Shown here piece after piece: positions 1-64,000 of a stretch of DNA of 64,000 nt. Location: the NCBI GenBank assembly GCA_021234155.1, contig JAJEKV010000020.1, positions 20,513,018 to 20,577,017 of the forward strand, given 5' to 3'. Position 1 is the first letter of the stretch. Every line of letters starts with the position of its first letter. The notes below the pieces were generated by a model that was given only the letters and a program-made list of their open reading frames with translations, was not told the DNA's origin and did no database searches. The DNA comes from Isoetes taiwanensis (lineage: Eukaryota; Streptophyta; Lycopodiopsida; Isoetales; Isoetaceae). The translations under genes and the position numbers were made by a program.

Positions 1-779
1 AATCACCTCATGTGGATGTGTTTTATCAAACAAAGGTGTATAGAGGTACTCTAATGGCATCTGGGTATGCGGATTGATCATGATTTGCACAAAAGATGTA
101 TCAGCAACTTGATGTCATTTTGTATGGTGGACATGAGGAAGCTTGGATACTAGTTGATAGGCCATCTTCATAGAATTGGTCCTCTCGCTTATCGAGCTTA
201 AAAATGCATAGAAAGAACTTCCATTTTAGTTATATTGGATGATGCTATTGCTATCGATCAGTTGGTGCCTTGAAGCGTTGATCCTATATGGAGTGGTTAC
301 GTTTTATACCAACCTTATTCTCCTGGCTCCTCTCTCGGTATGAGTAATGCCTTAAAGATACTTTCTTGGTTTTTTATTCTTTGCCTTGTGGTCTGTTATC
401 ATTAACAGTGGCTCTGTGCTCCTCAGATTTATAACTATTGAACGGTCCTCAATTTGCTGACTTATTTTTCTAACTTGAGTTCCTTGCAAATTTTTACGAT
501 AAAGGGGATCTTCATATGCTACCCTTCGCCTCTTACTTTTGCTTCTCCCAAATCAGTCCCCCCAATCTATACCCTTTAAAGTGCAGCTAATAAGGATGCC
601 GATATACCTTCTATTTCTAATGTGCAGTCTGCATCTGCTTTTAGTGCTGATGCTACAATTAAGTTGCAAATAATTCAAATGCAATAGGAACGGTGAGAAA
701 GAGCTTAAGATGGCTATATAGAAGTTAATTTGAAAAAATTTGCATGTGATAAGTTTGCTCATTTTGCTTCTAAAGCAAC
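1..779. other. No gene recognised; possible decayed L1 5' part
   Basis: No open frame longer than about 80 codons looks coding here. The stretch lies directly upstream of a recognisable L1 remnant on the plus strand. It could be that element's endonuclease region, but I see no conserved endonuclease motif that would prove it. Confidence 0.3.
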
Positions 780-2120
780 ACATCCTAGTGAAGTTGAACA
801 TGAAAGGTCACAACATCAGGCCAAAACGATTGATTTTCTTTAGTTGCAAAGAACTAACTTGTTGTATAGTGCAGAATCCACAATGGTTCTCTACTGGATA
901 AACTCTTTGTCAAAGAGATACAAAAAATTACTTCAACTTTAATACTGAACGTTTGAAGGATGGTGAATCTAGTACAGGTTGTAGGAATGGCTGGTCTCAT
1001 GAATTCTCTTGTATTATTGGTATGGCTGGTGTTGTTGATGCTCTTAGGGCTATTAAATCCTTCGCAAAGTAGTGGGACCATGCGCAGGTGGTATAGACTG
1101 AGGCAATTATCCGAATTGTATCAAGAGACAGAGATGTTGCTTAAAGGCTGGATTGGAATGGTTTAGATCTAGTGATACGTGCTCTCACTTCCTTTTCTAG
1201 GCTGCTAAGAGAAGGTGTACGATGGCCTCTATTAATTCCCTTATTTTGCCTGATGGACTCAGAGATTTCTGAGCCAGTTTAATTGAAGCAAAACCTCCAT
1301 GATCATTTTTCTTCCTTTTTTGCCAGACATCAGTTTACCTTTCAGGAGGATATGCAATCTGCAGTCTTGTCAAAGGCCCCAGCAAAGCAATGTGCACACC
1401 TAGAATAAGATATCATCATTAATGACTTGCATTCATCTGCTTCTCTTTGAGAATAATAAGTGCTCTAGTCTAGATGGTCTCTTAGTGGAATTTTTTCAGG
1501 AATATTGGGATTGGTTGGGTTGCGATCTTTACAATGCTTTTTGTGAGTTTCGTATGTTCAAAAGTTTCAAAAAGATTCTAAATACTGAGTAGCCAAAAAC
1601 AATATTCGACTGGAGCCATTATCTTCTGTATGTAAAATATTTGCTAAGGTTCTTGCAGACAAAGTACGTGATGTTTTGGCTGATTTAATCTCAATCTGGC
1701 TTCTTACCGAGAAGGTGCATTTTAGACAATGTTGTTGTTGCTTATGAGGGTATATGTATTGGGCTAGATTGAAGGGTTTATATATTAGATCTTGCTAAGG
1801 CATAATGATAGTGTGGATTGAGAATTTTTGGCATTGGATTTTAATCAACAGTTCATCAATGATATCATGAAGCTCTATATTTTGCATGGCCTATTCTGCC
1901 TTTTCATGGGAAGCCATCTATTGTATCTGTTGGACGTGGAGTTTGTCAAAGATGCCCATTAGCTCTGCTTTTGATTACAATTGTAGCTACAGTCCTTTCA
2001 CAGTTATTTGCTAAGGCTGTGCAGGATGCAAACAATCTTAAGTATGCAAAGCTTCTACTCGATACTTTTTCTCTTGCATTTGGAGTACTTCTTGGTTGGC
2101 CAAAATGTTCTACCTTAGAG
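780..2120 (+). mobile_element. L1-type LINE remnant, 5' half (linker and reverse transcriptase)
   Basis: Broken frames on the plus strand translate to pieces of a plant L1 ORF2. Around 1190-1270 is the linker before the reverse transcriptase (KAAKRRCTMASINSLILPDG). Around 1624-1750 come SVCKIFAKVLADKVRDVL and FLPRRCILDNVVVAYEG, typical of the finger region. Around 1932-1990 is GVCQRCPLALLLITIVA, a decayed form of the usual GVRQGCPLSP motif. Stops and frame changes are frequent, so the element is dead. The L1 sequence stops at about 2120, where a poly(A) insertion begins, and resumes at about 3189 in the next part of the same ORF2. Confidence 0.8.
2102..2120 (+). repeat. Left target-site duplication of the poly(A) insertion
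   Basis: AAAATGTTCTACCTTAGAG here recurs as AAAATGTTCTACCTTATAG just after the poly(A) run near 3188, with one mismatch. This is the length expected for an L1-driven insertion. Confidence 0.75.
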
Positions 2121-3188
2121 CTAGGGCGGCAACAGGGGGAGGAGGCCGCCCTCTTTCTCCTCTGACCGGCACTGCTACAGCCATCCTTGCAGACCCGAAT
2201 CCCTAATCTGATGCTAGTGGGGTTTGCCAATGGCCATGGGGTTTCTTTCTTGAAAGAATTTGCAGATTTCGACTCAGAAGCAGCTTCAAGGCGGTCTTTC
2301 TGGTTTGTGTTGGTAAGCCACTAACGTGGCCTTTTGCTCTCGGTCTTTTAACAAGAATGATGATTTTGTTTAAGCAAATCACACTGAAAGGGCGTGGAGC
2401 CTATAAGGTGAAGCAGATTTAAGCAGGAATTAGAAAGAAAGCAGTTTCGGGTCTTCTTAGGCAGTCTTTTTAGATGGATCCTCTGATCAGATGGTTTTCT
2501 TCCCCTCCTCTTGCTCTTTCTTGCTAGCGGGAAGATTTAGGGATGTTTTCTTGGAAAGAGCCAGTGTAAGTTCTTGGTCACAATTTTACAGTTTTAAAAC
2601 AGGATGTCAGATTGTTTGATATTGCCGAGCTAGGGAGCTGATGGTGTCCAGGAAGACGCTTCCATATCAAGACCAGATATCATGAGCCAAACTTTAGGGG
2701 AGTTTTGGTGGCTGGGCTGTGTGTCTAGCCTATTGCAGGTTGGCCGACTGGCACTTCCCGACAATGCAGCATCTCCTTTCAATCTCACATTTGGTAGCAA
2801 AACTGCAGAATTGGATCATAGTTCGAAGCATATTAGCTTCTCTGAGCAGTGCGGGAGATTGTACAGGTTACCCTTTGTCTCTTTTCTCTTCATTTCTAAA
2901 TTTGCAAGAGGTTCTTGAAGCATTCAAGATTTGTCTACAACTTGTGGAAAATGCGGATTTAACTCCTGTAGTATTCTATTTAGCTAAGAAGATGTTCATA
3001 CTGTAGTATTAGTTGGATAGAAGAAGAGGTTGAGAGAGCCGTATGAGTACTATAGCCGCAGACATGATTCAGATCCATGAGGGATCCTTTGTACTTTATT
3101 CATATCTGATCCATGAGGGATCTTTGTATTGTAATTCTTCCAATATGTTTAATACAAAAAATTCTTACCTTCAAAAAAAAAAAAAAAA
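2121..3188 (+). mobile_element. Poly(A)-tailed retrosequence inserted in the L1 copy
   Basis: About 1.07 kb lies between two copies of a 17-19 bp target duplication and ends in 16 adenines, preceded by AATACAAAAAATTC. This is the mark of a sequence copied into the genome by L1 machinery. The 5' end is GC-rich (GGCGGCAACAGGGGGAGG); the rest has only short frames, the longest about 95 codons. The protein fragments match no family I recognise. It may be a retrocopy of a host transcript or a non-autonomous LINE. The phrase GATCCATGAGGGATC occurs twice near 3080-3120, forming a local direct repeat. Confidence 0.7.
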
Positions 3189-4775
3189 TGTTCTACCTTA
3201 TAGACATTGTTGCCTCATGTGAAGTGTGATGGCTACTAAACTTTTGAGTCTTTTGAGTATTTCTGTGGGCATTCGTATCTCTACCTCAGATGCCTGGGAT
3301 ATTATCATAGAAGGTTTGCGAAAGCATTTATTTTGGTAGAATACCTCTAAGCTCTCTCTGCCAGTGCAAATAACAGTTGTTAAGCATGTTTTAAGTAATA
3401 CCCACATTTGTATAGCCTCTACACTGCTGTCTTCTCAGCTAAGGTTTCAAGCGATAGTTACCATTGTCCGCAACTTTATCTAGGGTGGGAATGAAGGGCA
3501 CTTTGTGGTGAAGATTGCATGGTCCAAATGCACGACGTAAGAATTTGCTAGTAGCTTGGGTATGATAGACTTCCATTTATAAAGTAAGGTTATGATCCCT
3601 AAGTTCATCTAGAAGATTCTTAAGGATATGGTTGATTTATCTGGATTGTGGTTAGTGAAGCAGCAGCTTGCACGTTGTGTTCCTTTTGGAAAAGCTTCAT
3701 TAACACCTTTTCTTTCTTGATATCTCTTTTATCCGCTATATCCATTTTCTAATGCCTCCCCTTTTTGAAAGACCCGTTGGAGTCTTGGGGGGCAGTACAA
3801 ACCTTATTTCATATCAATCATGTTGCCTGTTTGCTCCTTCTTGGTGGATAGGGAAAATAGTCTTCCACTTTGTGCCTCAATCCATCCAATAACTCAATAA
3901 TGTTGGAGATTAGCAGGAATCTTGAAGATTGTGGCATGGTATGATTTTGGCCAGTTAGTGACTTAGGAGATCTTTCGAACCAAGTTCCTATTGTCCACAT
4001 TGGATAGACCTATTTGACAAAAGGTTGCTAGTAGTTTGTCGTTTGTAGCTTCAGAGCCTATTGAAGGGTGCATGTGAATTTCCCACCAAAGTATTCACGA
4101 GCACAGACTTGTGAACTCTATCTATAAGCTACTTGTCAATGGTGATATCCTTCTCCCATCCATTAAGTGGCCCCTTTAGCTCATGCCTCCTAGTTGGAGA
4201 TGTATGTGAATTCGGACTTGGGATAAACTACTTCATCTTAAGGTGGCTTCTTCATAGATGTCCTTATGTTAATGTGTTTGTCCACAGAATCGATCCTCAA
4301 GTGTCAGCATTCTGCCAATGTGCAAGCAAAGGTATGAGATTATTGAGTACTCTTTTTTTTTTTTGTGATCACCTTTAGGCTGTTTGGTCCTGCTGCTTTC
4401 TCATTTTCAGGTGGCATTGACAAGTCAACAAGTCGTCTTGGCTATTCATAGGAAAACTTGGAACAAGTTGCGAAGCCAAGCCTTTCACCTAGCGCTGGGA
4501 TGGTTGTTGTGGATTCATCTGGAAGAGCAGAAGATTTTGGATATTATTGCTACTGCTGTCAGTCAGGATGCACAAGATAGAATTGCTAAGGCCTACCGTT
4601 GCTCATCGTTTGCTCCTGCCGAGCGACAATTGATCTTTGATATTTATTTGAATGTGTTGTCTTATAATCTACTAGTTCTACTCAGTAATCTGCGCATATT
4701 CTGCGCATAGTCTGCCTGTGCATTTGCATCTGTTGGCTTGGATTTTAATAAAGTTTGACGTCCTAAAAAAAAGAG
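3189..4775 (+). mobile_element. L1-type LINE remnant, 3' half (thumb, zinc knuckle, 3' end)
   Basis: This continues the ORF2 interrupted at 2120. TSDAWDIIIEGLRKHLFW (about 3282-3336) and ITVVKHVL (about 3370) are the conserved stretch after the reverse transcriptase, followed by VRNFIWGGNEGHFVVKIAW near 3465-3520. A decayed zf-RVT-like region with a Cys-rich stretch and LFFFCDHL lies at 4290-4380, followed by TWNKLRSQAFHLALGWLLW near 4450-4510. The 3' end reads TTTTAATAAAGTTTGACGTCC plus a short A run at 4768. The minus-strand remnant near 61.3-61.8 kb and the one ending at 23.3 kb have closely similar ends, so they are one family. Confidence 0.8.
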
Positions 4776-5049
4776 CATTTGAAAACAAGATACGATCATG
4801 GAAAAGAATATGGTCCTATGGTATAACCTCCTATCTTAAAAAACTTGGTTTGGCTATAGTTTTTATAGAAATTTTTGAAATCTGGATAAAGTAAGGGACT
4901 TTTTCCCATTTTCTAGCCCAATTTGATGAGCTTGATTGGATGCATTCATAAAGGAGGGGAAGGAACATTTTTTGAGAAAGAGGAAATTTTTTATATCATG
5001 CCACATTGGCAATATTGAACATATAACGCACACATCACGCCAACATATA

Positions 5050-5109
5050 GAGAGAGGGAGGGGGAGGGAGGGAGGGAGGGAGGGAGGGAGGGAGAGAGAG
5101 AGAGAGAGT
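5050..5109 (+). repeat. GGGA/GA microsatellite
   Basis: A purine-only run of GGGAG and GGGA units is followed by (GA)n. The guanine triplets are regularly spaced, so the plus strand could form a G-quadruplex. Confidence 0.9.
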
Positions 5110-8100
5110 ACTCTGAGAGAAAGAGAGAGACCAGTTGATCTAAACTTGGAACTTCTAGTAACTTCTCATTTCGATGGGGAAAGCATAATTTCTGACATCT
5201 AACATCCAGGGGTTCAGATCCTCTTCCATAAACCAACTCTGCACCTGATACCTCATCAGTTGGCCTGATACCTGTCATCCGTTGTCTAGGTTGAAACTTG
5301 TGCTCTGCACAGAGAAGAAAATTAGATGTACAACGGCTCAATAGTTCTACTATAGATGATGATAGTAATGCATGTCCCTGGTTCCTCGAACAACAACTTG
5401 TCAAATGAAATTTCATATTTTAAACCACAAACATTTGAAAAGCAGCTCAGAATTTAGTCATGAAAATAATACCTTCAGTAATCCAAGGCTCCAGATGTAC
5501 GAGCATGTAAGACCTTGGCTGTATTATATCCAATGTAGTTGTCTGGCACTCACTTTCTCTATAATCAGTTTGTGTCTCCATTGTATCTTGTTTCTTATCT
5601 AAAGTAGTCATTGTAGTATTCTATTTAAGGTTCATCCCTGCAGATAGAAAGGAAGGTGTCTATTTTAACAGAGCTTACAACATACCACAAGATAGAATAC
5701 GATATTGTCAAGTTGATTCACATTGTGGGCCAAAATATTTTAGCTAAAACTTTTTAATTACAATGTAGGTATCCAACACTTGTCTTCAATGTCTATGCAC
5801 AACGGTCAATTGCATAAAGTAAGATATTCCGACCCTATGATTTGCATTTCTGGTTACATGTGAAGAAGGGCAAGTATTCACTGCTAAAAACTGTGGCGTT
5901 GCTTTTTAGTTTCACCAAAATATACAAAGCTGGAAATATGCCACTAAATTGCTGCCAATCGGTTTCAAAAATATACTTATTTCTATCTATCCTATTGAAA
6001 TATAAACAAGCATGAAATAGGCGATGGCAAACGCAAACTTAGATATGCAAAACACGAGAATCGTTACAGAAATTCAATTCCGTCAAATTTATGCCAAACA
6101 GACAATACGTACCTAGATCGAATTTGGAGTTTCTTCATGTATAAGTATCTTTTTCATTTGAATAAATTTGGAGGTCAGCAAATTGTATAAGCATGATCCC
6201 CTTCACTAGAATATATTTACGAACTTCTAGTTCAATATACATAGCCGAATGCTTTGCAAAGAAGTATTTCTTATATGTTGGGGCAGATTTACTTGAGGTC
6301 CCATGCTTGCTTTAAGCTCTTACTAGTTCTCACGATCTACACATAATTGCCATTTCAGAAAGAGGAATGCCCATCTGGAATGTAGGAAACAAATGGGGAT
6401 ACTATAGAAGTTGCTCCCTTGCTCATCAAATGTCAAATCTAGTTTTGGCATGAATATGCAGTGTAATCTATCTATAAATTGATCCTATGCACATGTAGCA
6501 TCCGGTAGAGGCATAACATATGATTGTTCCCTCTTCAAGTTATTGGCTATAAAAAAAGGGTGTCCCTCAAGGAGGTCTACACTGAACATATTAGGCAATC
6601 AGAACGTACCATGGCACTAAATTTCTTGCTCTCAAAGACTTTGCATGCTGGTTCCAAGTATCAACATTTGGCATATATGCCAATAAGGCTGCTACTAAAA
6701 ACAACCTTAAACTTCAATAAGGCTGCTACTAAAAGGAAGCTTAAACTCCAGGCCATGTTGATGGGGCATTTACCATATCCTATGGCAGCAAGATTTCCAC
6801 ATGCCAGTTTTATCCCCTGATTTTGCATCTAACCAAAACACATAGACCTTGCTTATATCTACAATCATTGCTCTCCAAGTCATTGCATCACGAGTGTAAA
6901 ATCTACTTCCAGGTCTCCACATTGCACAGACACACGTCAATGAGTACATCAGACTGTAGTCTCTTTTCAAATAATCCACTTATGGATAATGCTATCACTT
7001 GTTCGTATATGTTACCTTTTAGGATTTATACCCAGGTTTTGCATCTTCTCAGAATCATCTAAGGTGAGGAATCCTTTTGTCATACTGAATTCATCCTGAA
7101 AGTATAATGCTACCTCAAAGTTTGGCAGGAAGTTGAGAAACCAAGATTTGGCCAAATTTAAGGAAGTTGAGGACTCTGCATGCTTCATTTACATTCTCAG
7201 ATTTAACATACATATCAACCGAGGCACTTCTTGACATAGTGGTAGAGTGAAAATCAGTCTCAGCAATCTGCTGATGTATATGCTTTCCATGTTCCATACT
7301 AGAGTATGCTTTCAAGATGCCCAGAAAATGAGCATTATGAGATCAATACCCACATGTTGCATTCGCTCATATAATTTAAATGCAAGGCCACAGCCTTTAT
7401 GCTTGGTGTCAGCTGCAATGATTTCATTCCAAGTATATAGACTTGGTTCTGCAACTTCCTAATGTGATTCTACCAGACCTCTAGAGGCGGCACATAAATG
7501 AGATAGCAGAGAATGCAACTGAATCAAGTTTGCTTTGGAGCATATGAGACTGACGCATCTTAATTACGTAACACGTCTGCAACATTGGTTTCCAAGAGGC
7601 CATCTGCATTATTATTTAAAGGTCTTTAACAAATTATATTTTTCTTCATAGTGCGTTAGGTATAAGATGCCCTCTTTTTAATTCACAGCTCTTACAACAT
7701 TGTTTTTACAACAACATAAGCATACTATTTGCCATGAAAAGCACTCAATTTATTTTGATTTACCATTTGGAAACTCTGGATTTATTGCAATTTATAGGGT
7801 TCCGTTTCAGTCTAAAAGACTTTTACATAAAGCACTGGATTTAGTGCAATTTACCATCTGGCCACTTTTTGTATGGTTGCATTTCAGTCACCTTCCACTA
7901 GAAAGCTTTAATTCATACCCTTCAACAATATGTAGTAGGTCTTTCTCTAGAAAAACATTCATATCTTCAATTACGCATAGAATGACGTAGGCTATTGAAG
8001 GAGACAATGGCTATGTCCAAACCATGATAATGGCTACTTCCAAAATACAACTATGATTAAGTCCACGACAACATAAAATTGCTTATGTTTCTGAATTGAA

Positions 8101-8120
8101 TCAATAGATTCTCCTGGATT
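5110..8120. other. Gene-free stretch
   Basis: I find no frame with family-like sequence on either strand. The longest frames (up to about 140 codons near 5.0-5.4 kb) are low-complexity by-products of the purine run. The only clear structure is a 34 bp tandem duplication at 6681-6747. Confidence 0.5.
6681..6747 (+). repeat. 34 bp tandem duplication
   Basis: CAATAAGGCTGCTACTAAAA followed by a short A/C-rich stretch occurs twice head to tail, at 6681 and 6715, with a few mismatches. Confidence 0.8.
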
Positions 8121-8124
8121 CCTT

Positions 8125-8400
8125 TACATAGAACTTTTTAGAATATTCTAAGACTTTCAGGAACATTCTGAGACTTTCAAAATATCCTAGAACTTTGTGG
8201 AAGTATTTCCCTAGATTCTCTTACATTCCCATAGATTCTCCTACATTCTAGAACATTCTAAAACTTATTAGAACAATTTGGAACTTTCTGAAAGAATTTT
8301 CTTAGATTCCCCCTAGAATATTTTGGAACTTTCTAGAAGATTCTAGAACTTTCTAGAGCCTTCCAGAACATTCTAGAACTCTTTTAAACTAGCTAGAATG
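8125..8400. repeat. Block of imperfect TTCTAGAA palindromes
   Basis: About 270 bp is made of degenerate units such as AGAACATTCTAGAA, TTTCTAGAAGATTCTAGAAC and GGAACTTTCT. The result is many spaced GAA/TTC modules. These match the letter pattern of heat-shock elements (inverted nGAAn units), but no gene starts close by, so decayed repeat DNA is the simpler reading. Confidence 0.7.
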
Positions 8401-8473
8401 TTATACTCTATTTTATCTTAATTATAATGTTACCCTTAAGTATATTTGAAACATAAATTATTCATGGAATTAA

Positions 8474-8546
8474 TGTCTGGTCTAATGGTTATAATGGGGG
8501 GCTGGGGGGTCAATGACTAGGGTTCAAATCCCCCACACAATATAAA
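8474..8546 (+). repeat. tRNA-like sequence, probable SINE head
   Basis: GGTCTAATGGTTATAATGG resembles a polymerase III A box, and GGGTTCAAATCCC about 40 bases later resembles a B box. A proper acceptor stem and cloverleaf are not evident, so a tRNA-derived SINE fragment fits better than a working tRNA gene. Confidence 0.45.
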
Positions 8547-8579
8547 AATTTTAAAAGCCTTTTCTTAAGGGATGAGCAT

Positions 8580-8990
8580 TCAACGTGGGCCGTAGGATCT
8601 TGGACTCGATCAAGGGTCGAGATCTTATTATGTGACAATAATTAAAGCAACATAAGCCATAGGATCTATTACATATAATTCCCAAAGCCATGTGCACCGT
8701 AGGATGTATCCCCAAGCCACGTGAGCCGTAAGATCCTGGATCGACGATCAGGATCAAGAACAATCTGGACCGCAAGATCTATTACATTACATATAATTCC
8801 CAAAGCCATGTGCACCGTAGGATCTATCCCAAAGCAATGTGAGCCGTAGGATCTCGAACCGACGATCAGGATCAAATCAACTTGGACCGTCGCTTACATA
8901 TAATCTACAAACAAACTCCCAAGCCATCTGGGTCGTACGATACGCCCCAAAGCCACGTGAGCTGTAGGATCTCGGATCAACGGTCGGATT
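8580..8990 (+). repeat. About 120 bp imperfect tandem repeat, three or more copies
   Basis: Units share CCCAAAGCCATGTGCACCGT, then GTGAGCCGTAGGATC, then GACGATCAGGATCAA. Clear starts are near 8680 and 8801, with a more diverged unit near 8919. Spacing is roughly 117-121 bp. Confidence 0.8.
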
Positions 8991-9021
8991 GAGCGCGACA
9001 AACATAAGAACATATATATGT

Positions 9022-9053
9022 TATGATATGATATGATATGATATGATATGATA
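9022..9053 (+). repeat. (ATATG)n microsatellite
   Basis: About six units of the pentamer TGATA/ATATG in a row, directly after the 120 bp repeat block. Confidence 0.85.
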
Positions 9054-9302
9054 GCAAACAGGGCATCACACTGCACATGTTAGCCATCATCTTCTTCGAG
9101 TTTCAGGATTAGACATAATGACCTCAAGTCAATATCATATCTCCAGCAAATAATAGACCAGTTAGAAATGTTCATGCTAGATAAATTACTTTTAACCAAC
9201 GTCCTATTTAAGACTTGCAAATGTAGGTAATTTCTTTCCAGATATGATCTTTCCTCATAGTAATTGTGGTTGTGCCATAGATTGACATGGTCACAAATCA
9301 CT

Positions 9303-9530
9303 CAGGCCCTATTTATCATATAAAACAACTAATCATGTCATGCAGAGGTACCAAAGAATGCATTGCACATGTGTTTGCAGCTAGAACTAACGAAACTACA
9401 TCTAAGACATCTAATGCACAGATTACAGAGCAAACTCTGGCAAATAGACATGTTCGTTTATACTAAAGTGAGAATCCAAAATGCAAATGGCATCGCAAGA
9501 AAAATCACGTCTCAAATGGCAGAAGGACAT
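9303..9530 (+). repeat. Dispersed repeat, copy 1 (second copy at 15801)
   Basis: The phrase GAATGCATTGCACATG, then TTGCAGCTAGAACT, ATTACAGAGCA and CTCTGGCAAATAGAC, appears in the same order at 15801-16020. Similarity continues into the following AATATGATCTTAATTAAGG block. This is an old duplicated segment or two copies of one uncharacterised element. Confidence 0.8.
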
Positions 9531-9532
9531 CA

Positions 9533-9600
9533 GACAAAAACAAAAACAAAAGCAAAAGCAAAAACAAAAGCAAAAACAAAAACAAAAACAAAAAACCCCA
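9533..9600 (+). repeat. AAAAAC/AAAAGC low-complexity run
   Basis: About eleven A-rich hexamers in a row. The Lys/Thr-rich plus frame and Leu/Phe-rich minus frame across it are artefacts of the repeat. Confidence 0.9.
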
Positions 9601-9696
9601 TTCTCTACTTTCGCCCTTTTGATTTAGACCAATGATAAATGACGGAATAACAAGCACAAAGTTTCTAGACGGATCATTGTTCTGTAATGTCACGCA

Positions 9697-9860
9697 CTAT
9701 GATCTTGAATATGATCTTAATTAAGGCTGGGATAGACATCCGATAAATAGGAGCTATAATTTACCTTTGTGGAGCATCTTCTGATCTAAATAAAACTGAC
9801 GATCCAGAACGCCAATACTTTATATGGAGCATCTTCTGATATAACCTAGGCGATCGAATG
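9697..9860 (+). repeat. GATCTTAATTAAGGC repeat, copy 1
   Basis: GAATATGATCTTAATTAAGG, GATAAATAGGAGCTATAA and TTTGTGGAGCATCTTCTGAT occur here and twice more at 16039-16225 and 16286-16465. It follows the repeat pair at 9303/15801 in both places, so the two blocks probably belong to one larger unit. Confidence 0.8.
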
Positions 9861-11032
9861 GCTTAATCTATATCCAAGCCAAAAACTAGCAAAGATGCGC
9901 AACAGAAAGTTTTGAGCCTTAAGCACAATTTGAAGCTACCAAATGCAAAAAACCAACACTAAATGCACCTGTCATATTTTATATAACAAATAACAAATGC
10001 ATCTAACTCCAATTATATAATCTAAAAATGTGGCATGCCTTATGTCATATATTGCTACTCACTTTTATATCTTTTATATTGGGAAACTTTTATATTGGGA
10101 AACTTATGACATATATCAAATGTCATGTTTGGCATGCCATTAGTCTCACTTGTCATAGAATTGTTGCTATAGTTGTGTCACATGTCATACAACACTAGTA
10201 GTTACTTTTATATGTCTTGCTTTCCAAGAAATCCTCATGCCATTTTCTTACACTATTCATGTGAATTTAAGTTGTCTTTGTAAATCTTTTAAAACAATGC
10301 TCTATAAAGCTAACATTCTGCATTATTTTCACACTTTCATGACCTCGGTACATTTTGTTATCATATTATTTAATTCAATTCCATTCCAAAAGCACAATAA
10401 AACTATATCAAATGGATGTGACTATCTTTTTTATTTTACATAGTGAATTCAAGCTTAAAATTGCCCAAGCCTTTTGCTGCACCTTTTTACTAGTCCCTTT
10501 ATTGGGGGGTCAAGGATACATGTTGCGTTTGCTCAAGATAAAAACACACAAGCATATCTTGTTGAACAAGACCAACTAAGGCCAATATTGCAAGATAGCC
10601 AAACAAGGCCAATATTGCAAGATAACAGAAAGTGACAACTTATATCCACTACAACCTACTACAACCTACAGATGGTGTCAATTTACATGCAAACTAACTT
10701 CAAATTAGCATTGAGCAATGTACAATGATGTCAACTAATATGAAAATTTTAGCATTAAAACAACTCTTGTGTTTCAAACCTATTATCTTAGAAGCCACAT
10801 CATGGTACAAGTGTGTGCTTATGTTATGATCCGAGATGGTAGTAATCACGACAGAGCATTGTTTGCAACAATTGTATTCAGTCACATTTTGCTAAGCTAA
10901 TTGTTAAGAATGCCACAATACTAGAGCTTTCAAGTCAAGTGCAATACTAGAGCTTTCAAGTCCAGTTCTATTGGCAAGTTGGCTCAATCAAGTTGACTCA
11001 ATACTTTTTATTTATTCTCTTATGTAGTTCAA
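9861..11032. other. Gene-free stretch with two 27 bp duplications
   Basis: No coding frame is recognisable. AAGGCCAATATTGCAAGATA occurs twice at about 10578 and 10605. CAATACTAGAGCTTTCAAGT occurs twice at about 10915 and 10942. Both pairs have a period of 27 bp. Confidence 0.55.
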
Positions 11033-11176
11033 TATGGTATCTTAGGATATAAGTTAAGAGATCGAGCATGGAGAACCATGTATGGTATCTTAGGATATAA
11101 GTTACGAGATCGAACATGGAAAATCATGTATAGTATCTTAGGATATAAGTTACGAAATCGAGCATGGAGAACCATG
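11033..11176 (+). repeat. 48 bp tandem repeat, three copies
   Basis: TATGGTATCTTAGGATATAA begins near-identical units at 11033, 11081 and 11129. As 48 is a multiple of three, the plus frame shows a 16-residue repeat (YxILGYKLRxRxW) inside a 112-codon frame. I see no other sign that the frame is expressed. Confidence 0.85.
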
Positions 11177-11743
11177 TATGAATCGCTCAGTAGAATATGT
11201 TCTAATATGGTGGCATATCAAGTCCTTGCATCCCATTTTGTAACCAAAGTGCCATCAGACCATCACGTGGAGAAGATGATTCTCTTAGACCATGTGCAGA
11301 AGATGATTCTATTACACCACATAGGAGGTACGCAGTTCCTTGATTTTCTTAATCTGTTACTAAAGTTAAAAGACCTCTACTTCCCTGGTGAAATACAAGA
11401 GTTCTACAACCTATAATTGAGTATAATCAGCAAATATGAAAAACTTTAGTCTGAAATCATTATACTTGGCATTTGAAAGTGCATATTAGGAAAGCTCTGA
11501 TTCTATAAACATAAAATTTACTATGAAGAAGTGACAAACATCCATTATGTATGCTGTTCGTGAAAGTTCGATTAAACAGCTGCAGTAAGGCACCTAAAAA
11601 AGGGGATTGGAGAATTGAACCCCACACCCCAGAAGACATATTTTTTCCTCAGTCTAGGAAGTAAATAAATTTCCCTTCAAAAAGTGGCTTGTTTAAATAA
11701 AACTTTCAAGTTCTAGATCGACCTATACAAGCATGCATACAGG

Positions 11744-13921
11744 ATGGTTAAAAATGAATACTATGCTAAGCTACCCAGGCAAGAAGCTAAGCAGGCATAC
11801 AGGAAATTTCTCAAACGGAAGGAGGCAGTTTGGGTACATGAATTGCAGGAAAAACTAGAGTATGAACTGCATCATGATGCACGAAAACTTTGGGCCAGAA
11901 TGAAGCCAGTTGCACCTCCCGCAGGGAAATTCAGTAGAGAGGATCTTCTTCTTTACGCACAGGAGTTGTATCATGTACCAGATGCCCCAAAAATGGAGGT
12001 GCCATCAGCTGAGGTATCCCAGGTGTTCGAAGCAATAGATATAGATGTGGCCCTAGAGAAGATGTCAAACGGCAAAGCGAGAGATTCTGAAGGGTTTGCC
12101 ATTGAATTGCTGAAATGGGGAGGGCCAGTAGTGCATGCAAAAGTGGCGGAGATGTTCAACATGTCATTAAGTGAGGGGTTTCCAGATCAGTGGTGTTTGA
12201 GCAGAATAGTGGCTCTCCTAAAAGCGGGTGATCCCAATTGTGTGCGAAACTATCGTACAATCATGGTGAGTAGTATTATGGCTAAACTATTTGGAGCGGT
12301 GGTTGAAAGAAAACTCTCACTACGGGCAGATAGAGAAGGGGTAAGAGCTCTTGGACAAGCAGGCTTTCGGAGAGACCATTCTAGTATTGATCACTTGTTG
12401 ACATTAAGGGTGATATCAGAGGGTTCCAAAGGGCCTAATAAGGCACTTTATGCTAGCTTTGTCGATTTTACTAAAGCGTTCGACAGGGTACCACGTGACA
12501 AGTTAGGAGAACGGCTTGAGGAGCTAGGATGCCCAGTTGGAATAAGAAAAGCAGTCTCTAGAATATATGAGCGGGTGCTGGTGGAACTTTCCTTTCCCAT
12601 GGCAGGTCCAGAGCAAGTAACGAGTAACATCGGGGTAAAGCAGGGATGCCCGCTTTCTCCCACCCTGTTCATAGACAGTTTAGAAGCTTGGCTGGCTTCA
12701 GAAATGGCTGGGGTTGAAGTAGGTGAATACCTTATCCAATTGCTACTCTTTGCAGATGATGTTTTACTGATATCAAGGACAAAAGAAGGGTTGCAAGAAC
12801 TGTTGGTCCGGTTGGAAAATTTCTGTAATCATACAGGGATGTCAGTAAACAAGAATAAGACCAAGATCATGGTAGTTGGGTCACGAGAACAAATAGAAAT
12901 GACTCTGGGTGGTGAGATACTGGAGCAAGTGCACCAATACAAGTATCTTGGGATCGAGTTTACTGATAATTATCATTGGAATGAGGCAATTAGGAAGAGG
13001 GTTGCTGGAAGCTATCGGGCTTTGTATAGTATAATGAGTCTTTGGAGAAGAACGCAGGTAAAAAAATGGCATCTCAGAAAATTGATGTTCAAGGTCATGG
13101 TGCAAACTGTGGCTCTGTATGCATGCCCGATTTGGGCTCCTGGTCTAGCTCAGGCAAGGTGGAAGGAATTAGAACAAATTCAGAAGAGATTTCTTCTCGA
13201 AGAGCTTGGGGCGAAGGCACAGACTCCATACGAGATGCTGCTGGCCGAGGCTGGTTTGTACCCATTAGAGGTGGAGGCTCTGTTTCAAACTCTAACGTAC
13301 TTGAAACGGATTCAAATTATGGATGTAAATAGGATACCTGTACAAGCATTATTAGAGTCTCAGAAACAGGAAAATGGTTGGTACACGCAACTAATAAAAT
13401 GGGCTGAATGCTGGGGCATACATGTTGATTCCTTACCGGATACAGAAATTGGGCTACGGGAACTTGTCACTGAGCAGGCTCTACTTAAGCTATGGCCACG
13501 GGATGGTGAAGAGATTGGCGTGAAGCGGGAGTTCTACAGGAGTGATGTGAATCCCATGCTGCTATATACAGAACAAGACTATTTGAAAGAGCTACCAGGG
13601 GGCAAAACAAGGCCGCTCATCTCGCAGTTTCGATTAAGCTCGCATCATTTACAAATAGAGATTGCCATAATGGAAAGGCCAAAAGTGCCCAGAGAGCTCC
13701 GGTTCTGCAAATGCTGCTTTGGGGGTGTGGAGGATGAATATCATGCTTTGCTAGCATGTGATTCTTTTCGCCACCTGCGGGAGCAACACAGTATAACTGC
13801 GCCCAATTTCCACACTCTATTACAATTGTCCCCACGGCATCTTGGAGGATACATACGCGAGTTTTGGGAGGAGAGAAAACAATTATTAGATCTATTTGAG
13901 CAAGTTGAGGATCTTGCCTAA
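11744..13921 (+). CDS. LINE reverse transcriptase ORF2 (725 codons, no endonuclease)
   Basis: An uninterrupted 725-codon frame encodes a non-LTR retrotransposon reverse transcriptase, which copies the element's RNA at a nicked target. Residues about 105-190 hold the finger motifs (KMSNGKARDSEGF, RIVALLKAGD, NYRTIMVSS). DFTKAFD is at 241-247, GVKQGCPLSP at 297-306 and the catalytic FADD at 336-339. A thumb and connection domain follow, then a C-terminal knuckle C655-x2-C658-x8-H667-x4-C672. The apurinic endonuclease that should precede this is missing: an in-frame TAG lies ten codons upstream at 11714 and the sequence before it is unrelated, so the copy is probably 5'-truncated. The intact frame suggests recent insertion. 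It differs in sequence from the L1 remnants elsewhere in the window. The ATG at 11744 is just the first Met after the stop; the true protein likely began further upstream. Confidence 0.93.
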   Translation: MVKNEYYAKLPRQEAKQAYRKFLKRKEAVWVHELQEKLEYELHHDARKLWARMKPVAPPAGKFSREDLLLYAQELYHVPDAPKMEVPSAEVSQVFEAIDIDVALEKMSNGKARDSEGFAIELLKWGGPVVHAKVAEMFNMSLSEGFPDQWCLSRIVALLKAGDPNCVRNYRTIMVSSIMAKLFGAVVERKLSLRADREGVRALGQAGFRRDHSSIDHLLTLRVISEGSKGPNKALYASFVDFTKAFDRVPRDKLGERLEELGCPVGIRKAVSRIYERVLVELSFPMAGPEQVTSNIGVKQGCPLSPTLFIDSLEAWLASEMAGVEVGEYLIQLLLFADDVLLISRTKEGLQELLVRLENFCNHTGMSVNKNKTKIMVVGSREQIEMTLGGEILEQVHQYKYLGIEFTDNYHWNEAIRKRVAGSYRALYSIMSLWRRTQVKKWHLRKLMFKVMVQTVALYACPIWAPGLAQARWKELEQIQKRFLLEELGAKAQTPYEMLLAEAGLYPLEVEALFQTLTYLKRIQIMDVNRIPVQALLESQKQENGWYTQLIKWAECWGIHVDSLPDTEIGLRELVTEQALLKLWPRDGEEIGVKREFYRSDVNPMLLYTEQDYLKELPGGKTRPLISQFRLSSHHLQIEIAIMERPKVPRELRFCKCCFGGVEDEYHALLACDSFRHLREQHSITAPNFHTLLQLSPRHLGGYIREFWEERKQLLDLFEQVEDLA

Positions 13922-14030
13922 GAGATGTGTTGTCTACAGATGTGTTTCTTTTACAAATAATTTCTTTGTACTTGGTTCGCCATGGACCTGAGGGTCTAAA
14001 GGTGTGATTTAATTCAATTCAATTAAAGTC
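13922..14030 (+). mobile_element. 3' end of the LINE, with short TTCAA tail
   Basis: About 100 bases follow the stop codon and end in AATTCAATTCAATT. A short tandem tail instead of poly(A) is typical of several LINE clades and separates this element from the poly(A)-ended L1 copies nearby. Confidence 0.6.
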
Positions 14031-15800
14031 TCCAACAAGATTCTTGTATGATTTCATGAAATGATTTGACGCCCCAAACATGAAATGATTTGGCACCCCA
14101 AAATTTAAATATCAAACTGTAATGCCCAGGTTATTATGAGAGATCAAACAGAATACTTGACAAAGAATTCTAGAAAGGAAGAAGGTTCTCATTTGCCACA
14201 GTTGGCAGTTAGAGACACAGAGAGTATGCAATCTTATTGGATAATACTTGAGCTGGAAACACAGCCACTAAACCAATAGCACAGCCTAATATCATTCATG
14301 ATCTTAATTTAGTGAAACAAGCCTGACCTCCATAAGCAGCAAGCAACTTGCCTTCCTGAAGATGATCATTAATTGACTGAATCCTTTTTTTATTTGTTTA
14401 TCATAGAACTCCCAACTAATTCATAAGAATTGTTTCTTATCTGCCCAGAATTCATCGAACATATGATCTAAGGTGCAGTTTTCTCGTGACACTCAGAACA
14501 CCCCAAGAATTCAGCCCAACTCACTAAATCAGGCTCTATTGGTATTTTATTAAAAAGTCCTCAACTTCATCTATTTGCCATGCTCTGCTTAAAAGCGAAA
14601 GCATGCATCTGCAATGATCTGCTAGTGGTCTAAATAGATAATCTCGTCACATAGAATCAAAACAATGATAACCTTCATCAATTAAACCCCTACAACAATG
14701 AATTCTTACTTCTTACTCTCAAGTTTTCGTAAACTTTTAGCAATAGCAGGTCGCTCCATGCTCAAGTTCTGCAAAAGGCAATATGCATCGTGATAACTCC
14801 CAACAAGACAAGCTAAAGTTAAATGTAAATAATCTTGAGACATCTCCCTCACAAAGCATTCATGTTCTCATTGCATTGTTGGACTGTATGGCTGAGAGGC
14901 CGTTTCTCTCGAGCATTTCTGTACTATTGAGTAGCAGCTTATCCTCTCTGCCCACTAGAAACCAGCATCTCAATCTGTACCATTGCTCGTAGTAAACAGT
15001 GTGTGCAAGCATATCACCATATCTGGGACTGTATGTAGTTGTACCATGCACTTGTACTGGGCCCTCAACTTTTGTTGTTTTCATCATATATCATGGTTAT
15101 TTAAAAGCAGGAATTTTTTAACACTGCTAGTAGATGTAGTTTCTTTTCTTATTATGACTTTCAATTTAAGTCATGTATTGGTTTCAATGGCCAGTTTTAC
15201 CAAGTAAGAGCAACCATGGGCTAAACTAACTATGTAATGACAGGAAGACACAAGAGGTTCGAACCAGCACAGACCCTATAATCCAAGAGAAGATAGGAGG
15301 CTTACAAGGCAATATACAGAGTCATAACCTCAAAAACGAACCAAGAATTGACCTTGTGCCAGCACATATACGTTCTTTACCAGTTTGCAACATTATGTGC
15401 TGATAATAATTGATTAAGATAAACCTCGGAAAGAAATGGCAGGCTGAAGGAGCGATGAGTGGCCACATTAGAGATACAGAATGCTGCATTTTCATAGAGA
15501 ATTTTTGGTTCTGCGACACATCAGCAGCAAGGAATGTAGATCAAAATGTGGATTGACTACCATTATTGTCCTACATATAGCAAAAAGGGACGTTTTGGTC
15601 TTTCAAATTCCAACAATTAATGTAAAAGAGCCATAGCCATATGCTGATGCATTGAGTTCAAATCGCCCCTTCTTATTTGATGCATTGAAGGCAGCCGGCA
15701 ACTTAAGAGACATACAGACTGGCATACCTTTGTGTTGACGAATTAAAAGCCATAGACTGCATAATTGCCATATAAAGGCTAGCACCAGAGAAATTATCAC
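14031..15800. other. Gene-free stretch
   Basis: I see no coding frame with recognisable sequence on either strand, no tRNA and no clear repeat. Confidence 0.5.
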
Positions 15801-16020
15801 TCGGGCCCTGTTCATCAGATAAAACTTTTAATCATGTCACGCAGAGGTTTTTACTAAAGAATGCATTGCACATGCCTTTGCAGCTAGAACTGACCCCACC
15901 ACATCTAAACATCAACTTGCAGAGATTACAGAGCACACTCTGGCAAATAGACGTGTTAAAAGTGAGAACCCGAAATGCAAATGGCATGGCATAGTAACCC
16001 ACGTCTCAAATGCCAGGACG
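15801..16020 (+). repeat. Dispersed repeat, copy 2 (first copy at 9303)
   Basis: It shares ordered blocks with 9303-9530, starting at GGCCCTGTTCATCAGATAAAA and running to CGTCTCAAATGCCAGGA. The A-rich run in the first copy is absent here. Confidence 0.8.
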
Positions 16021-16038
16021 TCATTATTCTTTGATGGC

Positions 16039-16465
16039 GGGAACTATAATCTTGAATATGATCTTAATTAAGGCTGGGTAAAGCTACGATAAATAGGAGC
16101 TATAAAAACCCTAATTTTTGTGGAACATCTTCTGACCTAACAATAGACGACGATCCATACCTTTGTGGAGCATCTTCTGATCTAACCTAGGCGACGGTCC
16201 AAAACGGCCATTGAATTTTGAAAACAGTCTGTTCTAGATCATGATCAAATGGCTTAAGTCACATCCAACTCAAATTATCCTGTGATGCCGGCAACTATGA
16301 TCTTGAATATGATCTTAATTAAGGCCGAAATAGAGTTACGATAAATAGAGCTAACAAAACCCTGATTTATTTTTGTGGAGCATCATAGGGCGTGAATCCA
16401 TACCTTTGTGGAGCATCTTCTGCTCTAACCTAGGCGAACGTCCAGAACGGCCATCGAATTTTGAA
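16039..16465 (+). repeat. About 247 bp tandem repeat, two copies
   Basis: TCTTGAATATGATCTTAATT starts related units near 16050 and 16297. Each continues through CGATAAATAG, an AAACCCT motif, TTTGTGGAGCATC and ACCTAGGCGA. Both match the single unit at 9697. Confidence 0.8.
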
Positions 16466-16864
16466 GGACCGCTTAAGCCCATAACCACTCAGATTTTTTA
16501 ACACGTGGATAGGCTAGCCTTCGAGATAAGAGGCCACTTGTGGTCAGGCTGGCGCTAAAAATTTGAGAGGTGCCACTTGAGGTTAAGCCCTTGCACTAGC
16601 AAGAGGGTGGTAATGCTTTTGTATACGGAACCTGCGCCCCACTTGAAGGTTTCTAGAAGGAACTTGGCGGCGGTGCCGTGTGTTAACAAAAGGATAATGC
16701 TTTTGTATAGCGCACATTCATGACCTCCTGAAGATATGATCCCAGCATTCATGACCTCCTGAAGATATGATCCCAGCATCCATACTAAAGCCGTGATCAG
16801 TATCGCATGTAGCAGCTGGCCAGGCCTACTCGATATTCCATCAAAACCCTCGATATTCCATCAA

Positions 16865-17020
16865 AACCTTAGGGGAACGGGTATTTCATATTTCAAAATC
16901 ATGGGCGCCCTCAATTATAAATGACCATAAGCGAAACGAGAGGTGCCCAGAGGCTCCAATATATGATTTGGGTCGTAGGATCGACAGATCTGGTGACTGT
17001 GATAGTCCAGGTACTGCACC
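16865..17020 (-). repeat. Dispersed repeat R, inverted partial copy
   Basis: The reverse complement contains CTGGACTATCACAGTC, GAGCCTCTGGGCACCTCTCG, TTATGGTCATTTATAATTG and GATTTTGAAATATG. This is the same order as in the plus-strand R copies near 39.5 and 47.8 kb. Confidence 0.75.
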
Positions 17021-17397
17021 TCGTTTCGAATATGTATTTCCTGAAGCTTTACTGTCTACAAACTACTTTAATGTAATCGAAAATATTCTAGTCTCCCTTG
17101 GTGGTCAGATTAAAGGTGTCTGCACATGCTGATCTTATTGATATGAAATAGCAATGTTTCAAAAAATCTAGTTCTCATATGTTCTATCTCAATTAGTCGA
17201 ACGATATGCAGAAGGATTTCTGTGGCCTATTCCATTGTGCATGAGTGAAAATAATCGTCTCTAAAGTGTTTAAATAGACATGCAGAATCTAATAGTGTAT
17301 TATATGCATAAACTTTGTGGCTGAAAATTTACTGTAAAGTGGTTGTTCACACATGCAAGGGCATAAGGACCTATGCACCAGTTAACAATGGAACTGG

Positions 17398-17710
17398 CGA
17401 GCTCATATGCTTATTTTTTCTATTGAATCTCTCCCTTTTTTTTTTCTTTTTTTTCTTTTTTTTTTAAATCATTCAGTTGTTTTAGGGATATAGTCTATGG
17501 TCTTAAGAATGGTGATTTATGCATCCATATCAAAACCCCCTGAAACCCCTTGTTATTGTGATACACATTCTAAAGGAGGCATGCCCTGGACTACCTCAGT
17601 CACCGAATCCATCCATCCTATAGCTCAGATCGTATGTTGGGGCCTCTGGGTGCCTGTCGTTTTGAGATTATGGCCATTTATGAGGGGGTGCCTATTGAAC
17701 ATACTAGTCA
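17398..17710 (+). repeat. Dispersed repeat R, plus-strand copy
   Basis: It contains ATATGCTTATTTTTTCTATT, TTCAGTTGTTTTAGGGATAT, AATGGTGATTTATGCATCC, CCCTGGACTACC, GATCGTATGTTGG and CCTCTGGGTGCC in the same order as the copy at 47.4-47.9 kb. It has no protein-coding content. It lies about 500 bp from the inverted copy at 16865. Confidence 0.8.
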
Positions 17711-17829
17711 AGACGGGACAATGTAAGGTCCAGCCCACATCCACAATTTTGTCTACATGCCCTCTAGATCCGCGGCCTTGCCATTGGCAAGGCATTATAA
17801 GCCTTGAGCGGCATCCTCCTCCGTGGTAG

Positions 17830-18470
17830 TCAATGTGAGACATGCTTGTTTATGTGAGGATCATAGAGCTTAATTAAGTATTGCATCCACTGCTCTAAAA
17901 TGTCTTGGGGTGGCTCTCAGGGAGGAAAAACATGCCATTTTGATTTGTACTATGCTTTCTTCTTCGTGAGAAAAGTCCTATATTGTTTGATTACTTGGAC
18001 ACGAAGAGCAAGATCAAGTACCAACCTAATTTTGTCATCTAAGTGCTTATAGGCCAGTTTGTCTCCTTGGATGACAAAATACATTCCATTCCATTCATCA
18101 TTAGACCATGCATTTGGAGGAAAGTGTGGTGTGCATGAAGGTTTCCTAGTTTGCCTTCCCAAAATTATCATTTTGAACCACTCAAAAGAACAATGACAAG
18201 TTTATGAATTTGTTGCTCTAAAGTGGGAAGCTACAAAATTCTCGACAACTCTTTTGTTAGTAGCTCAACATATCTGTTTGATCATAATCCAGCTGAAGAT
18301 GGAGTGACCTGACATTGGACTTGTATTAGTTGTCAATCTACTACAAAGAAGAGAGGCTGATAATTAGAGTCCAACTCATCCATGCTATTTATTTCTACCT
18401 ATATATTGCATAAGAAGATGAAGATCTTACTCGGCCAATCTACTCCACATCTGAATGCTTGTGATAAAAG
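17830..18470. other. Gene-free stretch before the hAT-like remnant
   Basis: No recognisable frame. It may be the decayed N-terminal half of the transposase remnant that follows. Confidence 0.35.
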
Positions 18471-18479
18471 TTTGAGTCC

Positions 18480-19570
18480 ATGTGTGGGAAAAATACTAGA
18501 TGGATTTCTATTCATGGACCTGCACAAAGGTTAGCGCATGAATATGTAACACTAGATGGAGTTGCAAAGATTTTTATTAAAGAAGATGCCGACACAAAGG
18601 TAAAAGCCACACAATTGTTTGCTCTTTTAACTGATGTTGAAGCATTAGTTGCATTGTTTGCTATGTTTCCAATGATTAACCAATTAAATTATGCTGGTAA
18701 AAATTGCACAAGAAAAGACACTATCATTCCAGAGTATGCATGTGCAAGACGAGGAGCTTGTTGGTCATTGGACAACATGTATATTGGGGAAAATTGTTTC
18801 TGACAAAAAGATAAAAAAGATAAGTGCTCTTTCCATAAATTGAACCAAGTTCTTGCCATTGAGAGTGCTAAGATTTTGTGAAAGTTTAATTTGGATGGAG
18901 ATTTGTTTGTTTCTGTCAAAGATGACATAATTTTGTCGAAAGCTCAAGGTAATAGGCATAAAAAGGCCTTAAAGGACTCTGGCTTTGATGGACTGGACTA
19001 CAAGGTAAAAGTGAAGTTGTGATAAGGTTGCTACATCACTGGCGAGCGAGCTTAGAAGCAGATTTCCTCCAGATAAGATACTAGATGCCATGGGTATTGT
19101 TTTTCCACTTGCATGGAATAGTTGCAGTTCGTCCAAATCTACTTTTGGCTGGTTTTGAAAGTAAGCTTGAGGTTTTGACTGAAGATTTTGGTAAGAACGA
19201 GTTGGATGGGGTTGAAATAAATGGTTGATTGATGCTAATACTTTACATCTACAATCAGGCGTATTTGACAGTACAATGACCTTGCAATTCAATGTGTTGT
19301 CCAAGTCTGCTGAATTTGGTATTGTAACAAGATTGTGGCAAAGTTTGGAAGAGAGTACATACTTAAAGAGTCTATGGGTGAGTACTTCAAATTGGTTAAA
19401 TTATGTTTCACCATGATACTAGGATCTGTTGAGGAAGAAAAAACATTTACACAGTGACCTTTGTGAAGAACCAACTTCACAACGAATTGGATGACAATTT
19501 GGATACAAGAATAAGGTTTTATAAATCCAAGTATAAAGTTGAGAGTTTCCCATATGACAGGGCCTTTGAA
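18480..19570 (+). pseudogene. hAT-like transposase remnant
   Basis: Broken plus-strand frames carry two suggestive parts. Near 18520-18770 is a stretch like the central region of hAT-related proteins (TQLFALLTDVEALVALF, MFPMINQLN). Near 19380-19550 is a piece like the C-terminal dimerisation domain, with VKLCFTMILGSVEEEKTF followed, after a frame change, by NELDDNLDTRIRFY. Such a hydrophobic-GSVEEE(R/K)xF motif followed by an NxL pair is typical of hAT C-termini. Stops and shifts are frequent. I see no terminal repeats or 8 bp duplication, so the limits are only those of the recognisable coding part. Confidence 0.5.
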
Positions 19571-20039
19571 AGATAGGGATCTGCATGCACAAGAAGAGGT
19601 AGCGTTAGTATTTATCCAAAAAGCATAATAGTAGCTGAAACAATGTCATCAGAGAAAGCAGTTGATGTGAAAGACATAGGGAATATTCCATGTGATACCA
19701 AATATTGGCAACTAAAACTTAAGTAATATTTGGATAACTGATAGTCATGATTTGGCTTCGGACATTTACAAGCAAAGGAAGAAAAGAAGCTTTGGATTGT
19801 TGTGCAGCTTAAGGTTCTTGGAGCAATTAGTCTATATGCAGCTTTGCGGCTTAAGTCCATGTGCCTTGACAGTTAAATTGGAAGCCAATGTGGTACCAAT
19901 AGCGTTTATCCAGAAGCAGATGTTCTTTCTTTCAATCTTGTTGGGAGTGGATGTCTGACCTTATCTAGCAAGCATACCAAGATCTGCTGCAGTCTCATCA
20001 ATTACATAAGATAATGAATACAGATCTCATTGCCCTGAT

Positions 20040-22215
20040 CCCTAGGGTTAAAAGAGCCTACAAAAGATTCTCATTGAAGATCTAGTACCTTGCTACCAAT
20101 AGCATACAAGATTATAGCAAAGGCCTATGCAAAAAAGTTGAAGAAGATTTTGGCACTCTCAATTAGTGAAGAACAGATTGGCTTTTTACCTGGTAAGTAT
20201 ATTCTGGACAATGTAGCTACTGCCAAGGAAAACTGGCCAGAGAGTAGTGTACCTCAAACTGGATTTCACGAAAGTGTATGATAGTGCCTCTTGGTTGTTT
20301 CTCTGTCGTATCATGGACAGACTAGGTTTTGATCTCTCCTTCTCCTCCATTGTGTTGAGGTATACTAAAGTAGTTGTGCTTTTGCAAGGGCATCCCTCAC
20401 AGTTTTTTATAGTGGAGAGAAACATTAGGCAGGACTATCCACTGGTTCCATTCTTCTTCACTATTATAGCTGAGAGATTCGCACAACTTCTTCGTATAGC
20501 AATGGATGATGGTCTTATTGTTGGTTTAGGCATGGCTGATGACTCTCAAATAATTTGCAACCAGTTTGCTAATAATACATTTCTTCTGATGGAGGCTAGC
20601 AAAAGGAATCTTGATGTAGTCAAACAATTTCTGGACATATTCTCCTTTGTCTGAGGTTGCTTGTTAAATTGGCAAAAGTGCAATATAATTTGGGCACCGG
20701 GGCCAGCCCCGCATTGTCTGTCTCAGTATCCTTGGAATCTTGTTCCTCCAGATACTACTACCAAGTTGAGTGGAGTACCCTTTGGAATAGAGATTTCGGT
20801 AGCTCATGCATAGGATCATGTCATTCTGGACCTTCAAAGATACCTGCTTTAGTGGAGAGGAGCTTCTTTATCCACGGCGGGAAGAGTACATCTACCTAAA
20901 TCTGTACTCAATAATATGCATGTGTATATGATTTCAGTGTTGCAAGTTCCTCTACGAAAACTTAAATAGAATATCACAATAGTTTGGAATTTTGTGCAGG
21001 ATGGCAGTGGGGCAGGTGCAATTGTAAATATCACGAGTAAATGCATTTGCCCCCAAAAGGCTGGTGGCTTAGGTATGTCTCATCCCAAAGTTCATGGCAA
21101 AGTTCTTCTTTCCAAGTTCCTTTGGCAGATCATGTTGGGCCATGTGCAGTCATGTGGAATGTGTTTGCTTGTTCTCGGTCATTGGAGCCCTGTGTTGCCT
21201 TTGGAAAACCTGCAATTAAATCTCGGCTGCCCTTGGCCCTTTTCTATCCCCTCAAGCCCTTTCCTCATGCATCTCCCTTTTTGAAAGGTCTACTAAACGC
21301 ATGGTAAACTGCGAAGTCCTTGGTAGCCATTGATCCGCTGCATTGCATTCAAACCTCCTCCCCCTACTTGTGGCTACATTTTGAAGGTCTTCTGTTCTGG
21401 TCTCTATGCACTCTAGAACACAGAAAAGGTGGCCGGATGCTAGTGCTTTCACGCTTGATGTGTAACTGGCCAGAATTTTGGGAAAAGTATCATTTGCATC
21501 CGAGGGACTTCCAAATATGGGAGATTGTCGCAAAGGGGCAGATTTGAAAAACTAGTGTAGACATTTCAATGAGTAAGTACAACATTGTTACGGAGTCCTG
21601 ACGTTTGCTCCTCCTTTGCCTCCATCTTCACATTAGTCGTTGACAGTGTAAGAGGAGCATTTCTGTCGCATTTGGGGTCGCATCTAGGATAAAAGTATCA
21701 TTCCTAAGCATTCTGTGCTTCTCTGGCAAATTGTTCATCCCTATGTGAGAGTAAATTTGAAGATCCATTTCATTTAAGCCATGAGTAAGCCCACTCTGTC
21801 TTGTGTGCAAGGAGATTCTTGAACATTGTTTTATTTTGTGTGGCAATGTTCATCCCATATGGAAATGGCTTCAGGCTCGTTTTCAGTCGCATCTCACTAG
21901 AGTGGAGTCAACACTTCCTCGTCACTGGCCGAGACTCAAGAAACTAGCGTTCCATATTGCACGAGCACTGGTCTGTTGGGCAATTTGGAAAAGTTGATGC
22001 CACCTAGTATTCAAAAATGTCCTTGCTACTCCAAATCGGCTTCTTTGGGGGATTAAGGATAGGTTACATAACTAGTATCTGGTGTTCGCACTATCTGATG
22101 ATGTTAAAGATGACATTTGGGATCTTATTTCTGCCTCATCTAATACCTTTTTAAATGGTTTAAATTTCTAAGGCTTTTATATACGTTACATGTTCTTCCA
22201 AAAAAAAAAAAAAAC
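20040..22215 (+). mobile_element. L1-type LINE remnant with zf-RVT and poly(A)
   Basis: Reverse transcriptase pieces occur in order: YKIIAKAYAKKLKKIL and SEEQIGFLPGKYILDN (20095-20215), LKLDFTKVYDSASWLFL (20255-20300), then NIRQDYPLVPFFFTII for RQGCPLxP (20420-20470). FANNTFLLMEAS (20560-20600) stands where FADDT is normal, so both catalytic aspartates are lost. Next comes CPQKAGGLGM (21050-21080), then a zf-RVT-like end with EILEHCFILCGNVHPIWKW (21806-21865). The copy ends in 15 adenines at 22201-22215. Many stops show a long-dead element. Confidence 0.85.
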
Positions 22216-22785
22216 AAGAACTATTATTATGCTACAAATGAGCAACAAAGACCTACCTCGCAGTTTTAGTATGGAAATGATTATGTTTTGTCAACCATCT
22301 ATTACTTATTATATGTCTCATTCTTTTGTGTTTTTGCATATTGCTCTCAACCAAAATTCATTGATAGACGGGAATGGAATTTGATGGAATATTCTCTTGT
22401 TTAACTTCAATAAGACATTCAAAAATAACAATATTTCTTAATCACTAAAGAAAGAATTTGAAGAGTATATTGATGATTCTTCTTTCTATTAAGCTGATAC
22501 TAGTACCACAGAATTATAAATATATATCATGCAGCCAATTTCACTATGCTCTAATGATGTTGCAACCGCCATCCGCGTCATAAATGCCTTCTAGGTTACC
22601 ACCATTCATACAGTTGGAATATAAATCTTCTATGCAGGTGTATATCTAGATCATATAAATTTTTGGCAAGACAAGAATTAAAGTATTTATATGGGATTTG
22701 AAGATGTTTGTTGGACGCTGTGATTTTGCTATGTCTCTTTCCGTGCCATGTGCTTCCTCCTTCCATGTAGGAGTATGTCTAGGTC
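22216..22785. other. AT-rich stretch between two L1 ends
   Basis: No coding or repeat signal that I can name. Confidence 0.4.
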
Positions 22786-22789
22786 ACAA

Positions 22790-23315
22790 CTTTTTTTTGA
22801 ATTGCAAGAGAAGCATCTCCATCGCATGTGGGCTGCATCTGGGATAAAAATTATCATTCCCAAGCACTTGGTGCTTCTTTGGCAAATTCTTCATCGCTAA
22901 GCCACGAGTCAACCCACTCTTCCCTGTAAACAAGCTGTTGCCTGAGACTATTGAACATTGCTTTATCTTGTGTGACGAAATTCATGGCACATGGGCATGG
23001 ATTCAGGCTCATTTTCAGTCACATCTCAATAGTCAGCAAATTCTCCTTGGTTCACTCTTTGGACGTCGGTCGAGACTTAAGAAACTAGCATTCTATATTA
23101 CATGAGTGATGGCCTGCTGAACCATTTGGAAGAACTGGTGTCACCTAGAATTCAAAAACCTTTTCCACTTCAAGAGATTAAGGATAGATTTCATAAACAG
23201 TATTTAGCATCGACACTATCTAATGATGATAAAGATGAGATTTGGAGATCTTATTTCCATCTCATATAATTGCTCTTTGAAGTGCTGTAACTTTTTTTAA
23301 CGTCCTCAAAAAAAA
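22790..23315 (+). mobile_element. 5'-truncated L1 3' end
   Basis: This is a second copy of the zf-RVT end found at 21640-22190. It encodes TIEHCFILCDEIHGTWAWIQ and RSRLKKLAFYI, closely similar to the first copy. It ends in TTTTTTTAACGTCCTC plus 11 adenines. The two ends lie head to tail on the same strand. Confidence 0.8.
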
Positions 23316-23469
23316 AAATAATGCAAGTATCCATATGAAAATTAATTTTAAGGTATTTGTTGGGGGTTGTGATTTTGCTATTTCTCTTTCCATGCCATGT
23401 GCTTCCTGAGGAGGAGTAAAGGCATAACTTGGATTCAAATATTTCCCTGCTTGCTCCAACTTATATTAT

Positions 23470-24010
23470 CTCATAGTTGCTCAATGGTTTATTCTATTCT
23501 ATTCTATTCTATTCTATTCTATTCTATTCTATTCTATTCTATTCTATTCTATTCCATGGATCATCCAATCCAACTTATATAATTTCATAGTTGCTCAGTG
23601 GTTTATTCCATGGATCATTCAACGAATCTCATGGACGTTGAATGGATAGTTTTGACAAAGCAAGCTTGAGATTAAAAGCCAAGGTGCCTAAAAATAGTGT
23701 AAGGCACTCTACCAGGATTGAGATTAAAGGCCTAAAAATAGTGTTGAAGTTTCCACTAAGGCACTCTAGCAAATTTCAAAGTTGCTCAATGGTTTATTCC
23801 ATGGAGCATTCAACGAATCTCATGGGCGTCAAATGGATAGTTTTGACAAAGCAAGCTTGAGATTAAAAGCCAAGGTGCCTAAAAATAGTATAGAAGGTCC
23901 TTTGTGTGGGGCATCGTTAGTGGCTGTGAGAAGCGAAGATTTGACACTTGAGACTTGAGATTAAAGGCGAAGGTCCCTAAAAATAGTGTTGAAGTTTCCA
24001 CTAAGGCACT
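23470..24010 (+). repeat. About 190 bp direct repeats with an ATTCT expansion
   Basis: AGTTGCTCAATGGTTTATTC starts units near 23475, 23590 and 23780. The last two share about 110 bp (GTTTTGACAAAGCAAGCTTG, AAAAGCCAAGGTGCC, CTAAAAATAGT) and are spaced 190 bp apart. Parts of the unit recur again to about 24010. Confidence 0.8.
23489..23556 (+). repeat. (TTCTA)n microsatellite
   Basis: About 13 units of a pentamer lie exactly where the neighbouring units read GGTTTATTCCATGG, so the array seems to have grown from TTTATTC in this copy. Confidence 0.9.
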
Positions 24011-24418
24011 CTATCAAATTTTGCCACTGAATGAATGTTTTAAAATATTATCTCATTGCAAACATGGATTGCATGAAATAGTTCCTCCTTTCAGAGGAAC
24101 ATTTTCCTCTATCACGAAAAACAAATCATGCACTTCTTAAGTGACGAAATGACATACATCTTTGCCAAGTTTTCCCACTAAGAGGCATAATAAGATTATT
24201 AGAAGTGGACATCAATGCACTTTTTGCACTATACTATACATTATCTACCAGCTTTTCATATAGATACATATTAATGATACATGATCCTAACTAACCCGTG
24301 CCACTGTTCAAGGATGAGAGATTGCACATCCAAATCTGCTAGCATACTCAAATGGAAGGCCACACTGTTGGATGCAGATATTAGCAACCTTTGTACCATA
24401 GACATCCTTCAAAGAATT
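24011..24418 (-). other. 3' flank of the phosphoribulokinase gene
   Basis: The minus-strand sequence after the stop codon is AT-rich and presumably holds the 3' untranslated region. I cannot fix a poly(A) site. Confidence 0.4.
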
Positions 24419-26888
24419 TTATGCTTTAGCTGCAGCCAATGTGCTGGTATCCTTTGCAGTAAGCCTCTCAAATACATCCCTGATTTTAAGTCCAACAATT
24501 GTTTGGAAAAGCCCCGTCCCATTGTTGCTCCCAGGAAAATCGGCATGTTTCAACATTTGCTGTGTAATTTCTCCATAGAACTTTGTAGAAATGTTGCTGA
24601 GGTGACTTTCCACATAGATGAGCTCATCTAACTTGTCAAATTGTCCGTCCATTTCCAATATGGATACCTGCAAATGACCCCGTAACATTTCATCATCCAA
24701 TCATTATGGCATCAAGGATCCAGAAATTTAGGATTTAACAGTAGCATAAGTGATGTCACAGACTGTTATAAGACATAATCAATTTCAAAGCATTATGGAC
24801 AGACCACTTTGGGGGATTTTACATTAGCCAAAATATCAGGGATGCAGTCCTTAGAATATGATTGTTTCCCAAAAACGTTCCACGCACAAATTCATGAGTA
24901 GGATTCTAAGGCTGTGAAATGCTTAATGAATCTTGAAGTCGCAGCGATCTGAGATAAGGAAAATTTAATGCTTGATTAAGGAAAAAGAACCCGCACTACC
25001 AGGCCCAGCCAAATTAGAGAACATAGCACATATCTTACTCTACAAAACATCGAAGCATATCTATAAAACTAAGTGGTTTTTCTACCTGGTTAAATATAAC
25101 TCAATTACCTCATTATCATAGTAGGTGTCTGGACCATAGAAGAACTTGATTCCAGGATATGAACAAGTCAACTTCCTTCCGCATGGTATCCATGAGATAG
25201 TGGAACCTTCATCGAAAAGATATACAGGCTCAAAATCTTCAACCCCCTCTTTCATAATCATTCTGACTCGCAAAACCTTCCCTTCATTATCATCAGGTAT
25301 TAATTGCGTAGGCAAAACTTGGATCACCACATCCGCATATTGCTTTTGTGGATCTGCAGTCATGTTGCAGAAGATAAAGTAAGACTTGAAATGATGTATT
25401 GTTTCCCCTTACAATTTGAAAGACATCTACCTATATAAGCATCAAAGTCTGGTTTACGTGCAGCAATGCTAGCCTTAATACTCTCCAAGCTATGTCCTCG
25501 TTCTGCCATATCACGCTGCATCACACAATTTTCAATCTTAATTAGTTTACAAATAGTGATATGTCATATAATAATTTTCCATCTATAGATATACGTTAAT
25601 CAAGTCCTTATAATGCTGGCCTTTGATCTAGCCACATCATAAGTAAATAGTGCTATTGTATCATGGATGCTGCTATCAAGTTTTTCCCTTTTCAAAGCCT
25701 AACAATCAGAATGAAGAGAACAAATACTTCGAGTCCTTCCGCATGGTTCTGAGCTTGGTTATAATAAACCTTGCTGTTTCTAGATAACTATATTATTGTG
25801 AATCAGTAGAACTGCAAACTAGTTCTTGATTACAAAGGGATACAACCCTGTGCGTCTTATCTTATAAACCAAAAAATGCCATGTCAACATGCACTGGCAA
25901 GCATTCACCTTACTAATATGCATTACTATTGCATGAATGAAGTTTCAAACCAAACCTGTATTTTCCAAGCAAACTTGACTGCATCACTTATATCCAGGTA
26001 GATACTGAAGTCCAATAGGTCCCTGACGCGAGCATCAAACCTGAACACAAATCACACTTTAAAAGTATCAATATACATAGTCTCAGACTTTGATGCATGA
26101 AACAATAAATGCCATTGTAGCAAGCCTACAGCAGATGACCTGCAAATATTTCAATCCACCCTATTTTCTTAATATGATATCTAAAAGTTCTAAATCGGAA
26201 AGTCTGAGAATGAACCCAAAATCTAAGACCTGAATGGCTTTAAAAACTCTCATGCATGCATGAAATCCTTTCCTGCAGACTCTGTTGGAAGCTACTATAG
26301 TAGACAGCGGCGTACATACATTGGATGAAGACCTTCAATGACGAGGATTTTGGGCGGGGTAATCAACTCCGGCGGATCCAACAATCCACTAACATGGTTA
26401 TAGATAGGCTTCATAACCGATTTTCCCTCCTTGAGGGCTTTCACCTGCTCATACATAAGATCGAAATTGTTGGCACGAGGATCAAGAGCCGTAACGCCAT
26501 TCACCTTACGACCGGTCCTGTCTAGAGAATGATAATCATCCAGGCAAATAACTGTGGTAGTATCACTAATAAGGGTATTGGAATCAGGATTGCCTCCTTT
26601 GGGGGGAGAAGCTGCTCCCCCAAAAACACTGGTAAGGCGACGCATAAATGTGCTCTTACCACAACCAGAATCAGCAGCTAATCCGATAACAACAGTACTA
26701 TCAGAGGCCTTACAGACAATGAGGTAATTGCGATCTCTGGTGTAGGTATTCCGGTTCAACTTGTATTTGGAAAATTCAGCTCCCTTTCCGGAAGCCATAG
26801 CCGAGGACCAAGTGAGGGCATTTGGGGTACAAGCCAAACCCATCATGGGGCTGGCCGGAACAGCTGCAGAGGTGGTGGCAGAGGCCAT
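24419..26888 (-). CDS. PRK: Phosphoribulokinase, chloroplast precursor (5 exons)
   Basis: Phosphoribulokinase makes ribulose 1,5-bisphosphate from ribulose 5-phosphate and ATP in the Calvin-Benson cycle of the chloroplast stroma. Minus-strand exons are 26888-26320, 26040-25956, 25515-25431, 25353-25109 and 24667-24419. All four introns are GT-AG, and the phases join to a 410-residue protein, the usual length for a plant precursor. Residues 1 to about 58 are a Ser/Ala/Thr-rich transit peptide. The P-loop is GLAADSGCGKST (69-80). Regulatory cysteines are C76 in the P-loop and C115 in ICLDDYH. LDPRAN and VIEGLHPM follow, and exon 4 holds the C-terminal pair in WIPCGRKLTCSYPG. This pattern predicts thioredoxin control and binding to GAPDH/CP12. 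The start at 26888 was chosen because the transit peptide begins there; an upstream in-frame ATG at 27059 would add 57 atypical residues. No frame lesion is seen. Confidence 0.97.
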
Positions 26889-27060
26889 AGCTGGTGAACG
26901 GAGAGCCTGGCCCTGGCCTTGGCTGTGCGTTTGTGTGCACTGAATACGCAAACAAACAAATAATTCAGCAGCAAATAGGAAGGCGTGTGTGTGGTGTGGG
27001 AGATGGGGAACCCAATCCCATCTTCGTGCCACACCCCTGCCCTGCTTATTTTCCTCCACC

Positions 27061-27068
27061 CATATATA
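27061..27068 (-). promoter_or_regulatory. Possible TATA box of the phosphoribulokinase gene
   Basis: The minus strand reads GGATATATATG about 175 bases upstream of the chosen start codon. It is a reasonable TATA element by position and sequence, but AT-rich words are common here. Confidence 0.3.
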
Positions 27069-27129
27069 TCCAGATATACCACATTACAACTAACTTGTTT
27101 GGCCACAAGACGGATCTACCTTGGTGAAT

Positions 27130-28024
27130 CTACCATGAATACAAAGGTGCCATCTCTACACATGTCTATACACCATGCTCACTCTAAACACATGAACTTG
27201 AACTAGGATCCACTCCCCATTCTTGCACCTCGCCCTTTGCAAAGCCCACAATAGCATTCTATATAATACCAAAATAATCTTTGCCATTGTAACTTAAGGC
27301 CCCCCGTAGCCGCCATTGCTTTGCAACCTCTTTGGCCTCCATGCTTAAACGCCACCTTGACCTTATTTAGTACTACTTTAATGATGTCTTGACTCGCTAA
27401 TGTTGTATACACTAATGTCTTCTTACTTGACTTTCTTCTCGCAGTCAAAAAATTGTGCCCACGCCCGTGCCAAGCCATGGTTTGCTATTATGCCTGAATG
27501 TTATTCAATTGCACACATGAATGTCATTTTACATGACATTGTGGGGTGCCGCGCTAGTTCAAAGGCCTCCATTTTGTTAAGTTTGCCTCTAGGTGGGTAT
27601 TTTTTTGCCTTTGTACGCCTTTGCCACTTTTAAACATATGCCTCATTTTTTTTTTCTACGTGGAAATGGCTCAGGCCCCATGAGGCAAAGGCTTTGTTGA
27701 CATGTGAAATTTGATTAGTTGCAGATAAAATATTCATGGAATGCAGGTAAATGCGGAAGCTTTACTTGATCTCTAATTTTATCCATGCATCCAAGAGGAT
27801 TTGCTTATACCGCAATTTGCCTAAGCAAATCATTTAGATTCATGTAAGTGGATCATCGGTGCTGGTATATGGAGGGACTGTCGATGTTTTCAGCCCTAAG
27901 GGATTTGCCAACGATTATTTTGTGTGAATTTGCTTGAGGGATGATCAACATGCATAGGAAGGACAATCTTGAATTTGTTGGTAACAACTAACATTAATTA
28001 AACCCCTTGTGTTCTTCACGTGCA
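27130..28024. other. Gene-free stretch upstream of phosphoribulokinase
   Basis: This probably includes the promoter region of the minus-strand gene. No other gene, repeat or RNA is recognisable. Confidence 0.45.
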
Positions 28025-28076
28025 TATTCATTACAAGCCCCATGTTATTGTGCTACACATTCTAAACGAGGTGTGC
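28025..28076 (+). repeat. Dispersed repeat R, left fragment of the interrupted copy
   Basis: CCCCATGTTATTGTGCTACA then CATTCTAAACGAGGTGTGC matches R at 39380-39420 (ATTCTAAAGGAGGTGCGCCC). It stops exactly where an LTR begins. R resumes at 39246 with TGTGCCCTGGGC. Confidence 0.75.
28072..28076 (+). repeat. Left target duplication TGTGC of the LTR retrotransposon
   Basis: TGTGC directly precedes TGATACGG here and directly follows CGTATCA at 39246-39250. Five bases is the normal length for LTR retrotransposons. Confidence 0.85.
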
Positions 28077-28135
28077 TGATACGGAGTCGTAGCACAAGGG
28101 AGTGGTCCATGGCGGCAGGGCTATGGGCACTACAA

Positions 28136-28665
28136 GGGATAGTCGACGTCCAACGACGTCGCGACGTCGAAGAACGACGGGTCGTCGTCGAATATCGACG
28201 ACATCGTCGTTCAACGACGACAACGTCGTTTCGACGTCGTTCAACGACGTTTCACGTATTGGCGACGGGTCGGATTGGCTGCGTGGCATGGCATGGCTCA
28301 CGCCAAGCCGGGTAAGCGCGTCGCGTGTCGTGCCACGCACAAAACGCCGTTTAACGCCGCCTCGTGGATCCGGCGTGGCACATCCGGCCGCGTGGCTTTG
28401 CCGACATGCCAGTCGCACGCCACCATGTTCTCGCCATCGTCGACATGACGTCGTTGAACGACGACTAAAAAATCTGACGTGACCAGTCAGCTTCGTGGCT
28501 TGCTGACATGCCAGACTGGCACGCCAAAGTGTCCTGCCACGTCAACGTGACGTCGTTAAACGACGCCTAGAATATCCGGGCGTGGCGGCGGTTTTGCGCG
28601 ATGGCCGCATCGTCCGGCGCCACGCTATTGTCGGCCAGAGCCCGTAAGCAACGCCGTTTAACGAC
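28136..28665. repeat. Left subterminal repeat zone of the CACTA element
   Basis: Many copies of ACGACGTC, CGTCGTTCAACGACG, CGTCGTTAAACGACG and GCCGTTTAACG in both orientations. CpG density is far above the rest of the window. The Arg/Thr-rich open frames here on both strands are by-products of the repeat. Confidence 0.85.
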
Positions 28666-28667
28666 GT

Positions 28668-28687
28668 CACTTTTTTTTTTTTTTGGA

Positions 28688-28713
<26 letters not shown>
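28668..28713. repeat. Poly(T) then poly(A) tract
   Basis: About 16 thymines, two guanines, then about 29 adenines form a perfect-hairpin-like junction between the subterminal zone and the tandem array. Confidence 0.9.
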
Positions 28714-28719
<6 letters not shown>

Positions 28720-28741
28720 CTTGGCGCCGCTTATCGTTTGG

Positions 28742-31700
28742 AATGCCAAAATTACCCTATGGACTAAGTTACACGGTCAGTTTTACAAAAAAACGACACA
28801 CTTACGCCCTACATTGCAGTATTCAGCAGCCACCTCCTAGACCAATTGACTACGAGTGTGTTGCACATGAGATAGTTTGGCGCTTCTTCGAGAAGGGGTG
28901 GGCTTCTGGCCACAAAACTTGGTCCCTAGGGCAATGTCGGCGTTCGAGTCCATTGGCGAGAGGCATCATCCGCGATTCGGGAGAGGGGAAGTTGCCCGTC
29001 CGCCGCCGAACCCTTCGGAGAGGAATTTTGGGGCAAGCCGCTTCGGGTGGTTTTAGGGTCCGTGGCTCTGGCGTCAACACCCCCTCTACCTCAAGACACG
29101 GCAGCAAGGTCCTAGTCAAATCGACAAGGATAGAGCCTCAAACGTAAACCCCATGAGTTGCCGGGTTCTAGCGGGGTTTGGCGTTTTGGGTGCCGAAGTT
29201 TTGGTCTTTTGCACTTGGGGCGTGGCCGATCACATGCAGTTGAGAACGCCAAGCAAGGGAACCGACGGAATGGAGTTTGGACCCATACTCCTCTCCGTTG
29301 CGGCGGTTAGAAGTCAAGGGCCGCTTTTGCGTTAGCAAGACATTCGTAAATTCCTAATTAATGCATAGTACGGACTTAAATTCTGATTTTTTGTCAGCTA
29401 GCTTCCTAAGTCATCGCCAACATACAGGCCAACTTTCAAAAATTTTGGATAAGGTTTAGATCAAATAGTTTGCACTAGAACAAATCCGGGCAAACTGTTG
29501 TTAAGCGTACCAGCCGCACACTTGCCCAAGTCAAACAATGCGAGGACCTTGCAAGGCCTCCTCATTAGAGGGAGAGTCCAACCCCGGAGGCGAGCCCCAA
29601 AAAGCTTCCCCGAGGCAGCCTTTCTCCGGCAAATCCCTCCACGGGGTGTACGCTAAAGACCACACTTCCGATCTCGGTTCCCGTGATCCGGCCGTTGAAT
29701 CCTTTGTTCCGGGAACCTGGTCCGAAAGGTCCAAAAAAATCCAACATCCGTCCGGAGAACATATCAAACCGCTGGCCCCCCCGCGGCGACAAAGTAGAAA
29801 CCAAAGTGTTTTGTCGTTCGGACATTGCGAGGTTCAAATGCCGATCCGACTTCGCCACACATCGTCACGGAATGCCAAAATTACCCTAGGGACCAAGTTA
29901 CACGGTCGGTTTTGCAAAAGAAAGAAACACTTACGCCCTACATTGCAAAGATTCGGCCACCACCTCCTAGGCCAATTGACTACGAGTGTGTTGCACATGA
30001 GATAGTTTGGCGCTTCTTCGAAGGGGTGGGCTTCTGGCCACAAAACTTGGTCCCTAGGGCAATGTCGACGCTCGAGTCCATTGGCGTAGAGATGATCACG
30101 GTTCCGGAGAGGGGAAGTTGCCCGTCCGTCGCCAAGGGCCTTCGGAGAGGAATTTTGGGGCAAGCCGCCTCCGGTGGTTTTAGGGTCCGTGCTCGCGCGT
30201 CAACACCCCCTCTACCTCAAGACACGCGCCTGGTCTAAGTCCTAGTCAACGACAAGGATAGAGCCTCCAAACGTAAACCCTATGAGTTGCCATGTTCTAG
30301 CGGGGTTTGCGTTTTGGGTGCCGAAGTTTTGTCTTTTGCACTTGGGGCGTGGCCGATCACATGCGCTTGAGAACGCCGGCAAGCGGAACCGACGGAATGG
30401 AGTTTGGACCTGTACTCCTCCCCGCTTGTGGCGGTTAGAAGTCAAGGGCAGCTTTTGCATTAGCAAGACATTCAATAAATTAAAACAATTAATGCATAGT
30501 ATGCGGACTTAAATTCTGATTTTTGTCGGCTAGCTTCCTAAGTCATCGCCAACATACGGGCCAACTTTCAAAAATTTTGGATATGGTTTAGATCAAATAG
30601 TTTGCACTAGAACGGTCCGGGCAGCTGTTGTTGTTGGCAGCCGAGCCGCACACTTGCCCAAGTCAAACAAGGCCAGGACCCGTGCAAGGCCTCCTCATTA
30701 GAGGGGAGAGTCCGAACCCCGGAGGCGAGCCCCCAAAAGCTTCCCGAGGCAGCCTTTTTCTCGCAGCCCACGGGCGACGCTAAAGACCACACTCCCGATC
30801 TCGGTTCCTCGTGATCCGATCAAGTTGAATCCTTTGTTCCGGGAACCTGGTCCGAGAAGGTCCAAAAAAATCCAACATCCGTCCCCGAGAACATATCAAA
30901 CCGCTGGCGTCCCGCGGCGGCACAAGTAGAAACCAAAGTGTTTTGTCGTTCGGACATTGCGGAGGTTCGAAAATGCCGATCCGACTTCGCCACATCGTCC
31001 TAATGCCAAAATTACCCTAGGGACCAAGTTACACGGTCGGTTTTGCAAAAGAAAGAAACACTTACGCCCTACATTGCGGTATTTCGTTCCAGACCACCTC
31101 CTAGGCCAATTGACTACGAAAGTGTGTTGCACATGAGATAGTTTTGGCTTCTTCGAGAAGGGGTGGGCTTCGGCCACAAAACTTGGTCTCTAGGGCAATG
31201 TCGACGTTCGAGTCCATTGGCGAGACGGATCACGGTTCCCGGAGAGGGAAGTTGCCCGTCCCGTCGCCGGGCCTTCGGAGAGGAATTTTGGGGCAAGCCG
31301 CTTCCGGGTAGTTTTAGGGTCCGTGCCACGGCGTCAACACCCCCTCTACCTCAAGACACGGCAAGAAGGTCCTAGTCAAATCGACAAGGATAGAGCCTCC
31401 AAAAAACCCTATGAGTTGCCGTGTTCTAGCGGGGTTTGGCGCTTTGGGTGCCGAATTTTGGTCTTTTGCACTTGGGACGTGGCCGATCACATGCGCTTGA
31501 GAACGCCAAGCAAGCGGAACCGACGGAATGGAGTTTGGACCCAGCTCCTCCCGTTGTGGCGCTTAGAAGTCAAGGGCCGCTTTGCGAGTAGCAAGACATT
31601 CGTAAATTCCTAATTAATGCATAGTACGGGACTTAAATTCTGATTTTTTGTCAGCTAGCTTCCTAAGTCATCGCCAACATACAGGCCAACTTTCAAAAAT

Positions 31701-33920
31701 TTTGGATATGGTTTAGATCAAATAGTTTGCACTAGAACGGTCCGGGCAGCCTGTTGTTGGGCAGCCGAGCTGGCACACTTGCCCAAGTCAAACAAGGCCA
31801 GGACCGTGCAAGGCCTCCTCATTAGAGGGGAGAGTCCGAACCCCAGGAGGCGAGCCCCAAAAAGCTTCCCGAGGCAGCCTTTTTCGGCAGCCGCTCACGG
31901 GGGCGACGCTAAAGACCACACTCCGGATCTCGGGTTCCTCGTGATCCGGCCGTTGAATCCTTTGTTCCGGGAACCTGGTCCGAAGGTCCAAAAATCCAAC
32001 ATCCGTCCGGGAGAACATATCAAACCGCGAAGCGTCCTGCGGGCGACAGTGTAGAAACCAAAGTGTTTTGTCGTTCGGACATTGCGGAGGCTCCGAAATG
32101 CCGATCCGACTTCGCCACATCGTCCGGAATGCCAAAATTACCCTAGGGACCAAGTTACACGGTCGGTTTTGCAAAAGAAAGAAACACTTACGCCCTACAT
32201 TGCAAGATTCAAAGACCACCTCCTAGGCCAATTGACTACGAGTGTGTTGCACATGATAGTTTGGCGCTTCTTCGAGAAGGGGGTGGGCTTCGCCACAAAA
32301 CTTGGTCCCTAGGGCAATGTCGACGCTCGAGTCCATTGGCGAGACAGATCACGGTTCCCGGAGAGGGGAAGTTGCCCGTCCGTCGCAAGGGCCTTCGGAG
32401 AGGAATTTTGGGGCAAGCCGCCCCCGTGGTTTTAGGGTCCGTGCTCAAGGCCAACACCCCCTCTACCTCAAGACATCGGCGCCAAGGTCCTAGTCAAATC
32501 GACAAGGATAGAGCCTCAAACGTAAACCCTATGAGTTGCCATGTTCTAGCGGGGTTTGCGCTTTTGGTGCCGAAGTTTTGGTCTTTTGCACTTGGGACGT
32601 GGCCGATCACATGCAGCTGAGAACGCTGGCAAGCGGAACTGACGGAATGGAGTTTGGACCTGTACTCCTCCCGTTGTGGCGCTTAGAAGTCAAGGGCCGC
32701 TTTTTAAAGAGCAAGACATTCAGAAATTCGTAATTAATGCATAGTACGGACTTAAATTCTGATTTTTTGTCACTAGCTTCCTAAGTCATCGCCAACATAC
32801 GAGCCAACTTTCAAAAATTTTGGATATGGTTTAGATCAAATAGTTTGCAGTAGAACGGTCCAGGCGGCTGTTGTTGGGCAGCCGAGCCGCACACTTGCCC
32901 AAGTCAAACAAGGCCAGGACCGCAAGGCCTCTTCATTAGAGGGGAGAGTCCAACCCCCGGAGGCGAGCCCCAAAAGCTTCCCGAGGCAGCCTTTTTTCTC
33001 GGCAAAGCGGCCCACGGGGCGACGCTAAAGACCACACTCCGGATCTCGGTTCCCGTGATCCGACCATTGAATCCTTTGTTCCGTGAACCTGGTCCGAAAG
33101 GTCCAAAAATCCAACATCCGTCCGGAGAACATATCAAACCGCTGGCGCCCCGCGGGCGGCGAGTGTAGAAACCAAAGTGTTTTGTCGTTCGGACATTGCG
33201 AGGTTCAAATGCCGATCCGACTTCGCCACATCGTCCTAGGAATGTCAAAATTACCCTAGGGACCAAGTTACACCTGGTCAGTTTTGCAAAAGAAAGAAAC
33301 ACTTACGCCCTACATTGCAAAGATTCGGGCAGCCCACCTCCTAGGCCAATTGACTACGAAAGTGTGTTGCACATGAGATAGTTTGGCGCTTCTTCGAGAA
33401 GGGGTGGGCTTCGCCACAAAAACTTGGTCCCTAGGGCAATGTCGATGTTCCGAGTCCATTGGCGAGATGGATCACGGTTCGAGAGAGGGAAGTTGCCCGT
33501 CCCGTCGCCGGGCCTTCTGGGGAGAGGACTTTTTGGGGCAAGCCGCTTCCCGGGTGGTTTTAGGGTCCGTGCTCAAGGTCAACACCCCCTCTACCTCAAG
33601 ACGAGCGCAAGGTCGTAGTCAAATCGACCAGGATAGAGCCTCCCAAACGTAAACCCTATGAGTTGCCGTGTTCTAGCGTGGTTTGGCGCTTTTGGGTGCC
33701 GAGTTTTGGTCTTTTGCACTTGGGACGTGGCCGATCACATGCGCTTTAGAACGCCAAGCAAGCGGAACCGACGGAATGGAGTTTGGACCTCATACTCCTC
33801 CCAGTTGGGCGGTTAGAAGTCAAGGCCCGCTTTTGCAATAGCAAGACATTCAGAAATTAAGTAATTAATGCATAGTACGGACTTAAATTCTGATTTTTTG
33901 TCAGCTAGCTTCCTAAGTCA
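28742..33920 (+). repeat. 1.13 kb tandem repeat, about 4.6 copies
   Basis: AATGCCAAAATTACCCTAGG begins units at 28742, 29871, 31002 and 32128, and AATGTCAAAATT at 33241. The spacings are 1129, 1131, 1126 and 1113 bases. The fifth unit stops near 33920 inside TCAGCTAGCTTCCTAAGTCA. The unit is GC-rich relative to its surroundings. Copies differ mainly by indels of one to four bases, so no frame stays open for a whole unit. Short frames such as PIDYECVAHEIVWRFFE recur in several copies but match no family I know. Confidence 0.92.
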
Positions 33921-33931
33921 GCTAGCTTGTT

Positions 33932-34226
<295 letters not shown>

Positions 34227-34435
34227 TAAGGTATTACTAGTTATCATCATCGTATTATATACCTCATAGCTCAACGGATGTACCACAAAACATTGAACAT
34301 TTTTATGGTGGTATATTTCATAACTTTAACGGGTGTAGCAAGTCAAATAAACCCCTATCCAGTTAAATAAACCCATGTATCAAGTGTACATGCATTCTAT
34401 ACTATTTATATATATAAAAAAAAAAAAAAATTTTT

Positions 34436-34560
34436 TTTCGTCGTCAAAAAAAAACGTTGTTACAAACGCCGCTCAACGACGCTTTTTGTCGCCGCTTAAC
34501 GACGCCACGACGTCGTTAAACGACGACTGCGGATTTAAATCGAAAACGGCAATCCCGCCG
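34436..34560. repeat. Internal block of CACTA subterminal motifs
   Basis: GCCGCTCAACGACGC, GCCGCTTAACGACGCC and CGTCGTTAAACGACGACT repeat the motif of the element's ends, far from either end. Confidence 0.8.
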
Positions 34561-34734
34561 CTTATTTTCGAAAGCAAGCAAAGCTTATGGAGGAGCATTT
34601 TTGAGGCGATTTTCGCGCAGCGGATCTACTTTTGGGGTCTATTCTAAGTGTAAGACAAGCTTCATAAGGTATGTGCACGGATCAACCAACTCGCTTTTTG
34701 AATCTAAACTTGTTTTGGGTAGATTTAGGGCTTT

Positions 34735-35010
34735 TTGTATTTGTTGTTTGTTCTTCCTTCAACCTTCATTCTTCTTCTTCCATTCTTGCATCCTTCTTCC
34801 ATACATATTCTTCCATTCCCTTTGTCATCTTCTTCTTCGATTCTTCCTCCTCTTATACCACTACTTCCTCCTCTTATTCAAATTCTTACTCTTAATCCTC
34901 CTCTTGGCGCTTCATCTTCTTCAGATTCTTCCTCCCCATTTTCGTTCCTCCTCTTCTTCTTAGCCTTTTTTCTTCTTCTAATTCTTCCATTCTTCTTCTA
35001 ATTTTTTTCC
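34735..35010 (+). repeat. Pyrimidine-rich tract
   Basis: A long CTT/CTTC/TCC-rich stretch. The Leu/Phe/Ser-rich frames across it in all three phases are composition artefacts. Confidence 0.8.
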
Positions 35011-35018
35011 CATCTAAG

Positions 35019-35445
35019 AAGACGCCATTAAAAGACAGAGACCCTTCTTCTTTCCAAAATTTTTCCTTATTAGTTGTTTTATACTATTTCTTTCTAATCA
35101 TTGAATTTTTTGTTTTGCATGTACACTCCTAGCAAAATGTGTTGTTCTTGCAAAACAAGTTGGCACCTCTTCCAGGTAAGGATTTAGTTTTTTCAATACG
35201 CTAATAAAATACTAATGCTTTATTTAGGTTAAATTGTTATCCAAGAAGGGGACGCCATTGAAACCACCCTCCCCCATTGATTTTCCATATTTTTTTTTTT
35301 CCTTTAAGTTGTTTATTTATACTAATATTTTACTAATCATTGAATTTATTGTTTTGCATGTACACTCCTAGCAAATGCGTTGTTTGTGCAAAACAACTTT
35401 GCCACCTTTGTACCGTGTAAGCATTTAATTTTCAATATGCTTAAT
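35019..35445 (+). repeat. About 215 bp direct repeat, two copies
   Basis: GACGCCATT, AATCATTGAATTT, TGTTTTGCATGTACACTCCT and GCAAAACAA occur in the same order near 35030-35190 and 35250-35420. These are two diverged head-to-tail units. Confidence 0.8.
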
Positions 35446-35673
35446 GTATTGATTAATGTATTTAGCTTAATTTATTGATTAATGTATTTAGCTAAAAAAA
35501 TTGGGGCTTCATTTATTTTTGTATTTTTTAATATATTTAAAGCGACATCATTTAATGACGTTAAAATCTTATATTTCTTTTTATTGGTTAAATTCATTTT
35601 ATAGGCTTTAAATTAAATGTATTAACTTCATTCATAATAAATGTGTTATTATTATTTTTTCAATTTAAAATAA

Positions 35674-35704
<31 letters not shown>

Positions 35705-35714
35705 TTTTTTTTAA

Positions 35715-36115
35715 TACATCGTAAGCAACGCCGTTAAACGACGTTGTTTAAGGTCGCCACGCCGCCAATCGGCTACCGGGTAACGCCGCTACCGTCAGCC
35801 CGATCGCTGGGTCGCCATCGCAGTATGTGACGCCGCTTAACGACGCCAAACACGCGGCGCCACGCCGCGAACTCCGCCGACGCCATGCCGGGCCGCCCGG
35901 CCGCTGCGGCGTACCACGCGGCGATGCGGGCGCCGCTGAACGACGCCGTCGCCGCTTTAAGACACCGCGTTGCGACGCCAGTATAGCGACGCGATAAAGG
36001 TCGCTTATCGACGCCCGACGCCGAAATAGACGCCGTTTATCGACGTTTTGACGTCGATCATCGACGTCTAAACGACGTCTGGACGTCGTAATAGACGTCG
36101 TAACAGGGCTTTAAT
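35715..36115. repeat. Right subterminal repeat zone of the CACTA element
   Basis: Dense ACGACGTC/GACGTCGT, GCCGTTAAACGACG, CGCCGCTTAACGACGCC and related words lead up to the TTGTAGTG tip, mirroring the left zone. Confidence 0.85.
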
Positions 36116-36124
36116 TTTGTAGTG

Positions 36125-36127
36125 GGG
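36125..36127. repeat. Right GGG target duplication of the CACTA element
   Basis: GGG follows TTGTAGTG and matches GGG at 28125-28127. The uninterrupted LTR has a single GGG here. Confidence 0.8.
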
Positions 36128-37097
36128 GCACGGCAAAATATGGCAAAGTTGTGGAACTATGGCAAGGTTGTGTAAATATCTCTAGTTGTTGAGCAATAAA
36201 GGTCCATTGATGGGATAAGTTAAAGATGGGTCATGGAGACAAAGAAGGGGCTATCTAAAATAAAGGCGGCAATATAGTATGATCAGACCTTTTTGTTAAA
36301 GGGGTCGAGATATCAAGGGGAATGAATGCCCAAGCAAAAGGAGCGGACTATTATGCACAAAAGGGCCAAGATAATAATAGCAAGGGGGCCTTTCCTTGGC
36401 AAAAAGGGATCGGAAGCAATATAGATGGGGCCTCGACCTGTTATAAGAAGAGAGATGCAGCGGCCTATTACAGAGATTAGAAAACCATTCCTAAAGTACG
36501 GTGGCGGCTGGTTGGTCGCAAATAAGTGAAGCAGATCGGTTGTAGATAGGGAGCAACGATCTGTTAAGGGCTTACAGGAAGATTTACAGATGCGGCGACC
36601 TTGCCAAGAGTAAGCAGTCACCGGGCAATCGGCATTGAGAACCTCGCCACTGCTTACCCAAAGAATGGTATTTGGGGTCGGTCTTCTTCCCCGAGGTCAG
36701 AGCAATTGGAGCAGGGAATCCACTTATGATCTGTACCGAGCAGTTTTGGCTCCCATGAATCTGATAAGCCTGTGAGGAGTTGAGACTCCGGATGAATTAC
36801 CTGAGCTTTGCTGGGTTGAATTGATATCCGATTCCTAAATCCCTGATATAAAGGGCAGATATGTAAATGGAGGAGTCTTCTTGTCTGATAAGCGGATTAT
36901 CATTCTTCGCTCATGGTCTACGTGGAGTAGCCAGATCCAGTTATTGTTTGCCAAGCCAGTGGCCATTTGCACTGCCATAACCGCTCATCAATGTATTTGT
37001 CTCTGATATATATGATGTTCTTGGATCTTGTTCTTCAAATAAATAAGATGCTGTTGTTCAGTAGTTTAGCTTCCCTTAAACAATGAATCGTATCAAG

Positions 37098-37109
37098 TGG
37101 TATCAGAGC
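37098..37109 (+). promoter_or_regulatory. Primer-binding site (initiator tRNA-Met)
   Basis: TGGTATCAGAGC, two bases after the LTR end, is complementary to the 3' end of initiator methionine tRNA, the common primer of plant LTR retrotransposons. Confidence 0.93.
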
Positions 37110-38149
37110 GAAAGTTTACGATTCTTTTGGGAATCTATGGGCTATGGAAACATCACCGGGATTCGTATTCCTACTTTGGATTTGAATCAAAGAAGAAGGA
37201 ACTAGTGGTGGTATTATACTCTAAGGCTGCGACACGCTGAGAATCTTGCAAGTTTGTGCTGCAAGGACAGTTGGGTTGAAAAGTGTCTTGGGGTCAAGTA
37301 TATGAGTGAACCGGCGAATCCTTGGAGTGTGGCGTCCAAGTAAGGAGGATTTGGCGACTACTGTTGCAAGTGAAGCTGGAGCATCAGTAGCAGTAGCAGG
37401 AAAAAAGCTCGGTGCGTTCGTGGAGAATGCTCGAAGCCTATAAGGACCGACTTGTTGAGAACGAGTTCGGATTAATGGGGAAATTTCTATAATCCTTTGG
37501 GGATTATGGAATAAATAAAAGCATCTTGCTTGGGATTGCAGAGTCAGATCGTGGTGATCTGAGAGGCCGGTTGGCCGTGGTATAAATACTTGACTTTGGA
37601 AGTCATACTAACACTTGACCTTAATTGCAGGTTTGCTTAGTGTTAAGCATTGGGAAGGAACTTTACGGACAAGTGTCAAGGATATAGATGCTAAAATTTG
37701 GATGCGGAATCTCAAATTGTTTCCTATGGGACAGATTTATGGGTAAAGTTTGTAAGTTGATTTTCTTTATGCGGAATAGAGAATAAGAATTTCTTGTGTG
37801 TATCCATGGTGGATTGGTATCGTGGAGATACAATCAAGTAGTACCGCGGAGGTACGAAAGATACTAAAGCACCGCGGATGTACAAGGGTATATCGTACTG
37901 CGGAAGTACGCGGATATCCATAACTGCTTCTAGAGTTTTGCATGGATCTAAAATAATAGAAACGCGGAGGTTCCAATGGGTATAAGGTACTGTGGAAGTA
38001 CAATAACTTATATAACCATTCTTGAGTTTGCAGGGTCTAGTAACTCCCAGGTGTACGTTGAACATGGGACAATCACCTTGAAAAGGGATGGACCAAACTG
38101 GAACGTACTCGGACGATCGCAGACGATCTCTTTTTGAGAAGGGATGGAC
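37110..38149 (+). other. Internal region of the non-autonomous LTR retrotransposon
   Basis: About 1 kb with no gag, protease, integrase or reverse transcriptase motif in any frame. The longest frame (161 codons, minus, 37724-38209) runs into the LTR and looks spurious. The part at 37818-38003 holds a short repeated palindrome. GAGAAGGGATGGAC just before 38150 is a plausible polypurine tract. Confidence 0.75.
37818..38003 (+). repeat. Short GTACCGCGGAGGTAC-like repeats
   Basis: Related 15-base palindromic words occur about six times: GTACCGCGGAGGTAC, CACCGCGGATGTAC, GTACTGCGGAAGTAC, AACGCGGAGGTTCC, GTACTGTGGAAGTAC and TATCGTGGAGATAC. Spacing is roughly 25-65 bases. Confidence 0.75.
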
Positions 38150-39245
38150 TGATACGGAGTCGTAGTACGGGGGAGTGGTCCACGGCGGCAGGGTTATGGG
38201 GCATGGCAAAATATGGCAAAGTTGTGGAACTATGGCAAGGTTGTGTAAATATCTCTAGTTGTTGCCAAGGGATATTATTATGAGACATGAGCATAATTAT
38301 TGCTTAGTGATCAATAAAGGTCCATTGATGGGCTAAGTTAAGATGGGTCGTGGAGACAAAGAAGGGGCTATCTAAAATAAAGGCGGCAATATAGTATGAT
38401 CAGACCTTTTCGTTAAAGGGGTCGAGATATCAAGGGGAATGAATGCCCGAGCAAAAGGAGCGGACTATTTTGCACAAAAGGGCCAAGATAATAATAGCAA
38501 GGGGGCCTTTCCTTGGCAAAAAGGAATCGGAAGCAATTATAGATGGGGCCTCGACCTGTTATAAGAAGAGAGATGCAGCGTCCTATTACAGAGATTAGAA
38601 GACCATTACTAAAGTACGGTGGTGGCTGGTTGGTCGCAAATAAGTGAAGCAGATCGGTTGTAGATAGGGAGCAACGATCTGTTAAGGGCTTACAGGAAGA
38701 TTTACAGATGGGGCGACCTTGCCAAGAGCAAAGCAGCAATACCGGGCAATCGGCATTGAGAACCTCGCCAGCCGCTTACCCAAAGAATGGTATTTGGGGT
38801 CGCGGTCTTCTTCCCCGAGGTCAGTAGCAATTGGAGCAGGAATCCACTTATGATCCAGACCCAGCAGCTTTGGCTCCCATGAATCGATAAGCCCCGTGAG
38901 GAGTTGAGACCCTGATGAATTACCCGAGCTTTGCCGGGTTGAATTGACATCCCATTCCTAAATCCCCGATGTAAAGGGCGATATGTAAATGGAGGAGTCT
39001 TCTTTGTCCGATAAGCGGATTATCGGGCCTTCGCCATGGTCTACGGGGAGTAGCCGATCCGCACATTGTCCCGCCAAGCCGGGGCTTGCCATTTGCACTG
39101 CCATAACCTTGTGGACCCGGTTGGGTGGTTAAACGTGCTCATCAATGTATTTGTCTCTGATGTATATGATGTACTTGGATCTTGTTCTTCAAATAAGATG
39201 CTGTTGTTCAGTAGTTTAGCTTCTCTTAAACAATGAATCGTATCA
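38150..39245 (+). repeat. 3' LTR (1096 bp, uninterrupted)
   Basis: It starts TGATACGGAGTCGTAG and ends AATCGTATCA. It matches 28077-28127 plus 36128-37095. It carries an extra segment at about 38267-38313 that the left LTR lacks. Confidence 0.9.
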
Positions 39246-39617
39246 TGTGCCCTGGGCTACCTCAATCGACAGATCCTCCATTCTACAGCCCAAATCTTAT
39301 ATTCGGCCCTCTGGATGCCTTTCGATTCGTTCCAAATCCCAATGTGCTACATATTCTCAATGGGTGCCTCTCGATTCATCACAAACCCCATGTTATTGTG
39401 CTAGATATTCTAAAGGAGGTGCGCCCTATACTATCGTAATCGTTGGATCCGTCCATCCTATAGTCTAGATCGTATGTTGGAACCTCGAAGTGCGCCCTGG
39501 ACTATCACAGTCGCCGGATCCATCCATCCTACAACTAGATCGTATGTTGGGACCTCTGGGTGCCTCTCGTTTCGATTATGGTCATTTATAATTGGGGGTG
39601 CCTATGATTTGGAATAT
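39246..39617 (+). repeat. Dispersed repeat R, middle fragment
   Basis: This part of R holds three related units with GCCCTGGACTA(C/T), GGATCCATCCATCCTA and GATCGTATGTTGG, then CCTCTCGTTTCGATTATGG and GGGGGTGCCTATGATTTGG. It ends in ATAT at 39617, where an inverted-repeat element begins. R resumes at 47297. Confidence 0.8.
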
Positions 39618-39645
39618 GGGTGTAAAATCGCTAGTGGGGTACAAC
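39618..39645 (+). repeat. Left terminal inverted repeat
   Basis: GGGTGTAAAATCG then CTAGTGGGGTACAA pairs with the complement of 47269-47296, with one substitution in the first 13 bases and small indels after that. Confidence 0.7.
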
Positions 39646-39864
39646 TTTTGGCGAAGCGTTTAAGCACTTTAAGTGCTGAAACTCGCGGACGTCGAAGCCC
39701 GTCACGCCCTTCTCCCTCCTTTTCCCTCGGCTGAAACTCGTAATGTTGTTTCACCGCTGATGATGGAGGCATGGAGCGCGATGATTTTCACAAAGATCGA
39801 GGTCTCAGGTAACCGGGGTGAAGCCCCATGAGGAAGAAGCTTGGTTGGAAAATAATGTCACGGA

Positions 39865-40640
39865 TTGAGATTGGGATTCTGTTTGGACAAAGAAGTTGAA
39901 CAAGGGAAAGATAAAATGGCACTATGCAAAGGAGCATCTTCAAGAGAAGTTGGAAACACTCACGAAAAAATCTACAAGAATTGTCACAACAAAGAAGTAA
40001 GAAAGCAACCGCCCCTTGCTTTTATGCTTGAAAATTGCACTAGATCAATACTTGCACCCGAGGAACACAAAGTAAACCGGGCTGCATTTGTCGCGGCAAT
40101 GCCAAAGATACCACAACAATAGACAAGTAAAAACAGAGGCGATGTTGTAGCACATGTTAGGAAAACTGAAATGAAGGCAAAGCCAAAGGTGGCAAATGGA
40201 TCAAATGAGATCGCATGTGATGAAAACATAAAACCTTAGAGAATGCAAAGACAGAGATTGGAAAATCAGTTTTACTTATCACAAAGAATCTAGAAGCAAA
40301 GAGGGAAGTGAGCTGAAAGGCAATGAGAAGGCCTCCTCAATTACAAAAAATGATGTTGGAAGAGGCCGAGAACAAAGTTTAAGACAAAGCCACAAATGAT
40401 TTGGCTACAAAACAGAGGAGTTCAAGCTTAATCCAAACCGTGAGTTGGAGGCGTAAATTAAAGATTTGGAGCGCATCGTCCCAGATGGAAACTTGACACA
40501 GAATAAGGTACAAAAAGCAATGAACCCTACATCCAATGATGAGCAGGTCAAACGAAACTCAAACTTGAGGAGGAGTTAAAAGTTCTCAAGAAGAACAGAG
40601 ACTGTGATTTCTACATAAACAATTTAGGAAGCTGAAAATG
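39865..40640 (+). pseudogene. Lys/Glu-rich coding fragment, unrecognised
   Basis: Broken plus-strand frames are rich in Lys, Glu and Asn (EEHKVNRAAFVAAMPKIPQQ, LKLEEELKVLKKNRD), as in a coiled coil. The composition differs from the surrounding AT-rich non-coding DNA, so it may be the 5' part of the gene whose phosphatase-like domain lies at 41.7-42.2 kb. I do not recognise a family. Confidence 0.35.
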
Positions 40641-41047
40641 GATACTCCTCAAAACATTTAGCATCTCTACTATTATACGAGATAAGTTGTTAGTGGAAGA
40701 TCCATTTTATACATGTTCAAAGATGTGGTCCGAATTCACTAAAGCTTAAAAGTTAAGTTTAGCAATCGAATTGCCAACATGATTATCATATAACTTGTTG
40801 TTCATTGTTGAGAGGAGGACAATGTATTCATGGTTACCCCGAAAGGTGCCGAGGGTGTATTTGACGAAAGCTAGGTTTTGGCCATGTTGCGTGTGCTTCA
40901 AATAGTACACCAAAAAAAGGATGTGTTAATCCGTCCCGCAATTAAGGTCTCACTCTTCGTGGTTCAAAGAAGGACAATGGTGCCATTTGAAGATGTACAA
41001 CACCCGCAAAGTCCTATAGGAGTACAAACCAATTGTGACTGATTTGA

Positions 41048-41490
41048 ATGCAACAAACAGAACCACCACCACCAGTCCAAGAAGTCTGTCCAAGAAGCTA
41101 TAGAAGAAGTCAGAAACACAAAGACCGCCAGAAAAAAAACAGACCGATTGTACACACCGAAGCACCTAAGGAAGTTGAGGGAGTAATTCTATCTGATGAG
41201 GGCAACTTGGGTGAATATTTGCCAAAAAGGAAAGGGCGTAAGAACAAAGTGGGGTAAGCCGGAGGATAGCAAAGAAGTTGTTCAAAGCTACAAGAAAGAG
41301 AACAAGAAGTAGCTATGCAAAAGATGCAGGAAGCAGTCTCAATCATGACACCACACCTATCGAAGTGTGTTCTGAAGAAAATGCAGATTCAGGCCCTCAA
41401 GTTTCAGGTGAGCCTAATCTTCAAACAGTGATTGATGCCCTTAAGTGTGGAAAGTGCTGGGCAAGGCCACAACTTAGTCTTGCTTAAAAC
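41048..41490 (+). pseudogene. Possible middle exons of the phosphatase-like gene
   Basis: Two short frames in different phases are hydrophilic and of coding-like composition (KHKDRQKKNRPIVHTEAPKE; SGEPNLQTVIDALKCGK). They lie in line with the domain that follows. Linkage is inference. Confidence 0.3.
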
Positions 41491-41649
41491 ATTGAATATT
41501 ATTGATTTTCTTTTGTTGCATTCACTGTAGGATTACCATTTGATTCTCAAGTAGGTCGAGAATCCCGCCGTTGATACGTAAAGGTTTCCACATTCAACCC
41601 ATTTTTCATTTTCATCTTCATCTATTTATTCATGTAGTAATTCCTGTTG

Positions 41650-42237
41650 TGTAGGTGTTCAGGATGTTCCAACGTACTAAATATTGATTTGGCAGCAAAA
41701 GATAAACTAATTGTCCTGGATTTAAATGGTGTGTTGGTAAAAATATTTGGTGCAAATGAACACATACGCTTGGAAGCAGGATTGACAATGACATACACTA
41801 GCAGAAAGAAAGTGATATTCGCACTGTATGCGTGTTCTTCTTCTTGAAGACTTTGTTACGTATGTTGTGTTGGTATATGGTCATCAATGCAACTCTCTAA
41901 TGTGGAAGATGTGTCGCAAGTACTATGTCCGCATTTGAGGGACGGATTTCAATTTGTATGGGGACAGAAAAAAAATGTGAAGACCAATTTTGAGCACCCT
42001 AACAAACCCGGGGTGTCCAAATCCATGATGAAGCCACTTGAAAAAATATATGAGTCATACCCAAGATTCAAAGGTAAGACTTTGCTTCTTGATGATTCAT
42101 TATACAAGTCTTACCTTAGCAGCCCCTCGAAATTTCCGCACGGTACCAAGCTCAAGATGGATGTCTATGATGAAGTGCTAACAAGATTTCACCCCAAAGA
42201 TAGAAGAAATACCGCAGCCAAGACCGAGGAAAAATGA
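41650..42237 (+). pseudogene. FCP1-homology (HAD-type) phosphatase domain, frameshifted
   Basis: FCP1-homology phosphatases remove phosphate from Ser in proteins such as the RNA polymerase II tail. LIVLDLNGVL at 41707-41737 fits HAD motif I, though the second Asp of DxDx is Asn, so catalysis is doubtful. GIWSSMQLSNVEDV (about 41875-41915) matches the motif after the flap, LRDGFQFVWGQ follows, and TLLLDDSLYKSY (about 42079-42114) is HAD motif IV. Between the first and second parts the frame shifts near 41868, and the conserved region there is partly degenerate, so this copy is broken or has an unseen intron. The frame ends with TAG/TGA at 42237. It sits inside the 7.7 kb inverted-repeat element and may be captured cargo. 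Confidence 0.7.
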
Positions 42238-42559
42238 AATCACCGGGTGAAGAACACACACGATACAAGCCCCGCCTAAGATAGATAGAAAGATGATGAA
42301 GCTATGCTTGGAAAGACTTTCGAAAACAGCTTGCGCTCAAGCAGTTTGTGAAGGAGGAATTGAGAAGGTTTATGGTGATGAAGATTGTCATTCTCCATTG
42401 TCGTGATTAAGCCCGACATTTATGATTATTGGCTTGATTGTCATTTACTTAGGCCAAGGAATCCTACACTTTTCATGTACCATCTTTATCTTAATTTAAG
42501 AATCTTTTTGCTATATTGTTTATGTAGTTCAATGCGACTTTTGTCTATAAGTTTTTGCT

Positions 42560-42905
42560 ATATTGTTTATATCTACTTCAATGCCGACCGCAAGGGATGC
42601 TTAAAACTTATCAAGTGCTTAAAAAAAAAATTGCCCGCAAGTGCTAGTCCGGTATGAGTCTTAATGGCGATAATCGCTTTATTGTCATGCAAAGGATGCT
42701 TACTTTTATGTAGTTGCTTAACGCGCCAGCGTATGTTAATGTCATCATGTGCTTACCGTCATGCGCGCTTAAGGTGCAAAAGTTTTATTGTTAAGCTATA
42801 TAACCGCTTAAAGCTAGTCAAGTTTATTGCATAGTGCTGTGGTGTTCCAAAGGTTTACCAATCGGGTAATCGCTAAACCGATTAAAATGCTTAGTGTTTG
42901 AAACT
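42560..42905. repeat. Spacer rich in GCTTAA/GCTTA words
   Basis: Between the two convergent gene remnants are at least seven words such as GATGCTTAAAAC, AGTGCTTAAA, GTTGCTTAAC, GCGCTTAAGG and CCGCTTAAAG. Similar words lie by both element ends and at 43830-43870 and 44160-44185. Confidence 0.5.
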
Positions 42906-43242
42906 AATTAAAGAGCTAGAGCACCGTTACATTCAAGCGTAATCAAATGATCGCATGTGAATTCAACTTCATAAATTTGATAGATAGACAAAAATAACAT
43001 TTGATAGAGAAACAAAAACTTTGATAGAGACAAAGATAGAAACAAAGATACAAAAAAAAGTTTGATAGAAACAAGATTTTTATAAAAAAAAGGCCCTCGT
43101 GCCAATGTACACAAAAAATGTTATATACAAAATTTTTTACAAAAATTCGGCCCCGAGGCCGGTCTTCTTCTTCGTATGGGGTGTCTTCTTCAAGGGGGTG
43201 TCTTCAAGGGGGGTGTCGTGGGGGCGCCTTCGTGGGTGTCTT

Positions 43243-43814
43243 CTATAGGGGTGTTTTCTTCATCTTCATTTGCTTCTGCATCTTCATTCTCCATCTGCAA
43301 CAAATGAAAATGAAAAATTGATTACAGAAAAAAAATGAAACATGCATACCTTTAAGGAGCGCCATGAACGCCTCCAAATCGGCCGTTTCGTCTTCAATTT
43401 CGTCTTCCTCTTCTTTTTCTTCCCGGACTTCTTCTTTCTCGGACTCGTCTTCTTCTTCTTCTTCGCCACCCATTCCCCGCAAAACAAAGAAGACATATTC
43501 CTCGAAGACATTTCCGATTCCTCATTTTTTGATTCCTCATAGGAATCAGAAGATGAGGAATCGGAATCAGAAGAATCCTCTTCAAACTGAGAGGCAGTAG
43601 AGTGGGCAGGAGAGGAGGCAGCAGAGGAGGCAAGTACCTCAGGCAAAGGCGGGAAGAGTGGAGGGAACACCTCTTCGATGCTTAGTAAGCGCCTCTTCGA
43701 GGTGACCTCCAGCTCCTCCCTGCATGCTCGCTTCATGCCGGAGGAATTGGGAATGCGGATTGGGCGGAGTGCGGAGGAATTGGGAAGGAGTGCGGCGGGG
43801 AATGGGCAGAGCAT
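43243..43814 (-). pseudogene. Acidic, Ser/Lys-rich protein fragment, frameshifted
   Basis: One 176-codon minus frame begins with a Pro/Ser-rich part (SIEEVFPPLFPPLPEV), then a Ser/Asp/Glu stretch (EEDSSDSDSSSSDSYEES), then Lys-rich sequence. The overlapping frame turns the latter into a Glu-rich stretch ending ADLEAFMALLKGMH, which reads better, so a frame change is likely near 43480. It may be the C-terminus or a separate gene of the transposase-like unit upstream. No family is recognised. Confidence 0.4.
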
Positions 43815-44699
43815 GAGCTTGTGAGAAGAGCTTACGCTTAGGCGCCACCGCTAAATCCGCGTGCTTAGGCGCCACAAGTAATAAAAACCTCACACGCCGT
43901 AACAATTAATTCAGAACTGTGCTTAAATATTTCAGATGACCAAATGAATTGACACATGTCACATCGAGGAAATGCCTTGACAATATAATTTTGCAAAGAA
44001 TGTTGGGATAGTGATGGTACCAAAATAAATAATTAAATCTTATTCCAATGTCACAAATCTACATTCTTATAAACAACAATTCAATCTTCATTTCGAAGTA
44101 CGTGTCCATGCACACCACTCTTGTGCATCCTCACTATTATTATTATTATATATAAAAATATGTGCTTACGTGCTTAGGTGCTGGAACAACAAATCACTTG
44201 AAAAGAATAACATCAATTTCAAGTATGTCAAAGAATTACAATGTTATTGGGAGATCGCCATAATTTTTTCATGGGTCTCCCGTGAAATTCTCATACATGT
44301 CTATGCCTTCTATTTTTCCATATCAATTTTAGGATATCTTACCACATACATGGTCAGGTACCCTGAGGCTTCGGTTGTTTAGTGAGCAACATGTACTTGA
44401 AATTACCCAAGAATTGATAATACAATCCACTTAAGATAACCTCATGCACTCCAAATTTTGCCCCCATCCATCTTTTTGTATGAATCTTCAAGCGTGCATT
44501 TGGGTTCAGGCACTTGAGGATGTAGAAGTCCACACCCTCCTAATTGTCTACCTCCGATTCACCGCAAAATTGTCACCTACCTCTACCAAATTACTCGATC
44601 CATTCATTGGCTTGTTCAAGAGTCTCCTTTTTCGCCTCAACTCCCGGTTTTAAGTCGCCATACCTCCCACTTTCCAAATCTACTTGTATTGATGCAGAG

Positions 44700-46620
44700 T
44701 CCCAATTATGATCCATGCAAAACAAGCGTAAACATGACATGCATCTATGAGCAAGCCTCGCTTGGTCTACTCCTCACGGACAGTCCGATACAAAGGAATC
44801 TTCTTTGTGCCTTTGAGTGTTTCAATTTCATATTCTTCCATGTTTGCCACAACAAAGCAGTTCAATTTCCCAAAAATATCTTTTTGATCTCATCTGTTTC
44901 ATCAACCGGTAGATCAAATAAATATGTACACAAAAATTTTACAATATCTTTAGCGTGCCTCGCTTGCACACCATTGCATTTGAGTTGTTCCTTACTTGGC
45001 AGCCTTTTTGATAACAAAGACTGCACCATCATGTTCACCTTTACCATGAGCAAAGGGCAAAGTAGTTCCACACTATTTCCTTTGTCATTGATTGTGAAGT
45101 ACCCGCCTAAGAAAAAAAAAAAAAGGTTTTCCTCGACTTGAATTGTGATGAGCAGCCATCACTCCAAACCCAATGCTTCTCATACTCTATTTCCTCGCTC
45201 CTTAAGCCATGCAACATGCTTTTGTAGGCAAAGTGTTCCACAAATAATGAGTCATGCACTTTATCATCGAAATGTAAAAGTGAGTCTCTTTTCTCGATCT
45301 TCCTAATGTTGTTGAGTCTATTCCCCGATCCGCTACAACCTTTCGTTTTTTTTTTTTCTTTGACTTTGGATGCTTCTTCTTCGCACAGAACGTGAATATC
45401 GCGACTTTTGTCATGTCTATATGTTATGTGAACAAGTATAGAAACTTGGTCCAGATGCCGCATTGACTCGGGCTCATTCCGATCTTGATGCTGTAATTTT
45501 CTCAAAAGTCAATAATGTATACAATTGTATCTTCCGAAATGATGACACACACTGTTTAAACCGATTGGCCCGCCAATGTGCTATGTAATTGTGTGGAACA
45601 AAATCTGATATTACCTTCTTCACTTCCTCTTGAAACTCTTTTTGGGACTTCTCTCCCTCAGACTAATCTCAAGACAGTTTGTACCTCAAAGCCTTTCTTG
45701 ATCCCCTCAATTCTCTCGCCCCGTCCCACGTGTTGCTTTTCAAATGTCTTCCAAGTAACTAGTAATCAACCCGTGCCATCCATTTCCTCGTGGACATTTT
45801 CTAATTCTATCCAACCCACATTTTTTACACGCCAACATCAAGCGCTTATGATCAAACCACTCCTCATCATCACCTTTGCCGCAGACCACTTGTCTCTATA
45901 AATCACCGGTGCTCTTTGATTGTATGCTCCTTTGGCTGCACATTCTCGGGCCAGGGCCACAAATCTCACAAAGGATGTTGCAATTGTCATGAACTCCACC
46001 CGATTTTCTCAGTCCGTTCAATCCCCGCATGATGTATTCAAATTTCAAGTGGTAGATGCAACAAAGATGTATGCCTCTCACGCATCCTCCTTACAAAACT
46101 CGGTTTCAACCTCTCAAAAGTCTGCAATGCAATTTTGATTTGAGGATTCTCCTCTCTAAACCTGAGGTAGAATTGCAACTGCAGGGAAATCATGTGAATG
46201 CCAAATAAATGCTACATATAATGAACCGCCAAGTGGGGATGAATACTTACTTGGCTAACTTCAAGAAGGTGAATTGATGTTCCATCTTTATTCCCTCCGC
46301 GCTCTCTCGATACATACCTCCTCACGCCTTTTCTTGTATGGAGAAACTCTTGTCCAGAACTTGATAACAATTTCTCTATTGTAATCTAACATGCTATCCA
46401 TCCGTTTCCTCCTCCTGAACATTGACCAAGATCCTTCCCCTTTGTTAGCTTGCACCCTTCTTTGAAAAGCATTTGAAATTGTTTTTCCGGGATGCCGAGC
46501 AACCGCCACTGCTTTGATTCAATGGCTTGACACCATTTGTACCGCCACGCCATTATCGTGGTGGACTTCCTTGCACCTAAGCATGTCATGATTCCTCTCA
46601 TACTTATGTTCTTGCATTGT
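44700..46620 (-). pseudogene. Transposase-like protein remnant (WSDGC / HGKGEHDGA type)
   Basis: Minus-strand frames carry WVWSDGCSSQFKSRKTFFFF (about 45107-45166), then HGKGEHDGA (45021-45048) and EQLKCNGVxARHAKDIVKFL (about 44940-45010). This pair, SDGC-x-x-QFK followed by HGK-G-xHDG-x-G, is a recurrent signature in uncharacterised transposase-like plant and algal proteins; its Asp/His residues could be catalytic. Upstream are DQVSILVHITYRH (about 45430) and an N-terminal part with RYKWCQAIESKQWRLLGIP (46470-46560). Several frame changes and stops mean the copy is inactive as written. It faces the phosphatase-like remnant tail to tail in the same element. Confidence 0.55.
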
Positions 46621-47268
46621 TTTCTTCAAATTCTTCACCATTTGCTCGACCATAGTAACCCTCGCTTAGATTTCTTTATAGAATCAATTGGTAAATCCTT
46701 TGCCCTCCAAAGAAGACCGCCAAGGATACGGCCTTTGTCATTGTCATCAACATTTGTACTAATTTGGTTGAATACTTCATAAATTTCTCCTGAAATTTCT
46801 CTTATTCTCATGGGTCACTCTCACCTCAATTTCTTATTCTTCTTTGAAGGCTAATCTTTAGAAGGGGAATCTTCTTCATTGCTACCTTCTTTGCATACAA
46901 TCTCTGCCTCTGATCTCTCTTCCTTGCTGCATCAATGGCTCTGTAAATTGAACGGGGAGAGGAATTGGGTTTCATCTGTCCCGGATTTCTGTGTATTGCA
47001 AAATTGGTGAGGGCAAATTGTTGAATTTCGGTTCAGGCAATTCTTGGAAACAATTAGTCCCTTCATTTTGCTTGAATTCAAGATGGGTTAGCCCACCATC
47101 CACGAATATGGCGGGCTACAGGCATTTATGTTTCCGGCACCAAACAAAGTTCATGATTCTTCAAATTGCCATTTGATCGGGCGCCAAGATGTCAATTGAT
47201 CAATCAAGCACGTCGTGTTTAAAACACGCCGATTTTAAGCACTTGTAAGCGGCGTCCGGACGGTGATT

Positions 47269-47296
47269 TCTGCTACCCAGTACCGATTTTGCACCC
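47269..47296 (-). repeat. Right terminal inverted repeat
   Basis: Reads CTACCCAGTACCGATTTTGC then ACCC on plus, the inverted partner of 39618-39645. Confidence 0.7.
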
Positions 47297-47440
47297 ATAT
47301 GTAATACTAGATCGTCTAAGGTTTTGGAATATGAAGGGGGCTCGAACATCTACCAAAATATTTTAATATCTTAATAACAATGCTTTAACCAATGCAACCA
47401 GCCGCAAGCTAATATGCTTATTTTTTCTATTGTATCCATG
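47297..47440 (+). repeat. Dispersed repeat R, right fragment of the interrupted copy
   Basis: ATATGTAATACTAGATCGTC, TAAGGTTTTGGAATATGA, GGGGGCTCGAACATCTACCA and AACAATGCTTTAACCAATGC recur at 47897-48010. Confidence 0.8.
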
Positions 47441-48050
47441 TTTTATATTTTATTTTATTTTTTAAATAATAACCCATTCAGTTGTTTTGGGGATATGGTC
47501 TATGGTCTTAGGAATGGTGATTTATGCGTCCAAATTAAACCCCCGTAGAACCCTTATTATTGTGCTACATGTTCAAAAGGAGATGCACCCTGGACTACCG
47601 CAGATCGGATCTGTCCATCTTAAGTCCAGATCGTATGATGGAATCTCTGGGTGCTCCCTGGACCACTGCAGTCGTCGGATCCATCCATCCTATAGCTAGA
47701 TCGTATGCCGAGACCTCTGGGTGATCGTATGATGGAATCTCCGATGCTCCCCGACCATTGCAAATACGCCGGATCCATCCATATTATAGCTAGATCGTAT
47801 GTCGAGATCTCTGGGTGCCTCTCTTTTCGATTATATAGAATAGAATAGAATAGTTTTTTTATCGTAATTTATGATTGGGGGTGCCTATGATTTTGAAATA
47901 TGTAATACAGGATTGTCTAAGGCTTTGGAATATGAAATATGGGGGCTCGAACATCTACCAAAATAATTCAATATCCTAATAACAATGCTTTAACCAATGC
48001 AACCGGGGAGGTAATATGTTTGTTTTTCCTATTGTATCTATTTTTTTTTT
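47405..48050 (+). repeat. Dispersed repeat R, complete tandem copy
   Basis: It runs from TAATATGCTTATTTTTTCTA through TTCAGTTGTTTTGGGGATAT, three GATCGTATG-containing sub-units and GGGGGTGCCTATGATTTTGA to TAATATGTTTGTTTTTCCTA. The same edge sequence is found at both ends about 600 bp apart, so R copies lie head to tail. A short AGAAT microsatellite (47837-47856) sits inside. Confidence 0.8.
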
Positions 48051-49920
48051 AGCGCAACAGCCCAACCACGGGTGTCACCTTATCTTAATTCTTAGCCTAT
48101 TCACATGTCTCTAAAAATGACTTGGAGTCTAGTCAAACCCTTGGATCTCGATCTATATAAAAGAATGTCCAAGAAAAATAGTTGCTAGTGGCCTTTCGCA
48201 AAGATCTTCCGGTCTCCATCCCTGCCATTTTGCATCTCATTCTAACCTACTGTAGTTGGAACAGACATTATTCTGATATAATAACAGCCAGCATGAAAAG
48301 ACAGCATGAAAAGACACAATGCATATGTATATAAGTGTGGTATTTGTAGTAAAAAAGGAGACTGGGATACGCTACGGACTGAGGGGTCTAAACCCCGCCG
48401 TAGGCCAGGATAGCGAGGGCACGACCCTCCAACTGGTTCCCGAATCACCAAAATGACTGAAGGAGAGCCTAAAGGCTTTAATAAATAATAGCTTACAAGT
48501 GCTCTTACATCAAGTGCTTGAGGATGTGTTGCAGATTATGTGAAGACCTCTATAGAATAATCAAAAACCATGTTTGGGACTCTACAAGAAGTTTTGCCAA
48601 CTGCAGAATGTCCAACAAAGTGGAACAGGAAATAGCACAATCAATTATGCTGCAGGCCTTCAAAAAACTCGAAGATGAGGATGCTCATCTAATCAGGTTT
48701 TTTCATTTGAATTGAATAGCTAGTAACACACAAAACAAGGGAAGTGTGATACCACTATCTGCATAATCTGGATAATTGATCTTTTCATTCTTTTATCATC
48801 ATTAGGTATAAATATAGATTGGCTGTTGTAAGATATGAAATTGGACGGTTTCTTTGCACAATGCATCAGTTCTATCAACATAGTATATGCATGCTATGTA
48901 TGAAATTAGGAAGTTTCTTTAGACGCTTTACACTAATATAAATCTGGACTATTAGGCAATGACTACATAAGTTGGGGATTGTGTTAACATAGTGTAGTTA
49001 GAATATTTCAAGATGGTTTATAAACACGGACCTTTGGACACGTGATGTTATGTTGACAGTAATTACTACATATCCATAGCTCCGGATTGGAGCTCTAATA
49101 AGTACTAATCAGTTTAGTTTAGAGTTTTTGCAGCCTAACAATAATGGCGTGGGAAAAATCCAAAATCCAGAATGACCCTCAAATCTGGGCATACTCCATA
49201 GCCAAGAATGTAGAAATGGGGGGCATGCGATGGTGGTGGCAGCAGGCTATAAGGATGGATGTTCAAGAGGCAGCATGGGAATGGCAATGGCAGCATGGGA
49301 ATCCAAAATCCACCAGATGGAGAAAGGATGTGGCAGCGGAAATCCAAAATCCAAAATGATGGAAAAAGGATCTGATACTTATTTTGGGCATTAGTGAGCC
49401 CATTACTATTAAGTTTTTCCAAAACCCTTCTTAGGGTTTTTTAATCCCCGATAGTAATCGGGTGCATTAATGTAGTCCGTGCCGCTATGCGACTCTGCAT
49501 TGTCACACGACACCACTATTGGGCACCAAGACTATGCAGAACAATTGTAAAAGGAAAGGAACTAAGTGTCGGGTCGCTGAGGGGCCTCCCGAATCACCAC
49601 CGTGATAGAGCGGGTACAACCCACCTACCGGTGTTCTATTTCCACATTCGAAAGTGTCAGCGCCAAAAACTTAGGGTTCATAATCTGGCCCAATACTAAA
49701 GGTGGGACAGTGGAATCCACAATGTGTACAACTCAAAGTTGTTGATAGTGAAGCATCACTGCACGACCACGATGCCGAAGTAAAGCGGGATGCTGGTAAT
49801 AATAGAAAAAGTCACCCTTCTAAAAAGGCTACATCATAACAAATATGATGTGCTAACAAATGCCTTTCGTGGAGCTCGCCCATGCTACACAAGTCCAGAG
49901 GTCCTCAAGCACAAGGGACA
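48051..49920. other. Gene-free stretch
   Basis: No recognisable coding frame. TCCCGAATCACC occurs near 48438 and 49590 in GC-rich patches that may be parts of one repeat. A Trp/Gln-rich frame at 49144-49359 comes from repeated GGGAATGGCA words and is not convincing. Confidence 0.45.
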
Positions 49921-49924
49921 TTAA

Positions 49925-49993
49925 TGTATTCTATTCTATTCTATTCTATTCTATTCTCTATTCTATTCTATTCTATTCTATTCTATTCTATTA
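49925..49993 (+). repeat. (TATTC)n microsatellite
   Basis: About 13 pentamer units with one interruption (TTCTCTATTC). It is the same unit as the array at 23489. Confidence 0.9.
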
Positions 49994-51082
49994 TCCTCTT
50001 CTGCCTTTCATTTTTCAATCTTTCTTTTATCATTTTGCTTCTCTCCATTGTTTTGGTAAGTAATAGCAGGATATGTTTGTTATTAGGGATCTATTCTTAT
50101 GTTTCTTCCCGCATTTAAGAGTTTTTGCCCATTTCTTTCTGGCATCTGCGTGATGGAAGACGTATATGATGTCTTTCAAGAATTTCTTCTCGCTTGTGGT
50201 CTCGTTTTTTATTTGATTCTGCAATTTCCTATTTGTATTTGATTCTTCTCTCTTTCAAGCAAGGTATTGTGGAGAGCGGACAAACTGAAACAATGCTTTC
50301 CTTTATGGAGTTGTTTCGATTGGCAGTTCGCTATTGAATTAGAGGCTTAGAATGACAAATTATTCGTAAAATTATGCCTCCGGTTCAAACTATCATGAAC
50401 CTACGCAAAAACAAGGAAAATACTTGGAAAATATGCAAGAAATATGGAGGAAATATGCCAAGGTTGGCGAAAAAATCTAATATACGAACAAGAATCAAGA
50501 GTACAATGGCCGGAAGGCAAGCAGGAACATGTCTAGAAGGCTCAAGACTGGCGTTGAACCGGAATGGTTCGACAAGAAGGAGGTGCCTTCTTATATATCT
50601 ATGCCAACGGCCAGGATCGCGACACTCCAACGGGTGAGATCATGCCTTGTGTCGCACATGCATATTCTAGTTACTCTTGGAAACAGCCCCACATATGAGA
50701 AAGATGTGAGGGATGTCTTCAGTAAGTATTGGTAGCCCACTATATCAAAGTATTTGGACCTCCGCATCTATACAGCCATGAAGAGCCATGTTTATGCAGG
50801 TGCTGCTGTGATCAAAACCCGGATGCAAGAAGAGGCTTGCTCTGCCAAGCTAAGGACAGTAAAGGTCATTTCAATATGGCAATGGCAGAAGCATGTCTAT
50901 GTGTATTCTGTACCCTCACCGTCATGGTCAGAGGCAGGGGCAGAAAGTCCAGCATCACAACTGTGTTCTAAGTTAACTTTCTCCTTTCATCTACATTTTA
51001 GGGTTATACTTCCCTGTAAAAAAGTACTTTTTGTTAACTTATAAGTTATAATTAATATACATATACGCTTTCAATAAAAAAA
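49994..51082. other. Gene-free stretch
   Basis: Short frames up to about 96 codons on the plus strand do not resemble known proteins. GGTAGCCCACT at 50735 repeats the start of the SINE-like unit at 51088. Confidence 0.4.
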
Positions 51083-51150
51083 AACGTATTGGTAGCCCAC
51101 TTGGTAAAGGTGTGTTACTTGCAACTAGAAGGTTGCAAGTTTAAATTATA
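51083..51150 (+). repeat. tRNA-derived SINE head
   Basis: TTGGTAGCCCACTTGGTAAA resembles a polymerase III A box region, and AGAAGGTTGCAAGTTTAAAT a B box region about 30 bases later, spaced as in plant tRNA-derived SINEs. The B box is degenerate and no tail is defined. Confidence 0.5.
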
Positions 51151-51242
51151 TCTTGTGCAACTACTGTTTTGCATCCATGTGACAACCATCTTTTGTACAG
51201 ACGAGTATAATGTTCGTATGATACGAATATCCATATGGTCGT

Positions 51243-51446
51243 CACACTCCCTTAGAGTTCCCGAGATTTGATCCATATTCCTTCCTAGATTCCGGTCCCT
51301 CCTCCTAGCTGACATGTCTACGTTCCTTCTGATCAATAGGCCGCCACACTCCCTCAGAGTTCCCGAGATTTGATTCATATTCCTTCCTAGATTTCGGTCC
51401 TTCCTCCCAGCTGACATGTCTACGTTCCTTCTGATCATTAGGCCGA
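51243..51446. repeat. 102 bp tandem repeat, two copies
   Basis: CACACTCCCTTAGAGTTCCC starts near-identical units at 51243 and 51345. The period is a multiple of three, and the minus frame reads a 34-residue repeat (RRNVDMSA, DRNLGRNM, QISGTLREC) inside a 132-codon frame. Confidence 0.9.
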
Positions 51447-51882
51447 CACACCACCGAGGAACTCGCTTTGAATTATAAACTTTAAGGGACCTTCTACAAA
51501 GATATCTTCCCACTTTATACCCTATTATTATCTATTTATCATAAATTACCTTATTGCTTATCCTTAGTATACTCGTATATTCATTGTAGCAGAAAAAACT
51601 ACCACACATTGCCGAACATTCCTACATCCTATGGGAATAACATTAGAACAAGAGGATCCAATTGAGATCTAACCGGGGAAATATCATTATAGTACGAGGT
51701 TGTACTCCTCCAAATTGTACACAAAAGAACTGACCAAAGATCTCACATTGCAGAACTTTCCATATTGATTCCTAAATATCATATATACTCAATCTCTGAT
51801 GTAATCGCCATTTCTACCCTTGCAAAGCTTCATCTCGGTTTTCTTATAGGAGTAACACATGGGGCTCCCTTGTTTACTGAAA

Positions 51883-52220
51883 CTAGTTCGTGATGAAGTA
51901 TTGCTTCAGGGCATTATTCCTCCAGACCTCTATTTTCTTCAACAAATTCTCCAGCATCATACAACGGATTACCTCTTTCTTGAGCTTGTATAAGTAATTT
52001 AGGAGCTCATCCTCATCCATGGCTTCCTCTTCATTTTTTACCCCTTCTGTAGATGCTCCCACCTTATCTAAACAATCCACACAGTCTCGAAATTCAGTTC
52101 TTGGTTTCTTTTAAACTTCCTCAACACCTCCGTTTGCAGGACATTTAGCTCATTCACAATTGTTTGTGCCACGGCCCTTTGCATTAGCAGACCATTCTCA
52201 CTGCCTTGGAGCCGAGTGAC
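51883..52220 (-). pseudogene. Orphan coding-like fragment cut by the copia element
   Basis: Minus-strand frames read LQGSENGLLMQRAVAQTIVN, ELNVLQTEVLRKFKRNQEL and, in the next frame, CLDKVGASTEGVKNEEEAMD, LLNYLYKLKKEVIRC and a stop at 51883. The helix-rich, acidic/basic composition looks like a real C-terminal exon. A GTGTG versus GTG difference near 52083 would explain the frame break. The reading frame ends abruptly at the copia LTR (52221), so the rest of the gene may have been separated by that insertion. I do not recognise the family. Confidence 0.45.
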
Positions 52221-52424
52221 TGTTGAAGACATCACAGTCTGACACTTGGCATACATCACAACATGACAGTTGGCAGCATGCAGAGCCGTTGTTATTCTGT
52301 TTCCCATTTACTGTTTTATGTCTGATTCATGATTCGCTCCAAGGAGCTCACTGTCTTTAGTTCCAACTCCTGAATCAATAGATCAGTTGTTTGCTTTGTA
52401 CTCGTTTCTCGCTTTGCTCTCACA
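52221..52424 (+). repeat. Copia 5' LTR
   Basis: From TGTTGAAGACATCACAGTC to GCTTTGCTCTCACA, directly followed by the primer-binding site. Matches 56723-56928. Confidence 0.88.
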
Positions 52425-52436
52425 TGGTATCAGAGC
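52425..52436 (+). promoter_or_regulatory. Copia primer-binding site
   Basis: TGGTATCAGAGC, complementary to the 3' end of initiator methionine tRNA, directly after the LTR. Confidence 0.93.
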
Positions 52437-52473
52437 ACAGCTCTTGATCAAATTCGTGATATCAAGAGAGGTC

Positions 52474-53711
52474 ATGTCTGCAAGAACGAGCAATATGACA
52501 TCGGTATTGAATCCTAGTATGGCCCTTTTACGTCCTCAAGCCTTTGATGGCAAAGGCTACGATGGATGGAAAAGGATGGTAACACTGTATTTGAAGGCAG
52601 AAATGCTATGGGAGGTAGTCGATGGCAGTGAGCCACGACCTGAAATTACGAAGGCAGATGATCCAGCCCAACAAAAGGCTCTTCTGCTATGGAAGCAAAA
52701 AGATAGCAAGGCATTGGCATGTTTTGCCCTATGCCTTTCCAAGAATGTATTGCAAGTAGTTGGGGGGGAATTAGACAAGAGCAGCCGGAATCTTTGGGAT
52801 TTTCTCAAGATCCGTTATGGCATGAGATCTGAGGTAGAATTACTGCAGATTCACCAAGAGTTGGAAAACCTAAAATTCCAAGATGGCCATGACATTCGTC
52901 TCCATGTAGCCAAACTTCAAGAGAAGTTTGATCAACTGGCTAATGCTGGACCAGACCATGCTCTTTCTAATCCACAGAAGAAGTTACGTCTCTATACTTC
53001 TCTTCCATCCACATGGACACATACTGTGGAACTCATGATGACATCCCAGAAAACAGCATCTTGGGATGACATTGTTGAAGACCTGGTGGAGATCTCTCTT
53101 ATGCACAAGCAGCGTGGAGACCACAGCAAGCCTGAACAGGCATGTGTGGCACAAGCAAAGAATTCATCCAATTCTCAAAATCGAAGGCCCCCTCTTGCTC
53201 TGATGGCACACCTCTTCGGAAAGATCAATGCAAAAATTGTATGGGATTTGGACAATATGCACATGAATGCCCCAGCAAGCCATATCGAGGATCATCCTCT
53301 TCTTCCAATTCTTCTCTCTCTAATGCTGTGAAGGACGCTTCTGGTACCCCTGCTTCAACTACCAAGAAGACAAATGAATCTGCCCATATGGTTGAAGCTT
53401 TGACTCTTACAGAGGAGAACTGTCTCATGGAAGAAGCCTGTATTTATGAAGCGACGAATTTTCTCATGGAAGAAGCATTTATTTCTGAAGTTGGATACCT
53501 GGAAGACCAAGCATATTTTGCAGATACTCCTGATACTCCAGTTCAAGATGTTACAAAATCTCATGTTCTGACAGTAGATTCGGCTTGCACGTCCATTATG
53601 GTGAACCGTCCTGAATTTCTTGTGGATTCCATGCCCATCCATGGTGGTGTGCTCAGATTGAAGTCACTGGCAAAGGCATATTTCATCTCCCTCTTCTTGA
53701 AGGGTCCACTA
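52474..53711 (+). pseudogene. Copia gag and protease region, frameshifted
   Basis: From the ATG at 52474 the frame encodes a copia gag (QAFDGKGYDGWKRMVTLYLK, DHALSNPQKKLRLYTSLPS). Near 53185, in a run of five C, it must shift to keep the nucleocapsid knuckle CKNCMGFGQYAHEC, where the canonical His after the second Cys pair is Gln. The protease active site is in LTVDSACTS (about 53574), with DSA for the usual DSG. Another one-base shift near 53660 (AAGTCACTGG for AAGGTCACTGG) is needed to join the integrase frame. Confidence 0.88.
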
Positions 53712-55105
53712 TGAATTTCCCAAATGCTTTACTAGTTCCAAGCCTGTGTAAAAACTTACTGTCTGTTGCAAAATTGGCCGACCAGGGACTGGTAACTTTC
53801 TTCACTTCTGATTCAGTTTTGTTGTTTCCCAAAGACGACGTTATTTCGGGAACTCCTATTGCCAAAGGTAGCAGGGTTGGGAATCTTTATGAGATCCCTA
53901 TTCCTTCCACAGATCAAAGTTTTCTTACAGAAACCTCCCCATGTTCTCTCTTGCTTTGGCATCGCCGTTTTGCCCATCTTAACATTAAGAGTCTCAGGTT
54001 TTTGACCCATCGACATCTTATATCAGGCATTCCCTCTCTACTTTTGGTTGACCTTGGCATTTGTCATGCATGCATGCTTGGCAAACATGCACGCCGCACC
54101 TTTGCTGCTATTGAGCATCGAGCAGATGCAATCTTGGAACTTGTTCACTCAGATTTATGTGGTTCCATGGAGGTTCTTGGTCACACTGGCAGCAAGTATT
54201 ATATTTTCTTTATTGATGATCACGGCCGACGCGTGACCATCTATTTTCTCAAGAGGAAGAGTCATGCCTTAGAAGCTTTCAAGATGTTCAAAGCTTCAGC
54301 TGAAAATCAGACTGGGAGAACCATCAAATGCTTACACACAGATGGTGGTGGTGAATACATCAGCAATCTCTTTCAAGATCTTTGTCGCTATGCTGGTATC
54401 CATAGGCAATACACCACTCACCACACTCCTCAACAGAATGGGGTCGCCGAAAGGAAGAATCGCACCATCTGTGAGGCTGCCAAAAGTCTTCTCATCCAGG
54501 GACATTTGGATCGAACGTTTTGGGAAGAGGCTGTTGCAGTTGCTGTTCACACTCAAAATCTTTCCCCTACAGTGGCAGTTCCTGATTCAACACCTCATGA
54601 AGCTTGGTTTGGAACCAAGGCTGATGTCTCTCATCTTCGTGTATTTGGGTGCACCGCTTATGCTCAGGTACCCAAAGATCTCAGGTCCAAATTTGCAGAC
54701 AAGAGCATACAGTGCCGATTTGTTGGTTATTCTTCAAACCATAAAGCGTACAAGTGCTGGGATCCCGCTACAAAGAGCATAATTGTAAGTACTGATGTTC
54801 ATTTTGATGAATTTCGCATTCCTGGACAGATTGAGGATGCAGACTTCATCGATTTGGGGCTACTCGTATCTGATCCTCCCAAGTCTTTCATTGACCAAGA
54901 AGCAGCCCGCTTAGCTCGTGCCTCCATTTCTGATCCTTCTTCTTCTGTTTCACATCCACCGTCACTCATTACCCATGAATTCTTGCCCAATGATGATGGT
55001 CGTATCTCTGATCCACCTGCACCCATTCCTTCTGATTCAATCCCTGCCACCGAACCCTTGCTTCCAACACTAGTTCCCCTCAACGCATTCACACACCGTC
55101 CTTGA
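53711..55105 (+). CDS. Copia GAG-pre-integrase and integrase (464 codons)
   Basis: Integrase inserts the element's DNA copy into the host genome. This uninterrupted frame has the GAG-pre-integrase domain with LWHRRFAHLNIKSL and the HHCC-type end CHACMLGKHARRTF. The integrase core keeps all three acidic residues: Asp in HSDLCG, Asp in HTDGGGEY and Glu in GVAERKNR. VFGCTAYAQVPKDLRSKF then follows, plus a Pro/Ser-rich linker. The frame stops at 55105, before the reverse transcriptase. The Met at 53711 is not a natural start; the protein belonged to a polyprotein. Confidence 0.92.
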   Translation: MNFPNALLVPSLCKNLLSVAKLADQGLVTFFTSDSVLLFPKDDVISGTPIAKGSRVGNLYEIPIPSTDQSFLTETSPCSLLLWHRRFAHLNIKSLRFLTHRHLISGIPSLLLVDLGICHACMLGKHARRTFAAIEHRADAILELVHSDLCGSMEVLGHTGSKYYIFFIDDHGRRVTIYFLKRKSHALEAFKMFKASAENQTGRTIKCLHTDGGGEYISNLFQDLCRYAGIHRQYTTHHTPQQNGVAERKNRTICEAAKSLLIQGHLDRTFWEEAVAVAVHTQNLSPTVAVPDSTPHEAWFGTKADVSHLRVFGCTAYAQVPKDLRSKFADKSIQCRFVGYSSNHKAYKCWDPATKSIIVSTDVHFDEFRIPGQIEDADFIDLGLLVSDPPKSFIDQEAARLARASISDPSSSVSHPPSLITHEFLPNDDGRISDPPAPIPSDSIPATEPLLPTLVPLNAFTHRP

Positions 55106-56722
55106 AAGTCATTGAAAATGCTGAAGTAAGCTTAGCTGAATGGATTTGTTTGACTAGTTTTGATCAACCTCCCACCATTCATGCTGCTCTCACCAGCCCA
55201 GAAGCCTCCTCTTGGCATACTGCCGCTCAAAATGAGCTCAGTTCTATGCACACTAATCATGTCTGGGATCTTGTTCCTCCACCCTCCGGGCCCCCCCATT
55301 GTTGATTCCAAATGGGTCTTGTCCAAGAAATACAAAGCCGATGGTACCTTGATAGGTACAAAGCCGCACTTGTCGCTAGGGGTTTACCCAAATCCATGGC
55401 GGATTACGACGAGACATATTCCTCTCATATATCCACATGACCAGCCAAGGCACCATCCTTGCTCTTGCTGCTCAAAAAATGATTGGGAAATCATCCAATT
55501 GACGCCCAGACGCCTTTCTCCATGGCGACTTGCAAGAAGAAGTGTTCATGCGACAGCCACCAGGCTTTGAAGACCCACGTTTTCCCCATCATGTCTGCCA
55601 TCTCAAGAAAGCCATTTATGGTCTGAAACAGGCTTCCCGTGCTTGGTTTCAGAAATTTGATTCCGCTTCTTCAAAAACCGCAATTCACTTGTTCTTCTAT
55701 CGACTTCAACGCCTATCTCCGCCACAAGCACCTCCAGCCCACTATTCTTGTTCTTCTATATGTTGATGACATGCTCATTATTGACATCCCCCACCGCCTT
55801 TGAGGACCTCAGATACCCATCTCTCGCCACCACTTTCGATGAAGTATCTTGGTGATGCTAACTATTTCTTAGGTCTCCACATCCAACGCAATCGCCACAC
55901 CGCATACTTCATTTACATCAAAGACTTGTACATTCAAGAGATTTCTTCACCGCTTATATGCAAGATGCTCGACCGCCTCGCACACCCATGGAGCCCAATC
56001 TTAACCTTTTTGATGACCCTCCCATTGCTGGTTCATCTCCCCGATCTCCCTTTCCTGGCCCCTCATTGGCTCTTTTGATGTACCTCATGGTCTCAGACTG
56101 CCCCCGATTCTTTTTGTCATATCACCCTCACCAGCCTTCAATGACAAATTCATAGATTATCACCGAATCTTGCCAAACGATTCTTCGCTATCTTCAAGCT
56201 ACACCACATCATGGTCTTTTTACTCACCGGCTCTTATTCCCAGCCTTTTTACTTTTGTAGATGCTAGTCATGGCACAAATTCCTCCGGGTCGATCTACTA
56301 CAGTCATTGTTTTCTGCTACATGGAGGACTCATAGGTTGATCACCAAAAGCAATCCATCGTTGTACGATCTTCTCTGAAGTCGAGTACTTGGCTCTTTTC
56401 TCATGGCACTCATGATTTGGTAGCATATGATCGCCTCATCCACTTTGTCATGAATCGTGTTGCTCATCCTATTTCAGCTTTTGATTGACAACACAAATGC
56501 TATCAATATGGCCTTAACCCCGCCATCGCACCCCTTATTCTAATCACATACCGCCACTTCCATTATATTCACAACGATTGAAGAAGGATTAGTTCAAATT
56601 TTGGCTACCATTTCGACTAGTCACAACAATGCAGATATGCTTTCACTAGAGCCCTTCCTCGATCTCGCTTTCAAACATCGTGAGGCTCTTGGCATTTCCT
56701 CGCTTTTGCATCGCTTGGGGAG
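55106..56722 (+). pseudogene. Copia reverse transcriptase and RNase H, many frameshifts
   Basis: Pieces in all three frames line up in copia order: [60 protein letters not shown] at about 55758, MKYLGDANYFLGLHIQRNRH, and VDASHGTNSSGSIY for RNase H near 56260. The frame changes every 100-300 bases, mostly by one or two bases. TTGGGGAG before 56723 is a weak polypurine tract. Confidence 0.88.
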
Positions 56723-56928
56723 TGTTGAAGACATCACAGTACCGACACTTGGCATATATCACAAAGATGACAGCTTGGCAAAGATGCGTAGCCGTTGTTA
56801 TTCTGCTTCCCATTTACCGCTTTATGTTCGATTCATGATTCGCCCAAGGAGCTCATTGTATTTAGTTCCAACTCCCCGAATCAATAGATCGGATGTTTGC
56901 TTTGTACTGCTTTCGCTTTGCTTTCACA
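56723..56928 (+). repeat. Copia 3' LTR
   Basis: From TGTTGAAGACATCACAGTACC to TTTGCTTTCACA, matching 52221-52424 with scattered substitutions and short indels. Confidence 0.88.
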
Positions 56929-57477
56929 AAGGACCACCATGTCTCTTGTGAAAGAACACCGATGAATCCCGCCACACCTTTGTCGCATAATCCTTCTCGC
57001 CCCCCCAGACCCCCCAATGATATTTTTAAAACGTGAAATTTAAAATAATGCAATTAAAAGAGCCACACTTTGGGGCCACTATAAATTTGTTGGTCTAACG
57101 TAAAACCTAGACTATGATAGATGATCTTGTCTACACTTAATATTTAATATGTAAAATTTGAATGGTTCATTGCATACCAATGGTTTATAAACCCTCAAAA
57201 AGCTTTGGGGTAGAAATTAACCATATCTCAATATCAACATAACGTTATTGGGTCCAAAATCTTGTTTAACGTTACATTGCATTGCAAGTATAAAGGAGCT
57301 GCTTTCAGAAATTCCAGCTGATAGAAATATTTCTGGTTGCCTAATAGCATTAGTTGATCACCAAGTCAGGACTTTGAGAACAAAATCCTTCAAGTTTCTT
57401 AAAACATTCTTGCTTACTCATAATGTATTATCCGATCATGATGATCCAGTGATCAGAGGCTAGGCTGATGTTCTTAG
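56929..57477. other. Gene-free stretch between copia and GH1
   Basis: It contains an eight-C run near 57001 and AT-rich DNA, and presumably the 3' untranslated region of the minus-strand GH1 gene near its right edge. Confidence 0.4.
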
Positions 57478-59891
<2,414 letters not shown>

Positions 59892-61255
59892 GCTTAGTTG
59901 CAGGAAATGGAAGCAGATGGAGAAGCATTATTTGATGAAAAGAATTTCGTGGGGTGAAGAAGAGAATCTGAAGGAATCTATTGCGCTGCGAGAATTTCCC
60001 AGCAGATTCATGGAACATCAACAGGTAAAAGATCTTGATCTTTCACTCCCAGGACGAATAAAAAAGTCAATAAAACGATTAGGTCTTTGCAACCACTGTT
60101 GGAGAAAGTTTTCTTCCCTTCTAGAAGGATTTCCTGGATCTCCTCCTGTCGTTTGTAGTATGTTTTCTGTTCGCACAAAATCAGAAACTAATATTTTTGG
60201 GCTGAGAGGCCCTGGCACTTGACACGTACAATTTTTCGCTCATTTCTAAAACCTTAAAAAAAGAAAAATTACATGGTCGACACGTAACAGGGGACGACAG
60301 ATTTTCCAAGTTAATCGTCTCTGTTCTTAAATCATTTTTTATTCTCTTTTAGGTGGAGCAAGCGTAAGGCTGACCCTCTCTGCAAAACGACCGGTGCTAA
60401 GAGTAGTACCAGGATAATCCCTTATTTAGAGTGCCATCTGATGTTTTCATGCATTTCTCGTTCCTCTGCTCTAGCTTTTTACTGTTGCCGGCCAAATTCT
60501 CATTGCAATGGGAAGAAAGAAAGGTAACCTTAACTTGGCCACGAGGAAGAAGATTGAAGATGAGAAGAGACAGAATGCCAAGCGCAAGAAAGTATTTGAT
60601 TTCCATGTGCCTGTATGTTCTGCACAGATAAGGTTGGTTTGATACAAATACTCCTATGTTATGCACAGATAAGGTTGGTTTGGATACAAATACTCTATTG
60701 GCAGTGCTATGGGGAATCTGATGGGGCTTGAAGGAAACAAGTGTGTTGATGTAATTTCAATGACAATACCATTGCCTCTGATGCTGAGGTAGAAATTATT
60801 GGTTCCAAGGTTTAACCAAGGCAATCAGGCTTCAAGCATCACACTACCATGGAGACCAACAACTACACACCAAATCTAGAGACATCGGTCCTATTCAAGC
60901 ATTTCAGGTTCGAGATCTTGTAACTTATGTTGTGCCTATGAATTAATGTCCCCCTAAATAGGTGGGGTATAGATTTAATAAAAGGTCTATCTAGCATTCT
61001 TAAAAATTAATCTAGACAGATGCTTCATGTTTTTAAGGAAATAGTCCTACCTTATCTTTTATTGGTCGGTTTTAACTAGACCCTAAAAATGGGTACAAAT
61101 CAGATGTTTAAACCCCTCAAAAAATTAACATATGTTTAAATCCCCACAAACTTAACATGTAATATGTAGGTTTCATGTCCTAACATCTTTTCCTATATCA
61201 TCCATGTAGAATTATATGCATTGCTATCATTGTTTTAATTTATAGTGATATTCTT
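59892..61255. other. Intergenic stretch, with one small coding-like frame
   Basis: From the ATG at 60510 the plus frame encodes a short basic peptide (MGRKKGNLNLATRKKIEDEK and onward to about 44 residues) that looks like a protein N-terminus, but no later exon is recognised. The rest shows no gene. The 5' flank of the GH1 gene is at the left edge. Confidence 0.4.
60622..60700 (+). repeat. 41 bp tandem duplication
   Basis: GCACAGATAAGGTTGGTTTG and the following ATACAAATACTC occur at 60622 and 60663 with one inserted base. Confidence 0.85.
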
Positions 61256-61261
61256 TGTTCA

Positions 61262-61830
61262 TTTTTTTTTCAAGAACGACAAACTTTATTGAAACTCCAA
61301 GCCAAAAGCAAAATACAAATGCAGAGTGGAATAAAGTCTCGAGGATAATCATGATCCACCGAAAGTAGAACCACCAAAATTATGCATAAGACAAAGACAC
61401 TCAAATATGATTCAAATATCAACCGCCGCTTAGCAGAGCAAGCGAAGAACAATGGTATGCCTTAGCGATTCTAGCTTGAAGGCCCCGAGGACAACCGCAG
61501 GAGGAATATCCAAACCCCGAAGATACACGCCTTCAAGGCCCGTGATGGACCACAACAACCATCCTGATGCTAAATGAAATGCTTGGCCCCGCAACTTATT
61601 CCAAGCATCCGGATAAATAGCTAGAAGCACTTGTCAATTTTGTCAATGTCACATGAAAAAGAAAGCAGCCTAAGACCAAACAGCCGAGATGAACACATAA
61701 AAAAGAAACAATGCTCAATGGTCTCCTCCCTTTGCTTGCACAGTGGGCAGAGTGCTGACACTCGAGGATCAAATCTGTGGACAAGCACGTTCACACGAGT
61801 TGTGGTCTTCTGGACTGGTTCATCTCTGGA
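61262..61830 (-). mobile_element. 5'-truncated L1 3' end with zf-RVT
   Basis: On minus, VDRFDPRVSALCPLCKQREE then TIEHC-like sequence gives a zf-RVT knuckle (about 61720-61800). AWNKLRGQAFHLASGWLLW lies near 61555-61610, and the end is CAATAAAGTTTGTCGTTCTTG plus about nine adenines. The same order and wording occur at 4290-4775, so these are two copies of one L1 family. Confidence 0.85.
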
Positions 61831-63160
61831 TGGTAATTTTAAAGCCTAAGATGAGGGCATAATTGCTTAAACAATGCATGTGATGGAATATTGCTACTGA
61901 ATAGACTTCAATCTCTAAGTCTAAGTGCTGCCATATGCAGCCTAGACTGAACTTTACTCTAACTTCTCTTTTTTTGCTTTTTAAATTTCATGTGTATCAG
62001 GCAGAGTGAAGGGGATAACTCAAAAGATCCCATGACACCTGCTAGTGATTCCATGATTATCCAGTAGGCTAATTTTTGGTTGGCTTACTACATGTAATAG
62101 GATCTTTTGCTTTTGCAATCGATATATGTTCAGACACATACATGGAACGCCTCACATATGAAGACTTTATTCAAATCTGTAGAACCTCTATTTGTCTATT
62201 ATTTTATTTTTCTATCATTCTTAGACTATGTTTTGAATTAGCTTATGTGCATAAACTCCGTAAGATCAATTTCATGATCTTAATGTAAAACTAAGTTTAC
62301 CATTTCTAATATCAAGTAGTTTTGATTCTGCTTTTAATAGTCTATGGTACCAAATCAACGCTTTTAAAATTGCTTACATCTCCAGATATTCTAAGACCAA
62401 GCTAATTGAAGACTAATTTCTCAAACAAGTTTTGGTTTTAAATGTCTTGACTTGTCTTGACAAAGGTTTTTACTTGCTTTCAGCCCATGGTTTAACCTAG
62501 GGCTTTGATTTGGTATACCTTATGGTGTTTACTTCTAACTTGTTTATCTCGATCTTTATAGGAATACAAAGTTTCCAATGATGAGGAAGCCAACAAACAA
62601 TGGATTAAAGAATTGACGCTACTACATTACAATGAGTGTGGAGTTGAAAGCCCTAACTTTGTTGTTCAAACAATTTTAGCCCCATCAAATCCAAGAGCAT
62701 TCACTTAATATATCACTTTTGAGAAATATTCTAAATGTAAGGATCTCGCTGGTCTCAATCTATAATGAGATGCCCACAATTCTCTTCAAATGTAACATGT
62801 GCCGAGGATAAAGTCGGTAGGGTTTTATGATTGGTCTTACTAAGCAATAAAAAGCCAAATCCAGATTACACCCCTCACTTTTGAAACCCATGTATCCCCG
62901 CCAAGCATTCTTTGCCAAACCGGGCTTTTTCGATAATAATCTATCCCAAGAGGATTTTCTTAGCCTTGGCAACCCAATCTATCTATCTATATATAATACT
63001 AATGGAGTTTTGGGATAATCTGTATGCCATCTTGGCCGCTGACTTTTCCCTAATTTACTCGATCCCTTGATTTTTAATCTGCTTTTGTTTCACGACACTA
63101 TGAAATAGGTAATAATGATGCCATTATTGGAGAAAATTCACATCGGGAGAGCTGGTTGTG
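61831..63160. other. Gene-free stretch
   Basis: A short plus-strand piece at 62560-62708 (NDEEANKQWIKELTLLHYNE) has exon-like composition but no partner exon. Nothing else is recognisable. Confidence 0.35.
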
Positions 63161-63167
63161 TAGCTTT

Positions 63168-63535
63168 AATTGTAATGCATCATTAGAGAACAACAAGATG
63201 TAAGTTTCCAATTACAACCTGTAAGTCTTTGTGGTATGTAGCTCTATCACATATCTCAATTTGTAGGCATCTTTGATGTTTATATTGTGGGCATCTTTGA
63301 CGTTTATAGATTGATGGTGTTTGATCGAAAGCAGAATCAATCAAAAAGACAAGGCTTTTGCTTCCATTAGAGTAAACTCAAATTGAAAGTGCCGCCATGT
63401 AGGTGTGATCTTAATGCATTATTAAAGAACAACAAGATGTGAGTTCCTCAATTAAAATATTTGGCTCATTCCCTGCATGTAGCTCTAAAATATGTAATCT
63501 AAATTTGTGGGCATCTTTGACGTAGTAAAGGTTTG
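63168..63535 (+). repeat. Direct repeat pair, about 240 bp apart
   Basis: TTAGAGAACAACAAGATGTAAG, TGTAGCTCTA and GTGGGCATCTTTGACGT occur near 63183-63305 and again near 63423-63522, in the same order. Confidence 0.75.
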
Positions 63536-64000
63536 TATGGATAAGGTTGTATTCCTCGTTAGTATCATTAGGGTGAAGCCATATGAATAAAAAAATAATG
63601 CGCCATTTTGTGGACATGTCATCCTTAAAGAATCAAGAAAATCGTGGTACGTACTTAGAGAAGATATATCTTGGTGCATCCGATTTGGTTTTGATTGTGA
63701 AAGCTGCAGTTTCGGCAATGCTCATGGAAAAAAGACGCTCTAACTGATGCCTTCCTCGAATTGGTACTACTCCTATTTCGAATTGACTACATCGATATAA
63801 CATGTATGAATTTCTACCGCCAATGTCATGCTCTATTGAGGCCTTTTAGGTAGAATAATTCTAAATGATCTACATTGACTTCGCCGCTTATCCTTCTTCA
63901 TCATGCCTCTATTAGTTATGGCCGGAACTTCATGATTAATAGCAATGGAAGGCTACTATGTATTTTCTATAGATGCACCAAATTTCCAATCGAGATATTC
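63536..64000. other. Gene-free stretch to the window end
   Basis: Nothing recognisable. Confidence 0.4.

Follow-up and report, generated by a model that had tools for sequence, protein, structure and literature searches.

A high-copy two-gene DNA transposon with 4-bp target-site duplications in the lycophyte Isoetes taiwanensis

Positions 39618-47296 of the window, by which we mean the whole stretch of 64,000 nucleotides of Isoetes taiwanensis DNA that was analysed, are most probably (with a rough probability of 0.85) a decayed copy of a transposon that has two genes, terminal inverted repeats (TIRs) and a high copy number, and that encodes a putative DDE/D-type transposase and a convergent coiled-coil/RING partner, which appears to have gained a NIF domain in family 1, the family of the window copy. 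This copy is decayed and dead. The inverted ends, the duplication of fixed length, the empty site and the dispersed copies by which a TIR DNA transposon is recognised were all observed, as were the copy number, the co-occurrence of the two genes and the existence of several families. The lineage present in this one lycophyte genome is large and diverse, makes 4-bp duplications and has a transposase that falls under every Pfam cut-off. Its second protein is kept across families and shows a traceable domain gain; therefore, families that have the added domain can be compared with families that lack it in order to study the role of an accessory protein.

Ends, insertion site and genomic copies

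The element is a TIR DNA transposon of 7.7 kb with imperfect inverted ends of 21 bp. Its left terminal sequence is GGGTGTAAAATCGCTAGTGGG and its right one is the complement of GGGTGCAAAATCGGTACTGGG, the two being identical at 18/21 positions in a consensus of 14 sequences. The imperfect GGGTG inverted ends and the ATAT flank described in an earlier, sequence-only reading of this DNA were thus borne out, and so was the empty site it had seen in the next repeat copy, as the joined flanks of the window copy match this counterpart at 85% over 199 bp, spanning the junction. The features of the window copy are collected in Table 1.

Table 1. Features of the window copy and its surroundings, with positions counted from the first letter of the window.
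Feature	Position	Strand	Basis or remark
Target-site duplication ATAT, left, 4 bp	39614-39617		flank of element
Left terminal inverted repeat, 21 bp	39618-39638	+	18/21 versus right repeat in consensus
ORF1 N-terminal domain	39871-40100	+	kin to family-2 N-terminal domain
ORF1 RING-like zinc finger and region after it	40609-41120	+	38% identity to family-2 RING
NIF (FCP1-like) phosphatase-like domain, probable C-terminal part of ORF1	41677-42397	+	Pfam PF03031, PDB match
Spacer between the two gene ends	42398-44238		GCTTAA/TTAAGC words concentrated at 42.4-42.8 kb
Transposase gene, one intron	44239-46975	-	two exons
Transposase exon 2 (VIDFAENY, WSDGCSSQFKS and HGKGEHDG motifs)	44239-46178	-	frameshifts and stops in window copy
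Transposase intron, GTAAGT...CTGCAG	46179-46250	-	72 bp by window coordinates
Transposase exon 1, with HTH-like segment	46251-46975	-	sub-threshold Pfam matches
Right terminal inverted repeat	47276-47296	-	consensus comparison of ends
Target-site duplication ATAT, right, 4 bp	47297-47300		flank of element
Empty-site counterpart, next repeat copy	47859-48051	+	junction-spanning match

When the genome was searched with the first 28 bases of the left end, allowing at most 2 mismatches, 363 places were found and the backwards-pattern control gave 0, so the ends are not limited to the window. Of 20 copies picked solely for their left end, the right end was recognisable in 15, and these carried a perfect 4-bp duplication in 12 cases, a duplication with 3 of 4 matching bases in two cases and none in one case. 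No target motif was evident among the 4-bp duplications of the copies fetched in this way; in the reference copy C1018 the duplication is TCAT. The expectation that both genes would recur between such ends held for 13 of the 20 copies, in which the BLAST table shows both gene regions nearly whole, and in copy L009 the plus-strand gene survives together with the larger part of transposase exon 2. One-gene copies also exist, as deletions, since the six copies that are without much of one or both genes (L010, L011, L019, L023, L026 and L028) appear to have arisen by truncation or internal deletion. That two host genes were duplicated segmentally or in tandem, with no transposon involved, would be compatible with several matches that lie close together on C1094 (2.13-2.22 Mb), but the dispersal of the copies, their exact ends and duplications and the empty site speak so strongly against this reading that its probability is close to nil.

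The transposase-like gene and known superfamilies

The intron of the transposase gene measures 73 bp in C1018 versus 72 bp in the window. Genome copies contain open transposase frames of 627, 611 and 515 aa, and a composite of copies gives a length of about 880 residues. D169, D286 and E325/D327 (numbering of the ORF of copy L029) lie within motifs common to families 1, 3 and 4, with either E325 or D327, both in HGKGEHDG, as the candidate third residue of a triad. Judged from their conservation, these motifs appear to be D...D...(E/D)-like, and the catalytic residues named here are putative.

No Pfam model exceeded its cut-off for the transposase, and the catalytic part had no match even at E<=10, whereas the N-terminal part gave sub-threshold matches only (HTH-like, BEN and others). 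Similarly, all Pfam matches of the family 3 and family 4 transposases were sub-threshold, and translation of the disrupted window copy in all six frames yielded only CDC45 at E 0.35. A PDB profile search with the transposase returned only a mannanase (E 0.76), AlphaFold prediction from three closely related sequences gave a mean pLDDT of 30 and no support for a fold, and no relative was confirmed in viral and prokaryote contig collections with a few peptide patterns. The Pfam results and the viral and prokaryote searches would suit an element that forms a superfamily of its own, absent from Repbase. We consider this placement unlikely, since to be missing from Pfam is not to be missing from Repbase, and predicted proteins of animals that would seem to share a pattern like DFAENY/SDG/HGKG count against it. 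The sequence-only reading had put the element forward as a candidate for an undescribed transposon, and this receives partial support from the absence of a Pfam model over cut-off and of any relevant description of such an element among the literature matches listed, judged from the listings, Sola having been compared by description.

KDZ (Kyakuja-Dileera-Zisupton) transposons encode a large transposase with Cys-rich regions, for which Pfam holds a KDZ profile, and Zisupton duplications are 8 bp long. The quillwort transposase also has a Cys-rich region, but neither a KDZ nor a CxC model was among its Pfam matches at E<=10. CACTA/EnSpm transposons have CACTA or CAC ends and a 2-3-bp duplication, that of Chapaev being 4 bp. 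With this group, Chapaev included, the quillwort element shares its multi-kb size and repeated subterminal words, but its ends begin with GGGTG, its duplication has 4 bp, and no plant CACTA transposase model was among the Pfam matches. Duplications are 8 bp for hAT and 3 bp for PIF/Harbinger elements. For MULEs they are 7-12 bp and for Tc1/mariner TA, according to the excerpted text of PMC10741241. All four groups are excluded by a quillwort duplication of 4 bp without consensus.

In the same excerpts, plants are credited with nine DNA transposon superfamilies, seven of them with TIRs, and Sola is called uncommon in flowering plants (PMC10741241). Membership in the known Sola superfamily (Sola1, Sola2, Sola3), the novelty then lying only in a lineage from lycophytes whose second gene is of RING/NIF type, is a serious possibility to which we give somewhat less than even odds. 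By the descriptions in the available parts of PMC10741241 and, for Sola2, of PMC3627910, Sola elements have short TIRs, 4-bp duplications as found in the quillwort element, a length of several kb that is comparable to 7.7 kb, and a DDD-type transposase, and they are recorded for the moss Physcomitrella and for Capsicum in the corresponding part of PMC9033089. However, duplication length alone is a weak criterion, and Sola2 duplications are AT-rich (PMC3627910, in excerpt) whereas most of those of the quillwort element are not. The likeness is one of description, and the excerpts make no mention of a RING/NIF partner gene.

The convergent partner gene

The sequence-only reading had placed a phosphatase-like domain on the plus strand and a transposase-like gene on the minus strand, meeting tail to tail, and this arrangement was confirmed for the window and extends to other copies. 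Among the best 150 transposase and the best 150 NIF matches, 46 pairs lie within 15 kb of each other; all 46 are on opposite strands, 45 are in convergent order and 36 are 2.5-3.2 kb apart, when about 0.4 would be expected by chance. Relative to the ends, both genes occupy fixed positions. Among the matches listed, a NIF match lies 2.05-2.7 kb from the left end at 28 of 100 listed ends, a transposase match belongs to 29 of 100 (27 of these at 5.0-5.9 kb), and 8 of 100 have both. Most listed left ends are without a listed gene match, the gene matches being the best 150 of each kind, and 17/45 NIF and 22/51 transposase matches listed on the same contigs were joined to no listed left end.

The N-terminal domain of the plus-strand gene, ORF1, aligns with that of family 2 with a score of 96, which was reached by 0/1000 shuffles (maximum 60). 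RING-type Pfam models remained below cut-off, the best E being 0.0044 for the family-2 homologue, and zf-RING_16 was found at a sub-threshold E of 0.11 in the family-1 frame of copy L029. For the NIF domain, the read-through of the window copy gave E=2.3e-4 and 21.3 bits, just under the Pfam cut-off of 21.8, and consensus-derived letters gave E=9.1e-11 and 42.1 bits, well in excess of it; the PDB match is UBLCP1 3shq (E 2.5e-5). Exon joining would make the RING and NIF parts one protein. The domain that had been read as phosphatase-like cargo is real, but it is probably not free cargo and rather the C-terminal part of a RING-type protein.

The catalytic motif of FCP1-type phosphatases is DxDx(T/V). 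By eye, the window copy, the consensus and C1018 all have DLNGV, in which the first Asp is kept and the second is Asn, and for this reason phosphatase activity of the NIF domain is doubtful. The quillwort domain resembles the FCP1/SCP/UBLCP1 phosphatases at the level of Pfam and PDB matches, but differs by this motif and by its location within a transposon beside a RING-like finger.

Diverged families and a proposed mechanism

Four copies of three diverged families (2, 3 and 4) have ends starting with GGGT, 4-bp duplications and a transposase facing a RING-type gene. The transposase motifs of family 1 are also present in family 3, with 50-51% identity over the core, and in family 4. A scan for TIRs plus duplication yielded a single candidate per locus at 4 loci. 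In scans demanding a duplication, the best candidate for a nested family-2 copy was ATCA, one scan giving another, weaker pair, and the sole candidates for the three further copies were ATTT, AACT and CTAT. In the control, 2/12 mismatched left/right pairs gave matches, one of 20/20 that probably stems from a shared repeat and the other just reaching the threshold. When no duplication was required, the candidate pair of the locus still came first in 3/4 loci and was tied for first with another in L035 (family 4).

The RING part and the transposase occur together in all four families sampled, whereas family 1 alone gave NIF matches, none being detected in the four copies of families 2, 3 and 4. 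Because RING recurs in four families and NIF in one, the coiled-coil/RING protein would be the older partner, to which family 1 probably added the NIF domain. As a tentative alternative, on the lower side of an even chance, family 1 may have taken this domain from the host as a passive fragment that has no role in transposition. This alternative would agree with the restriction to family 1 and with the Asn in DLNGV, as well as with a rough dN/dS-type ratio of 0.64-1.11 within family 1, which is nearly neutral and therefore gives no clear signal of purifying selection on either gene among the sampled copies. However, many copies hold the NIF domain at a fixed place in open frames of about 250 aa, and its Pfam-level similarity has been retained.

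In the preferred reading of a two-gene transposon, the transposase would consist of an N-terminal HTH-like part, a Cys-rich region and a DDE/D-type core around VIDFAENY, WSDG and HGKGEHDG. It would bind the GGGTG... ends, excise the element, presumably by cut-and-paste, and integrate it into target DNA at points separated by 4 bp, generating 4-bp duplications without target preference. The product of the convergent gene would be a coiled-coil/RING protein. It is found with the transposase in diverged families, and because of this association it probably helps transposition or its control in an accessory role. In family 1, it would have gained the NIF/FCP1-type phosphatase-like domain, whether active or not. 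ProtoRAG, a RAG1-RAG2-like TIR transposon, also has a transposase gene and a conserved second gene in convergent order, but differs from the quillwort element in its duplication (5 versus 4 bp) and in its proteins. A bolder version, which we regard as fairly unlikely, is that of an uncatalogued superfamily with a lasting convergent pair of GGGT-end transposase and RING-type partner, one lineage of which fused an FCP1-like domain, perhaps engaging Pol II or chromatin factors so as to evade silencing, before it multiplied to hundreds of copies in a lycophyte.

The spacer had also been described as full of GCTTAA words that recur near the ends. The words are enriched, with 14 GCTTAA/TTAAGC in the window copy versus a first-order Markov expectation of 4.5 (maximum 11 in 200 shuffles), but more weakly than described, because the 11 words of the consensus (3.9 expected) only equal the shuffle maximum, also 11, and their role is unproven. 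Of the 14 words in the window copy, the spacer contains 8, with 7 of these found at 42.4-42.8 kb, and each end of the element has one nearby.

Family-1 copies and their ends

The inverted ends, the ATAT flanks and the two converging genes described in the sequence-only reading are all present in the window sequence, and the empty site that it had placed in the neighbouring repeat copy was recovered when 400 bp of each flank were joined and searched against the window (85% over 199 bp spanning the junction). The window copy is dead, because stops and frameshifts interrupt both of its genes. Part of this damage may stem from faulty assembly, as the I. taiwanensis assembly was made with Nanopore reads and polished (PMC8566536; PMC10541799 is the other Isoetes genome paper). 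An rbcL frame found for this genome looks lycophyte-like.

When the genome (1,658,258,908 bases in 1110 contigs) was searched with the first 28 bases of the element, 363 places were found at ≤2 mismatches (174 forward, 189 reverse) and none with a backwards-pattern control, confirming that the same left end recurs in further copies. In the first left-end search, 40 of 468 candidates were scored, all identical across 80 bases, and the first 20 of these 40 formed our copy sample, a selection biased to well-preserved left ends. The exact right-end motif was present in 14 of the 20 and a degenerate version in one more (L017); in five copies it was not found within reach. Identical 4-bp duplications flanked 12 of the 15 copies having a right end: GGAA, ACCA (twice), TGAT, CTCT (twice), AAGG, TTCT, AGAT, AATG, CATT and ATCA. 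At loci L010 and L024 the duplication agreed at three of four bases, and the flanks of L017 did not match. L010 (2.9 kb) and L011 (3.4 kb) are short internal-deletion derivatives that kept both ends. Divergence from the consensus amounted to 4-11% across the 14 aligned family-1 sequences, which include L021, whose end was guessed.

The sequence-only reading had found end sequence and duplication length at odds with the familiar plant superfamilies; those with other duplication lengths are excluded. The element is a TIR transposon, for which Sola is a candidate superfamily, fitting in duplication length, size and TIR length by the published descriptions (PMC10741241 and PMC3627910). No description of this element was found among the matches listed from non-subscription literature on Sola and on NIF/FCP1 phosphatases or RING fingers with transposons.

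Two converging genes between the ends

Exon 1 of the transposase-like gene starts with ATG and stops at GTAAGT, followed by a 73-bp intron ending CTGCAG; both splice sites are preserved in the window copy. Open frames of 627, 611 and 515 aa were found at loci L029, L030 and L031, the latter two being 94% and 83% identical to the first, and the L031 frame slips out of register close to its end. Besides a sub-threshold HTH-like segment and a Cys-rich stretch, the protein contains the motifs VIDFAENY, WSDGC and HGKGEHDG; D169, D286 and E325/D327 (L029 numbering) form a candidate DDE/D triad. Pfam gave no family at its cut-off, with sub-threshold matches for the N-terminal part (among them HTH-like, BEN and NinH, at a best E of 0.013) and nothing at E≤10 for the catalytic part; the predicted structure, at a pLDDT of 30, gives no fold support. 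Since the HGKG-EHDG motif seems interrupted by an intron in families 3 and 4 but is continuous in family 1, family 1 could have lost an intron here. On the best reading, a DDE/D transposase would act on the GGGT ends in cut-and-paste transposition, with a 4-bp stagger at the target, and the RING partner would help or regulate the process. The window copy is enriched in the GCTTAA words said to fill the spacer, and in the consensus their count equals the shuffle maximum; binding sites are a candidate role for them.

In the plus-strand gene a RING-like finger follows the N-terminal domain, and a NIF (FCP1-like) domain, beyond probable introns, would form the C-terminal part. The phosphatase-like domain noticed on this strand scored 42.1 bits against Pfam NIF with consensus-derived letters (cut-off 21.8) and 21.3, slightly below cut-off, in the window-copy read-through; RING-type models gave sub-cut-off matches only. 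FCP1-type phosphatases carry the motif DxDx(T/V). Family 1 has DLNGV, which makes phosphatase activity doubtful, hence the name phosphatase-like, and also raises the odds that NIF is a passive host fragment captured by family 1 with no role in transposition, a reading that we place a little below even. Within family 1, the observed/expected ratio of nonsynonymous to synonymous change (0.64-1.11 in six blocks, private and shared changes) is as expected from decay after insertion, and neither shows nor excludes that NIF was functional in the source copies.

That both genes recur between the ends stood for 13 of the 20 left-end-selected copies, in which both gene regions are nearly whole (BLAST table), and in part for L009, which kept the plus-strand gene and the transposase as far as element position 6269; in the other six, large parts of one region or of both are missing. 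In protein searches the best 150 of 4526 transposase candidates and the best 150 of 5487 NIF candidates (152 matches) were scored, so that counts are lower bounds. Among 150 matches of each kind, 46 transposase-NIF pairs lay ≤15 kb apart (about 0.4 expected by chance), all on opposite strands, 45 in convergent order and 36 spaced by 2.5-3.2 kb. For the first 100 left ends listed, a same-strand NIF match lay 2.05-2.7 kb away in at least 28, an opposite-strand transposase match at 3.6-6.6 kb in at least 29 (27 at 5.0-5.9 kb), and both were placed at at least eight. On the same contigs, 28 of the 45 NIF matches listed were attached to such a left end (17 unattached), as were 29 of 51 transposase matches (22 unattached).

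Diverged families and the RING partner

A family-1 copy on contig C1018 (duplication TCAT) contains a nested 5.6-kb family-2 element with the ends GGGTGTTTTTTTATTG / GGGTGATTTTTTATTG and the duplication ATCA, in which a RING gene (38% identity) converges on a transposase remnant (29-39% identity). The second-gene N-terminal domains of families 1 and 2 are related (score 96 versus ≤60 in 1000 shuffles), and their left ends have GGGTG, GTGG and GTACAA in common, in register by eye. Matches from a family-2 RING search (best 150 of 1763 candidates) range from 35 to 100% in identity, and open frames are frequent among them; loci L034, L035 and L036 were taken from these matches. The end scan for families 2-4, which requires a duplication, yielded exactly one candidate per locus; in its control, 2 of 12 mismatched left/right pairs also matched. 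Without the duplication rule the same pair came first in three of four loci and tied in L035, so that family-4 boundaries are the least certain.

Searched by tblastn, the sampled copies of family 2 (two), family 3 (one) and family 4 (one) gave no NIF domain, and none was seen by eye in L034-L036. No RING-type model was among the Pfam matches listed for family 4, whose RING assignment rests on similarity to the family-2 sequence. As RING occurs in families 1-4 and NIF was not found in the sampled copies of families 2-4, the RING protein was the first of the two to accompany the transposase, and NIF would most simply have been gained in family 1; it may instead have been lost in families 2-4.

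Coordinates of the element, its relatives and neighbouring features
Feature	Location	Duplication	Remarks
Family-1 window copy	window 39618-47296	ATAT	
734-aa frame, probably retroelement	window 11717-13918 (+)		RVT_1 reverse transcriptase domain (Pfam, E 3.9e-28)
262-aa frame, perhaps host gene exon	window 26298-27083 (-)		phosphoribulokinase/uridine kinase domain (E 4e-43)
LTR retrotransposon over several frames	window 52333-55102 (+)		gag and integrase domains, Copia-type
Local family-1 cluster	G000 (searched genome) C1094 2.13-2.22 Mb		several transposase and NIF matches in ~90 kb
Helitron-type helicase-like frame (by eye)	L029 1155-2792		beside family-1 copy without left part
Family 2	L036 906-6607 (reverse-complement coordinates)	CTAT	as if inserted into a Gypsy element
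Gypsy-like reverse transcriptase/integrase frames (by eye)	L036 1-855 and 6512-7927 (reverse-complement coordinates)		flank the family-2 copy
Family 3	L034	ATTT	ORF1 open, 487 aa; transposase segments match family 1 at 31-51% identity
Apparent intron in HGKG-EHDG (by eye)	L034 ~4480-4550 (oriented)		family 3
Family 4	L035	AACT	585-aa frame; transposase 31-46% identity
Apparent intron in HGKG-EHDG (by eye)	L035 ~4590-4710 (oriented)		family 4
Family-3 RING matches	G000 C423:310203 (copy retrieved) and C1054:7784748		equal score, identity and 487-aa open frame, suggesting a recent pair
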